A stretch of 64,000 nucleotides of DNA from Zygnema cylindricum (lineage: Eukaryota > Streptophyta > Zygnematophyceae > Zygnematales > Zygnemataceae): assembly GCA_037447655.1 (NCBI GenBank), contig JBBHKE010000187.1:1-64000 (forward strand), written 5' to 3'. Positions 1 through 64,000 of the stretch are shown piece after piece (positions within the stretch are counted from its first letter, which is position 1; each line of letters starts with the position of its first letter). The notes below the pieces were generated by a model, which had not been told where the DNA came from, did not search any database, and saw only the letters and a program-made list of their open reading frames with translations. Both the position numbers and the translations under genes were made by a program.

Positions 1-75
1 GGTAGAGTCATTTCTTTGGAGGATTTTAGAATCAGGATTAAATGTAAGGAATGAATTCAAATTGGGGAAGGATTT

Positions 76-840
76 GTGTCGGATAATTTGGTTAGTAAGC
101 TAATTTGGAAATGGCCGGTTAAAGAAGAACCTTCTATGCTTTCCGTGGAGATGAAGAAAGGCGACCTTAGCCTTTGGCATCATCGGTTATGCCACACTCC
201 GGAAGGAAACATTAAAAAGATGATTAAGAATTCTTCGGTGAGAGGTTTGGAATTGGCCACCGAAGAAAAGGAGAATGGATGTAATGCTTATAGCAATGGG
301 AAGCAAATGAGGAAACCTCATCCTGTCTAAAATGTAAAATTTCGAGCGAGTTAACCTTTGGAACTTGTTCATGTGGATCTATGTGGACATATTAAGCCGA
401 GGAGTCTTGGGGGAAATAGATATATTTTTGTAATAGTTGATGATTTTTCCCGTAAGAGTTGGGTGTACCTTTTGAAAAGGAAGTCGGAGGCTTTGGATTA
501 TTTTAAAAAGTTTTTTGTGATGGTTGAAAGGGAAACGGACAGAAAATTGAAAGCCGTGAGGTCGGATAATGGTGCAGAATTTATCGCATTTAAAGAAATT
601 TGTGAGGAGCGGGGAATTAAGCAACAATTTACCGCCGCTTATTCACCCGAATCTAATGGAGTGGCCGAAAGAAAAAACAAAACGTTGTAGGAAATGGTGC
701 GTGCGAAGATTCATAGCATGAAGCACAATGCTTCCATTTGGGGAGAAGCCATTGTAACAACAAACTATGTCTGTAATCCAAGATTGACTACGATTTCTAA
801 CAACAAGACGCCTCAAAACTTTAGAGTGGACGGGTTCCGT
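76..840 (+). pseudogene. Copia GAG-pre-integrase and integrase core, broken
   Basis: The first part (about 160-330) carries the pre-integrase motif WHHRLCHTPEGNIKKM followed by a Cys/Tyr pair (GCNAYSNGKQ), where the family normally has two zinc-binding cysteines. From 358 the integrase catalytic core follows, with the first Asp in ELVHVDLCG, the second in VRSDNGAEF and the Glu region in SPESNGVAERKN. A stop after KNKTL (TAG at 688) and a frameshift near 850 end the readable frame. Integrase would insert the cDNA into host DNA. The Cys-to-Tyr change and the stops mean that this copy is not functional. Confidence 0.88.
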
Positions 841-1529
841 CCGTACGACATTTAAGAATTTGGGGTTGCCGGGCGACCAAATATATTGACCGAAACAAAC
901 AGACCGACAAGTTAAGTCCACGAAGCTGGAGTGGATTTTTTTTCGGATATAGTTCGAATTCGAATTCGTACCGAACCTTCAATCCTGTGACGCGGAACAT
1001 AGCGGAGTCACGGAATGTTGACTTCCACAAGAATTTAAAGGCGGCCATGGAATATTCGCACGGCAAGGAGCGAAGTTTGGATTTTGAAGAAGAAAATAGT
1101 TTGGAGGAGTTTGAAGTGGCGGATTCGTCGGATATGGTAAACGATCATTATGAGACTCCAAAACAGAAACAAAAAATTTGGTAAAGTTTCAAATTCTGAC
1201 AGTTTTGATTTGAAATCCAATTTGAGTGATGATAAGTCTGAGAGTTAAAAATTATCTTTGAAAAGTCAAAATAGTGAAAAGAGTCTGCCATCAATTTCTA
1301 AAAAGAGTGAAAAGAATGTAATGGAAGAAGAAGTGATTGTTAGGAGAAGTAACCGAGAGAACAAGGGAAAGGCACCTGAGCGATTAAGTCTTCAAATGAA
1401 AGCTAGTGATAAATCTCATAATTTTATTTCAGAGGCTAAGTTAAATGAATTCCTTTTATAGCAATTACTGCAAGAGAGTGTAAGTGGTGACCCGAAATCT
1501 TATACGGAAGCTAGAAATTCGGGTGATTA

Positions 1530-2600
1530 GGAGTCTAAGTGGAAAGATGCATTTAACAAGGAATATAAATCTATTGTTGAGAATGAGACTTTTGATGAAG
1601 TAAAATTGCCTGAGTGAAAGAAGGCCATAGATTCTAAGTGGGTATTTAAGACAAAAACTGTTGAGTCTGGTGAATTAATTAAGTACAAAGCAAGATTATA
1701 AGTACAAATCAAGATTAGTTTGTAAGGGATTTCAACAAAAAGAGGGAGTGGATTATATAGAGACTTATGCTCCCGTGGTCAAGTTTGATTCTTTAAGGAT
1801 GATCATCGCATTAGCGGCAGCCGGAAATAAGCACATCCATCTAATCGACGTGGAGACCGCCTTCCTCAATGGAGATCTCAAAGAGGAGGTTTATATGAAG
1901 ATTCCAGAAGGAGTACCAACCAAACCCGGTTTAGTGTGGAGACTAAAGAAATCCTTGTATGGGTTGAAGCAAGCACCAAGGACATGGTATTTACGCTTAC
2001 ATAAGGTTTTGATTGATTTTGGATTTGTAAGAACTATTTCAGATTCTGGTGTATATGTAAAAGGAAATGGAGTGGATCAAATTATTTTTAGTGTCTATGT
2101 GGATGATTTCATAATGGTGTCAGATAGTTTAGAGAAAATTAGAGAATTGAAGTCTTATTTGAAGAAACATTTTAAGGTAACAAATTTAGGTGAAGCAAAA
2201 TATATATTGGGCATTGAGGTGATTAGGAGTAAATCCGGATATATTAAATTCAGTCAAGAACAATATTGTAAAGAAGTTCTTACTCAGTTTTCTATGTTAG
2301 GTTCTAAGCCCCTTAGCACACCTCTAGACCCAAAATTACTGCTTAGCAAATTTGATGATGAGGAAATTGTTAATGTCCCTTATAGAGAGGCAATCGGATG
2401 CCTAATGTATTTGAGTGTAGAGACAAGACCGGATATGTCTGCAGCTGTTTGAATTGTAAGCAGGTACAGTCAAGCCCCAAAAAAGCAACATTGGGAATCT
2501 GTCAAGCGAATTTTCAAGTATTTGGCCGTAACATTGAACATTGGATTGGTTTACCGAAGTGGAGACGATTTAGATTGCTTTGGATATTGCGATGCTGATT
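1530..2600 (+). pseudogene. Copia reverse transcriptase, broken
   Basis: Copia RT runs from SKWKDAFNKEY (about 1540) through ETYAPVVKFDSLR, IDVETAFLNGDL (first catalytic Asp), YGLKQAPRTWY and the active-site box YVDDF (about 2095-2110) to RPDMSAAV, where a TGA at about 2450 ends the frame. A short imperfect direct repeat (AAGTACAAAGCAAGATTA and AAGTACAAATCAAGATTA, about 1681-1718) duplicates a few codons and breaks the frame ahead of the conserved part. The domain copies the element's RNA into DNA. The uninterrupted stretch 1748-2452 is the best-preserved piece of this copy. Confidence 0.93.
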
Positions 2601-3034
2601 AGGGAGGTGACTTCGACACGGGAAAGTCCATCTCCGACTATACTTTCGTTTAAAGTGGAGCAACAATCTCATTAAGATCCAGATTACAACCTACGGTGGC
2701 TTTAAGTTCAACTGAAGCGGAGTACATGGTGGCTTGTCATGCGGCGAAGGCTTCAATTTGGATTAAGGACATGTTGAGTGAGTTGGGAATTTTTGTGAAG
2801 TGCATGAGAATTTATTCAGACACTATGAGTAGTATTGTTTTAGTGAAGAATCCGGTGTTTCATAAAATGACAAAATATATTAGAATTCAATGGCATTTTG
2901 TGAGAGATTTGGTGAAGGATAAAGAGTTAGAATTTATACTTGTTCACACTTTAAAGAAGGCAGCAGATATGTTAACTAAAGCTACAATACATGATGTATT
3001 TTTTAGAGGGAGACCTAAATTAGGGTTAATTTAA
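2600..3034 (+). pseudogene. Copia RNase H and element C-terminus, broken
   Basis: After a stop (TAG replacing Trp in the CDADW-type motif near 2598) the frame carries ALSSTEAEYMVACHAAKA (about 2696), IYSDTMSSIVL and HFVRDLVKDKELEF, the typical Copia RNase H tail. It ends in a short C-terminus at 3034, 34 bp before the polypurine tract. RNase H degrades the RNA strand during reverse transcription. Confidence 0.88.
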
Positions 3035-3078
3035 GTTTGTTCAGTAGTTAGTATAAATCCTCACATTGAGAAGGGGAA

Positions 3079-3696
3079 TGTTAGGATTGCAATGTGTGAT
3101 TTTGTCGATGTTGGTTCGTTTTTAGTGTGAGTCGATTTTGTCCCGCGTCACGTCGCGCATTATATTTCGTTTCATTAGTACTTTTGAGTTTCGTTTGATT
3201 AAGTGTGAACAGTTTGGTCTATTTCGTTTGTGTACGGGACTTCTAATACCTTCGGTTCGTGCGTAGTACTTCTAACAGTTTTGTTTCGCGTAAGTTAAGT
3301 TGTACTTTAAGTATTGTAATTCTAGACGTTTCGTTTCAAGTAGTTTCAGTTTGCGTCGTACTCTATTTTGCGTCCAAGTACATGTGAGGCTTATAGAATC
3401 AGATTTTTAGATGTAATCTGCGATTAAGTTAAAATGCCAGCCAGTGAGGGAATTAGATACCACTAAAAAGAAACTAAGGAGAAATTATTGTACAGTTAAT
3501 GTATGAGAATTAATGTGAATTTCCTCTTCTGAATTATGTAATGCCTCTATCTATGTTCATGAGAATTTAATGTGTATGAGCTGGTTGATAATTGACATTG
3601 AGTTAAATTCGCTTTCGCATTATGTAATTTGTCAATTTTTTGCGCATTTCGATTGAGTCTCGATCCTTTCAACTTCGAAGGGGTGGACCTTGCGGG
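3079..3696 (+). repeat. Probable 3' LTR of the Copia element
   Basis: It starts with TGTTAGGATT directly after the polypurine tract. The solo LTR at 47441 also starts TGTTAG, so the two may be distant relatives. The 3' end is not resolved; the next recognisable element begins at 3697. No gene is visible here. Confidence 0.55.
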
Positions 3697-3960
3697 TAGT
3701 GTTGGGTATAGAGGACCTTTTATAGATATTCATATATATTGAATTCCAAGTACCCGATAATCGATATATCGAAAATCAAAATATCGCAATATATATCGCC
3801 GATACATCGTATCGCTAACATATCAAGGCATTAAAAAAAAAAAAAAAAAATCACAGGTCTCCAAAGTCACGTGCTTTTGAACAAGGTGACCGTAAAATCT
3901 TTGTTGAAAATAAATACAGTTTTTTCCTGAAAGTTAGTAAAGTGAAGGAGATCTCAGAGG
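3697..3960 (+). mobile_element. Truncated hAT-like element (left end)
   Basis: It starts with TAGTGTTGGGTATA and runs through GATATATCG-rich palindromic DNA, an A run, and the segment ending GTGAAGGAGATCTCAGAGGTA. This matches the left end of the intact element at 32495-32765 in the same order. The copy stops where the Gypsy LTR sequence begins at about 3963, so its right half is missing. Confidence 0.75.
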
Positions 3961-3962
3961 TA

Positions 3963-4508
3963 GCGTTTGATTGGTTAGTAAATCCTACGTAGTTAGTAAG
4001 AGATTTCGCGCGTTTTGCATTTGACACTTTGAGTCATAGTTGATCAATGATTGGCTCAGGTAAAACTTGTTCAATGGAGGGATGACTTAGGCCTAGCTAG
4101 TCCATGGCGATGATGGATAAATAATGAAGTTGAAGAGAAGAGTAGACATATTTTCCTTTGGAAAAGTTTGTGGAAATTCTGATTGATCTTGGTCTTGAAC
4201 GAATAATACCAAATTGGAGCTATGGCATTTTTGCACTGAAATCTCTTACAAACTAAGAAGTGTTTTAGTAGTTAAGAGATAGAATTATTAAGATTGAAGT
4301 GTAGTGGAAAATACTTTAAAAAGAAGGGTTGAGCCACAAGGACAACAGACCAACCTAATGTTATGTGGACAAAAGCTTTTTCTAATTTAAAGTTTATTTT
4401 TATGTGGGTGATGTCAAAAGTCGATGTGAAATTTTCCAATGTAGGGAATGCGTGGTTGAAGTTGGTTATAGTAATGGGATTTTTTGAGAGGTAGGAAATC
4501 TTATTACA
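3963..4508 (+). repeat. 5' LTR of the Gypsy element, truncated at its left end
   Basis: The sequence from GTTAGTAAATCCTACGTAG onward matches the 3' LTR (from about 10803) to its end. It ends ATTACA at 4508, two bases before the primer binding site. About 420 bp of the LTR left end are missing and replaced by a hAT-like relic. Confidence 0.85.
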
Positions 4509-4510
4509 TA

Positions 4511-4522
4511 TGGTATCGGAGC
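4511..4522 (+). other. Primer binding site, initiator-Met tRNA type
   Basis: TGGTATCGGAGC differs in one base from TGGTATCAGAGC, the usual plant retrotransposon site pairing with the 3' end of initiator methionine tRNA. It lies 2 bp after the LTR end. The inverted copy (46118-46129 on the minus strand) has the same variant base, so the change is a family feature. Confidence 0.85.
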
Positions 4523-5282
4523 TTTGGTTAGAAACCAGGAGAAGCTTGCTCGCCCGAAAATCGATTGCCGTGACCGGTGAGGGTGCTCTGACCTGTGTCG
4601 CATGAACCACAATGTGAAGTGGTATGTGATTGGAGGGAAACTAGGTGACCACACTACCAGTGGCCGTTGGTTAGATGTGGGTCGTGCTTAGGTGCTACGG
4701 ACTCAGACCGGGTGGCCAGTGTAGCCAGCGCTGAAGCTCACTTCAATTACCGAGAGTCCAAACGAACTTGCGTTCTCCTAGCAATCAATCACGTGTAGAG
4801 GGAGGGCTTGAAGCCATCAAGGGTGAGGATGTGAGGTTAGATTTGAAAAGATCTTGATGTAGTGGGAAATGGGAAATTTGCTTATGGAGGAGAAGGAAAG
4901 TGGAGTAATTTACTTCTTGAAGAGCGAAGGAGTTCATAAATGACTTAAAACTTTTCAAACCCTAAATTGTTACCATTGAGAGATTTTCAATTTTGTTGTT
5001 GCAAAAATATATGGTTCAATCTTACCTTTAAAAGCTTTCAATTTTGTCGTTGCAAAATTTGTGGGTAAATTCTTACCTTTTGCATCAATGTTTAAGAAAT
5101 TGAAAAGTTCAATTTGCACTAACTTACTTTCAAAGTCTTATTGGTTTCTCACATCTTGATTTTTTTCAAATGATTTGTTAAGGATAATAAGTCTTGGATA
5201 GCAGAAATAACACGACTTCAAACCTGCAGCAAATTTCTTCGAGAAATTTTATTCTATCTTTCTTTTTGCTCGATTTCATTTT

Positions 5283-6607
5283 GTGATAATGGCAAATTCT
5301 GTATGGAAACGTGAAATGGAGAATGCTTTGAATGTTTTGAAGAACCATTCTATAAAATTGGTCAAAAAATTTAAAAATCATGTTGTTGTTGTGGATGAAA
5401 CAGTTTTTGAATTGAAGAGTGAATTGAAGGATGTTAACGAAAATAAGAATGTTTCAAATCAGAAATAAAATGAGCTAATTAATTGAATTCACACCATAAA
5501 TTATGTTAATAACCAAAAGGGTGACAGTAGTAAGAGAATTGTTGGTTTTAGGGAGAATGATCACGATAGACCTAAGAAGATAAGAGATATGAAGTTGTCT
5601 ATTAGTGAAGCACCATCCTTTGATGGTAAAAAGATTGATAAGTTAGATGCTTGGATTTTTCATATAGAGTATTATTTAAAATCTAGAAATTTTGATCGTG
5701 ATGATTACGTTTCTTTTGTTGTTAGCTGTCTGAAAGGTGATGCTCAAATTCGGTAAAACACTCAGAAGATGTCTAATTTTATTCTTGATAATGCTGATTG
5801 GGAAGCTTTTAAGACAATGATGAAATCGCGTTTATTTTCTGTCACTTATAAATCCAGAATGGAAGAAAATTGGTTAAACTGTAAGTAGACTGGATTTGTG
5901 AAAGATTATATTGTGGAATTTGACCCATTTAGCATTCATGTCATAGGTTTGACTGATGAAATGGCTAAAATACATTTCTTGAACTATCTGAATCCTATAC
6001 TAAATCAGAATTGAAACATCAAATATTTATTAATTTGAAGGAATTACAAGATAAAGTCATTCGAATTAGAGGATCAGTTGGGTATAATCGGGAAACTAGA
6101 TCACTCAGGGGTAATTTGAAAAAAATGTCAGAGTAGGGTGAGGGGGAATTTGTGGAAGAGGGTTTGAATGCGGATCTGGTGAATAAGCAAAATATCTTCA
6201 TGGGAAATCAGAGAAGTGGACAGAGTGTTAATGCAGGAAACAAATTTAGCAATAGAGGGGGATACATTAATAGTCATAAACTAAGTATTAATGCTAAGAA
6301 ACCCAATCTTAGCATTCCCACATTCGGTATCTGTGAGAAAAGAGGTCATAAGGCATTTGAGTGTGCACAATTAAAGATAATTAACTGTTATAACTGTGGA
6401 GAAGAGGGGCATTTCAACAGTGAGTGCACAAAACCGAAAAAGAAAGTCACTTGTTTTAAATGTGGAGGTCCAAATCATTACGCTAATGACTATATAGATA
6501 AGGGATCTCTTAAAACAATTGATGTCAATAAAGGCATTCAGGAAGATATTGCATTATACCTAGCTAAGCAGAAAGCAACAAGGTGGGAAACGGAAATGAC
6601 TAGTTGA
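5283..6607 (+). pseudogene. Gypsy gag with three CCHC zinc knuckles, broken
   Basis: The N-terminal part reads from about 5289 (MANSVWKREMENALNVL) and has several stops (5466, 5756, 5887). The C-terminal frame 6152-6607 is Lys/Asn rich and carries three nucleic-acid-binding knuckles. The first has lost its first Cys (FGICEKRGHKAFEC), the second is perfect (CYNCGEEGHFNSEC), and the third has Tyr for its last Cys (CFKCGGPNHYANDY). Gag would form the particle and bind the RNA. Confidence 0.85.
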
Positions 6608-6789
6608 AAGTCCTCTGTTGAGTCGACCACATCTAGAGGTTAAGGAGTTAACTCTAGAGGGCAAGTTAATAAATGGATAAGCTAAGATAGTTGAATTTAT
6701 TATGATGCTAACTACACTGCATAGTTTAAAAAATCCTTCTGATGAAACTCTTAACAACAGACCTATGTTAGGATAGTTAAGTAATGATG

Positions 6790-7445
6790 ACACCAGACAC
6801 AGTTTGATCAGATTCGAGTCTTTAATAGAAGGGAAACCATTGAGAGTTATGGTAGATTCAGGTGATAGACATAATTTTATTTCACATACCTTTGTAGAAG
6901 AAAAATAGAATTCCTACAGTCACAAAGGAAAAACCTTTGCAAGTTCATGTGGCAAATGGTAATAAGTCTACATTAGATTCACAAATGACACAATAGAAGT
7001 TGATATCCAGGGTCATAAAGCGAAAGTTGTATGCAAAATAATAAATTTGGGTAGTGAGAAACTAATACTGGGAAAGCCTTGGTTAACTCAACATAATCCT
7101 CAGAATAATTGGAAAACTAATACCTTGAGAGTGAAGTCTGAAAATGGTTTGAAGGTTTTGCAACCATTATCTTTGAAAAAGTTGCATAGGAATTATATAA
7201 ATAACATAACCAAATTGGGAGTGGAATGTTTGATTACTGCTAAAAAAATTAAAAAACATTTAAAGGTTAAAAAAAATCATGCTTTCTTGTTATTAGAAAC
7301 CGAGGCAGTAACTGATGAAAGGGGGGGAGAAAACACCAACATTGATGTTATTCCTAAATCAGAGACCACTAAAACTCGTGAAAAACAAAAATCTGATTTT
7401 GTAACTGACATAAGTACTTCTGATGATGTTGTAAAAAAATTGATT
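6790..7445 (+). pseudogene. Gypsy aspartic protease and linker, broken
   Basis: VMVDSGDRHNFIS (about 6850) contains the DSG form of the retropepsin active site. A stop or frameshift follows at about 6907. Readable frame resumes at 7047 with LILGKPWL, the second conserved protease motif. The Lys/Asn-rich stretch that follows links to RT. Confidence 0.75.
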
Positions 7446-8320
7446 TTTGAATTTCAAGATGTTTTCCCAAGTGATTTACCCTCAAGAAGGCCACCTTCTC
7501 GAGATGTGGAACATGTTATTAACCTTAAACTTGGATGTAATCCTCATGTCACAAGAATTTATAAGCATAGTTTCTTTGAGTAGGAGGAGTTTAACAAACA
7601 AATCAAGGAGCTTTTGGAGAAATGACATATTCAGCCAAACAAATCACCGTACGAAGCACCAGATCGCTTGGTCAAAAAGAAGGATGAAGCGTTGAGAATG
7701 TTTGTCGACTATTGTAGTCTGAACAAGATTACAGTGAAGGATAAGTATCCGTTACCTTTGAAAGGTGCTAAATTATTTTCTTTGATTGATCTGCGTAATG
7801 GCTTTAATCAGGTGCAAATTAGAATAAAAGATGTTGACAAAACTGCTTTTAGAAATAGAGTCGTTCATTTTGAAAAGATAGTGATGCCATTTGGTTTGAC
7901 GACTGCACCGCCTACTTACCAAATATTAATGAACTAAACCTTTTCAGATTTTATAAATGAGTTTGTTTAGGTGTTTATAGATGATATTCTAATTTACAAC
8001 GAATCTAAAGAACAACATGTAATTCATTTAAGTAAAGTGTTGGAAAGGTTAAGGGAAAGAAAACTTTATGAAAAATTGTCAATATCTAGTTTTCTTAAAA
8101 GTGAACAATTATTTTTGGGACATATAGTTGGTGGGGAAGTTGTTAAAACATATCCATCCAAAATTACTGCAATTCAAAATTGGAAGCAACCCACAAATGT
8201 CACAGAAGTTAGATCATTTTCGAGATTGGCCAGTTATTACAAAAAATTTAACAGGAACTTCAGTATGATCGCCGCACCTTTAACGGATTTACTTCGGGAG
8301 AAAGAGACCTTTGTGTGAGG
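7446..8320 (+). pseudogene. Gypsy reverse transcriptase, broken
   Basis: Conserved RT blocks appear in order: RDVEHVINLKLG, SPYEAPDRLVKKKDE, MFVDYCSLNKITVKDKYPLP, FSLIDLRNGFNQVQI, MPFGLTTAPPTYQ, the catalytic box FIDDILIYN (about 7976), and the thumb and connection blocks FLGHIVGG and FSRLASYYKKFN. Stops at about 7583, 7625, 7937, 7970 and 8318 interrupt one otherwise continuous frame. Several can be read as CAG, CAA or TGG mutated by a single transition. Confidence 0.93.
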
Positions 8321-8329
8321 AGCCGATCA

Positions 8330-8790
8330 TGAGAGAGCTTTCGATGAACTAAAAGGGAAGTTGACCTCTACCCGTACACCGGTGTTTCTTGATCATGCTA
8401 AGGAATTTGAAGTTCTGACTGATGCATCTGATAAGGGTCTAGGTGAATTCATAAGTCAAAAAGTCGGCAAACATTTTCATCCATTCTAGTAAATTCAATA
8501 ATGCTGAAAAAAACTATCTAGCACATGAAAAAGAATTACTTCCAATTGTTTATGCATTGGTGAAATGACGCTGTTATTTGCATATTAAAGAATTTACAGT
8601 TCTCTCTAATAATAAGGCACTCTTCTATCTACAGAGATCAAATGATGCACAGATTATGACTGGCAAACACTTTAGGTGGATGCAAAAATTGGCATATTTC
8701 AAAGTTAATGTCAAACATATTCCTGGAAAGACAAATGTAGTCGTAGATCCTTTAAATAGATGTTTTGAAATAAGTGTGATGGTTCAGGAT
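8330..8790 (+). pseudogene. Gypsy RNase H, broken
   Basis: LTDASDKGLGEFIS (about 8417) is the RNase H DAS motif. It is followed by LAHEKELLPIVYAL, a TGA replacing a Trp or Arg codon near 8566, FTVLSNNKALFYL and KHIPGKTNVVVDPLNR. The order and spacing are those of the Gypsy RT-RNase H module. Confidence 0.85.
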
Positions 8791-8959
8791 GATTTGTTTT
8801 TAGATGGTGTTAGAAATAGTTATGATAAAGATCTTTATTTTATTGGGATTTGCAAGAATATTTCGGGAGGGATTTGTGACCAATTGAATGAAAGGCATGT
8901 CAAAAAACTTTAGAAAAGAAAATGGTTTAATGTATTTGCGAACATGGGATAGATAATGC

Positions 8960-9850
8960 ATTCTTGAAATAGTACACTTAAGAAAACAACTTCTAGAAGA
9001 AGCCCATGAGTATTTAGGAAATCTAGGTCGAGATAAAACTCTTAGTCGGTTGCAGAGTAGATTGTTTAGGCCGGGGATGGCAAACAAGGTGTCGAAACAC
9101 ATGGAAAGTTTTGTCCCTTGCCAACATAGTAAACCTAGTAATAAAAACCTAGATTTTTCTTAAAACCTTTAGATATCTTTGAAAGACCAAAGGAATCTGT
9201 CAGTATGGATTTTATTGTCAGGTTGCCAGCTACATCTAGAAGAAATGACAGTATCATCGTCGTAGTCGAAACGTTCAATAAAATGGTAATCTTTATCCTT
9301 TGCAAAACTACCGTCGTAGTCAAAACGTTCAGTAAAATGGTAATCTTTATCCTTTGCAAAACTACTCATTCAGTTGTAGATATTGCAAAGTTATATTTTG
9401 ACAACGTGGTCAGACATCATGGAGTTCACTTTGTCTATAGTTAGTGATTGGGATTCTTAATTTACGTTTGCATTTTGGAAAAAATACAACAAAATTTAGG
9501 CACTGAATTAAAAATGAGTACCACTTATCATCCTCAAACAAATTAACAAACTGAAAAGATGAACGGTACACTAGAGGAAATGCTTATGACTGTTTGGAGT
9601 GGAGTTCAGAACACATGGGAATCTAAACTACCGTTAATAAAATTTGCACACAATTCATGTAAACATGCTAGTAAAGGATTCTCACCATTTAAATTTGCAT
9701 ACGTATACCAACCGAGAGAAGCATTGGACTTAATAACAGGGTCACTCAAGAGAATAGAGGTTCGGGAACGGAGTTTTGGGAATACATTCAAACAGTTTGG
9801 AAAACAGTCCGAGTTGCATTACTGGAGGCACAAAGAAGGCAAAAATTAAA
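8960..9850 (+). pseudogene. Gypsy integrase, broken, with an internal 54-bp duplication
   Basis: A zinc-binding N-terminus (EAHEYLGNLGRDKTLSRL, then CQHSK) precedes the catalytic core. The first Asp is in SMDFIVRLP (about 9205), the second in SDWDS (about 9447, after a frameshift), and the Glu region is TTYHPQTN..TEKMNGTLEEML (about 9520-9585). The core holds a tandem in-frame duplication at 9259-9366. Stops and frameshifts rule out activity. Confidence 0.88.
9259..9366 (+). repeat. 54-bp tandem duplication inside integrase
   Basis: Copies 9259-9312 and 9313-9366 differ at three positions, all transitions. The unit is 18 codons, so the frame is kept. Confidence 0.95.
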
Positions 9851-10364
9851 TGCTAACCGCAAACGGGGTGACTGGGTGGTAAGCACATGTGACAAGGTTT
9901 GACTTTCAACAACTCATTCCAGGTGTAAGATCGAAAGACAATCGGATCCTACGAGGAAATTTGCTCCTAAGTATATCGGACCATTTACCGTAATCGAGAT
10001 AATATCGTCAATTGCTGCCGAATTGGATTTTCCGCCTTTAACAAAAATTCATCCACTGATACACATCGGTTAGTTGAAACCAGCAAATCTTTGACCAACT
10101 CAAGGAGAATTGGAATTGGAATTTCAATAATTATAGAACCTGAGGTCCACAGATGAGAAATACAGTGGGTTGGTCTACGGTTTAAGTCGACAATACTATA
10201 TTCTGGCAAGTACGTTATCTAGGAAGGCCACACGATAAAATTAACTTTAGAAGATAAAAAAACTGAGTTTTTACAAAATTATTGGAGGGATAATAAAATA
10301 GAAGTCCTATCTTCAGAATAAAATGTGTTTTAATTGAGGTTAGTTAAATATAACAAGAAGATGA

Positions 10365-11340
10365 TGTATCTATAATAGTGGATCAAAAAATTTCGTAAAT
10401 GGGTATTTAAGTGTTACAAATATAGAGTTTGGAATTTGGTAGACGTCCGCGAAAGAATCGCACGATTTGGAGTTGTATTTTAAAAGATATAACGGAAGGT
10501 GTATTTAGGCGACAGCGCGAGGTCAAAATAACGGGTAGGTGTTCATTGTAACGGGTTAAGGGTCAAACTAGCCGCGGAATTTCAGGCGCACGTTTAAAAA
10601 GTACCAAATGAATATGTATTTCGTTTGGTACGCACAATGGTTCGTTTCGTACAATTTTTAGTACCAAACGTCACTTTCACTTTATAGAATTTCGTGGGTA
10701 CTTTCGCGTGTGAAATTTGTGTCGCACGTTCGTGCGAATTCGCGTTTCGTTTGGCGCGCAATTTTGCACGTAAATGTCACGTAATGAAATGTAGCGGTTG
10801 ATTGGTAAGTAAATCCTACGTAGTTAGTAAGAGATTTCACGCGTTTTTGCATTTGACAGTCCGAGTCCTAGCAGATCAATGATTGGCCCAAGTAAAACTT
10901 GTTCGGCGGAGCGTTAACTCTGACCTGGCTAGTCTAGGGCAATGAGGGATAAATAGTGAAGTCGAAGAGAAGAGTAGACATATTTTCCTTTGGAAAAGTT
11001 TGTGGAAATTTTGAATGATCGTGGTCATGAGCGAATAATACCAAATTGGAGCAATGTCATTTTTGCACAAAAATCTCTGACAAACTAAGTAATGTTTTAG
11101 TAGTTAAGAGATATAATTATTAAGATTGGAGAGTTGTGGAAAATACTTTAAAAAGAAGGGTTGAGCCATGATGGCTAAAGACCAAGCTAATGTTATGTGG
11201 ACGAAAGCTTCTTCTAATTTAAAGTTTATCCTTATGTAAGCGATGTCGAATGTGAATGTGCAATTTTCCAATGTATCGAATGCGTGGTTGAAGTTGGTTG
11301 TAGTAATGGGATTTTTTAAGAGGTAGGAAATCTTGTTACC
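10365..11340 (+). repeat. 3' LTR of the Gypsy element
   Basis: It starts TGTATCTATAATAGTGG, aligning with the LTR start TGTAACAGTATTAGCGG of the inverted copy (47093 leftward), and ends ..TCTTGTTACC at 11340. At 976 bp it is close to the 963 bp of the inverted copy. Confidence 0.85.
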
Positions 11341-11342
11341 CC

Positions 11343-11730
11343 ACTCCTTTTTATGTATAAAAGGCTAACTTTGAGCAGCCATAACTATTAACTCGGTTGA
11401 CCATTTTCAGTGATTCTTTTTGCTGCATTCTCAAAGGAGTCCAGACTACACAAAGGGTGTAGTCGGCCAGAGTCTTTGCCTGCCAGGGTGGTGGTATTTC
11501 TAAAGGAGAGTCAAAGTGGGGAATGTTATCCAAAACTCATATTCTAATTTTGCATTTTGTGGGGGAACTTAGCACACAGAAAGTCTTCTTTCACATGGGT
11601 GAAGTTGTATTGGGGTTTTAACTGTCAAGGTGTCATTCATTTGGGTTTTAATCAACTCGAAGTCGGCACTATCTAGATAAGCTTCTTGTGAGCTGCGTAC
11701 TCTGAGGACCAATGGAGGTCTCAGTGTTTA
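11343..11730. repeat. Dispersed repeat, copy 1 (partner 28557-28945)
   Basis: Shared blocks include CCATTTTCAGTGATTC, GAGTCGGCACTATCTAGAT(A)AG (here AAGTCGGCACT..) and CCAATGGAGGTCTCA, in the same order and orientation as at 28557-28945. No coding region is seen. It may be a solo LTR or the end of an unidentified element. Confidence 0.8.
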
Positions 11731-12767
11731 ATTTTGGAACGTAGCGACGGACAAAAGATGCAATTCTATGCGTCAAAACTCGATAGCTGCGAAAACCAAA
11801 CGACAAACCAGACGACAACTGCCGTCCGCCATCAGACATCATGTTCAGAATGCACTTTTCATTTTTGAAGAATTTCAAAAACGAAGCGCACGGGCATGAG
11901 TTGTATAAGAATTAATTCCCTCGAAACTTATGAAGAAACTAGAGGACCAATCACATAAGAGAACATGTGTAAAAAAAAAAAAAACACTGATGGAAAAAAA
12001 GGGTCACATTTTTCCCACTCTCTGCTGGTACTGCTCCGCTCTTTCTTTATTGCAAAGCAAATCTCTCCCTCCTTGTCTGTCTCTCTCTCTCTCTCCTTCT
12101 CTCTCCCTCTCTCTCTCTCGCTAAAAATAATCACTCATGTCAGGTTATACTTGCCGTTTTTGGATCCCGGTTTTTGCTTAGATGATTATTTTACTTTCAA
12201 TTCTTTAAAGGAATCTTCATTTTCCATACTATTAGTGGTCAGTAGTTAAGCTCCATTTTTTCCATTATTACTCTAAGTCCTAGTGGTCTCTATCTATCGC
12301 GGTTCGCAGGTAAAGCTTAGTAAATCTTACATAACAAATAGTGTTACTGTGGTTTTCCTTTACCTCTACTTTTTACCTCTCTTTTTTCTTTTCTTTCTCC
12401 CTCTCCATCTCGTCTTTTTCCTCTCCTTTTTTCTTTCATTCTCCGTTTTTCCTCTCTCTCTCCCTTCCCTCCGGAAAAAGAAGACGCGCTATATTCAGAG
12501 GCCTCTACCCTATGGAAGGATTTTGAGGAGAGGGAGGGAAGAGATGCGATTTTTGTTTCACCAATTAGATGTGGTAAGAAGAGAAAAGAAAAATGGCACA
12601 CAAAAAAAAGAAGTTTCATACTGTTTCAGTGTGGCTTTATTGGCAAAATGTTAACTGAGTTATGTTATGGGTTCTTTGTTTTAGGTTTGAGATATGGGAA
12701 CTCACCAAATTAGGTGTGGTAAAAATCTTTTTTGTATTGCAACTCTTTAGTAATGGCTAGTATTGCA
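11731..12767. other. Non-coding stretch with CT-rich tracts
   Basis: It holds a (CT)n tract at about 12065-12120 and a pyrimidine-rich stretch at 12355-12475. Open frames here are low-complexity artefacts. No gene is visible. Confidence 0.6.
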
Positions 12768-13308
12768 CAAAATAATAATGTGCTAATACTAATTATACAC
12801 ACAAAGATTTCTACCGATAATAATTGAACAGACTAATAACTACGTCAGAACAGGTTATACAGACTAATAACTGTACTAATACAGATTACAGAAAAACTAA
12901 TTATTGTAGTAATACTGATTATGCATACTAATAACTGTACTAACACTAGTTATACATACTAATAACTATACTGATAGTATTACTAATTACACATACCAAA
13001 AACTGAGTTAATACTAATCATATAGACTAATAACTCTACAAATACTGATTAAATAATAATTGTCCTAATACTAATTATACAATACTAATAACTGCACTGA
13101 CACTCATTATATAGACTAATAACTGTAATCATAATTAATTATACAGACTTATAACTATAATAACACTTATTATACAAACTAAAACTGTGCTACGACTAAT
13201 TATACAAACTAGTAATTGTTTTATCACTAATTATTTAGACTAATAACCGTGTTACTACTAATTAAACACTATTTATAACTGTACTAACACTAATTATAGA
13301 GATTAACA
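12768..13308. repeat. Degenerate ~31-bp minisatellite
   Basis: A unit close to ACTAATAACTGTACTAATAC plus TAATTATACAG repeats about 17 times with substitutions and small length changes. The unit has near-mirror halves (CTAATAACTG and CTAATACTAATTA). Confidence 0.85.
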
Positions 13309-14712
13309 TGCTGCATCTTGTCGGCCATTTTAATTGTTTATATTTAGGTTTTAGGATGGGTAACCGCTACACTAATTTGCTTTCGGGTGTATTTGGGTTT
13401 CGCAGGGCCGTACATACTTACGTTGGCCGGCCGTACATACTTACGTTGGCCGTAATTTCCGCCGACGGCGACTTCGACTGTACGACATACATTCTATCGT
13501 GATTTCCGCGGACGGTGGATTTATTCATTTCATCGTCCTTACCATATATATTCTGCACGATTTCTGCCGACGGTGAATTCAATATTTCACATCGACCGTA
13601 CGACTTACATTTCCGAAATTCGCGCTACGACAAAATGGACCGTATCTGCGGTCCTATCGTACATACTTTCGTTTCCCAAGATTCCGGCAAACGACAAATT
13701 TTAATCATTTCGCTTGAAGGAGCATCTCCACCGTCGACGTAAAATAAACAATCCTCGAATTACGACATCTGGACCGTTTACGCGAGTGACCGACAAATCG
13801 ACTGTCAGTTCTGACGAAGCGACGTGATTGGATCATTTTAAGTCGTGAACCATTTGGAGGTTCATGCGTTCACACGTAGATGGGAAGGGTTTTAATCCGT
13901 AGGTTATAGATTCTATAACGTAGGGCATAGGATTTCGGCCTCCTATTGGCTGATTCCAAATTAGACGCAAATACTTATATAGCACGCTATGCTCTGATTG
14001 GCCTATTTTTCGCTAGGCCTAGTTTTTGTTACTCATTTTATTTTAGATTATTTCCTGGTCACAATTTTGAAGTGCAGGAATTATTTGTTGATATTATTTT
14101 CAGTATTGAAGATTTTTCTGCAGCCATCTTTTTTTTTGTAAAATTGTCCGGACAGCTTAGAGGCGATTTTCAGCCTTAGTGTGAAGCGCTTAGTTTCTAT
14201 TACACTATCAATCTCTTGTAAAGCCTTACATATTAATCTATACGGCTTTGGCCAAGATCCACACAGTTTCCCTTTACCTGTTTTTGTCCGTTTAAGTGGA
14301 TTTTGATCGCGTCTTTATAACACAAACTTCTTCTCTCGACTGTGGTTGAACTTTAATTTGTTTGGAAGTTGTATGATGAGAATATCGTTTTGTTGTTTTA
14401 ATTTTTTGTGATTGTGTATTTATTTCTATTTGGCTTATGCGCATCTTTTGAGTTTGGTTATCTCAAACCCCATAAGTGTTTTGCATATTGTCGTTTTCAG
14501 TTTTTGCTTTCCGTCTCGGTTGTTTATATTTCGATTTATTCTCGTTAAGTCTAAATTCAGATTGTCTTCAATAAGATAACTCCTGCAAGGAATATATATA
14601 GACCGTGGGGCCTAGTGGCCATCCATTGGCTTAGTATTCCTGCACTTGAAAATTGTCGTCTTTTTTGCTTTCTCTCTTGTTTTTTATATTTAAATTTCGG
14701 TTTTCATATATT

Positions 14713-14761
<49 letters not shown>

Positions 14762-15648
14762 TATAGATACATTTCTACAAAAATCTATAACTAGCTTTAC
14801 ATTTTTTAATTACCATGTGCTTGTTGGTTGACGTTATAATCTCATCGGCCAATTTTTGGCCCATAATATACTACACTAACTTAAGTATTTGGTTTTTATT
14901 TCTTTCGCTGTCTTTGCATACACGGAGCATTGTTTTCTCACATTGCGACATACCTCACTAAAGAGTGGAGTTAGTGGAGCGGATCCGTTCTTGGGAGCTT
15001 TGCCAAACTTCGGTTATAGCGAACAACCGGAGTTCACCCTTGGTAATCACCAGATTGTTAAGAGTGTTATGTAAGTATTACAATGCCTTGTGGGTGCAGG
15101 CGCGTGCTAAGGTAGTCGGTTGATCGTATAGAGGGATCGTGGCTGGTGTGGATTCGTGTTAATCCACTCGTATAGAGCGTTGCATTTTTTCGAGCTTTCC
15201 ATGCTTGCTATCTAGCCCTGAGTGGCCTTGGCTGAGTTTGCTTTGCCCGGTGTGCGGTTTTTTCCTTAGATCTTGGCGTTGGTGGCAATCGTTAGCCCTT
15301 TGTGGATTGTGCCGCTTTAGATCTGCACATGTGAGTGCTTGGATAGTCAGTTATTTGCCTTTATAGATCTGGCCCTTCAGCCTTGCCCACTTGTTAATAG
15401 GGTAGAAGTTTTCGGTAAGACGACTTCCTAATAGATTCGGCCATCGAGGCCTTATTAGAGATTAATTGGCTGATTGGATAAGTGAGTGGTGTGGCTTGGC
15501 ATTTGAAACATCTCGTATAGATCGATTTTGCTATTCGGTCGTCGTTTGGTTTTATCATTTTTATGCCCACTGATTGGGATAATCTCGATTATCCTTCCGA
15601 AACTACTCGATCGTCAGCCTCTTTTAGGCCCACGGAATCAAGACTTTC
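13309..15648. other. Non-coding stretch, possibly the LTR or leader of the next element
   Basis: It contains a 23-bp tandem duplication (GCCGTACATACTTACGTTGG.., 13409-13454) and an (AT)n run at about 14716-14757. No second copy was found that would show an LTR, and no host gene is visible. Confidence 0.5.
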
Positions 15649-15757
15649 GCCATAAATTTTCAGTAACCCACGATTTCTTATAGATGCGAGGGAATTTGAC
15701 CGCGTCTATAACCAAACCTTGTCAATTCCTCCACTCTCTCCAATGTCTCCTCCAATC
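15649..15757 (+). repeat. 109-bp direct repeat, copy A
   Basis: It is identical to 18049-18157 except for two substitutions near its left end and lies exactly 2400 bp upstream. In one frame both copies read FLIDAREFDRVYNQTLSIPP, so the segment looks coding-derived. Confidence 0.97.
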
Positions 15758-15929
15758 TCTTCCACACTTTTCGAAGAAGAATTTGACCTCAATTCCCTTG
15801 ACGGGTCAGATTTCAATTCATTTTATTTTTAGTTTCCGCAAATTGTAAAACCATTATTAGCCCCAATCATTCCATTTGTGGAAATGGCTTCCACATCCGA
15901 GAGAGGGGGTCGGTTTCATTTCTGTTTTT

Positions 15930-16926
15930 CATGAATGAAAGACACCATGACCTTATCCTATTTCCGTGTCTTATTCGATACCGAAATGCGCGATCTTGCA
16001 TTTCGGTACCAAGATCGGTTTGACCTACGAGTTGCTTTCTCTCTTCTATGCCGTTACCTCCGCAGTTCGGCCCAGACTCTTTATTCCCGCAAGTATGATT
16101 TCGTACTTGCGATGACAGAGTTTTCTCTAGCTTTTGCTAGGAGTCTTGCTATTATAGGACAACCATAAATTCGTTATCAACCAGCCATCTCGGAAGTCCT
16201 TGATCTCAACGGCGATGTTATTACAGCAGCAATTGCGGAAATACCACAGCAATTTGCTATAGCCGCACGTGCTGAAATCCCTGCACGACCAGCTATGACG
16301 ATCTTATACAGGATCTGCTCTCAGTCATGTTTGAAATGTTGCAAGCGGAATACCGTAGGCAAAACCCTGACCAAGTTCGAGAGTTGATGAACTTTGAACG
16401 AAAATCAGGAGAGACCGCCCCTGCCATACGTGCTCGTATGGAAGCTCTTCATCAAGGATTGCCGGACTTAATGTCGGACGCTGAAGCTGTCCAGAAATTT
16501 GTTGGACAGTTTCCGAGTCAGTTTAAGAATTTTATCTAGAGTCACCTGACTGAAACCTATGGCTTAAAGTCAACTTTCGACTAAGCCGCCCAGCATGCCG
16601 TGGAATACGAAATGCAAAATTGTTGGTGGGAAGCCCATGGCCGTCCTAAAGCGGTCCCGAAAGAACCGATTGTTCCACCATGGAACAATCCTCGTCTTTA
16701 CAACCGGCCTCCTAAAGTTCCGACCATGGGAACCCCACCTGTTGCTCCCGGAAACAAATTATGTTTTCAATGTGGGGAATCAGGGAATGATGCCCGAATG
16801 TGTCCAGACAAAACTGTTACTTGTACACGTTGCAAGCAAACCGGACACTATGTCCAACGTTGTCATATAAAGAACCCGGAATTTTCCTATCAGAACCAAA
16901 TCAAGAGTGGTGGCATTCCCGCTTGA
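15930..16926 (+). pseudogene. Element A gag with two CCHC knuckles, broken
   Basis: The readable pieces are 15935-16168, 16327-16539 and 16600-16926. The middle piece (FEMLQAEYRRQNPDQV, MEALHQGLPDLMSDAEAV, QFPSQFKNFI) resembles a retrotransposon gag core. The last piece holds CFQCGESGNDARMC, a knuckle with Asn for the usual His, and CTRCKQTGHYVQRC, a perfect CX2CX4HX4C knuckle. Stops at 16168 and 16539 and frameshifts separate the pieces. Confidence 0.75.
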
Positions 16927-17257
16927 TCCGCAAAACCGGTTCAACCGGTTAAAGAAACGGTGAAGAACACCACTTCACCCAAAGTATCTCAAAGAGAGAG
17001 AGAGAGCGTTTGGAAATGCAAGAGCGAATGGCGGCCATGATGAAGGAACAGTTCGCAGCCTTGATGACTCAAATTAAGCCCCTATTTACAGGCATGGCTC
17101 GCACCGTTGTATATATGCCCACGTTGGAAGGTCAAATTTTACGAGATTCCACCGTCCAACAACGAGAGGCTATGTTCGACAAAGGTTCGACCGATCACAG
17201 TCGTGACGGTAAAGCTCTTGACACACGCATTCCTTTACTAAGGAACCTTCTCCTCCC

Positions 17258-18055
17258 TTGCTTGAAACAGCTTCAGCCATTGCGGTTCAAGCTCTCAACA
17301 TAGTGGATAGAACTATACATGAGGCACATCGCGTGAAAGAACACTTGTGCATTCTATCCACTATGATTTTTGACTCCCTAAAAATCTCCTCTACCTCCGA
17401 TAGCTCAACTGCAGCTGCCGCTTTACAAACACTTCAGCTGCACAAAAATCTCGCCGCTATTCAACCTATTTCCATAGAAGAGCGAAATTCCCTCGATCCT
17501 CACATAAATTTTTTGGATAACAGGAAGGGTTCGTTGTTGATCAATGGTATAGCCCCTTCCCTTCCCCTCATGGATACGGGTGCAAAGCTGGTGATATTGG
17601 GCTCTAGCTTTGCACTCAAGCTTGGTCTAACTTTGCACAAGCTTCAGCCCACTTCGACACGCTTGTTAACATCAGCGGGTACAACTGAGCCGGTCTTATG
17701 AATCACTAAAGAACCGCTCAATTTCAAGTACCAGAACGGAACAGCTACGGACTTTGCAAAGATCTCGGTTCATGATCTGGTCACTAAATGTAGTGACTGT
17801 GAATGCCTAGTGGGACAAGACGTCATGTTCCGTGTAGGGGATGGAGTTGACATGCATGATCAAATATTTTCCTATAGGCCCACTAACTACCCGGAACGCA
17901 AAATTTGCATTCCGCTAATTTCCGCTAAGAAACCCATGCGCATAACGCATTCGACCACTTTCATACCTGCATTTTCAGGGAATTCTGTGGGAGCCGAAAT
18001 ATTCCATTCTTTGTCTGTAGAAGAAATTATGCCCGATAGTTCTTCCTTGCCATAA
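17258..18055 (+). pseudogene. Element A aspartic protease, broken
   Basis: LPLMDTGAKLVILGSSFALK (about 17563) carries the DTGA retropepsin active site. CLVGQDVMFRVGDG (about 17803) matches the position of the second protease motif (usually LLGxD). A TGA after TTEPVL (17699) splits the frame. The domain would cut the polyprotein. It ends right at the second copy of the 109-bp repeat. Confidence 0.75.
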
Positions 18056-18157
18056 ATTTTCAATAAACCACGATTTCTTATAGATGCGAGGGAATTTGAC
18101 CGCGTCTATAACCAAACCTTGTCAATTCCTCCACTCTCTCCAATGTCTCCTCCAATC
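18049..18157 (+). repeat. 109-bp direct repeat, copy B
   Basis: See 15649-15757. It joins the protease to the methyltransferase domain. Confidence 0.97.
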
Positions 18158-19180
18158 ACAATCCCTACAGACTCTTCTGGGTTTCTTCCAATTAATTGGA
18201 ATCCAGTCCAATTAAGACCTCATCCAAATGGATTGGTGATTTTCGACCTCTTCGTTCGAATCAACACTTCCCTCCTTTCATGCTTGCGGACTGGAATATT
18301 AATTCGATTTTATTAGTCGGTTGAGATTGATCCTTTAGCACGGAAAGCACAAATACATCATTGTATTCTGTTGCATTCCCAATACCCGCTTTTGTTACCA
18401 AAATCCGCATAAGAGTATACGCATACTGCCCTCCCACAAGACATCAGGATTGTGGGCAACCATCACCTATTGGAGATTGGTCCAGTCGATCTAGTTTTTG
18501 GCGGATGGGAGTGCCAAAAAATGTCTCGGGCCGGGAAAGGTCTCGGTTTGGCCGATCCCCGCACCAAATTATTTTTTGAATAGGTTCGCATCTTACATTT
18601 CATTCAAACTTTCGAACATCCCATAGGATATATCTTGGAAAATGTTGCGGCCTATAATGATTTAAGACCTACGGTCTTGGCTGATTATCAACGGATCAAA
18701 CGATTAATTGGTCCGCCCCCTATTATTCACGTCGCTTGCCATGGTTCGCTAGCGCACCGGGTTCGCTCCAAATGGACAAACCTGATTGATATTGGTCGAC
18801 TCCGTGAGGCCAACCTGTTTGTTCGTCCTCCTCCTACAGACATTTAGGCTGCCGTTCTTCCTTTCCATAAGGTGCAGCATTGCATTCAAAAGGACTGTCC
18901 CCCTAATTTCAGTGCCAATGTCGCGGGTCAACCTCTCAAGGTGCTTCTTACCTTAGTTTCTTACCCACATTCACATACATTCTCTAATGACAGTCCTAGC
19001 ATGCTCCGAAACATTCATAACGGTGAGCTCGAAGAGCCTACCTCTACAGAACGAGAACACCTAATGCATTTCATTCCTGGCACTACAGCCGCTTCGGTCT
19101 TACAGAACGTCAAAGATGCACTTTATTAGGTCGTGTCATGGACCCTCTTTCAAGCTCATGTGCTTTTCAGGCATGCCTTT
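18158..19180 (+). pseudogene. Element A C5-cytosine DNA methyltransferase, inactivated
   Basis: In one frame from about 18173 the conserved C5-MTase motifs appear in order. Motif I is IFDLFVRINTSLL, with Arg for the first Gly of FxGxG. Motif II is SVEIDPLAR. Motif IV is DLVFGGWECQKMSRAG, with catalytic Cys but Glu for the usual preceding Pro. FFE.VRIL follows, then motif VI GYILENV and motif VIII HGSLAHRVRSKWTNL. After the target-recognition region come TEREHLMHF and, one frame over, LLGRVMDPL (motif X). Stops lie at 18314, 18410, 18581, 18845 and 19127. At least one (FFE-stop-VRIL) looks like CAG to TAG. The domain would methylate cytosine C5 in DNA, plausibly the element's own cDNA. AHR and the motif arrangement suggest the DNMT3/DRM side, which is inferred. 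Confidence 0.85.
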
Positions 19181-20452
19181 ATATCACCAAGGATTTCCGG
19201 GCCCCTTTTTCCCTGTACGGTCCTCAAAGTACGGATGAGTGAGTGCACCAAGCCGGACGAGATCCTTGTATTTCCTAAATTGAGCGGAACGCACTTTATT
19301 TGGCGCCAAACGGAGGCCGGATGACAAAGTTCTACCGTCTCAACAATTGCAATTCCGTTACGAGAGCCATTTGCTACCAGCCTCCGTGGGGGGTACATTG
19401 TGGATTGCCACGTAACTTTTCGGATTTGCATTAAGATTATGCTGGTAGCCGTCAGTAGAAATTTAGTTCAGTCTCAGCTGACCTTTCGTCCATTTATTAC
19501 GTTAGGTCAAAGTCTGGCAAGTTACTGTCATTTTCAGGATTTTGTCTTATAATTGTGGACCGAATAAATACTTTCGGTCGCAGATCTAGCCGCATTCCGG
19601 AGCACAACTTTTTGCCCCGAGTGTAGTACGGATTAATTTGTCTTGTGTCAGTTCAATTACACTTGTTTGCCGCTCATTGGTTAATGGCGTAGCTTTGACT
19701 TTTGGACTCGTAATTTGACAAACTTTGATGTATAAGGCACTTGGGGTCAAAAGAGACAGGTTGCTTTTCAGTACTGTCTCCTGTGAAAACCCTCAGAAAT
19801 TCCAACAAACCTTCTTTTGGAGAATCTTTGTGTTGTTTCGACTCTATTGCCATCTTGGTTTTGGGGATCTGTCTTGTGTGGAAGTCACAGTCCGGGCGAG
19901 TAGTTGGCATTATCTTCTTTTTTGGGTGATTTTGGACTTTTTGCTGTTGGGAACCGAGAAGAGTCTAGTCGGTTCCGAGCTGCGGACACCGAAGGTTGCG
20001 GGAGGACCATACCTTTTTGACGATACTATCGGGAGAGGGTCCGCCTTTTTCTCATTCTCATCGTTGATTGCTAGGGTATGTTGAGCTCGTTTCGCTACAT
20101 TTCACATTTTATATCTTTTATTCTCTTTTCTGGGGCAAGGTGATATTGTTAAATCTGGAAAGCCAATCATATTTATTTATATATCTACGTGATAGTGCAT
20201 TTGTGTCTTCATCTAGAGTTCTCTTTGCTTTGGAGTTACGGTTCTAGAGTAAAATGAAACCTCTCCCCCAGATCAAGACAGTGGGTTTTCAGGGAACATA
20301 TGCTATAGACTTCCCGTAGACAAAGCACGGTACTGAAAAGCCACCCTGTCTGCTCGTATTAGAGGGGATAGGAGCTTGAACGTCGGAAGCTCTCTTTTTG
20401 GAAGTGAGTTCTAGAGATATTCCATATTATTTCTCTCGTTCCCTTTGTCATC
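19181..20452. other. Remnant DNA between the two DNMT elements, possibly the leader or LTR of element B
   Basis: No conserved domain is seen. Position 20453 starts the long frame of element B, so 19450-20452 may be its 5' LTR and leader, but no matching 3' LTR and no primer binding site were recognised. Open frames at 19725-20084 show no family resemblance. Confidence 0.4.
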
Positions 20453-22600
20453 ATGGGGGGAGGAGAGACTCCGGATAATGGAGCCGGAGAGCAGGGTCGA
20501 CAGGAGAGGCCTGCCCAGGAGGGAAATACTCAAATGGCAGAGGAGTCTGTACCCATTGAGTCCGGATTTGATTCTCATATCATGGAACCAGTTGGTGCTT
20601 CTTCTCCTCCTCTTCCCCCCCACCTGGCTCCCGAACATTACCCTTCCTTAGCGGAGGCCGCCAGGGCCTATGCTGAGGAAAGGAAGGAAGTCAGGGCTCA
20701 GGCCCAAGAAAGGAACCGAGTGTCTCCCACGGCCAAGCCAAAGCGCCAGGCGCAGAGGGAGCCCCATGAGGGTCCCCTTCTAGAGGTCGGGCTTCACACC
20801 CGATATAAAATTCCCCGGGCCGAGATCCAGATTGACCCCGCGGTTTTGACGGATCCACGTTGCCCAGGTCGTAAGGAACTCCTTGCCCTTCACGACCTCC
20901 ATGAGCTCAAGGTGAAGAAGGAGTTGGTACAGAGAATGGCTCGGACAGATCGAGTCAGAGTGGTTAGACCCGTGGGAGAGGTGGTGGAGATTTTGAGCAG
21001 TTATTCGGAGAGCAGCTCTTGACAATCGGTGCAGGACCGGTCCCAGAGAGCCCCCTATTCTCGCCCTCCCCCATCTTCCTCTCAGGACACCGCAGCCAGC
21101 AGACCCACCCGGGAAGGTACCTCTTCTCGGCCTCGTAGAGGAGAAGGGGGTATCAAGAGGGAAACACGAGATCCATTGAGGGGGAAGAGGTTTGACCACC
21201 GTGACAGCAAGGGGAGATTCGCACCGCTTCCCAAGGAGGAGACTTCCCCAACTCCTGTGTCTGCATCAACCCACAAACTAGCTCCTGCACCACCGCGTGA
21301 CAGCCCTCCTGGAGGGCTCTGGCGATCTGAACGAACTGATCCAGAGGTTCCGGGTACGGGACCAAAATATTTGTCCGAGGGGTGGTGGCGGACCAGACCC
21401 AATGATCCCAAAATTCCCGGAATCGAGATAGCCGATCTTACCAAAGTAGTGGAAAAAGCCAAGGAACTAGTGGAGGTTCTGAGATCCAAGGAACAGGCTA
21501 CGGCGGGGGCCGGACCCATCACAATAGATTGGGAGGCCTTAGAGGAAGAGAGGCAAAAGGCATGGGAACAAGAATTGACGCTCATTAGGGAAGCTCGGCG
21601 TAGGACAAGTGGGATTCTTAGCGGGAAGATTCCTCCTACACCAAAGATAGAGCCGAATTCAGAATCTCCCGCAGCGAGGACTTCACCTCTTGCCAGTACC
21701 CAGCCTGAAATGCCTTATTCAAAGCCAAGCCAAGATCCTCTACTTCCGTAGAAAGGGGAGGAAAACACAGAACCTAATGTGGAGGGTTTGGGTGCATATC
21801 TACTTTCTGGAAACGCTTCGGTTCTTCGGGGAGAGACTACCTTTGTCTCGGTGGAGGTGTCTATTGCGGTGGAGGCTTTAGTGGAATTACGACCTGACGA
21901 GAGGATTCACATTCCCTTGAGGGCTCCTACACCACCTCTCACTTCTCCCAGAGAATCCCCGGAGCCCCCATCTTCGGCTCCTCCACCTTATTCCTCTCAC
22001 TCCCCGGAACACACCACATGACCCCGGACTTTCCAGATCCCTCTACTTCGCCATCCGTTTCTCCCGCTGCAGCTGTCTGTGGGTCGCCAAGTCTACTTGT
22101 GTTGCCCTACAAATACGACGTACCCTCCTTTTCCCCGCCTCACCGACGCTCCCCTTCCTCCAACTCCGGAACTTCACCTCATGAGACCTTTAAGAGGCGC
22201 CACATGAGACAGACACCTTTTCTCGCAAGGGCTCGGCCGTCTCCGTCTCCATCTTCTTCGCCGTCTCCGCCACCAACCATCCCCCAAAAGCCTGTGAACA
22301 AGCCACGTCTCCACCTCCCATCGGTGGCAACCGTTCTCCGGGATCCACAATATTCAGATGGACATAGAGGAGTAGTGGGGGATATCCTACCTCCCACCAT
22401 CTTTTTTGGCGCTGGTACTTCCTTAGTGGGAGGGGGATCCACGCCACAGGGAGCCGCACTGTCTAGCAGAGAAGGACCCGGTTCCGATCCCGAGGAACAA
22501 GATACTAGAGTCATCTCACCCGCTCAGTTTGTCAGCCCCACCGGGCCTTCCTCTTCCCATTTCACGAACTCTGCAGAGGAAGAAAAGGAGATGGGATATC
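20453..22600 (+). pseudogene. Element B Pro/Ser/Arg-rich N-terminal region
   Basis: A reading frame starts at ATG 20453 (MGGGETPDNGAGEQGRQ) and continues in the same frame to 22021 with stops only at 21020 (TGA) and 21749 (TAG). A second frame, 22018-22686, continues as a very Pro/Ser-rich sequence (PSPSPSSSPSPPPTIPQK). An acidic, helical-looking stretch at about 21400-21600 (VVEKAKELVEVLRSK) is the only non-disordered part. Nothing here matches a domain I know. It may be an extended, disordered gag N-terminus of roughly 700 residues, unusually long for a Gypsy element. Confidence 0.5.
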
Positions 22601-24578
22601 TGGATCTTTACGGAATACAGCTCGGAGATCGCTTTCTAGGATTTCGAGTTGTTGTGGAAATCATTCACCCAATCAGAAATCAATAAATACAATGGAGGAG
22701 ACATTTCGGATGACTTCGAAACCACCCTCTTCCCCATCATGGTCACCTACCTTTTTGGAGGAACGTTGGCAGATTACAAGGAGCGTCAACCTCTTTTGAT
22801 GACTCCTAGCATTAAAATCTCGGATCCAGCCCTTGATGCCGCTGTTTTGCAAGCGCATGCTGCCTTGGCCGCGGCTACGGCGACCCCTGTGACTCGTACC
22901 TTTACACAGGGCATGAAACCATAGGCGGAAGGAAGTGCCTATGTTAACCAGCTGGAGGCGATCCAGGAAGCCCAGGCAGCAACTCGCATGGTGGCCAACC
23001 CAAACCCTTGTACCACCCTGCTGAATATCTGGAGACTCCTCTACACAGAGAGGAACGAGTCCGCAATCAAGGAATTCACGGAATTCTGATGTTTGAAGAA
23101 CGAGACTCCCCAGACTGTGTTTAACCGACTGTCCAGTCTTTGTCAAAAGACAAAGCTGTCCACGATTGATCTTCCTGCAATGGCCACAAAATTTTTCATC
23201 GCCGTCCATAATTCCTTCGTGTCGACAGGGCAGACTACACTGGACAATTGGATTGCCGGAGAGGTAATCCAGGACATTAATTCCTCAGCCAAGGACATCT
23301 CAATGGTGGCCATGAAGTTGTATGACCATTTCGTCCATAGTGAGGCAAGGGAGAAGGCCGTGACCGGCAAGGCCCGAGCAAATTTGGCAGGATTCGCCGA
23401 GGAGACCTCTTTGAATGAGGAGGAACAGGCTGAACTTCAATCTCTCCGAAAGCTTTAAGCGAAGTAATTGGCTGACAGCGGGTCAGCGCCAGCTAGTGGA
23501 GCAGATGAGCGGGTATTTCTCTATAATTGCCTGAATTGTCGGCAACCAAGTCATGGGTGGAAGCATTACACCAGGAAAACGTAAATCAGAGCTGGCTTTG
23601 AAACTTAAAGAACGGGCAGAAAGAACTTTGAAACAGCAAGAAAGGCTCAAGGGGGGGAGGGGAGAGGACAAGACATCGGTAACCAAAGAAACTTACTGTC
23701 TAACTCCACGGAGCGAAACCTTTAAGATGTCCCAATCTTAGTTGCGGCATATCAAACTTCCAAAGTTTGATGACGCCCAAATCTCCAACGAAATCCGGAG
23801 TAAATATACTACCGAGGGCGCCAAGTGCGAAGCATGTGGATTTCTGGGGCATAAGGAAGGGCAATGTTTCCGGAAAAATGGAATACCCAAGGAAATGATG
23901 CAGTTTGCTTTGTTTACTGGGGAAGGGGAAACCGCCGTTAACCCTCTACCCCTCCAACTCCTTTACCCGTGGGGGCGCCAACTTATGCCAACACCAGAGA
24001 GACCTGAGCGAGTTCTGGCTGCTCCGGCAAAGTTTACGCCGGAGATCATTATACAGCAACAAAGTCAGCAGTTGGCCGCGATGGCTGCAGAGTTAGCTGC
24101 CCTCCGTTTGGGATCTTCTTCCCGGCGTGCACCTCTTACAGTAGCCCAACGACTCCAAAGGCAAAGACACGAGTTGCTACAGAAGCTCGCGGAACTTGAG
24201 CTTCAAAGCACAGAGGGTGCCAATGATGACGACTTATTGGGCTTGGATTTGGAACCTCCAAATGCCCACCATGCCCGAAGCTTCCCGTTTGGAGCTTGGA
24301 ATGTTGGGGTAGGAGACAGTCCTCGCCAACTCCGCAACTCCACCTCAATGCAAAGACAGGACCGCCAGAAAATGGGTCAGAGGGATCACAACCGGAAAGC
24401 TACAGGGCCTTTGTCATTTACTCCCCGAACCGTAATGCTGAACAGCGACATCGGCTTGGGAATCAAGCCCACTCACCAGCCATCTCTTCCTCCCAAACCT
24501 AAATTGCCTCCTGGTTTCGAAAATTGCAAGAACGAGAAACAACAGCGAGAGAAGGAGGTACTGGAAAAAGAGAAATAA
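22600..24578 (+). pseudogene. Element B gag with zinc knuckle, broken
   Basis: Frame pieces 22649-22924 (LWKSFTQSEINKYNGGD, MVTYLFGGTLADYKER) and 23093-23458 (ETPQTVFNRLSSLCQ, LYDHFVHSEAREKAVTG) look like a retrotransposon gag core. CLNCRQPSHGWKH (about 23527) is a degenerate knuckle with His for the last Cys. CEACGFLGHKEGQC (about 23828) is a perfect CX2CX4HX4C knuckle in the frame 23742-24578. That frame goes on with a Gln/Leu-rich helical stretch (QQQSQQLAAMAAELAALR) and a basic tail. Confidence 0.75.
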
Positions 24579-24853
24579 AACAATCATGACTGGTTTGAAA
24601 AGTATATGGCCGAACGCCCGTAGAATGATGCCCCCCAAACACCTCTTGTTCCAGATTCCGGCTCAAAAAGTGAGCAAGAAAGACAAGATCAGGATCAGCA
24701 GGAACCGAACTCATCTCCACCTTCACCAAAAGCAACGCTTCCCTCCTCCAAGCCGGCTGTCATGCTAGTCCGGCACCTCATGCCCTATGCTCTCACACAC
24801 GTGAAGACTCTAGCCTCGTCTCACAACTTGCCTGAAAAATCCTCATTCAGGCA

Positions 24854-25501
24854 TTGGGAGAGGAGATCCACTCTGGAAGGGGGGGGGTAGACAAGGCCAC
24901 TCCGCCAACCGCATTATTTTTGTCCGTGGATAGTAAAACCCATATAGTGGATAGGGACTACAAAGCCTTATCCGTGGCTCTCATACCGAATAGAAACACG
25001 AACTTCAAGCTCAACGGATACGGGGGATACCAGGACGCTGTGGTCGACACCGGAGCTCTCCTCAACATCATTACCACCTCCGTTTTGCAGAAGATGCCCG
25101 AGGAACTCCGGCCCGAAATCTACCCAAGCAACATCTGCTTAAGCACCGTAAGCAACGGCAGTCAACCATTCCATGGGATAATCAAGGCCATGGATATCGA
25201 GTTTTCGGATGACGGAGGCCAACGGGTGAAAATTGAGCTCCCATTCTTGGTGGTGGAAGGGACTCAATTCGAAATTCTGTTGGGAATGGCCACATGGACA
25301 CGGCTTAATATGAGTTTGAGCGTGTGGAAAGAACAGTGTACCATCCGGGACCCCAAAAATCCGGAAGGAACCAAAGGGGTGGTTCCTCTGGATTTATGGA
25401 ACCGGGGAAAGACAAATGTCCCAGTGTTTGGATGCTACCCGGTGTACATAACTTCATCTCCGACAAAAGTGTTTGGCAGTTCCACCGACATTGCCAAATA
25501 A
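24854..25501 (+). pseudogene. Element B aspartic protease
   Basis: DAVVDTGALLNIITTSVLQK (about 25029) is a retropepsin active site with the DTGA core. VEGTQFEILLGMATWTRLN (about 25255) is the second protease signature. The 215-residue frame is otherwise intact and ends 176 bp before the methyltransferase frame, which lies in another phase. The protease would release the methyltransferase and RT from the polyprotein. Confidence 0.88.
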
Positions 25502-25677
25502 ATCTAGCAATTCCCAATTTCCAAGCAGTGGGAAGAGGAATATAAGAATAGATTATTACAAGTAGCAAAACTCCGGTGGGGAGTGGATTAGGCATTTTCA
25601 GCCTTGACGTTAAAGGAAGCTACCTCACAATCTAATGCTTCCAAACCCAAGACCAGTAACAAGGAATCAATCGACAA

Positions 25678-26690
25678 GTGGTGTCATTGGCAGTTCCCGA
25701 TTCTGGGATGCATATTTTATCTCTATTTTTAGGAATTAGTTCTGATTTGGAAGCGGTCTTGAAAACAAGATATCTGGTGGAGTCATACACAGCCGTGCAA
25801 GTATCTCCCGAGGCTAGGGATGTCAGCGAACATCGTCTCCACCAACTTCATCACCAATATCCTCAACAGCTTCCAGTATCCACCTTCTCCAAAGCTCACC
25901 GTAGTCTTCCCCACAATGTAGAGAACATCATGGCGACCCACCTAGCCAGTTTGGGAAGAGTGGATTTGGTGTTGGCAGGCTGGCCTTGTGAAGGATACTC
26001 CCTAGCAGGACAAGGAAAAGGGCACCAAGACCGCAGAAGTGGAACCTTTTTTCGGTTGATTCAGTTAATCTCGAGGCTTCAACAGCTCCAGGAAACGCCG
26101 GTGGGGTACGTTCTAGAAAATGTCCACCCAAGAGATGATAAACGAAAATAGGTTGCGGACAGCTGGAATCACGTAACCCGGATCTTAGTTTTCGACGCCA
26201 TACAGCAGGGATCCCGGGCACACCGAGTCGGGCATATGAGACCAACATGATCCCGATTCCAGTCCTCCACCAACTGTTGGAGAAAGAAATCCCCGACCCG
26301 AAAAATTGCGTTCAGCAAATACTTGGGGAAGGTAGAATAGCCACACCTGTGACTCGACCCGATCGCCCACCTTTCTTCCGGTGCAACAGAACGGGATTCC
26401 CAGAGAAAGCCCTGCCAACATTGGTCTCTTTCCCTCACAGTAACGCATATCGCAATGGAGCGGCACGAATGATTTTGACAGCAAAGCAGGACTCTGGACA
26501 ACACCGACGATTGCCGAACGGGAAGAAGCAATGGGATTTTAGAAAGGAACAACGGCATCACCAGGTATGTCAGACCTTAAGCGGTGCAGCCTTATGGGGC
26601 AAAGTATGGATTTGAATTCGGTCACATGGGTACTGAAGCATTCACTCGCCTTTTCCAATCTAACGTCCCCGAAATCAAGAGCTATTTACC
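25678..26690 (+). pseudogene. Element B C5-cytosine DNA methyltransferase
   Basis: The first frame (25678-26151) has motif I MHILSLFLGISSDLEAVL (Ser in place of the second Gly), a motif II-like AVQVSPEAR, motif IV VDLVLAGWPCEGYSLAGQGK with the catalytic Pro-Cys pair, and motif VI GYVLENV. After a TAG at 26149 the same frame reads QQGSRAHRVGHMRPT (motif VIII). The C-terminal part is in two shifted frames: LVSFPHSNAYRNGA (about 26424), then TIAEREEAMGF, a TAG, KGTTASPGMSDLKR and LMGQSMDLN (about 26510-26620, motifs IX-X). LVSFPHSN matches LVSYPHSH in element A, so the two domains are homologous. Its place between PR and RT suggests it is released as part of pol. Confidence 0.88.
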
Positions 26691-27317
26691 TTCAAGATCC
26701 TCAATTATTAGCTGTGCAGGCAACTTTGCAGCTTGAGGGGGGGAGAGAAAGGAGAAAAACCAAACTTCACATTTTACCGCCGCAGGTTTTCCTAGTGGGG
26801 GGGGACAGCGGCTTCTATGGTGAGAGTCTAGCGGAAGTTGTCAGCAGCAATGTCCTAGCCTTAGAGGTAGGGGCAGATCCACCGGTAGGGTTGGAATTGG
26901 ACATTAACCTCTGGGGTAGACCACTGGAAGCTTGGGCTGCAGCCGGGGAAAATGGATTAGACCCTGGGGGAGCAGTTGGACCCCCAGCAGAAGGCGTGAC
27001 TCTCGGAGCTGTTGGCCCAAAACAAACAGGTGTTCTCATGGTCAGAAATAGATGTCGGTATCTACAAAGGAACACCTTTCCGAATCAATTTGATCGACGA
27101 GACGTCTATTGTTTGGCAGAAGCAGTATCCTCTAAGTTTCAAGGAAAAGGAATTCATCACGGCTAAAGTCTTGACCCTGGTGGAAGCCGGATTGGTTCAG
27201 GAAAGTACTGGACTTCATGGGTTTGCTTCCAAGACAGTCCTCCCTCCCAAAAAAGACTCGTCCGGGAAAACTGTAGATTTCCGGATGTGTGGAGACTATC
27301 GCATACTGAACACTGTT
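26691..27317 (+). pseudogene. Element B reverse transcriptase, N-terminal half
   Basis: A Gly-rich spacer (26700-26990) leads into Gypsy RT: LAQNKQVFSWSEIDVG, LIDETSIVWQKQYPL, VEAGLVQESTGLHG, SKTVLPPKKDSSGKTVDFRM and CGDYRILNTVE. The frame then runs into the SINE-like insertion and loses the blocks between DYRxLN and the active site. Confidence 0.87.
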
Positions 27318-27324
27318 GAAATAA

Positions 27325-27600
27325 GTAGTTTTGTATTTTCTAGTTTAAAATAAATTAGCGGAAACATATATAAGAAATGATGGCAGCCTGCCTCCATCTC
27401 TTCTCTCTCTCCCCCATACTTGTTGTAGTCACTGAAAAAGAGAGAGAGCGATGGAGCCATGGCTGCCTCAGCTCCATAGGAAGGACTAAAGAGTGACTTA
27501 AGTCACTCTCAACAAAAGGTTGAGTCCGGCAGGACTCGAACCCCCGACCGGTAGAGCGCGGCGTACTCCGAGGAATCGATTGTGCCCGGCGCTATATTGA
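27325..27600 (-). mobile_element. SINE-like element 1, tRNA-related head
   Basis: On the minus strand the right end carries GGTTCGAGTCC (27542-27532), a perfect Pol III B box as in a tRNA T-arm. It is followed by a body with GAGCCATGGCTGCC (rev. comp. side) and CCCCCATACTTGTTG. It shares that body with 27745-28015. No complete tRNA cloverleaf is seen. Confidence 0.6.
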
Positions 27601-27742
27601 TGATGTTATTATATTCTCAAAGACTTTTGATGAACACCTAGAGCATAACCAGATCGTTCTCCGGGCACTTCGAGCAGAGGGCTTGAAATGTCACCCGGGC
27701 AAAGGCATTTTTTGGGTGCAGAAAATTATTTACCTCGTGTTG
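27593..27742 (+). pseudogene. Element B reverse transcriptase, active-site fragment
   Basis: YIDDVIIFSKTFDEHLEHNQ (about 27594) holds the RT catalytic YIDD box. LRALRAEGLKCHPGKGIFWV and QKIIYL follow before the second SINE-like sequence cuts the frame at about 27745. About 70 residues between this and the N-terminal half are missing. Confidence 0.88.
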
Positions 27743-27744
27743 AT

Positions 27745-28015
27745 ATTTGAGTATTTTCTAGGTCTGTATTAGGATAGAAAAAGAGCTGAGGCGGTCTGCC
27801 TCTAACTCCCTTATCCAATCCCCCACACTTGTTGCAGTCACTGAAGGCTGGATAGGGAGCTAGAGCCATGGCTGCCTAGGCTCTCTAGAGAAGACAAGGG
27901 GTGAATTAGGTAGACTTACCAAAAGTTAGTTGACCCACGAATTGATCCTGGTACCTGTCGTCCGTCAATCCGCATTAGCCGTTAGCTCTAGCCGTTAAGT
28001 CTAGGACAGATATTA
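27745..28015 (-). mobile_element. SINE-like element 2
   Basis: Shared blocks with 27325-27600 are TATTTTCTAG at the left end, CTGCCTC, CCCCCACACTTGTTG.AGTCACTGAA and GAGCCATGGCTGCCT. The B-box position here is weak (GGATCAATTCG). Both copies lie inside the reverse transcriptase of element B. Confidence 0.55.
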
Positions 28016-28556
28016 CGATATGTAGGGTTTGATAAATATATAAATCGTTATATGTAGATTAATCCGTTTAAGGGCTAATAGATACTTAGTACATAGATAC
28101 AGTTTGATTTAGTACGAAGTACGGTATGTGGACAGAACGGATTCCGCGCATTTGTTTCGATAGCGAAACAAAAATCGCGCATTTGTTTCGATAGCGAAAT
28201 AAATACCGCGCGTCGAATTTCAGCGGCTACGATTATAGTCGGTTTTGATCGGACGGCCACGATAGGCGCCGCGATCACGGAAAAGGCATTTTTGGCGTTT
28301 TACGGTCTTTGCCACGTCAGATGACACGTGGCGTGATAACATTGGACTACGCGAATTCCGGAGATTACAGGAACTAATCTTGATTTGACACGTGTCGACA
28401 TTTTGGCCATGTCGTACAATGGCCGTACATAAAGTACACCGGCACCTGTACTTTTCTGTACGACACAATAATTTGATTGGTGCCGTACTTCAGTAGATAG
28501 AGTTTTAGAGAGGGAATAGGACTTAGAAAATTTTGGGTAGGCAGCTGCCTCTCCCA
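28016..28556. other. Non-coding stretch
   Basis: It contains a tandem pair of a ~30-bp unit (CGCGCATTTGTTTCGATAGC.., about 28146-28203). Nothing else is recognised. Confidence 0.5.
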
Positions 28557-28945
28557 GAGAGCACTCTGTATAAATGGCAAACTTTGGCCAGCCATAACTA
28601 TCAATTTACTTGACCATTTTCAGTGATTCTTTTTGCTGCGCACTCAAGGGATTCCATGCTACACAGGGGTGTAGTTGGTCAGAGTTTTTGTCTGCCAGGG
28701 TGGCTGCATTTATAAGGGAAAGTCAAAGTGGGTGAATGTGTCCAAATCTCATATTCTAACTTTGCATTCTGTGGTGGAACTGACCACACAGAAAGTGTTA
28801 TTTCACAGGGGTGAATCTATATTGGGATTGTGATTGTCAAGGGGTCAGTCATTTGGGTTTATATTAACTTAGAGTCGGCACTATCTAGATTAGCTTCTTT
28901 TGGATCTGCATACTCTGAGGGCCAATGGAGGTCTCACAGTTTCAC
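28557..28945. repeat. Dispersed repeat, copy 2 (partner 11343-11730)
   Basis: It has the same blocks in the same order as 11343-11730, including TAACTAT(C/T)AA..GACCATTTTCAG, AGGGTGTAGT and GGAGGTCTCA. Confidence 0.8.
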
Positions 28946-28956
28946 CTCGGACATGA

Positions 28957-29118
28957 GGTGAACACAACTTATGATAGGACTATCGTCAGATTTGGACGAT
29001 CGGACGGTCGCTGATAAAAGTAGCGACTTAAGAAGATCACATGAAAAGCCCATAACACAACTTACGATAAAGGCGCCGACAAAAGGCCTACAATTGAAAC
29101 GCCTACTTTTGAACTATG
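28957..29118. repeat. Dispersed repeat, copy 1 (partner about 42944-43082)
   Basis: GATCACATGAAAAGCCCATA, ACACAACTTACGATAAAGGC and ACGCCTACTTTTGAACTATG recur in order at 42944-43082 with very few differences. Positions 29119-29541, up to the first inverted-repeat element, hold nothing recognisable except short ACATTTCCGTAAAATTTCGT repeats at about 29150-29210. Confidence 0.9.
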
Positions 29119-29543
29119 ATTGCAACCCTTCTCTTTTCGTGAAAGGCTGTACATTTTCGGGAAATTTCGTACATTTCCGTAAAATTTCGTACATTTCCGT
29201 AAAATTTATGTTAACTGGAGATAAAGTACTAAGAAGTGCAATGTATCTTTTCGTCAAATTCTGTATATTCCCGGAAAAAGCCGTACATTTTTTGTAAGTT
29301 TCCATTCAGTTTACCAAACAAAAAGTACTCAAAGTTTTTTTGCGGTTTTTTCAAAAGTCACGAATTATACTTAGAAATCGGAAAAATGAATAAATCGCAC
29401 GATTTTAACAACAACGGGGTGGATCTTCGAGTACACCTACGTACTCATCTCGTATAGCGTTTCCAATTGTGTTCACACGTTTGAATTTTTGAACTTGGTA
29501 TACCACAGTTTGAAGATGACCGTACGGACAGCAATTGACGGTA

Positions 29544-30104
29544 CACCGACAATCGCTATTAGCGTAGTGTACGCTAATCGCGTCCCGTTTTTTTTTTCTT
29601 ATTATTCTCCATTAGCGTAGTTCATTCTATTTTTTTCTTTACTCTATTTAGGGTAAATTTTTTAGTACCGTACAAATCGGAAGTACGTCATCATTTAATT
29701 AGTGTGGTATATGGACAGTGTCAGACCGTACAAATTTGTACCTTTGTAAGTGCAAAAGTGTAATTAATGAGTTTTAGTAACCGTGGACGCATGAGAATGT
29801 GTGCTCTAAAAATGGGATATAATCGGGCTGTCAAATATCACGTTCGCACATATTCGTCTTGCAACCACGTTTCGAATGTGTGAACGTACGATTTGTGTAC
29901 AATTTGTCAAGTTTTGTACGAATACCTATATTAGTGTAAGCGTGTTTGCGACCGACATTTATTTTTTCAAAGACCCAAATTACAATTATGAAAAAATTAG
30001 AATGTATGTTTTTTTTCGAAATTTTCAAATTCTTAATTAGCGTACACCACTGTAATTTTTCATACACGTTAAAGAAACTTCTACGCTAATAGCGATTGGC
30101 GGTG
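29544..30104. mobile_element. TA-flanked inverted-repeat element 1 (MITE-like)
   Basis: The left end CACCGACAATCGCTATTAGC and the right end (reverse complement CACCGCCAATCGCTATTAGC) match over 24 bp with one mismatch, and TA flanks both sides (29542-29543, 30105-30106). At 561 bp with no coding capacity, it looks like a non-autonomous DNA transposon with a TA target, as in Tc1/mariner-type elements. Confidence 0.8.
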
Positions 30105-30111
30105 TACTGTA

Positions 30112-32262
30112 CACCGTCAATCGCTATTACAGTAAGAGCATTGTTCCATTAGGCGGTCTCGGTAAACGTCAAAAAATCGTTTACTTAAGCTATCGTTCCA
30201 TTGTGTCGGGTCAGTAATCGACGTTTTATTTGCGTGGCAAATTTTGATTGGTTCACGTAATAGATGATTACGATTCTAAAAATCTTAAAAGAATCTCTGA
30301 CAGCGAATTGTGACCACATATTTGTACCAGCGAAGGTTAAAAGTGACTCGTACGACATATTGAATAAAATTTGTACAGGCGGACAAAACTTCAGATTTGT
30401 AAAAGCATACGAAAAGTCAAAATGGTTAGTGGATGGCAACAGACGCGTGAAACAATATCCTCCGTCAAAGATTTTCTTGCGTCTTCCGGTGGCCTCGCAT
30501 CCTTTCTGGCGGAAGGCACATGTCATATGCGAATGTCATATGCGACGTGTACTCACCTGGTCGTGCGGTCGTCGTGGATATTTGTTCACTTTTCCACGAG
30601 GCACGATGGAATTTCTTCAGGCGCTGAGAATTGACCTACTCGAGGTCACTTATTGCGAACTGAAAGTGTCAGACGATGTCATATCCGATTATGCATCCGA
30701 CAGTCCACATTAACACCCATAACATGGAGAATCAAATCCCTCATTCAGTAGCATTGTTTTTCTAACATCTTTTATTTTTAGGTACGGCAATTTACGAATC
30801 AGTACGGCTTTCAGTAAACAACGTCATTTTTTCCCTAATGGGACCTTACCCTAAAGGATTAAACAGCGTAAAGACAAAATTAGTGTTATTAACACTAATC
30901 GGGATTTTTTTTTTAAATATATATATACTAATTAATCCCTAACTGTAATTCGGGTTGTCCTGAAGAATAAATACCCGCCCTTTCAATGTCTACAGTAATA
31001 TGTGTATTTGTACAAAATCTGACAATTCGTATGCCGTCGCGCTGTTCACACGTTCGACGGACGAACATATGAGAACATGATTTTTGTCGACGAGTTTGCA
31101 TCTCTTTCTTCCAGTGCACATTCACATGTGTGCGCAATGATGTGAAGTGTCTTTTTATGCCTTTGTAATTCAAAAAGTACCATTTTGTACAAAAATTAGT
31201 GTTGTGTATCGGTAAGGATTTGCCGATAATCGATATGGGCCTTTTTTCGGGTATCTGATAATCAATATATTGGTAAGATATATCGACATCGGTCTTATCG
31301 TCGATAAGTAGCCGATAATATCGGGTACTTATCGGCGATAATGTCGATAACGATAACTGTACGGGCCGTACAGATAATTGTACGGCATGTACACTCAACT
31401 GTACGTCTTATTCCCCGGACGTGTACAAACACAGAAAGTACAGTAGCCGCCATGAGATCTGTACGGTTTTGATACGGATCCAGTAAAAACGATGTACCTT
31501 TCACATCCGACGCCATGGCTTTGTCCTTTTATTCTTGAGATCCACTGGGACATGCCACGTGTCAATCTGTCGACTTTTTTGGCATAAGCTGCCAAAAGAG
31601 CCATTCCGGGATGCCGGCGCTCACGCTGGCCCGTCCGCTCGTGTTTTCTCATTCCAAGTCGTCCGTTCTATTCCGGCGGCGCGCAGAATGTTATTTTGCG
31701 TCCGTTGTACTTTCGTGTCCGCCGTCCTTTTCCAGTTCCATGTTCACCAGTTTTTTAGTAAAATTACGTACGTCGCCGTAAAAGTTTTGTTCAGTTAACC
31801 GGCCAACATTTATATGCTGCGCTATCCGTAATAAATTGCAGTTAAGCGCTAACGTAACAGATTTTTATACGTGGCATGCCACGCTATATAAAATCAATAA
31901 AATAATACAGTATGTTATAAAGTACTATTGTATGCATACTATATATTTTTTAAGTTATCGCCGATATGGAATTTGTTGGTCCCAGACCGATATATCGGAA
32001 TCTTTGACCGTTCGATAACCGATAACTATCGGTATCGGTGTTATCGCGATAAGTTTTTTACCGATACACAACACTAACAAAAATACCCTGTCCGTATGCC
32101 ACAGTATTTCCATCGCAGTGTACTTCCCTTATTAACGCTAATTGAAAAAAAAATATAATTAGAATAATGGAAAAAATCGAATTATGGATTGTATTTCGGG
32201 TTTTTTTTTTTTTAAAAAGGGCATCGAATTGGCGTTATATACTCTAATAGCGATTGACGGTG
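30112..32262. mobile_element. TA-flanked inverted-repeat element 2, with nested hAT-like element
   Basis: The ends are a perfect 18-bp inverted repeat CACCGTCAATCGCTATTA with TA on both sides. A hAT-like element (31197-32076) sits inside. Without it the element is about 1.26 kb. A 149-codon open frame lies at 30264-30713 (+) but resembles no family I know, so it is not called as a gene. Confidence 0.8.
31197..32076. mobile_element. hAT-like non-autonomous element, intact with target duplication
   Basis: It starts TAGTGTTGTGTATCGGTAA and ends with its exact reverse complement. The flanks are the same 8-bp direct repeat ACAAAAAT (31189-31196 and 32077-32084). An 8-bp duplication with a TAGNG-type end is the hAT signature. 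The 880-bp interior holds palindromic CGATA-rich ends and no transposase. A related inverted copy is at 45239-45943. Confidence 0.93.
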
Positions 32263-32269
32263 TACTGTA

Positions 32270-32468
32270 CACCTTGAATCTTTATTAGCGTATAGAAATT
32301 ATTAGTGTAAAGAAAAAAATAGCGTCATTCATTCTAATTTAGTGCCAGGAGACGTGGCAGATTATGGTCCACGTCCTTAAATAGTGTAATTTATTATATT
32401 TAAGGTATCAATGTCAAAATTTTGGGGTGCCGATATAGCGTACATAAGGCTAATAACGATTCACGGTG
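32270..32468. mobile_element. TA-flanked inverted-repeat element 3 (199 bp)
   Basis: The left end is CACCTTGAATCTTTATTAGC and the right end (reverse complement) CACCGTGAATCGTTATTAGC, with TA on each side. It is separated from element 2 by TACTGTA and from element 4 by TACAGTA. Confidence 0.75.
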
Positions 32469-32475
32469 TACAGTA

Positions 32476-33851
32476 CACCGCGAATCGTAATTAGTAGTGT
32501 TGGGTATCGAGGACCCATTGCCGATATTCGATATATATCGAATTTCAGGTACCCGATAATCGATATATCGCTTCGATATATCGAATTCAAATCATCGCGA
32601 TATATCGCCGATATGTCGTATCTTCGATATATCGAAGCTACAAAAAAAAAAAATCCCACAGGTTTTCAAAGTCTCGTGACTTCGGACAAAGTGACTGTAA
32701 AATCTTTGCCGGAAAGAAATACGGTTTTTTCATGAAAGTCAGCAGAGTGAAGGAGATCTCTGAGGTACATTGACGAGGTACACTTGTGAAGTACACGTAC
32801 ATTATACGCAAGTACGATTTTCCAGACGAAAAAGGTCGGTTTACAGATATTCGATGATTTTTGAGATTTGGTAGTCAGCTTACGTGGAACCACTCATATC
32901 AGAACACGTATGTATAACCTTTTGACAAAAGATACGCGATGTACCCGAGGCCTCTGTAATACATAAATTTTGCTGTCCGTACTATTACAGAGACCTCCTC
33001 GCGTAACCATACCCCAAATAATTAATTATTAGAATTTCAGAATTAGTACTTTTTTGTCGGTTACATTTTGCGGCGTCTACCTTTAAGTCACGGAACGAAA
33101 ATCACGGCGTACGTGGCGTATTAGACAATTTGACTTTTTCGCTAAAATAACATATTATATAAAAAAATAAAAAAATAAAAATTTAAAAAATACTATATAT
33201 CGCGATATATATCGCGATAATTTATGTCGGTCTCGGTACGATATATCGAAGATCCTGCTCGATTGATATTCAATATATCGAATATTGGTATTATCGCGAT
33301 ATGAATTTACCCGATACCCAACACTAGTAATTAGAGTAATGAAAAAATTAGAGTAAAAAAACCAGAAAAAACAATTAGAGTAATGAACTCTAATTTATGT
33401 GATTGAACTTTTTCACAGAGGAAGTTTACTCAAATTTATTTAAGTACTCTATATTGGGTTATGTCGGCAATAATTATCCGCGCTGAAATTATGAACACTA
33501 AATTACGTAGACATACAAAATCTGTCAGTCCGTATAGTTTTGACGTCATTATGACGTTAGTACTATTTGTTGCGCTGAATGTCAGTTAATGTTCACACTG
33601 ACGACGATGCTGTCGACGGACGAGAGGTATGCGAACGGCTTTTTTTCGATATGATTGATTTTTCGTTTAGTGCGATTTCACGTGGATCTCATTAAATCAT
33701 TATTTGTACCTTTTTATTCAAAAAATTACAATTTTGCACGGTCGAACGTCGTCCGTACTCCACACTATTCAAAACTAACCTATATTAGAATTTTTTACGC
33801 TAATTAAACGGACGGAATTAGCGTACACAACGCTAATAACGATTGGCGGTG
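32476..33851. mobile_element. TA-flanked inverted-repeat element 4, with nested hAT-like element
   Basis: The left end is CACCGCGAATCGTAATTAG and the right end (reverse complement) CACCGCCAATCGTTATTAGC. The hAT-like element 32495-33326 is inserted in its left arm, so the original element was about 540 bp. Confidence 0.75.
32495..33326. mobile_element. hAT-like non-autonomous element, intact with target duplication
   Basis: It starts TAGTGTTGGGTATCG and ends with the exact reverse complement. It is flanked by the 8-bp direct repeat GTAATTAG (32487-32494 and 33327-33334). It is 832 bp long with CGATATATCG palindromes at both ends and no transposase. Relics of the same family are at 3697-3960 and 47320-48294. 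Confidence 0.95.
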
Positions 33852-34748
33852 TACTGAACCGTGCATTTTTAGGTGTGAAGGTCGCGTGTGAAGGGGTCGC
33901 AGTTTTCGCGAACTCGTAAGAAACGTAGTCTGTACTGTAGCATCGATCTTTCCTGAAATTTTGTTTACTTTTTGGAAGATTTATGTTAAAACTTCACTTT
34001 GACGTTATGCACTTTCCTTCCAGAAGTTCGTGAAGGCTACTCTTTGACGATCTCTTTCCTGTCGTCCTTTGGTCGTTTTTTTTCTTCTTTTTGTCGGCTT
34101 TTTGTCGTCGTTGGCTCGACATTCCTGGCTCTCGTCGATGAGCCACGTGTCACGTGATGCGGCCTTCTTGTTCGGTGTGGTATTAACTGCAGCTTTCAGT
34201 TTGGTCAAAAGAATTCTAACAGAGAATTGAACAACAAATACAGTCAAACGAAGATAGGAGGGAGTTAATTTGTTTTTCTTTCAGGATTCATGCTTAATGT
34301 TGTTACTACAACTTAGTTTTTCTTATGGATTTTAATAGACTGGATAAAGAGAAACATGAATGGAATGGAGTGGAGTCTTCATGTTTGTTTGTCTTCCTCA
34401 ATTTCAAAAGTTGATTAAGATTGGAATTCGTGTTTCTCATGATGTTTGATCAGTTTAGCTGAATTGAAGTTGTTTTTATCATGCAAAAATATGTTCTGTT
34501 TTTTCTCTACATCCAAAGCAAGCTAATGAAAGATTTTATTGTTCCTATGTGAGGTAATTCTAATGATGTTGTTGTATTTAACTTGTCTAATCATATTCGG
34601 TTTCTTCCTCTGTTTATATCTTTCCTTTCTGTTTTCCAGGTGGCTTGTTGTACACATTGATAGAGGTGTTTTTTTTCTGAACTGAAGGTTTGTAGTTCCT
34701 TTGAGTGAAAATAAAAGTAATAGTTTCTTTTGAGTGGGAGTAAACAAA
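33852..34748. other. Intergenic and 5' flank of TRM112
   Basis: It carries a segment (about 33857-33900, ACCGTGCATTTTTAGG..GTGTGAAGGGGT) also found in the palmitoyltransferase intron at about 51990-52020. The rest shows no gene. The 5' untranslated region and promoter of TRM112 must lie here, but no core element is convincing. Confidence 0.5.
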
Positions 34749-36207
34749 ATGAGACTCCTCACTCACAACATGTTGGCATGTAATATTCGAGGTGTTACGA
34801 ATGGTTATCCTTTAAAGCTAGAAGCTAGTCAGACCGAGACGAGGGAAGCTGACTTCAATCCTGAATTTCTACGCCGTATTTTCTCAAAGATTGAATGGAA
34901 AGCTTTGCGAGAAGGAGCAATTGCGGTAAGAATGATTTTTTCTAGTTGATTAGGATCAGAAGGGGAGATAATGTTTATGATGTTGTTGTAGAGTAATTAC
35001 ATTGAAGAAATTTGTCCTAATGCCGAGGGTAAATTGTTTGGTTTTAGGGTCAACTGTACGTAAAGTTACCAAGAAAATTGTACAAATTGCACAATTACTC
35101 TCAAAACGATGGTAAAACGTTGACAATGTCATTAATCGATGGGCCTTTTGCTTATTGTTGGTGAAGAAGGACTCAGGTTTCGGAGTTTAGGGTTGTGGTT
35201 TTTGCCCTGTAGGTTGGAATTGAAGATTTACCGGAGGTGGCTGAAACGGAAAATTTAGAAGATGAGGAATTTTTACGGAAGTTTCATCACGCTTTGTTAG
35301 AGGTACGTCTTTGAACGAGAAAAAGTAAACAAAATGCAAAGAAAGTGAAAACAAAGTGAAGTGAGTAAACAAAGTTGCAGAAAAATTGCAGAGTGTTTTG
35401 TACAGTCTCATTTACTAAAATTATTTTGCAAGTCATTCCTGCTTTGGTTTTACTCAGTTTAAGAACTTAACCAATGGTCAGAAATGCAGTGAAAGTAGCC
35501 ATCTTTTTTGTTAACATACGTTTTACTTAGAACCAAAATGAGTAAGGTATTGTAAAGTTTGAAATTGTGTTAGCGGAAACTTATATTATAGCAATTGCTA
35601 TTTCTAAAATTTCAGAGATTGGATTTCTTAATCAATTTTCAGCATATGTTTTGATTTCACCGAGTCAGTTAGGATATGAATACTAAAAGATATAAATAAG
35701 GATGGAACTCTAGGATATCTTTTTATGACTTATGAAGACAAGTGATTTGACATCTGAAGATGTCCCACGGCTTGTAGTTGGAGTGTTGGATACTAGAAAA
35801 GTTGCATAATATGAGGTTCAACTATTTTTATCCCAGTGGTAACTATCCACTTATCCAGCTTTGTGAGTTTTTAAAACAAATATAGAAACAAAAATAGAAA
35901 AAAAAATTATACATATGCCTTGGTCATTGGAGCAATAAAGTTTTTGGAGATTAGAGCAGTTTTTGGACTTCTTTGGTTTGACAACTGGAAGTGTTGAAAA
36001 TGACGTATGAGGTTTAGGTTTTGGTATTAAAATTCATGTTTCATTCAGAAACATTGTTAAACATAATGATTCCCCATCATTCTAACCTTTTTAATACCCT
36101 TCCAGGTTCACGTAGAGGAAGGAGCGTTGGTGTGTCCCGAGACAGAGCGTCGGTTTCCCATAAGTAAAGGAATCCCAAACATGCTTTTGAACGAGGATGA
36201 GATATAA
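34749..36207 (+). CDS. TRM112: TRM112-like methyltransferase activator subunit
   Basis: Three exons, 34749-34925, 35213-35302 and 36106-36207, give 122 residues, close to the ~124 usual in plants and animals. All junctions are phase 0 and both introns are GT-AG. Exon 1 starts [20 protein letters not shown] and has [18 protein letters not shown]. Exon 2 reads [20 protein letters not shown]. Exon 3 has the hallmark [20 protein letters not shown] followed by PNMLL. In other eukaryotes Trm112 binds and stabilises several SAM-dependent methyltransferases that modify tRNA, rRNA and release factor eRF1; the Arabidopsis protein is SMO2. ATG 34749 is chosen because family members start MRLxTHNML. It converges with the DCN1-like gene. 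Confidence 0.96.
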
Positions 36208-38128
36208 GGGAAGAGTGATGTGACTGTCACAAGCGAGAGTCTTTTCACTATTGTGTTCAATTTTATCTTTGAATTATGTTTGGTTTTGGCAATACTCCCT
36301 ATGGCCAAGGTTGGAGGAATGAGGCAGCGTATCGTCGTGGAGGCTTGAAATATGCGGAAAATTGTTGGCTTTGACGTTGGTGTTTAGTTTTTAGCACGCT
36401 TTGTTTTTGTCACTATTAGAGTGGCTTTCAGAGTAGATAAGATAAGTAGTAGGTCAAAGTACAACTCGGTTTTTCCCGTACTCAATGTAGCTGTGTTCAG
36501 TGTTGCAGCTTCAATGAATCATTGTTTATGTCAGATGAGGTGTTTATGTCAAACATGGGGGCACTCTATCTTCTCATTTGTCCTTTTCTCTTCTTCTCTT
36601 TTTTACATTTGGTCAAGATTTTGGCAAGTGTGCATGAGTTTGGGTATTATGGTCTATGATTACTGCATCTTGCTCTAGGGAAATTCATACTTGCTCTTGG
36701 GAAATTCATACTTGCTCTTGGGAAATTTATATTTGCTTTTATCAGAACATTGAGCAATCTAAGGCACCGTAAGACCTGAGGATGAGAAGGATCTTCCTTT
36801 GTTGCGTGTTCTTTGGAATGTACCAAAGTAGATGACAGTTTGATGCTTAGCAGTAAACAGAAGGTGACAATGCTGCAAAGGAGGATATTTGTGTGGCAAT
36901 CCAAGACAATGGAACTGATACCGGTCATTTCAGTTGATAACTAATTGCACAATTCACATGCATGGAGAGTTTCAAGACCGAGGAATATTCAGCGACCATT
37001 GTGTAACTTGAGCATCTCTGGTAGTGCTATAATGACATCGCACGAAGGTTTATTCTGGAACTCATGTACTCTTACAATCATTCTTACAATCATATTGGTA
37101 AAGAATGAGTGAGAAACTTCAAGACGAATACCAGAAGTTGATATAATACATAAGTTATTTTCTACCTTCAGGAATGTGCAAGAACCTAACTGTCGGAGTT
37201 CAGCAGCAACATCCAATGTCATAACCAACACATGCATTTTCCATCATCCATCAAGGTGAACAATCAAACAATCCAGACATCACTGAAACCCCGTACAGCT
37301 CTCACACATACGATTCTCCACCAGGCAATGAAGGTGTGTTAAACAGATTTAACTCGTTAACCATGACAGACTCTTAAATTTCATCGCCAACACTCTACGA
37401 ATATAATGCCATGCAAGTCACTGAGGAAAAAGCAGATGGTTAGTCAGTAAAGCAAATCAAATACAGCTGAAAGCTCAAGTAACAAAGACAGCTCTGCACG
37501 TGAAAAATATTTTTTGAGTCCACTATTTGAGTGTGTGATAAACCTTCAGAAAGGAATCAAACAACGACCGGTTTCATAGCAGTCTGATAGGATATAATGA
37601 CATGTTTCAACCTTATTTCCAGGGTGAATCATATCATTGTATATACTGTTACTTGACTACAAATACGATTAACCCTGAAACGAGGGAAAGGAACTTCGGA
37701 AGTGTAACTACAATTTGATTGTCTCTTGGTAGATGAAAGCGCAGCAAGAAGTTTCAAAACCAATGGCGACATATACATGTGTCAGATACTTACGCCTCAA
37801 CAGATTTTTGTTTTCTTCATTTTTTTCTTTCATTTACTTCTACAGACGACCTAATTGTACACCGGCTCATTAACCACGGTCTCAAATAACCTTTCCCTCC
37901 TCTCCCTCTCCTTGTCCCTCCCACTATTTTGTCGGAGCATTAAAATTGTTCCAACTCAGTAGTTATCATCAATGTCCTCATCAATAAATCTTGCATCAGG
38001 CATCACAGGGAAGAGTTGTAACAAGAATAGAAAAAAAGGGTAACATAAAAAAGAGATAAAACCTTTATTCAATTTGCGACAACAAGAGAGTGTCGGCAGA
38101 AAAGCTAGCCATAGAGCTTCTATTAATC
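36208..38128. other. Intergenic between two convergent genes
   Basis: No coding region is recognised. Three tandem copies of a 21-bp unit (GGGAAATTCATACTTGCTCT plus T) lie at about 36678-36741. Both 3' untranslated regions must end here. Confidence 0.6.
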
Positions 38129-41100
38129 TCATTGCACTGGTACTCCATTTACTTCACGTAAATACTCCACGAATTCATCTAATAAGTAGGGCCAAGCACC
38201 TTCTTCATCGTAGTTAGAAAGATCGAGGTGAATTATCTGCATCGACACAAACACATATTGGCATTGTGACGACCGTTGAAACGGTAAGTAAAAGACTTCA
38301 ACGCCAGTTTGCCGACACTAACCAGGTCGAATATGGTAGTTACACATATGCAATCACTGGCATTACTGACCAGTAATCACAGAAGTTGTACAGAAAAGTG
38401 TGTGAATGTTGAGAAGTGTTACTTCTAAAACCATCACTCTCGCGGGAAGTGGACAATGAAAACCATTGTAAACCACAATCAATGTGGAGAAGACTGGAAT
38501 TATCGTGCTCTGTATTGATCTTTTATGATAATTACACATGTGATAACTGGCATCTGGCCAGTAATCCCAGGAATCGTACAGAAAAGTGTACAAATCATAC
38601 ACTTTTCCGTGGGATTACTGCAATTACCGGCCAGTAATCGCATGTATAATTTTGCCATAAAAGATCAATGCAGAGAACAATAATCCCGTAATTTTCTGCC
38701 ATACATTGATTGTGGTTCACTGTACGACAGATTCCCATGTCCAGTTTTCTCAGGGGTGATGGTTTTTGAAGTAACAGTTTTCAACATTGAAAACCGTCAC
38801 ACAGCAATTTCTGAACCAGAAAAAAAAATACATACAAGGCCTCTCACATGACTGAAACACACTGTTACACCAACATTCCCCTTTCTCCTCTCCCCTTATC
38901 CCTCAATCAGAAAACAGAACCAGTTCTCACCCGAGAAAAGTCCAGGAGCTGTGTCCATGTGTCCTTCGAGATTGCCTTGTTATGTCTTGCCTACAGAAAT
39001 TGCCCAGCAAAAAAAAGAAAAAAAAAAACCTCGCTACATGTGTGTTAGCGTAACAATATTGTGTGAAAAATAAATCTTGCGCAAACAGAAAGTAAAGTAT
39101 CCAGAAGACCACAAGAAAATAAAAGGTGATGTGAGAATTTATACAAAGGTATCGTAAACATAGATTTAAAGGTATTAACGACATGAGACTGGTAAATGAG
39201 TTGAAGATGAAAATCGGTATCATGGCATCACCTGCAAAAACTGACACCAATGCTCCACAAGTGGCCAGGAACGCTCCACAAACAATAACCGCCACATGGG
39301 AATTGCTGTGTCTAAGGCCAGCGACTTTTGGCCCTGCATTTGCAACAGTTCAGTTAAGTTTTCAGTTACAGAGAATACTCTCAGTAAAAATGTGGGCATT
39401 TTCGATCAAATGCAAGACACCTTAACATTGCCAAAAGTCTCACATGGAGACACAGGGGGGGGGTGCCTCCTCACCTTTTCCTTAGCCCAACCGAAAGCGA
39501 AATTATATATCTCACGAAACTTATCTGCAAATAGGAGCCCACCTTTCACAACTTGTCAGAGCTTTAACAAAAAAACTTCGAAGACAGCTCGCAAAAGGAG
39601 CATTAGACAGCTAATGATAAATGTCTGATTTCATAAAAACACAAGGTAACTTATCAAAATTATATCAAATATGAGATACAGAGGATTGAAAGCTGCACCC
39701 ACGCTCATCCTTGAGCTCTGCTCGCATTCCAGGCAGTAACGCTTTTAGCTTTTCGACTGAATCAGCTCTGCACCAAGTTGCAACCTCCTTATGAATTAGA
39801 ACTCCCAGTAGTTTCCCTGAAGGAAAACTTAGCGTGAAGTCATCATCCTTCTCCAAAAAACAAATGAAAAATAACACATTTTTAACAAACTGAAGATTTT
39901 GCAGCTTACCCCAACGAAAAAAGTCCTTCAGAAAATTCAGAGTGTGAAAATTCGCACATAGTAGCGGCTTTGAGATGCCATGAGAGGACGAGCTGCACTA
40001 CCACAAAGGCGTAAGATTTCCTCCAATCAGACATGTGCTGAATAAATTCCTGAAATTGTTAAAATACCAATTGCTAATACCAGACTTCTTCAGTGCGGAA
40101 AAAGAAGGAATCGCGCTAATGCTTCTTCAATACTTTTGGCAAAACCCAGAGTTGATAGTCCCAAAAATGCTCACCGTCACCACGTCACTTGGGTCCACCT
40201 GCAGGCAATAGAATGCCCATGTTAGTCATAAGAAAACCTCGTACTTCAAAAGGCCCAACAAGCCTCAGTTTTTGAACTTCACCAAGAGCTATGGCACAAA
40301 AGTTGCTGTAAATACTCAATACTCAAAACTCCCAATATTATTACCTGCAGGTCTTCACAAAGCTTTGAGACACCATCCACCAAAATTATGTCGTGCTGAG
40401 GATCTGTGTCAAGCCAACGGAAAATGCTCCAAATTTAGTCAAAAAATTGCTACAGCCTGCCTTGATGAAAGATCTAATAGGCTTATTGTACGAACCTTGT
40501 AACTGGCATTACTTGCGCTGAAATCCTGGTAATCGTACAATACGAATTTGTTAGAACAGTATCATTTTTCTGTAAAATAACGGTGATTCCTGGCCAGTAT
40601 TGCCAGTACTCGTGAACGAGTAATACCTTGTAAGACAAATTTCAAGCGTAGGAAAGAACAAGTGGTAAGCGGCACACCTCGATATCGTGCATAGAGCTCT
40701 TCAATACGACTTATGTCAGCACTGCCTCCGGATATGCCAACAGCCTGAGGGTTGCTGTAGAAGACATCGAACGCTGCCTCTAAATTCCAATCAGTTGCTC
40801 TTAAAGCTGCAAGGGCATCTCTCTCACTGGCCCAGCCCAAGTCTGCACCTCAATCATATGCAAGTTTCGACTATACCTCCGTAACTTATAGGTTAATTGC
40901 ACATCCAAGATAGTAATCCAAGCAATCGTACAAAAAATGTACGATTCCTAATTCTGTACGATTAATGTGATTCCTGACAACAGCTCTACAACATTGGCGA
41001 TGTGCCACCAAGATATAGACAATTTGCAGACGCCAAAACCGCTGTCTCGACATTCCAAGCTATCAAAAAAACGATTGGTTCTTCGAAGTGACACACTGAC

Positions 41101-41376
41101 ACAAAAACTTAACACGAGCCCAAGGAAAATATTAATGTTGTTTCTGTACTTTCCTAGCACAGCAAACACAATTGTAACGCTAACCTGGGCATGCATTTGC
41201 TTCGTGACTTCTTCCCTATAATGATTGGTAAGCTACAACAGACGATGTATCAGACGCGAATGCACCAAAATGAGCGCAAAAATGAGTGGCGTCAAAATGA
41301 GCTTGTACCTCGTTCCCGCTATACTCGCAAACTGCTGCACCTTCTCTCTCAGTTGCCGTTTAATTCTATTCTGCAT
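38129..41376 (-). CDS. DCN1-like cullin neddylation protein
   Basis: Ten exons on the minus strand: 41376-41309, 40826-40678, 40403-40345, 40198-40175, 39992-39910, 39767-39703, 39524-39475, 39333-39232, 38990-38931 and 38236-38129. All introns are GT-AG and phases agree, giving 768 nt and 255 residues, the usual DCN1 size. The UBA-like N-terminus has [20 protein letters not shown] and [12 protein letters not shown]. The potentiating-neddylation (PONY) domain follows: [95 protein letters not shown] and [23 protein letters not shown]1 proteins bind cullins and the NEDD8 E2 and promote cullin neddylation. Exon 4 is a 24-nt micro-exon (VDPSDVVT). The start ATG at 41376 is the only nearby in-frame one. 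Confidence 0.95.
38397..38803. repeat. Long imperfect hairpin in the last DCN1 intron
   Basis: Left arm 38397-38590 and right arm 38597-38803 are inverted copies. TTACTTC.AAAACCATCAC, CCACAATCAATGT and TTGATCTTTTATG recur in reverse complement. The centre is TCGTACAGAAAAGTGTAC / ATACACTTTTCCGTGGGATT. Related GGCCAGTAAT..CGTACA pieces lie in other introns (about 40500-40610 and 40900-40980). It looks like a foldback MITE. Confidence 0.85.
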
Positions 41377-41858
41377 CTCATAAGGAAATACATTTACAAG
41401 AAAACACTTTATAAGCTAAAGTAGCAAACTCCTGGTCACCTTGACATATACTTACATCAATTCAATCATCCAACGCAGTATAAAACAAATGAGAATGCAA
41501 GAGAGTGCATACACATCATAAAACGTCTTCCACCAGCTACTTGTTTGATGAGTTATCTTTGCACACACGTTAGAATGGTACATGAGAGATAAATATTAAT
41601 ATATTCCTTACCATGGTTTCCACAGCCCCCGTCGGGGCACTATAGAGGAGGCCACCAGGAGCGTCTCACTCTTGCTCGCAAATTCATAAAACTGTAACAG
41701 AGCAGCAGTAAGCACAGGTCAGCAGCAAGAGTTTTAAATTGGCAAGCTCTATGCCATATGTATGACATGAAGAGAATTCCTCTCGGATAAAAGGTACAGC
41801 AATAGTACGGCAAATTCTACAGTACACCGTACATCGCAGTTAGAGCTACAGTGCTGTA
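41377..41858. other. 5' flank of the DCN1-like gene
   Basis: No gene is seen. A partial inverted-repeat end (TACAGTACACCGTACATCGC, about 41820) lies just before the next MITE-like element. Confidence 0.5.
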
Positions 41859-42437
41859 CACCGTCGATCGTATTTAGCGTGTAGAAATTATTAGTGTGTA
41901 GAATAATTTAGTGTCATGTACACTAATTTTGACTTAGAAATTTTTTGAAAAAAAAGTTATACACTAATTTTTCAACGAACGCCAATATGGGTACAGCTGA
42001 TTTGTCGAGAGGATATTCACAGTAATATAGGTAAAAGTACAAATTCTGACAATTTGTACACTGTCGCATACTTTAACTCTAATTAATTCCTAACTCTAAT
42101 TTCGGTTTTTTAGGGGGTGTAGGCAATACGCGACAAATAAATGTACACTAAAAAAGGTCCAAGAACGAAATATTTTAATTCAAAGGGCAGTTTTTCGTGT
42201 GATAGAAGATATTTTTAAAAATATTTGTACTTGTATAATTCAAAAGTACATTTTTATACGAACCGACACGTTCCGTACTCCACACTAATAAAAATATACA
42301 TAAATTAAAATGGTGCACACTAATTGTTCATCTCGTAATTAGCGTACAGGAAAAATTAGTATCGTTTACCCTATTATAGGTAAAACCCTCAAAATTTAGG
42401 GGCGCCGAATTAGTGTTCAACACGCCGATCGACGGTG
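41859..42437. mobile_element. TA-flanked inverted-repeat element 5 (MITE-like)
   Basis: The left end is CACCGTCGATCGTATTTAGC and the right end (reverse complement) CACCGTCGATCGGCGTGTTG. TA lies on both sides, and the length is 579 bp. The ends and the interior (TAGAAATTATTAGTGTGTAG) relate it to the array at 29544-33851. Confidence 0.7.
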
Positions 42438-45238
42438 TACTGTAGTTTAGCTACTACTATTTCGCACTATATTATGCAAGCTGCACTAAAATATGTCTAC
42501 TCACGTGGCACAGTTTGGACCGCCTAATTAAAGAGTGTTATTGTGTTACCTTATTTACTGTAGTTTGTGGTTTTTGTCAAAAAATACTCACTAAATTTAA
42601 AGTTTTATTTTAGTAATCCCGCGGCAACGCTCCCAAACGCCTCAACAACGCCAAAATTGCAGAGATACCAAAAGCCCAAGCTCCAGGCGATTAAACATTT
42701 TTACGAAACGGGTACGGAAGCTCAACAGTTATAGGTGTCCCCCAAAAAGTATATTTTCTTCGTGTTCTTGTGTACCATAGTTCAAAAGTAGGTGAAAGTA
42801 GGCCCATACAATATGCCTATTGTATGCAAAACATACAATATGACCTTAAGACCCATATTGTATTCGGACCTATTCAGACCAATTAAAACATTCGGACCAA
42901 ATATTGGACCAATTAAAACATTTCGACGAAAAAAAAAATTTTACACCGTCACATTTGGATGATAAGACGGTCGCTGATCAAAGTAGCGATCTAAGAAGAT
43001 CACATGAAAAGCCCATAACACAACTTACGATAAAGGCGCCGACCAAAGGCCTACCATGAAAACGCCTACTTTTGAACTATGTTGTGTACGATAGAGTAAA
43101 CGAATGTTGTTGACATAAAAAGTATGGATTCTCAACTCTGCCGGATTTTGTTAAAGTTAAATGAACCTGTTGACGTGGCGGTCCAACCAGGAAATAGGAC
43201 AATTTAAAAGCACACATGATGTTCACGGAAATCTGCTACGTGGAATATATTTGGGTACAGGATCAGTGTGTATGTTGCGTATGGCGAAGAGCTATTACCA
43301 TTCATAAATCTAATAAGGTATCGAACTTTTTGCCCACAAAACACAAAAATGTTAGAATCTCGGCTGTCGTGAAAAAAAGATAAACATACAAATTCACCGT
43401 ACACAGTTTTCAAGTGTCCCAATGTGTAACAACTGAATTGTTACTTAAAATGTGACAATTGTATACGTCGAAAATGTTCGTGACGACTATCAACATCTAC
43501 AATTTGTCTTGAAGCACAGTATTTTTGTTTAATTTTTGAAACGTCGCAAGACACATCGTATTTTTTGAAAACAAATGGGACTTTGCATGTCTCTGCGTGA
43601 CATCATAGACGCGCATCCTTCCAACTGTGGTTGAAGAAGTTGTGTTTCCGCTTACCTCTCATATCCAGTCGTCATGAATAAACATATAATTTTTAAGGCC
43701 CTTGCAAAATAATAATAATAATTGTTAGATTATTCTTAAAGTGAATTGCTTCGCGCACGTGCTGTCGCCCTCAACATTTTGCCTTCCTCCACTGGTGCCC
43801 AGAAATAATGAAGTTTAGAGTGAATGGGAAGGTAAGCAAGGTGGGAGAGGCGCGAGTTGCAGTGGCGCCTTCACGGAATTTTCACTTTTCGTATTTGCAT
43901 TACAACCTTCAAAATGTAATAAAAAACCATAAAATAATGAACATTAAAATTTTATAAAGTGTAAATATGTTTTTCTATTTGTGAAAGCGATGTTACTTTA
44001 TTTAAAACACATCGTCGATATGTTTGAAGGTAATTTTGGGGATGACGTGACCGTGGGTCGAAAAAAATATATGACGAAAACTTGTCGTACATCCTAAGTG
44101 CGAAAATGACGCAAATTGTACTCTCCATTTTTCCGATTTTTTTGTACCATTTTAACTTTAGCACTACAACGCTACGTTTAAAAAAAAAACTAAAAAAAAA
44201 ACCCTTACTTAGCCACATGGGGCAGTACCTTTATTTTTACTCACTTTGTAACATGTTGAGTGATAAATACGATCATTGAATTTGTATATACAGTGTGTAT
44301 CGTTATTAGTGTTTATAATTTCTTACCACTTAAAAGATATGTCTCCGTACACATTTTTAAGATTGTGAATTTGATACCTCCAATAATCATACCTTTCATT
44401 CACAGCCGTCACCCACAATCCAACATGTGTGAACGGAGAAAAAATGTTTTTTGCGATTAATGGTGAACTATATTGTATCTTCTCGTAATATTTGTCTTGA
44501 TGAATTATGGAACAGTTTAATAAACATTAATTTTCAGTTTATACATTGATGTGGCTCCGACATTGTTACTTTATATATGAGCCGTTTTCCATTTTAGGCA
44601 TTGGTGGGCCTTTGACATTGTCAATCTAAGAATGAGTCATATGCAATTTTAATTATTACAGTCAAAGTTTAGAATAATAAACAAACATGCGTCTTGACTT
44701 CCCACATTGTGTTTTAAATGTTCAACGTGTTGTAAATCAACGTTGTAAAGATAAGTAAGGAACCAAACATTGGTTGGTTTAGAAGTTGAATCAATAGTTC
44801 ATCTTTAAATGTATATCACCTATAATTTTTATTACCTTTATATGTTTTTCTATGTATAAACTTTTTTTTTTAATTGTAACGTACTATACTTTATTACGTC
44901 CATTACGAATATGTATCAAAATTACATAAATACATTGTTTTTTTTTTGGCAAAATTTATAAACTAGTGACATTTGCCACCTACGAAATCTTTTTTTTACA
45001 CATGTGTTTTAAAGAATCAACTGTGTTGCATATATATCCACCTTTTGATAGTTTTTTATGCTTGTATGAATCATATTTCGCATCAAAACCGTCATACTTT
45101 CAAATAAATCATATAAATATATAATATACTATTGAGCCACTAAATGTTTCCGAATAAATCACATTAACCACGAAGAAGGCTTTATGAACTAGGGACTGTT
45201 TTTTTCCCACATAACTGTTAGGTTGTGTGTCTATTTTA
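42438..45238. other. Intergenic stretch with a dispersed repeat and a Harbinger-like relic
   Basis: 42944-43082 repeats 28957-29118. About 43990-44215, reversed, matches parts of the Harbinger-like element at 48413-49181: CGACCCACGGTCACG, GATGTGTTTTAAA and AAAACCCTTACTTAGCCACA. The rest is AT-rich with no gene visible. Confidence 0.6.
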
Positions 45239-45943
45239 TAGTGTTGTGTATCGGTAAAAAAATCATCGCGATAACACCGATACCGATAGTTATCCGTTAT
45301 CGAACGGTCAAAGGTCCTGATATATCTGTACTTTTTATACTTTTTGTCCGGAGTACTTTATGTCCGGTAAATTGAACTGAAAATTTACCGTTATTTACGT
45401 GAAATGTACGGACTTTGACGAAAAAATAGGTTGCACTTTGTAGTACTTTCTGGTCGGTTAACTGAACCTAATTGTTAGGGGAACGTACAACATTGTACCG
45501 ACAAACTAATGATCATGGAACGGAAAAAGGACGGCGGACACAAAATACAACGGACGCAAAAGAATATTATGCGCACCGCCAGAATCGAACGGACGACTTT
45601 CAATGAGAAAATACGAGCGGATAGCCAGCGTGAGCGCCAACATCCTGGAATGGCTCTTTTGGCGGCTTATGCTAAAAAAGCCCGACGGATTCATACGTGG
45701 CATGTTTCCACTGGATCCCACAGAAAAAATGGACAAAGCCATGGCGTCGGATGTGAAAGGTACATCGTTTTAAATGGAGTCGTACTAAAGTCGTACATAT
45801 ATTATGCCGGCTACTGTATCTCTGGCTTGTACAAATGATATGATTGTTAGGCACCTCAGTAGATAGGGGTTGTGAGGAGGGCGCGTCGGGGGAATAACAC
45901 GTACAGTTGAGTGAATTGGCCGTACGTTTATCTGCACGATTAG
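45239..45943. mobile_element. Inverted, truncated copy of the 31197 hAT-like element
   Basis: It starts TAGTGTTGTGTATCGG and runs as the reverse complement of 31330-32076. Shared blocks include GGACGGCGGACAC, AAAGCCATGGCGTCGGATGT, GAAAGGTACATCG and ACGTACAGTTGAGTG. It ends abruptly where the Gypsy-derived copy begins. Confidence 0.85.
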
Positions 45944-47093
45944 GACCTGAGCACGCCCCACATCTAACCAACGGCCGCTAGCTGTGTGATCACACAGTTT
46001 CCCTCCAATCCCCTACCACTTCACATTGTGGTTCTACCGACACAAGTTAGAGCACCCTCACCGGTCACGACAATCGATTTTCGGGTTAGCAAACTTCTCC
46101 CTGGTTTCTAACCAAAGCTCCGATACCATATGTAACAGGATCTCCTACCTCTCAGAAAAATCCCATTACTACGAACAATCCCAACCCACACATTCCACAC
46201 ATTGGAAAATACACATCCACATTGGACCACACTCACATAAGGATAAACTTTAAATTAGAAGAAGCTTCTGTCCACATAACATTAGCTTGGTCTCTTGCCC
46301 TCGTGGCTCAACCCTTCTTATTAAAGTGTTTTCTACTACTCCCCACTCTTAATAATTCTATATCTTAACAACTAAAACACTATTTAGTTAGTAAGAGATT
46401 TCAATGCAAAAATGCCTTTTCTCCAATTTGGTATTAATTGCTCAAGACCAAGATCAGCCAGAATTTCCACAAACTTTTCCAAAGGAAAAGATGTCTACTC
46501 TCCTCTTACACTTCACTATTTATCCATCATCGCCCTGGACTAGCCAGGCCAGAGTCAACGCTCCGTTTTATTAGGCTTTTACCTGGGCCAATCATTGATC
46601 AACAAGGACTCACAGTGACTAATGCAAAAACGTGCGAATTCTCTTACTAACTACTTAGCACTTTACTAACCAATCAAACGTTACGTTTCACTACGTAACA
46701 TTTACGTGCAAAAGTGCTCGCCAAACGAAACGCGACTTCGCACGATCGAGCGTAACAAATTTAAACTTCTTACGAAATTCCCTTAAATGAAAGTGACGTT
46801 TCGTACTAAAATTTGTACGAAACGAACCACCGTGCATACTAAACGTTTCATTAGAACTTTATGAAACGTACACACGTAATTTCGGTACAAATTTGACCCT
46901 TAACCCGTTTCAATGATACCCACTTGTTATTTAGACCCCACGCTGTCACCTAAATACACCTATCGCTATAACTTCTAAAATATAACTCCAAATAGCGTGA
47001 TTCTTTCGCGGACGTCTACCAAATTTAGTAATCTATAATCATAACACCTAAATACCCTTTTATAAACAAGCTCGATCCGCTAATACTGTTACA
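45944..47093 (-). mobile_element. Inverted Gypsy fragment: full LTR, primer binding site and leader
   Basis: The minus strand reads the LTR from 47093 (TGTAACAGTATTAGCGG) to 46131 (..TGTTACA), 963 bp with TGTAACA/TGTTACA ends, then the primer binding site (46129-46118), then about 170 bp of leader matching 4523-4690. Pol is absent. It supplies the LTR boundaries missing from the 3963-11340 copy. Confidence 0.9.
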
Positions 47094-47319
47094 TTGCTAC
47101 CACAGTTTTGTTTCAGTAAACCTGCGCCGACCGTGTGAATTGTTGTTTTTTTTATGACGGTCGATGTTCGCAAGCGCGACACTTTTTTAACCGCCGTTAC
47201 AATATTTCGCTAGTCAAATTTGTTCGACGGGCTGACCGTCAAATCTCAACTTAAAGGTACGTAGCTTGTATGAAACTGTACCTCAAATGTACAATTTCTG
47301 ACAACTACCTGCGCGCAGC

Positions 47320-48294
47320 AAAAATCTTGTGTGCGATTAGCAATTCCCATAATTAATTATATGAATTACATAATTTGTACTTTTTTGTCGGTTACATTTT
47401 GCGGCGTCTACCTTTAAGTCACTGAACGAAAATCACGTCGTGTTAGAATATTGGGAGAATCGGCGGGTTTGGTTGATATAATATTAATTTTGTTCGTGTT
47501 GTATTATAGGTACGGTTCGCTCGGTTTGGTTCAAAGTTAAGTTTCAATGTACGTTTGGTTGAACTTTGTTACGTTAGATGATTATGTTTCAGTTGTATTT
47601 GCGGTATTACAGTTTCGTATGTATTGTTTGGTCCTGTACGGTAGTGTAACATTTTAGTGCGGTTACTTTGTGTTAAGTGCCAGTTGGTTGCATGCCGTGA
47701 AGTTCCATTTCTTCGTGAAATGTTAGGCGTGGCGTGAAATGTTCCGCGCGCCAATGTGTTTTGTACGGCGCACGTTCGCATGTGGAATGCGACGTGTATT
47801 GAACAGTTTCTTAGAGGGCTTTCGTGGCAGTGAGTTGTCGGTACCTTGGAAGGTATTTAGGGAACGACTTGTGGCAGCCTTTCATTATCCGTGGCAGTGA
47901 TTAGAGTTATCAATTTGAGTGAGTGAGTGAGGAAATATTGTAAGTGAGAAAAGCTTCAGTGAAATATATTTATGTTTTGCTGAATTTTCGTGTGATCTAT
48001 AAAATTGTGAATTATTTTTGCTTCCGTTGTGATTCGTGAGTGTATTTGTGAACATCAGATTGATCCTGGTTTATAACACGTCGTACGTGGCGTATCAGAC
48101 AATTTGTATTTTTCGCTAAAATAACATATCATATTAAAATATAAAATATTAAATTTAAAAAATACTATACATCGCGATATATATCGCGATATTTTATGTT
48201 GGTCTCGGTACGATATATCGAAGATTCTGCTCGATCGATATTCAATATATCGAATATCGAAATTATAGCGATATGAATTTACCCGATACCCAAC
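47320..48294. mobile_element. hAT-like relic (right half) split by a solo LTR
   Basis: Both parts match 33010-33320 of the intact element: TTTGCGGCGTCTACCTTTAAG, GAACGAAAATCACG, TACTATACATCGCGATATAT and TTTACCCGATACCCAAC. A solo LTR interrupts it at 47441-48078. Its left half is absent. Confidence 0.85.
47441..48078. repeat. Solo LTR with 5-bp target duplication
   Basis: It starts TGTTAGAATATTGGGAG and ends GTTTATAACA, flanked on both sides by CGTCG (47436-47440 and 48079-48083). The uninterrupted target sequence is visible in the element at about 33105. TG..CA ends and a 5-bp duplication are LTR-retrotransposon signatures; the TGTTAG start suggests Copia. At 638 bp without an interior it arose by LTR-LTR recombination. 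Confidence 0.93.
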
Positions 48295-48412
48295 AGTACT
48301 AATTAGTGGTTACGGTGCACACTTCGCAACGGGACTGCCTTCATGGAAAGCACGACGCGACAACCTGGAGAAATCGGACCTGCGATGGATGTCCTAAGTT
48401 CTGAGCTCTTAA

Positions 48413-49181
48413 GGGTGCGTCTCCATGTGCCTAAGTAAGGGTTTTTTTCTGTCGTTTTCCTGTAAAACTTAGAGCCGTACCGCGTAAGTTTCTACCGTAC
48501 AAAAAAATAGAAAAAAGGAAAAGTACATTTTGCGTCATCATCGAATTTAGAATGTACTACATGTTGTCGTCTTGTGTTCTTCGACCCACGGCCACGCCAA
48601 AAAACGTCATCTTCAAACTTTTCTTTAAAAAACAGGGGCGATGTGTTTTAAAACAAAGTATGTTCGAAAAGCAAATAGGAACACGTATTACCATGTGTAA
48701 ACAAATTTACAAACGAATTCAATCGACGGCGAAAGGTACATTATTCGTTATTTTTTGTCCGTTTGCGTTCAGGTATGACGAGGCAAAGTACACAATTTGT
48801 TAAGTTTGTCCGTTTGCGCCGGGTACGGATTTTATTTCGCCAGGGGTCTCAAGATTACGATGCCATTTCACGTCGAGCGGAAAAGCGACGCAAAGGCAAA
48901 ATGCATCTTCTTCAACCGTGAAACGGCACAGGCTGGAAGGCGGTACGTCTACAATGTCACGAAAACTCATGCGACATCACAAGGTGCTACAAAAAATAAC
49001 GTGCGTCATCACAGATTGTAGACGTTGTCAGCCGTCACGGGCATTGTCAGCGTATACAATCGTCACACGTTAATTAACTATGTCGTTGTTACACATAGGG
49101 ACACCCGAAATCCGGGTCCGCCGGATCTGCGCTAAAAAACAAAGTTTTTTCTCTAAGTTTCAAGTACATGGAGACGCACCC
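48413..49181. mobile_element. PIF/Harbinger-like non-autonomous element
   Basis: The ends GGGTGCGTCTCCATGT are a perfect 16-bp inverted repeat, flanked by TAA on both sides (48410-48412 and 49182-49184). A 3-bp TAA/TTA duplication is the PIF/Harbinger signature. The 769-bp interior has no recognisable transposase. It ends 242 bp before the start codon of the palmitoyltransferase gene, so it lies in its promoter or 5' region. 49185-49423 shows nothing else recognisable. Confidence 0.87.
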
Positions 49182-49423
49182 TAAGTCTGAACACTAGACT
49201 AGACGTTTGAGTGATGGCTACAAGTTTCGAGTACCGTTGCCCTAAATTTATGAAGAAGTGTTCCGCGAGCCCAGGTGTCATGACCCTACTATTTCCGTTA
49301 ACGGTACAGTAGCGCAAGAGCATCTCTACCTTCTTCCTATCTGTCTATGTATGGCGACTGATGCCTTTTGCTTGGTGCTTGCCGTGGAGTTTATGTGATT
49401 AGAAAATATTCATTATCTTTGCT

Positions 49424-52400
49424 ATGGGCTCTCGAGGAGCGAGTGCGCGTGTAGAAATCGAGGCCATAGCAGAAGATTCTTCACAGAAGTCAAGTGAAGA
49501 TTCCAGACCTGCAGGCTCGGCAAATCCTGCCGAGGATCTTGCCAGACTGAAGGAAGACGTGTACACTGCGGCAGCTTATGGCGATTTGGAAAAACTGAAA
49601 AGGCTCGTAGAGGAGGAACACCATTCAGTTACAGTTGCTGACTCTGGAGGTTTCTACGCTCTGCAATGGAGCGCTTTGAACAATAAAGCAGTTGTGGCTC
49701 AATACCTTTTGGAGGTGAGATCTTTTAACTTTCTTATTATCACCTTCACCGCAGTTTTCCTGGGACATTTCCATTTTCGATTTTTCAATTTTCATTTCGG
49801 TTTTCGTTTTGGTTTTGAGGCAAGGTCCAAACTTCTTCCTGCAGTTACAAAGAGCGTTTTGTTTTTCTTGTTTTTCCTAAAATTGTCGAAAGGAGTTGTA
49901 TGTTTGGGACTGTATAGCACGGCGCCGATCCAATTGCACGCGACAATTCTGGTCAGACTGCCCTCCATTGGTGTGCTGTTAGGGGAGCAATCCAAGTGGC
50001 TGAGCTTCTTTTACAAAACGGAGCTTCCTTGGAGGCCGCTGATTCCCATGGCTACCGTGTAAGACTCCTTTTCTCTCCTCCCTCCCTCCTCCCTCCTCCC
50101 TCCTCCCTCCTCTCTCCTCTTTCCTCTTTCCTCCCTCCTCCCTCCTCTTTCCTCTTTCCTCCCTCCTCCCTCCCTTTCCTCCTTTTCCCTCGTTGATATC
50201 CTTGCACCGGTGTTTTTTTATGCATGACAGACAAGCCACGTGGCTGCTCAATATGGACAGACTGCTCTTTTGTATCATATCTGCACTAAGTGGAACGCAG
50301 AAGTGGACCCTGTGGACAAGGATGGAAGAAGTCCCCTCCATTGGTAAATTGACCTGTCACTAATTGCTTACTTTGTTCTCTAGAGATAGTCCCTTCCATG
50401 GGCAAATTGAATTGTGACTCATTGCTTATGTTGTTCTCAAAAAATAGGTGCATTCCTCTTTCACGGATTTTTGTATAAAGGTTTGCCTTTTTCTGGCCTG
50501 CGCCACAACTTACCCACATTTTTTCTTTACTTACGATTTCGACCAGAACCTAAATAGGAGCTTTAAGTGCCTTTTTCTGCTGTACCAGGGCTGCTTATAA
50601 AGGTTTTGTCGATCCAATTCGACTGCTTCTCTTCATGGACGCTTACCTGGGCCGTCAAGATAAAGAAGGTGGGAGTTTTTTTTCATTGCTTTAAACGCAG
50701 AGGCATCTGCTGCTAGCTATTTCCTGCTCTGTGATTAGATTGATAGATTGCAAAGTGATAGTTTAGGTTGGGGAATGGTTTACCCTGTTGTATTCCCTCT
50801 TGGCTTCCGTTAGTATTATTTTGCCTTTTTATAAATTACACTCAAGCATTGTGCACCTTTTTTCTTGAAAACTTTCTGTTTCATGAAGGTGCAAGTGCAT
50901 GCATCCTATGTTGATGATGGTAGTGATCCCTTACCGAAGGGGCTTCCGCAGGGCAGGCTGTACCCCTTTGCACTGGGCCGCATTGCGTGGGAACTTGGAG
51001 GCGTGCACCCTCCTGGTGCAGGCAGGGACAAAGGAGGACCTTTTGGCGGTCGATTCCACTGGGTGCACACCCGCACAATTGGCTTCAGACAAAGGCCATC
51101 GACATGTGGCGCTGTTCTTGGTAATCTAAAGCTCGTGGCATCAACCTGTTCTGACACATAGTAGATGCTGCACATTTGAATGAGTGTCGAAAGATGATTT
51201 ACAGTCTGAATGGACTTTTTCCTGCTTAGAAAAATGAAGCAGGTGCTGATTGCTCCTTGATTTGATCCACATGTGAACGCAGTAACTCATGTGAGGGAGA
51301 TGTCCATGAACATTTTGAGTCTCAGTTCAGGACAATCTCACAGGTTTTGCATTTCATGTGGTATTAAAATTCTTTAAACATGTAGTTTCACGGCCAAGAA
51401 TTAGAAACGTCATACCCTCGACTAAAATTCTCTTCTGGAGTAACTATTTCTCTATACCACTGGTGTAAGAGATATGTAGTGGTTGTAACTTGAGAGTTTC
51501 AGGATGACGACACTCCGCTGCCCATCGCTATTAGTGCTAAACAATTTTCCAGGCAGTCAGAGTACCTAACTGTTTTCCAATTTTCAATTGTGACACTGCG
51601 ATCTAAAGTTAAGACATCTTGGATTGCTTGCCTCGCTAAAAAATCCAACGGTTGATCACAAGGCTAAACACATTTGACTGCCCGATTTTTTTTAAACACT
51701 CGTAGCGATGGGCAGTATAGATGTTTAAATGTATATTTAGTCCGAAAACTACTTCCTTTGATGGTGTAGCAAATAACAATTCCATTTACCGTCTATTTGA
51801 GAACACGTGAATGCCGGAGAAATCTGTTTTTGCATGATATCTCACCAGCAGTTTGAGGTTTTTCAATCCGGGAAACAGCATCGTGGCCCACTTCCTGTTC
51901 ATATCATACCATTTCATGCTTGCTACACTTTCTATAGTCCACTGCGTTTTCTCCATCTCTTAAACGACACCCGTAAAGGTTCTCATCTGAACCGTGCATT
52001 TTTAGGCCGTGTGAAGGGGTGAGGTTCGCCTGTGAAGTGTCCACGTCGCCCCCCCTCCCATTTCGCTTTACGACGCCGCGCGCCGCGTTGTTGGTATAAA
52101 TATGTTTAGGGTTTTTTATCATTTGTGTTTTTTTTTATATACAAAAAAACACAACGAATAACCCTGTAACCCTAAAAATCCGAGGTACCCAGGCGGTATT
52201 TTGCAAAGTGTGAAGGTCACGGCGCATTTTGCCTTGCGTAGGAGACCTTCACCACCTTCACCCCACGGGCGAGAAAACTAACGAACCTTACCTGTATCTA
52301 TATTTTGATTTCAGCATTATTGTCTGCTGGTGAGAAATCATGGGCTTGTATATAGTGGTTCTTTTCAATAATAGGGAAGCTGAATCCGCTTCAGGTTTTT

Positions 52401-55400
52401 TTTAATCTCTACAGTCAAATGCACGGAAAGTTTACGAGGCTCGTTGGGATGGCAAAGGACGTTTTGCAAAGCTGGCACGGATGGGTTTGGCTCCATTGCT
52501 CTGGGGCATTATATTAGGCCTGGCCTTCCTTTTCATTACGGCTGTTGTTTCATGTGTGTCTCTTCCCTCTTCTCCGCTCCCTCTCTGTTCATTGCTATAG
52601 TTTGATAGAAGTTGTAATGATATTCTTTGTTGAATATGTTATTAGCGGTGATCGCCAGTGTAGCTTGTTTTCACGCAGCCTGAAACACTTTGTTCACATT
52701 GTAGATGGAGCAGTCATAAATAGATTATGGATGCTAGTTACGATTATTAGTGCATGGGTTTAAGGGGCTAGAATCATTTCTAATGGCCCCATTGTAATTT
52801 TGACAAGGATGGATGAAAACTCTTGCAAGAACCGTTTGTGGTTGTTGAGAGTAAGCAAATGTTGTCGTGTTGAGACAAATTGAAATAGAAAAGACAGGTA
52901 AAAGCAGAAAGTGGCAAAAAAAAGCTGATACTTTTGGAATTTTTGGGTGGCATGCAGCTCCCTCTCTGCCAAAAATAACTGCTGGGTTGGCAGCATGGTC
53001 ATGGTTTGCTATCGCTCTCTGCATCACTGGGCTTGTGATCGCCTCTCGTGCCACAACGTTAGTACATCACTTGTCTGCTTGAACTGCTGATATGTTCAAT
53101 TTTCATAACATTTTCGCAGTAGGGATACTTACACTTGCGCATTGACTGTGATTTTTTTTAATGTTATCCGATATTTGGTCAAATCGGGAAGAATCGCCTG
53201 GTTCTTACCCGATTCTCGCCAAACATCAGGTAACATTCCTCAAATACTGCGCAAATGTGAATTCCCTCTAGTGTCTCTTTAATTTCTCTGAACTGCTATT
53301 GGTTTTTGGGGGAAGATGACACTGAATTGTCCTCAATGGATGGTTGTGCAGGGCAGACCCTGGGTACATAAAGGCTAACAAAGAGCGCTTGGAAGCACAT
53401 AAAGAAGAGGTGAGTAGTATTTCTTACCAATGTGTTACTGAGAATTGTGGGTTTAAAGATATATTCCAGACAGCTTGAGTTTTAGCTTTAGGTCCGACGT
53501 TAGTGTGTCTTTCTAATTTTTGTCTGCGAAATTTGTTTTCATGCCCTGTCCTAACGACATTATTTTGTCATTGGTCCACAATGTTGTATTTAGGTTGATG
53601 TCTTTTTCATGGATGGTGTCAGAAATAATATTGCATGGCTCTCTAGTGTCATTTGAGTATAATAGTTTTAGAAATATACTGGTTTTGCTGTGCCAGCACC
53701 ATACATTCGCCAATGACTAATGCGTTCATTTAACTTCGATTAGCCTATCCAGCGAACCGGATGAACAAATCAAGGTCAGAAGTGAAGTGATTGTTAGACC
53801 AATCCTCGAATGTTTCTGAGGGATTCAGCATTCAGACTTTGGACAACGATACATCATGTGATGTTTATGTTAGTCTGATGACATGGAAATCTAAAAGCAG
53901 TTGGCAGAAGATTGATAGTGAGTCTGGCTGACTTCAAATCCATTTAATACAGTTTGTCTTTTGCATGCGGTCCTAAACCTACAATTGTCTGCCAAGGCAA
54001 GATTTTACTAAGCTCCAGCTTCACTGTCAGCTGCACACATCACTCAAGCTGACTTGATTTTAAGTAGGCAGTATTCAGCAGTATTTGGGTTTTAAGAACC
54101 AGTCGCCACTGCATGCTAGAACAGCCTCACCATTGTTCTCATCCGACATATGTTTTTATGCTTTGTTGTCTAGCTGCACTTAGTAATGATGTCCCCGTAT
54201 GTTTGTTACTTTTCCTTCTAACTCTTCCTAATTTTGAGTTAGTAAACTTTATTATTATTTTTTTCTACTATTGTATAAATCTATAAAAAAAGTGGCGACT
54301 GACCGCTGAAAAGCTAAAATCTTATAACCCTAATTTTCCAGATTCCAAAAAATCATGAAAACCTAGAACCTAAACCTAAAAATCCAAAAAAAATGTATAC
54401 TGCAAGATTACCAGTATCATAGCGTAAGGGTGCCTTAGGGGTGAAAGTGAAACCCCTAAGGCACCCTTGCAGAAAATCCTAAGAGAAAAATCCCCTAAAA
54501 AACTCTAATAAACAGTTTAAAGCAAGAGGTTTTTTTTGGTATGCAGATTTTAAGAATTAATGTAAGGAAAAGGATAAAGATATAACTTTGAAAACATTTG
54601 TATTACTCTGAGAATATCATATGACAGTGATAATATTGTATAGCTCTGAAAATACCATATAACTTTAAAAACACCATATACTTCTAAAAAACAACTAAAA
54701 TATCGTTCTTTAGGGAAAATTTGTGGCTTTTCAATCTCATTTGATGCTACGATTGAGTCAATCAAAGGCACATTATATCCGGTGGATGAAACCAAATCAG
54801 TTGAGGCCCAAAATTTTCAAAAAGCAGTGCGATGTTTGGGCCTATCTTTTACCCCTTACTTTGTGATTACAATTGCTGGGCAAATATTCGAAGAAGTTTT
54901 CAAGGTTCTTTCTAAAACTTTTTGATGTCAGTAAGGTATATTGTCTGTCGCTCGAATCGTTCTAGCTGGCGGCTTAACCTTTATTTTTATGTTTAAAATG
55001 GAAAAAACGGTAACTAGGAATTAACGTGAGTGAGAACCATCGGTATGTTCATTAAGTTTTTACTTGAATCGTTTAATCCCTTTTTCAGTACCTAGCGGTA
55101 GAACTTGTTTGAACATACGAACTCGCCCTCCTGGGCTATTACCATTGTAGGGAAACAGTGCCGTTTGCTCTGCATCTTCTCTTTGACAAACTGGTGGAAT
55201 TCCTTAAATTCCATCCGGCACAGTGGAACAAATGCTCTTCAAATGCTCCTCTTTTAAGCTTATCATGCGACTATCCACCCAGTGCATCGGTTATGTACTA
55301 AAAACTTTGCATTCGTTTGTTACAAATCATTTATCTTTTAGCTAGTTTATCTGCCGACAGGTTTTATCTTGTTTGGTGTGACGCGTATGCGTACGTAGAA

Positions 55401-55656
55401 GATCAATGGTTCACACATCGGTATTGCAATGTGCTAGCAGACCCATATGCGGTATATCGTTCAGCAAACTTTCTTGTATCTATCTACCAAATTTGGAATT
55501 CTGGATTACTGGTTTTTTATGCGACCGGTAAATGTGATGGGGGTGCAGGAGCCATTGATGAACGGAAAAAATGACCTAAGCAACCCTGCATTATGGGCTG
55601 GCCAATGGTCACAGCTATGTCCTACCTGCAGAGTAAGTTCTTTTTTGCGTCTTGTA

Positions 55657-55692
<36 letters not shown>

Positions 55693-55720
55693 CCTCTCCC
55701 TTTCTCTATGTGTCTACCCA

Positions 55721-55792
<72 letters not shown>

Positions 55793-58156
55793 CGTTAATT
55801 CGATGGCAGGTAAATTTTGATGAATGGCTTGTGTTCATCAAGTCAAATAAACATTTGCTTCTTCTCTCTATACCTGTTCCGCTCTCTGCCCTGCATAACC
55901 AGGAGGTGGCCAGAGCTGCCGGCCGATAGTCCTGTCATCATGACGTGCATATGTGGAAATCTTTCAAAAGCTTTTGTTGATTTTAATCTCGTTTAACCGT
56001 TGAGTTGACTATTTTTTGCAGTTCTTTTGTTGTATTTTTCTTGCATTTCTTTCCTTTGTTCCTCCTTAATCTTATCTTCTTTCTTCCTTTGCTGTTTTTT
56101 CTTTGTTGTTTTCTCTTTTTTCTTATTTTTCCTTGCAGATTGTTCGTCCAGCTCGGTCAAAGCATTGTGCTGTGTGCAACCGCTGTGTAGAACAGTTCGA
56201 CCATCATTGCCCCTGGATTTCAAATTGTGTTGGAAAGGTGAGCAGGATTCCTCTTTCTTTACTTTCTATTCTTTGGGTGGATTTCTGGTCTTTTGTCGTT
56301 GGGTACCAGGAACTTAAATTCGGTTTAAGGAATAGATATGTAGGATGGTAGTCATTGAGGGACAGGGTCTAAGGGCTGTGAGATGGGACGCTCATGTCTG
56401 TGTTTTAATTGGCTCTAATTGGTGTATGATGTTTCATCAGAGAATTGTGAATATTAAAATTTATGAGCTCATAATATGGAGAGTATCATGAAAGCACTGC
56501 AATTTCCCAATCATTGGAGAAGTTGTCGATGGGTCAAGAGAGTCAGGGTTGTGTGACGTAATTGTAAGCTATCTCATAAGGAAATAGCCAAGGTTGTTTG
56601 CATTTTTTGATTAGAGTTTGTGTTGAAGTGAAGTTTCGTAGAATCGAGTTACAATTTAAGGGGGATATTTATGCACAAAAGCTAAATACGCCATTACTTC
56701 AAAATGGAAATCCTACGTTTTTTACTTACGGCACATTTTTCTCAAGCATTTTTGTGCTTATAAGAACTGCTTGGTTCTTCTGTTTTTCATCGGCACGTTA
56801 GTGAGTTCGTATTCTTAAGGGATTCGGTGTATCAAGTCTCAGTTGATGTCATTTTGCACAAAACTGTCTCAATGATGCAGAAAAATAAGTACCATTTTTT
56901 TATCTTCCTCTGGATAGAACTTGCAGCCATGGCTATCACGGCAGCAGTTGCTCTTCACCGTAAGCACTTATCCCCTCTCTCTCTCTCCCTCTCTCCCTCT
57001 CTCCCTCTCTCTCCCTCTCTCACTCTCTCTCTCCCTCTCTCACTCTCTCCCTCTCTCTCTCTCCCTCTCTCCCCCTCTCCCTCTCCCTCTCCCTCTCCCT
57101 CTCCCTACCTCTCTTTTTTCACTGCGATTTTTGATGGATCGTGTGAGACTTTAAAAAGCGTTGTAACTGTATTTAAGGTGTGAAACAGCAGATGAGTTCG
57201 GGGAATTGTTCGGTGGAGGGCCCACAGGTCTCTTGGTGGACGAAGGAGCCCCGATCAATTTGGGACCTTGGCTCAACCACGTGGCTGTGGAACACAGTGG
57301 GGCACTTGTTTTTCTTCTAGGGGACGGTTTTATGATGGCCAGTGTGTTAATGCTGAGCATAATGCAAGCCTTGCAGGTAAACGGAAAGCTTTGAGTTTTC
57401 AGTAAATTCTTTTCGAATGCTGTTTATTTTTTAGTAGTTCTTTTTTTTTCCTCTTCTCTGCAAAATAGGAGACATGTTGTGTTTGCTTTTTTGGTCCTTT
57501 GAAGTTTGTTGCACGCATTGCTCTTGTAAAAGAAAGGTTGCAGAGGTTTGTGTATGATAGGCATTTTTTTTTTCTGTTTCGTTGAAACGGGATAAATATG
57601 TGTTTGGGAGGTCACTGAGTGTCAGGTCTTTGTCAAATTTGAATAAGTTTTTTTGAATACATGTCGGTTGTCCATTTCAATATCTTGTTTTGCTTTTTAA
57701 AACTCATCTGAGTTATCTTCTACACAGATTGCGCGAAATATTACGACCAACGAGATGACAAATGGCCATCGATATGACTACCTTAAAGGCGAAGACGGTC
57801 GGTTTTTCAATCCATATGACAGAGGAGTTCTACAGAACTGTAAGGATTTTTTCTGTAACGGTCAAAATGAAGATATCGAGGTTCCATGGAAACCGGCTGT
57901 TCCACCTAGTCCTTGGGTTAAGAGACTTTTTGGTAATCGTTTCCATACACATTCTCACAATAGTAGTTCGGAAATGTTACCGGTTGCTCTGACTGGTGGA
58001 TTTACCGGCCCATCGGGAAGCTCGGGAGGGATAGTCGGTAGAGAACATTCCCATGGACCAGGATGTAACCATAGTCAAGCTTGCGGGTCAACCACGGGAG
58101 GATCTCCTCTTGGACTAGGGTTAGGTCTGACACGGTCGGGCCACGGACTACGATAG
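49424..58156 (+). CDS. Ankyrin-repeat DHHC protein S-acyltransferase, TIP1-type
   Basis: Thirteen exons: 49424-49714, 49918-50058, 50231-50343, 50589-50668, 50957-51120, 52415-52553, 52958-53057, 53352-53409, 55549-55632, 56139-56237, 56881-56959, 57189-57376 and 57728-58156. Phases agree and total 1965 nt, 654 residues; Arabidopsis TIP1/PAT24 is about 620. Residues ~45-263 are ankyrin repeats ([60 protein letters not shown]). Four membrane segments lie near 290-310, 315-340, 428-448 and 485-508. The Cys-rich domain holds [19 protein letters not shown] with the catalytic DHHC at 411-414. ITTNE (517-521) is the TTxE motif. The tail ends [13 protein letters not shown], as in plant TIP1. Such enzymes attach palmitate to protein cysteines at the Golgi and plasma membrane; TIP1 is needed for root-hair tip growth. 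The exon 12 acceptor (GAAACAG, 57188) follows a poor pyrimidine tract and is the least certain. Confidence 0.95.
50066..50190. repeat. CCTCCCTCCT-rich microsatellite in intron 2
   Basis: A pyrimidine tract of CTCC/TCCC units lies between exons 2 and 3. Open frames across it are low-complexity artefacts. Confidence 0.9.
51985..52290. repeat. MITE-like insertion in intron 5
   Basis: GAACCGTGCATTTTTAGG and GTGTGAAGGGGT recur at about 33857-33900. The centre has an inverted repeat (TTGTGTTTTTTTTTAT..ACAAAAAAACACAA). Ends were not resolved. Confidence 0.5.
53108..53258. repeat. 151-bp foldback MITE in intron 7
   Basis: The ends ACATTTTCGCAGTA and TACTGCGCAAATGT are inverted copies with one mismatch. 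Inward, AATGTTATCCGATATTTGG pairs with CCAAACATCAGGTAACATT. CCCGATTCT and AGAATCG complete the stem. Confidence 0.8.
54426..54468. other. Perfect 17-bp hairpin in intron 8
   Basis: AAGGGTGCCTTAGGGGT (54426-54442) and its exact reverse complement (54452-54468) enclose a 9-base loop. Its function is unknown. Confidence 0.9.
55660..55790. repeat. (CT)n microsatellite in intron 9
   Basis: Two long CT runs broken by CCCCTCTCCC and a short unique patch lie just after the exon 9 donor. Confidence 0.95.
56965..57112. repeat. CTCTCC microsatellite in intron 11
   Basis: A pyrimidine-only tract of CTCTCC/CTCTCT units starts a few bases after the exon 11 donor. Confidence 0.95.
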
Positions 58157-60576
58157 TATTAAGAATTTATCGGCAAGGTTTTGGAGGCGAGGAGACTTTA
58201 CGGATATCTTTTTTGGTTATTGCAATGTTAGTTGGGAGTTTGGAATTGTAGGAAGAAAGAAGAAGAGGTCAAGGGTGTGGGTAGCTAGTGGAAGTCGTCC
58301 ATTCAGTTTGGAACGTGCAGGAATTGAAGACAGATTTAAATTAGTTTTTCGTCATCTTGTACATTTCTTCTACTGTTGGGAAGCTTTGGTTCTTCCCTCG
58401 TCTATGGTTATTTCTTTCTTTTTTCGTGGCTGCGATTGCAAGCAGCTGGTTGTTCCCCGTCAACCAGAGTCCTAGAAAGTGGTTCAATGCTATTATCCGG
58501 TGGTTCAATACAAATGTTATTACACCCGTGTAATACTTGTACAATGTGGTGTGCAAAAATATCACACCTTAGTCGCTGTCAACTTGCATCTTTCAACTAC
58601 GGTTGGTGTGTCGACATCAGCTTGGAGGTTTTCTCAACGCCACGGCTGATCGACTTGCTACCCTCGTGTCAAAAAAACAGACACTTAAGTTTGTTGTAAA
58701 TTTAAGATACCAGCCGGCTACTACACTTTTTGGGTGGAGTAAATAACATCCATTCACGTCATTAAGATGCATGGTTCAGATGTACTGAATACTTCAAACC
58801 TCCTTGACAATGAAATCAAGCTCAAAGGTGGAAAGCAGTCGCCTTTTAATTTAGACTCCGATTCTGTTGGTGTGCTATTACAAGTTTTGCAACGTTAAAT
58901 TACGCATTAGCCAAAGAAACCATTAAACGTACTTCACAATTAAAGTGTGTTTAATGAGTGAAATTGAAACCTCATTTTCAGGACTATGCCTCCAACTACC
59001 TGTTTAGCCAAGTTTTAAAGTAATATTTGTTTTTGACAATTTTTTGGATATGCAACTCGAGCCCTACTGTGGGCTTAACATGCATGCAATGATGGATAAA
59101 ATATTTGCCTCTGTTCCATCAATGTCAATGTCAAGGACTGCAGCTGGAATCATTTTTAGTATGATAAGTTGCTTTGGGTGAAATCTGTGGGTTATGTAAA
59201 CCTTTTGTTTTTGGGTCTCTCTTCGTCGTACCATAGGATTGGATATGACAATTTGTACTGAGGGCCATCTCGAAGAATGGTATTCGGGCAGTTTGTTGTT
59301 TGAACACAATGTGTTGCATAGTACTTGCTCAATACTTTTTCAGTACACCGTTTCAGTACCCATCTTCATGAATTGTTATTTACATCTTTTGAAATTAAAA
59401 TAATAAAGGCAGTAAAAACAAAATGTTGTGCTAAAGTGAGACGTCTGGCAGCTTTATCTGAACATGCTGTTTCAAAAACTAAAAAGTTTGTGGGATTGAA
59501 AGTTTTCTGAAAACTGTGGCTTGGAGCATTGCAGACTCTCCCTTTCCAATTTCTCTTACCTCTCTGGAATAATCGCTTGTAGCACTGATAGCTTCAACCT
59601 CAAAAATGTGGTAGGCAGTGCAAAAATATGGCAATACAAGTATAATGGCGACAGGTTCATTTACAAAATCGAGTTTGTAAAAGTCTTAACGAAGGAAAGC
59701 CCCCTGCTCCAGTTTTTTGCAGTTAAACGTCCCTGGCTGCTTTTTTCATTATGGTTCTTTACACATTTTACTTCCGCCATCACAATAAAGCGGATCAAAA
59801 AAGAAGTCCCTCACGTTTCGCTATGTCTATTTCACCTGAGAGCTACACAAATGATAAACTAGTCGTTGTAAACTGTAACAGTTACCTAATAGTAGTTTTG
59901 TGAAAATTGTGCACATCGAATTTGTATGTGCTTAACGGAATAAATGTGTGCTGATGCCACTCAGAGACGGTTATTTTCTAAACTAGATGTTCACACATTC
60001 TAGTACTGCCGAAATATACATGCTAATTGAGCACCCACGAGCTGATGTTACAAAAGACAGGGATCGGTAGAATGCTCCATGTAACCCAATGCAAGAAGAG
60101 TTTCTATATACGTTGAACGACTCACTTGCTACTGTAATCCCTTAGCAACGATAGGAGAAAAAAAGTAAGGTTGTTCATCTTCCATACTAGAACATTTAAA
60201 TTCATGGAAGAACTGCCAAAACTCGAGCCATTTCTGTGGTCAACTATAGTTTTCCAATATCATCGCTGAGACAACACTCTCTCCACAAAGAATGACCAAC
60301 CATCTTTAAAACGCACACAACACAAGCGTAAGCATGACTGTAGAGCTTTGCTTCATGAGGTGATTTTACATTTTCTCAAGGCTGAATCAACATTTAAAAT
60401 TACACCGGTAAACATCATGAGAAGTTACGCAACCTTGATAAGCCATAAATACTACTTCCGTAGTACAAAAATATCCGATTAAAACTCTGGGCATGTGTAA
60501 CTTGAAAGGTTAAGCAATGGCAAACCATATTCTTAAAACTAAAAAAAAAATTATCTTTCAAAAACGATGAAGGCAA
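58157..60576. other. 3' flank and intergenic between convergent genes
   Basis: No conserved coding block was recognised on either strand. It must contain the 3' untranslated regions of the palmitoyltransferase and UroS genes. Open frames here (for example 59521-59862) look incidental. Confidence 0.55.
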
Positions 60577-63500
60577 TCATTTGGATGACGAGACAACGCT
60601 TGTTTCCGCTTCTAGAGCTTCCATAATGCTTTCAACCCACCTGCAAAATCTCACAAACAGGGCACAAGAATGGAAGGAAAAGATATTAGAATAAAACAAA
60701 TAAAAAAAAATCCTTACTTCAGATCTCAACCAGCATGCTGAGTCGCTGTGTGTTGAGCTGAGAGGTTCTCTCAGCTTGTTCCTGTCCGATAAATTTTGGT
60801 TTCAGAGTGGATGACTAAGTTTTGAGATGATAAAGACAGTTTCTATCAGTCATCAAATAGATGCTGTGATATTGTGGAATTTGTAACATAGATCTTTTGC
60901 GGTTCACTTTTCCAAAAACTTGCTTTAGCTTCCGAAAGGACAAAAGGTTTTCACGATGATGACGATGATGGAGACCAACAAACACCAGCTCCTCATAATA
61001 GTCTTACTCAACATTTGTTAAACATCGGGCATTGACAATGATGGTTTTGAAGAAAGACTCACCCTTCAACTCCCGGGCTGTCGGGATAGAAAATTTTTGT
61101 CAGACCAACTTTTCGGGCAGCTTCTGCTGAGGTACTTCCTATGCATGCTGCTGCGCCATTCCATTTACTTTTTTTTGCCACAAGTTCGACCCAAGCTCTG
61201 TCAAATAAAAAATATTCATCCAAGGGACACCTTGAGAAACCGGAAAATGGCCGATGTGGAACCACGAAAATCGTATACCACTTTGCTAGAATATGTGTGG
61301 ATTTGTGGAAATGTAAACTGTCATGATACCATGATACTGTAACTGGTGATGTGGTAATCTTACCTCACAGCCGATGGTGACGCGAAAGTAACTACAGGAA
61401 TAGTGGCAGCAGTTTCCATGAGCTCAACGTCCACAGATTCCACCGTCTCCTGTTTTGTTAAACAGAATCATTAAAACTGAGCAAAGAAACAGTGGAAAAA
61501 CACAATTTATGTACATGGACTGTTCCACATTACATAATGATCACATAAGAGTATTACAACTCTGTCGTTTGATTAAGTCGTCGAATTTGTTGATTACTTT
61601 CCATGTGAAATTGACGTACAACCATTTCAGAACTACACTTACTGTTGAATAGGTACTGATGCGAGTCACAAAAAAACCTCTTTCTTGGAGGCCCGTCTCT
61701 GATCCCCCAGACCCCAAAGACCCAAGTTTGTTTCTTTTTCAGCAAAACATTCTCTATTACAACGGTTTTGAAGACTATTAACTATCTTGATTCGCCATTG
61801 TAATCTGTTCAAAGAAATTTGGAGGTTAATGCTCAACAGGAAATATACATATAATACATTTTCTGCTTAAAATGGTAGATTTTGCCTGGATATTTACCTA
61901 AACATACAAACAAGACCAATCCAAAGCCATGTCATCTACATGGCTTCACTACAGACTTGCATTTGCTTGCACTTAAGGGAAGATCCACTCAAGTTACCAT
62001 TCAATAAACTCAGATAAAAAATCTACAGTTCCACCATGATACTACTGCGAGTAAATTGTCCTAAAGTAAAGACATGAATCCATGGTTCGATAAACCTAGC
62101 AGTACTTATTGATTGGTTCAAATGACAATCATCCCATGAATACAGATAGGTATGATATGTGGACAATTACTGATAGGTGGGATGTACCTTAAATGTACTA
62201 GTATGGGTGCCCAACGGATAAGAAACCACAGGTAAGGACCATAGAACAAAGAGTACATACTGTACGAACTCGATTTTACAGCGTATTCAAGTAAGCACAG
62301 TACGAAGTACATACTTTAGTTTGGTCGAGATACCAAAATTGGCACGATAGAATTCACCAACTGAATTCTTGTCATCATGGCTCATAGCCCACAAGAAATT
62401 CACCAGAAATTTAAGATTTTTTTCAATTTTTGAGAGGCGCTGACCATTTCTTCAACCTAAACGGACGTCGCAGAGAATCTGTAAATCGGCCCTAAAATCT
62501 ATAAATTGCGTGAATGGCAGTGCCGTGTTGGCCCGAGTTTTCTAGTACATCCGCATGATGAAGAATGAACTATACGTACTTAAGTCATTAGTTCGTACTA
62601 TGTACAGACCTGTCGTACTTTAGTTCTATCGTAAGTACAATTAAACCCCTTTTGCACGTTTCAAAAAATGAAGAACGTCCAAATTGAACATCATTTGGGT
62701 GAAACTTCTATGTGCGGCAATATATATACAACTCTCTCCTTGGACAGGAGTATCCATCATTGTGGACTAACATGGTTACCAACATCCAAATCCTGGAAAA
62801 AAACAAAAAAAAACCTTTCTATGAACCCGTAAATCGTACATTTAGTTGTTCACAACCTATGACCGATATATCAAATCATCCTTTCCTGGGAGCCCCTAAC
62901 AAACCACATTGTTTTACAACAAAATGCCCGCATGCATCTCAACCAGTAAGTCGATTCAATTCAGAATTACAACGGTCCAGAATAGTTTACAAAGCGCAGA
63001 GATATACCCAAATCACTGCCTGCTTTAGCTGATGCCGGATAAAGAACCTTCTTGGAAGCTCCCTCCATATGAGGGATCTCCGAAGACAACACCTTTGCCG
63101 TAGCTATCCACAGAAACCCAATTTTCTGTTTAGCTTAAAAACAACATTACACTTTTCTGTTTAATTATTTCATCACAGTTTCAACACAAAAAGCTGACAT
63201 GAACTCAACGTTAGAAACACCTTTCACCTGGTCTGTGGATAATGTATTCAAGTAATGTATGTATAATCGTTTGCGAGGCAGCATACATCCGTTATTAATA
63301 TGCATTCAATTTTGTAGTTAAGTGTATAAATGTATTTGTACATTTGTTTAGACGGCACATTTACTATGAAAACTAACAGGGAATGCAAACATCAAAGACA
63401 ATGAAGCTGACAAGACGAACCTGTTCACATGGTGTAATTTAGCTGTTTTTACATGTGCAAGTAGTACATATGTGTTTAAGTGTGCGTGCATACACAGGTA

Positions 63501-63816
63501 TTTAATATGCATGTGCTTATGTTTACATGTGAATCTACATACATTTGTTTTTAAGTACAAACAACGAACATGGCACACTCACTATGACTTTCAACAGAAT
63601 CCAGGTTTAAACAATTTTACACATATGGCACATTGTTCTGTTTTTTTTTCTGGGGATCAGGGGCCGAGGGTGGGATGGTTATTTGGACACCTCCGGAAGA
63701 TTACCTTTGGAGGGTGTGAATGCAATCTCTATTTCTTTTGGGCAGCCCTCAAACATTTGCCCCGTACCCGAGCCTACAACAGCCAATCGTACGCCAGGAT
63801 TGCCTGCCTCTCTGCC
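60577..63816 (-). CDS. Uroporphyrinogen-III synthase, 3' part of gene
   Basis: Minus-strand exons are 63816(approx.)-63705, 63105-63008, 61698-61643, 61449-61364, 61197-61063 and 60640-60577 (stop TGA); the 5' part lies beyond the right edge. Conserved blocks in order are GVRLAVVGSGTGQMFEG, FTPSK|ATAKVLSSEIP, VLYPASAKAGSDLETGLQER, FVTRISTYST, TFASPSAVRAWVELVA, AACIGSTSAEAARKVGL, YPDSPGVEGWVESIMEAL. UroS (HemD) closes and inverts the D ring of hydroxymethylbilane to make uroporphyrinogen III on the path to heme and chlorophyll, in plants in the plastid. All junctions agree in phase except inside exon 63105-63008, where SSEIPHMEG and VLYPASAKAG lie in frames two bases apart. The left edge of the 63705 exon is uncertain (63812-63853). 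Confidence 0.88.
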
Positions 63817-64000
63817 CTCCAAAAAACACAGAAGTACAAACATAAACAAAAAGCTGCTTCACTAAAATGATATGTGCTAGTGACAAAGTAACCACAAAGT
63901 AGTTCAACTATACTAGTGTGAGCACATAGTCAAGAACCCACCCTAAATTTGATATAGACACCCCCCCTGACAAGTGGGATCCACAGTAACTCATGCGAAA

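What the first reader, a model, noticed from the sequence alone, without database searches (positions are those of the whole stretch)
25678..26690. Retrotransposon-borne cytosine DNA methyltransferase between protease and RT
Seen: C5-MTase motifs I, IV (GWPCEGYSLAG with catalytic Cys), VI (YVLENV), VIII (SRAHR) and IX-X (EREEAMGF, LMGQSMDLN) lie between a DTGA retropepsin and Gypsy RT in the same orientation. Known: Gypsy elements with DNMTs have been described in charophytes (Klebsormidium), and a separate DNMT-bearing retrotransposon class in dinoflagellates. Inference: the element methylated its own cDNA or insertion, either to hide from other defences or to limit itself.
Basis: partly seen in the sequence, partly recalled or inferred. 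Interest (0 to 1): 0.88.

Follow-up and report, generated by a model that had tools for sequence, protein, structure and literature searches.

The report
Retrotransposon with methyltransferase and chromatin reader
The window holds one decayed copy of a jumping gene with many relatives in the same genome; the family carries a DNA methyltransferase domain between its protease and its reverse transcriptase and, in fuller copies, a histone-reader-type finger at its end; it likely marks its own newly made DNA, and the host is probably a Zygnema-like alga, a close relative of land plants.

Summary
Window 25684-26644 encodes a cytosine-C5 methyltransferase (PF00145, E=4.3e-9) between an aspartic protease and a Ty3/Gypsy RT, but this copy is broken and lacks its 3' half. 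Fuller copies read gag - protease - in-frame UAG - DNMT - RT - RNase H - DDE integrase - PHD-type finger, with DIRS-like split direct repeats. The DNMT is DNMT3-type and unpermuted, under purifying selection (median dN/dS 0.21; RT 0.18) and co-inherited with RT. Of 32 copies with the junction, 30 keep UAG and 32 keep CAATTC after it, which points to readthrough placing the DNMT in Pol. It is the same kind of element as KnitGypsy-Dnmt3 of Klebsormidium nitens, in a probable zygnematophyte host; the sections I read on that element mention neither a UAG nor a PHD finger. Function is inferred: likely methylation of its own cDNA, with the finger as a probable chromatin tether. New variant of a known kind.

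The parts
19150..20328 (+). left terminal repeat A1 of the element
   Evidence: 77.7% identical to the 1183-bp repeat A of copy L041/L038
20408..24575 (+). gag region, decayed, in several open pieces
   Evidence: open pieces; DNA homology to gag of other copies over most of 21185-24481
23826..23867 (+). CCHC zinc knuckle (CX2CX4HX4C)
   Evidence: read by eye; Pfam zf-CCHC_4 only at E=0.2; CCHC patterns in the gag of other copies
24836..25498 (+). retropepsin-type protease with DTGA
   Evidence: PF13975 4.3e-4, PF13650 6.3e-4, both below cut-off; same position in other copies
25505..25513 (+). conserved UAG followed by CAATTC between protease and Pol
   Evidence: TAG in 30 of 32 and CAATTC in 32 of 32 sequences with the junction, window included
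25684..26644 (+). DNMT3-type cytosine methyltransferase, broken by stops and frame changes
   Evidence: PF00145 4.3e-9; relatives best match DNMT3A/B/C
27000..27350 (+). N-terminal part of Gypsy reverse transcriptase
   Evidence: DNA homology to RT of other copies to about 27313; no credible Pfam or PDB hit alone
27351..27565 (-). insert with a tRNA-like B box on the minus strand, SINE-like
   Evidence: sequence read by eye; repeated at 27781-27925; no tRNA called by ARAGORN
27566..27737 (+). RT part with YIDD motif; homology to the family ends here
   Evidence: RVT_1 1.8e-6; 82-88% DNA identity to copies L021, L038, L024

Best explanation
It is a decayed, 3'-truncated copy of a high-copy Ty3/Gypsy retrotransposon family that carries a DNMT3-type DNA methyltransferase domain inside Pol, and in intact copies the enzyme is likely made by occasional reading through a conserved UAG stop and would methylate the element's own newly made DNA. 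Shown here: the order gag - PR - UAG - DNMT - RT - RNase H - DDE integrase - PHD-type finger; split direct repeats A1...B1-A2-B2; conserved catalytic motifs; purifying selection; co-inheritance of DNMT with RT. Inferred: (1) ribosomes mostly stop at UAG, giving Gag-PR, and sometimes read through, giving Gag-PR-Pol, so the DNMT is packaged with RT and integrase in limited amounts; (2) after cDNA synthesis the DNMT marks the double-stranded cDNA (CG, by analogy with other DNMT3 enzymes) before or during integration, so new copies arrive already marked, which disguises them and tempers damage to the host; (3) the PHD-type finger behind the integrase reads a histone tail and steers insertion, as chromodomains do in other Gypsy elements.
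For: DNMT: PF00145 in the window and in two uninterrupted Pol frames of 1520 and 1525 aa together with RT, RNase H, integrase and a PHD-type match; PDB matches Ty3 Gag-Pol 8e-100, PFV integrase 1e-18, DNMT3A 7e-11. Family: 150 of 150 scored candidates of 1274 and 124 matches from 123 scored of 1865. UAG 30 of 32, CAATTC 32 of 32. dN/dS medians DNMT 0.206, RT 0.175, PHD 0.238, spacer 0.386. DNMT-RT Mantel r=0.637, 0 of 2000 permutations; catalytic Cys in 33 of 35. Split direct repeats in 5 of 6 copies examined. PHD profile hits PHD fingers, best 1.8e-7. Precedent: KnitGypsy-Dnmt3 in Pol with Ka/Ks below 0.2; SymbioDIRS-Dnmt3 DNMTs methylate CG in yeast.
Against: No methylation, expression or readthrough was measured. 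The DNMT of KnitGypsy-Dnmt3 gave no methylation in yeast, though its authors call this inconclusive. The DNMT diverges about twice as fast as RT (0.245 against 0.127). The sixth base after UAG does not fit the TMV-type consensus as I recall it. PHD matches of single copies are below the Pfam cut-off. CpG depletion in the window element is slight (o/e 0.65 against 0.88-0.92 in the flanks), GpC falls too, and host silencing would also cause it. The structure model was poor (pLDDT 53.7).
Confidence: 0.6

Rival explanations
1. The DNMT is kept because it silences the element itself: methylated new copies are transcribed less, which limits copy number and harm to the host (self-limitation) rather than hiding the cDNA.
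For: Raised by de Mendoza et al. as an alternative. Same sequence evidence as the main reading.
Against: The family is numerous and includes a copy with 98.0% identical repeats, so limitation, if any, is loose.
Confidence: 0.2
2. The domain no longer acts on DNA in the element; it is kept as a structural or RNA-acting part of Pol (for example binding or methylating the genomic RNA or tRNA primer).
For: RNA methylation is raised for LINE-borne DNMTs by de Mendoza et al.; no activity was measured here.
Against: Catalytic Cys in 33 of 35 sequences, and the best relatives are DNMT3 enzymes, with the tRNA methyltransferase DNMT2 far behind (0.14 and above).
Confidence: 0.12
3. The UAG is not a readthrough site; Pol with its DNMT is made in another way (internal start, splicing or a second message), and the stop is kept for another reason.
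For: Readthrough was not measured, and the CAATTC context departs from the recalled type-I consensus at its last base.
Against: The stop is in frame in 30 of 32 copies with its downstream context unchanged in 32 of 32 while neighbouring codons vary; the two exceptions are one-base changes.
Confidence: 0.2
4. Chance insertion of a host DNMT gene fragment into one Gypsy copy, with no function in the element.
For: The window copy by itself is broken and would fit.
Against: Same order in many copies, purifying selection, co-inheritance with RT, and at least 41 of the best 60 RT hits with a DNMT just upstream.
Confidence: 0.01

Closest known systems
KnitGypsy-Dnmt3 of Klebsormidium nitens (de Mendoza et al. 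2018, PMC5890265; sections 9, 10, 11 and 15 read, figures not held)
   Same: Gypsy domain set, unpermuted Dnmt3-type DNMT inside Pol, repeats arranged as in DIRS elements, purifying selection on the DNMT.
   Different: Other host, probably a zygnematophyte. The sections read mention neither a UAG before the DNMT nor a PHD-type finger after the integrase, and call K. nitens copies fewer than those of Symbiodinium. No K. nitens sequence was at hand, so common descent is untested.
SymbioDIRS-Dnmt3 and SymbioLINE-Dnmt of dinoflagellates (same paper)
   Same: Retrotransposon-borne cytosine methyltransferases, the first also Dnmt3-type.
   Different: DIRS and LINE elements in dinoflagellates; de Mendoza et al. 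treat them as independent acquisitions.
Chromodomain and Tudor Gypsy elements (for example of Ectocarpus, PMC12477816, passages only)
   Same: A chromatin-reader domain at the C-terminal end of Pol.
DNMT3 and plant DRM methyltransferases
   Same: DNMT3-type motif VIII and best PDB matches.
   Different: Not permuted as in DRM; part of a retrotransposon polyprotein.

Membership tests
KnitGypsy-Dnmt3-type elements | RT, RNase H and DDE integrase of Ty3/Gypsy type | tested here: met
   on two full Pol frames
KnitGypsy-Dnmt3-type elements | unpermuted DNMT3-type DNMT inside the Pol frame | tested here: met
KnitGypsy-Dnmt3-type elements | repeats arranged as in DIRS elements | tested here: met
   B1-A2-B2 in 5 of 6 copies with A2 and letters beyond it; in the sixth A2 is cut short
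KnitGypsy-Dnmt3-type elements | purifying selection on the DNMT (published Ka/Ks below 0.2) | tested here: met
   median dN/dS 0.206 by a Nei-Gojobori script, 15 stop-free copies, 33 pairs; marginally above the published bound, another method
KnitGypsy-Dnmt3-type elements | common descent of the DNMT and RT with the K. nitens copies | not testable with these tools
   no K. nitens sequences were available
DNMT3 | closest relatives are DNMT3 rather than DNMT1, CMT, DRM, DNMT2 or bacterial enzymes | tested here: met
   best 29 of 55 PDB sequences are DNMT3A/B/C (5.7e-13 to 1.8e-8), then HhaI 1.4e-4, 4onj 2.3e-4, DRM2 8.8e-4; no DNMT1, CMT or DNMT5 listed; no tree made
DRM | permuted motif order | tested here: not met
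   order I-IV-VI-VIII-IX-X in 15 aligned copies
PHD finger | Cys4-His-Cys3 zinc ligands and PHD profile match | tested here: met
   CX3C-C..C-H..C-WFC..C conserved in the 8 aligned copies; profile hits PHD fingers from 1.8e-7; single copies 2.4e-4 and 0.0044, below the Pfam cut-off; first spacing is CX3C, not CX2C
type-I (TMV-like) stop readthrough site | UAG followed by CARYYA (consensus recalled) | tested here: inconclusive
   UAG in 30 of 32, CAATTC in 32 of 32; five of the six downstream bases fit

The most novel reading that the evidence does not exclude
A streptophyte Gypsy lineage has assembled a writer-and-reader kit in one polyprotein: a stop-codon-gated DNMT3 that methylates its own cDNA and an integrase-linked PHD finger that steers the pre-marked cDNA into matching chromatin, so that the element installs its own epigenetic state at each insertion. 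The family has expanded in a close algal relative of land plants, and its fingers account for the at least 9-fold larger PHD gene family reported for Zygnema SAG 698-1a.
Probability: 0.3. Interest if true: 0.88.

Novelty: new variant of a known kind. Interest (0 to 1): 0.72.

Why it matters
Cytosine methylation normally silences transposons, so an element that keeps its own DNA methyltransferase under selection is a paradox. In the plant lineage it was reported before in Klebsormidium. Here the same kind of element is a large family with at least one recent-looking copy, most likely in a second streptophyte class. The conserved UAG suggests how the enzyme is dosed and packaged, and the PHD-type finger pairs a possible reader with the writer. 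This makes the open question of what a retrotransposon gains from DNA methylation testable on young copies and on extrachromosomal cDNA. It also warns that PHD and DNMT3 gene counts in such genomes may be inflated by retroelements.

Tried and rejected
Chance insertion: rejected by the own-genome copies. Close bacterial or viral relatives: scans with this DNMT piece of viral contigs, phages and genome contigs gave no confirmed relative; these reach close relatives only. The protein database gave 5 candidates, none significant, for residues 100-158; timed out. PR and RT scans of viral contigs were also empty. I suspected C895 (RT 84% identical, open frame 1090 aa) of lacking the DNMT; a 701-base look showed one, 55% identical. 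The direct repeat 11354-11729 / 28567-28942 was first taken for LTRs and dropped. The DNMT structure model was poor; its Foldseek matches (50 shown, all DNMT3-containing entries) count as weak support only. PMC8310308 and PMC9841425 held none of my readthrough-context terms. Host: PF03514 was answered; PF02519 and PF10498 were asked once each and not answered; RF01960 did not complete.

Full report
Check of the observation. 25678-26148 matches Pfam DNA_methylase at E=4.3e-9 and NCBIfam dcm at 7.9e-12, below that model's cut-off. The remaining motifs follow in other frames up to about 26644. The domain lies between a DTGA protease (24836-25498, weak Pfam match) and a Gypsy RT (27000-27350 by homology; 27578-27763, RVT_1 1.8e-6). 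The copy is broken: stops at 25499-25501, 26149-26151 and 26540-26542, several frame changes, an insert in RT at about 27351-27565, and no homology to the family after 27737.

Relatives in the same genome. The own-genome search places the window on contig C141 of an unnamed 352.8-Mb, 2689-contig assembly. The DNMT fragment matched in 150 of 150 scored candidates out of 1274 first-look candidates, the window itself being one of them. The DNMT domain of copy L021 gave 124 matches from 123 scored out of 1865. The candidates that were not scored are unconfirmed. I fetched 20 copies of up to 9.9 kb (L021-L040), chosen for long open frames and good scores, so they are not a random sample.

Architecture. 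Two copies have stop-free Pol frames of 1520 and 1525 aa. Pfam gives DNA_methylase (about 70-250), RVT_1 (601-768), RNase H, H2C2 and rve integrase, and a C-terminal PHD match (0.0044 and 2.4e-4, below cut-off). PDB sequences give Ty3 Gag-Pol 8e-100, PFV integrase 1e-18, DNMT3A 7e-11 and HhaI 3e-4. A profile of 8 copies of the C-terminal finger matches PHD fingers, best MLL3 at 1.8e-7. A hit to the finger region was found in 17 of 35 loci; only the 20 long loci reach that far.

The UAG. Of 35 sequences (34 copies and the window), 34 gave a match to the start of Pol. Two of these (L005, L035) did not cover the junction, and L006 gave none. Of the 32 with the junction, 30 have TAG and two have one-base variants (TAT in L017, TTG in L034); 32 of 32 have CAATTC next. 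An in-frame stop kept together with its downstream context, while neighbouring residues vary, is what selection for readthrough would leave. The TMV-type consensus CARYYA is recalled, and the last base here does not fit it. Under this model Gag-PR is the main product and DNMT-RT-RH-INT-PHD the extension. Upstream, gag and protease frames overlap by 77 nt in L023, L038 and L039, but lie in one 1448-aa frame in L032, so a frameshift there is not general.

Repeats. Copy L038 has a 1183-bp repeat A on both sides (24 mismatches, 98.0%). At its 3' end the order is B1-A2-B2, B2 being about the last 288 bases of B. The same was seen in 5 of 6 copies with A2 for which letters beyond it were fetched; in the sixth A2 is cut short. 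L037 shows one more A-B junction in a neighbouring fragment on the other strand. Several copies end in B without A2. This is the split direct repeat of DIRS-like elements, yet the integrase is of the DDE type. De Mendoza et al. say the same of KnitGypsy-Dnmt3. The window keeps A1 at 19150-20328 (77.7%).

Selection and inheritance. dN/dS medians over stop-free stretches: DNMT 0.206 (15 copies, 33 pairs), RT 0.175, RNase H 0.222, integrase 0.049 (4, 3), PHD 0.238, spacer between DNMT and RT 0.386, N-terminal segment 0.377; pairs with dS outside 0.02-1 were left out. Five minus-strand loci (L011, L015, L016, L017, L020) were lost by an orientation slip, mended. DNMT and RT distances correlate (Mantel r=0.637, 0 of 2000 permutations, 32 of 35 sequences). 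The catalytic Cys is present in 33 of 35, Ser in 2. Against: the DNMT diverges about twice as fast as RT (0.245 against 0.127).

Relatives without the DNMT. Of the best 60 of 150 RT hits, 32 have a scored DNMT hit 1.0-2.6 kb upstream in the list, and nine more in the list (read off by eye): at least 41 of 60. The other 19 are undecided, as both lists are capped. C895, picked as suspect because its frame is short, has a DNMT. A DNMT-free sister family is not excluded.

Type of DNMT. The profile of 15 copies gives DNMT3A/B/C as the best 29 of 55 PDB sequences, then HhaI (1.4e-4), 4onj (named only DNA methyltransferase, 2.3e-4) and DRM2 (8.8e-4), the last two over motifs I-IV only; no DNMT1, CMT or DNMT5 is listed. 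The order is unpermuted. No tree against other DNMT families could be made.

Host. The window also holds an ankyrin-DHHC acyltransferase gene; its likeness to plant TIP1 is recalled. GRAS genes are present: 27 matches, all over the cut-off, on 12 contigs, 0 of 14 control genomes. The Zygnema preprint PMC9915684 (passages and Table 1 seen) places the origin of GRAS in the ancestor of Zygnematophyceae and land plants, gives Zygnema cf. cylindricum SAG 698-1a as 359.8 Mb in 3,587 scaffolds, and reports its PHD family as at least 9-fold larger than in the other Zygnema strains. A high-copy element with a PHD-type finger would explain that. I infer that the host is this alga or a near relative (about 0.6); size and contig number do not match exactly, and land plants and other zygnematophytes were not excluded by a test.

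Literature. The Klebsormidium case is established (PMC5890265); its DNMT showed no activity in yeast, which the authors call inconclusive, while SymbioDIRS DNMTs methylated CG. Morozov et al. state that transposons encoding DNA methylases are absent from land plants such as tracheophytes (PMC6338049, passages); an algal host would not contradict this. PMC12344493 mentions retrotransposon DNMT3s as previously reported, and its main text does not hold the words Zygnema or Mesotaenium (passages). In searches I saw no title or abstract start reporting a DNMT-plus-PHD Gypsy element, or a DNMT-bearing Gypsy element in Zygnematophyceae. Of the 19 papers listed I opened 5, and no supplements could be read.

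Mechanism. Architecture, selection and co-inheritance are shown. Readthrough, packaging, self-methylation of cDNA and finger-guided insertion are inferred. CpG depletion in the window element is weak evidence (o/e 0.65 against 0.88-0.92, with GpC 0.78 against 0.93-0.98).

Noticed in passing
G000:C895:53038-53667 and G000:C1515:19116-19745: Divergent subfamily: RT 84% identical to L021 in 1090-aa open frames; in C895 the DNMT stretch is 55% identical and open over the 701 bases read. C1515 was not read.
   Followed up: partly
G000:C961:71851-72480 (minus): An RT hit, 96% identical to L021, in a stop-free frame of 5743 aa, far longer than Pol.
   Followed up: no
window 28001-34000: Repeats with a CpG observed/expected ratio of about 1.2-2.4 in most 500-base steps, at 30-43% G+C, against 0.87 for the whole window; related copies near 10.4-11.3 kb and 45-48 kb.
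   Followed up: no
window 15649-18157: Short element with 109-bp direct repeats 98% identical and 2.4 kb apart, holding a CCHC knuckle and an aspartic protease but no RT seen between the repeats.
   Followed up: no
window 49403-58153: Host gene with ankyrin repeats and a DHHC palmitoyltransferase domain (PF01529 1.5e-16), in several exons.
   Followed up: partly
window 355-2449: Remains of a Ty1/Copia element: integrase core, SH3-like domain and RVT_2 (2e-67).
   Followed up: no
window 6137-8910: Remains of another retroelement with two zinc-knuckle patterns and an RVT_1 match of 4.5e-6 at 7971-8315.
   Followed up: no
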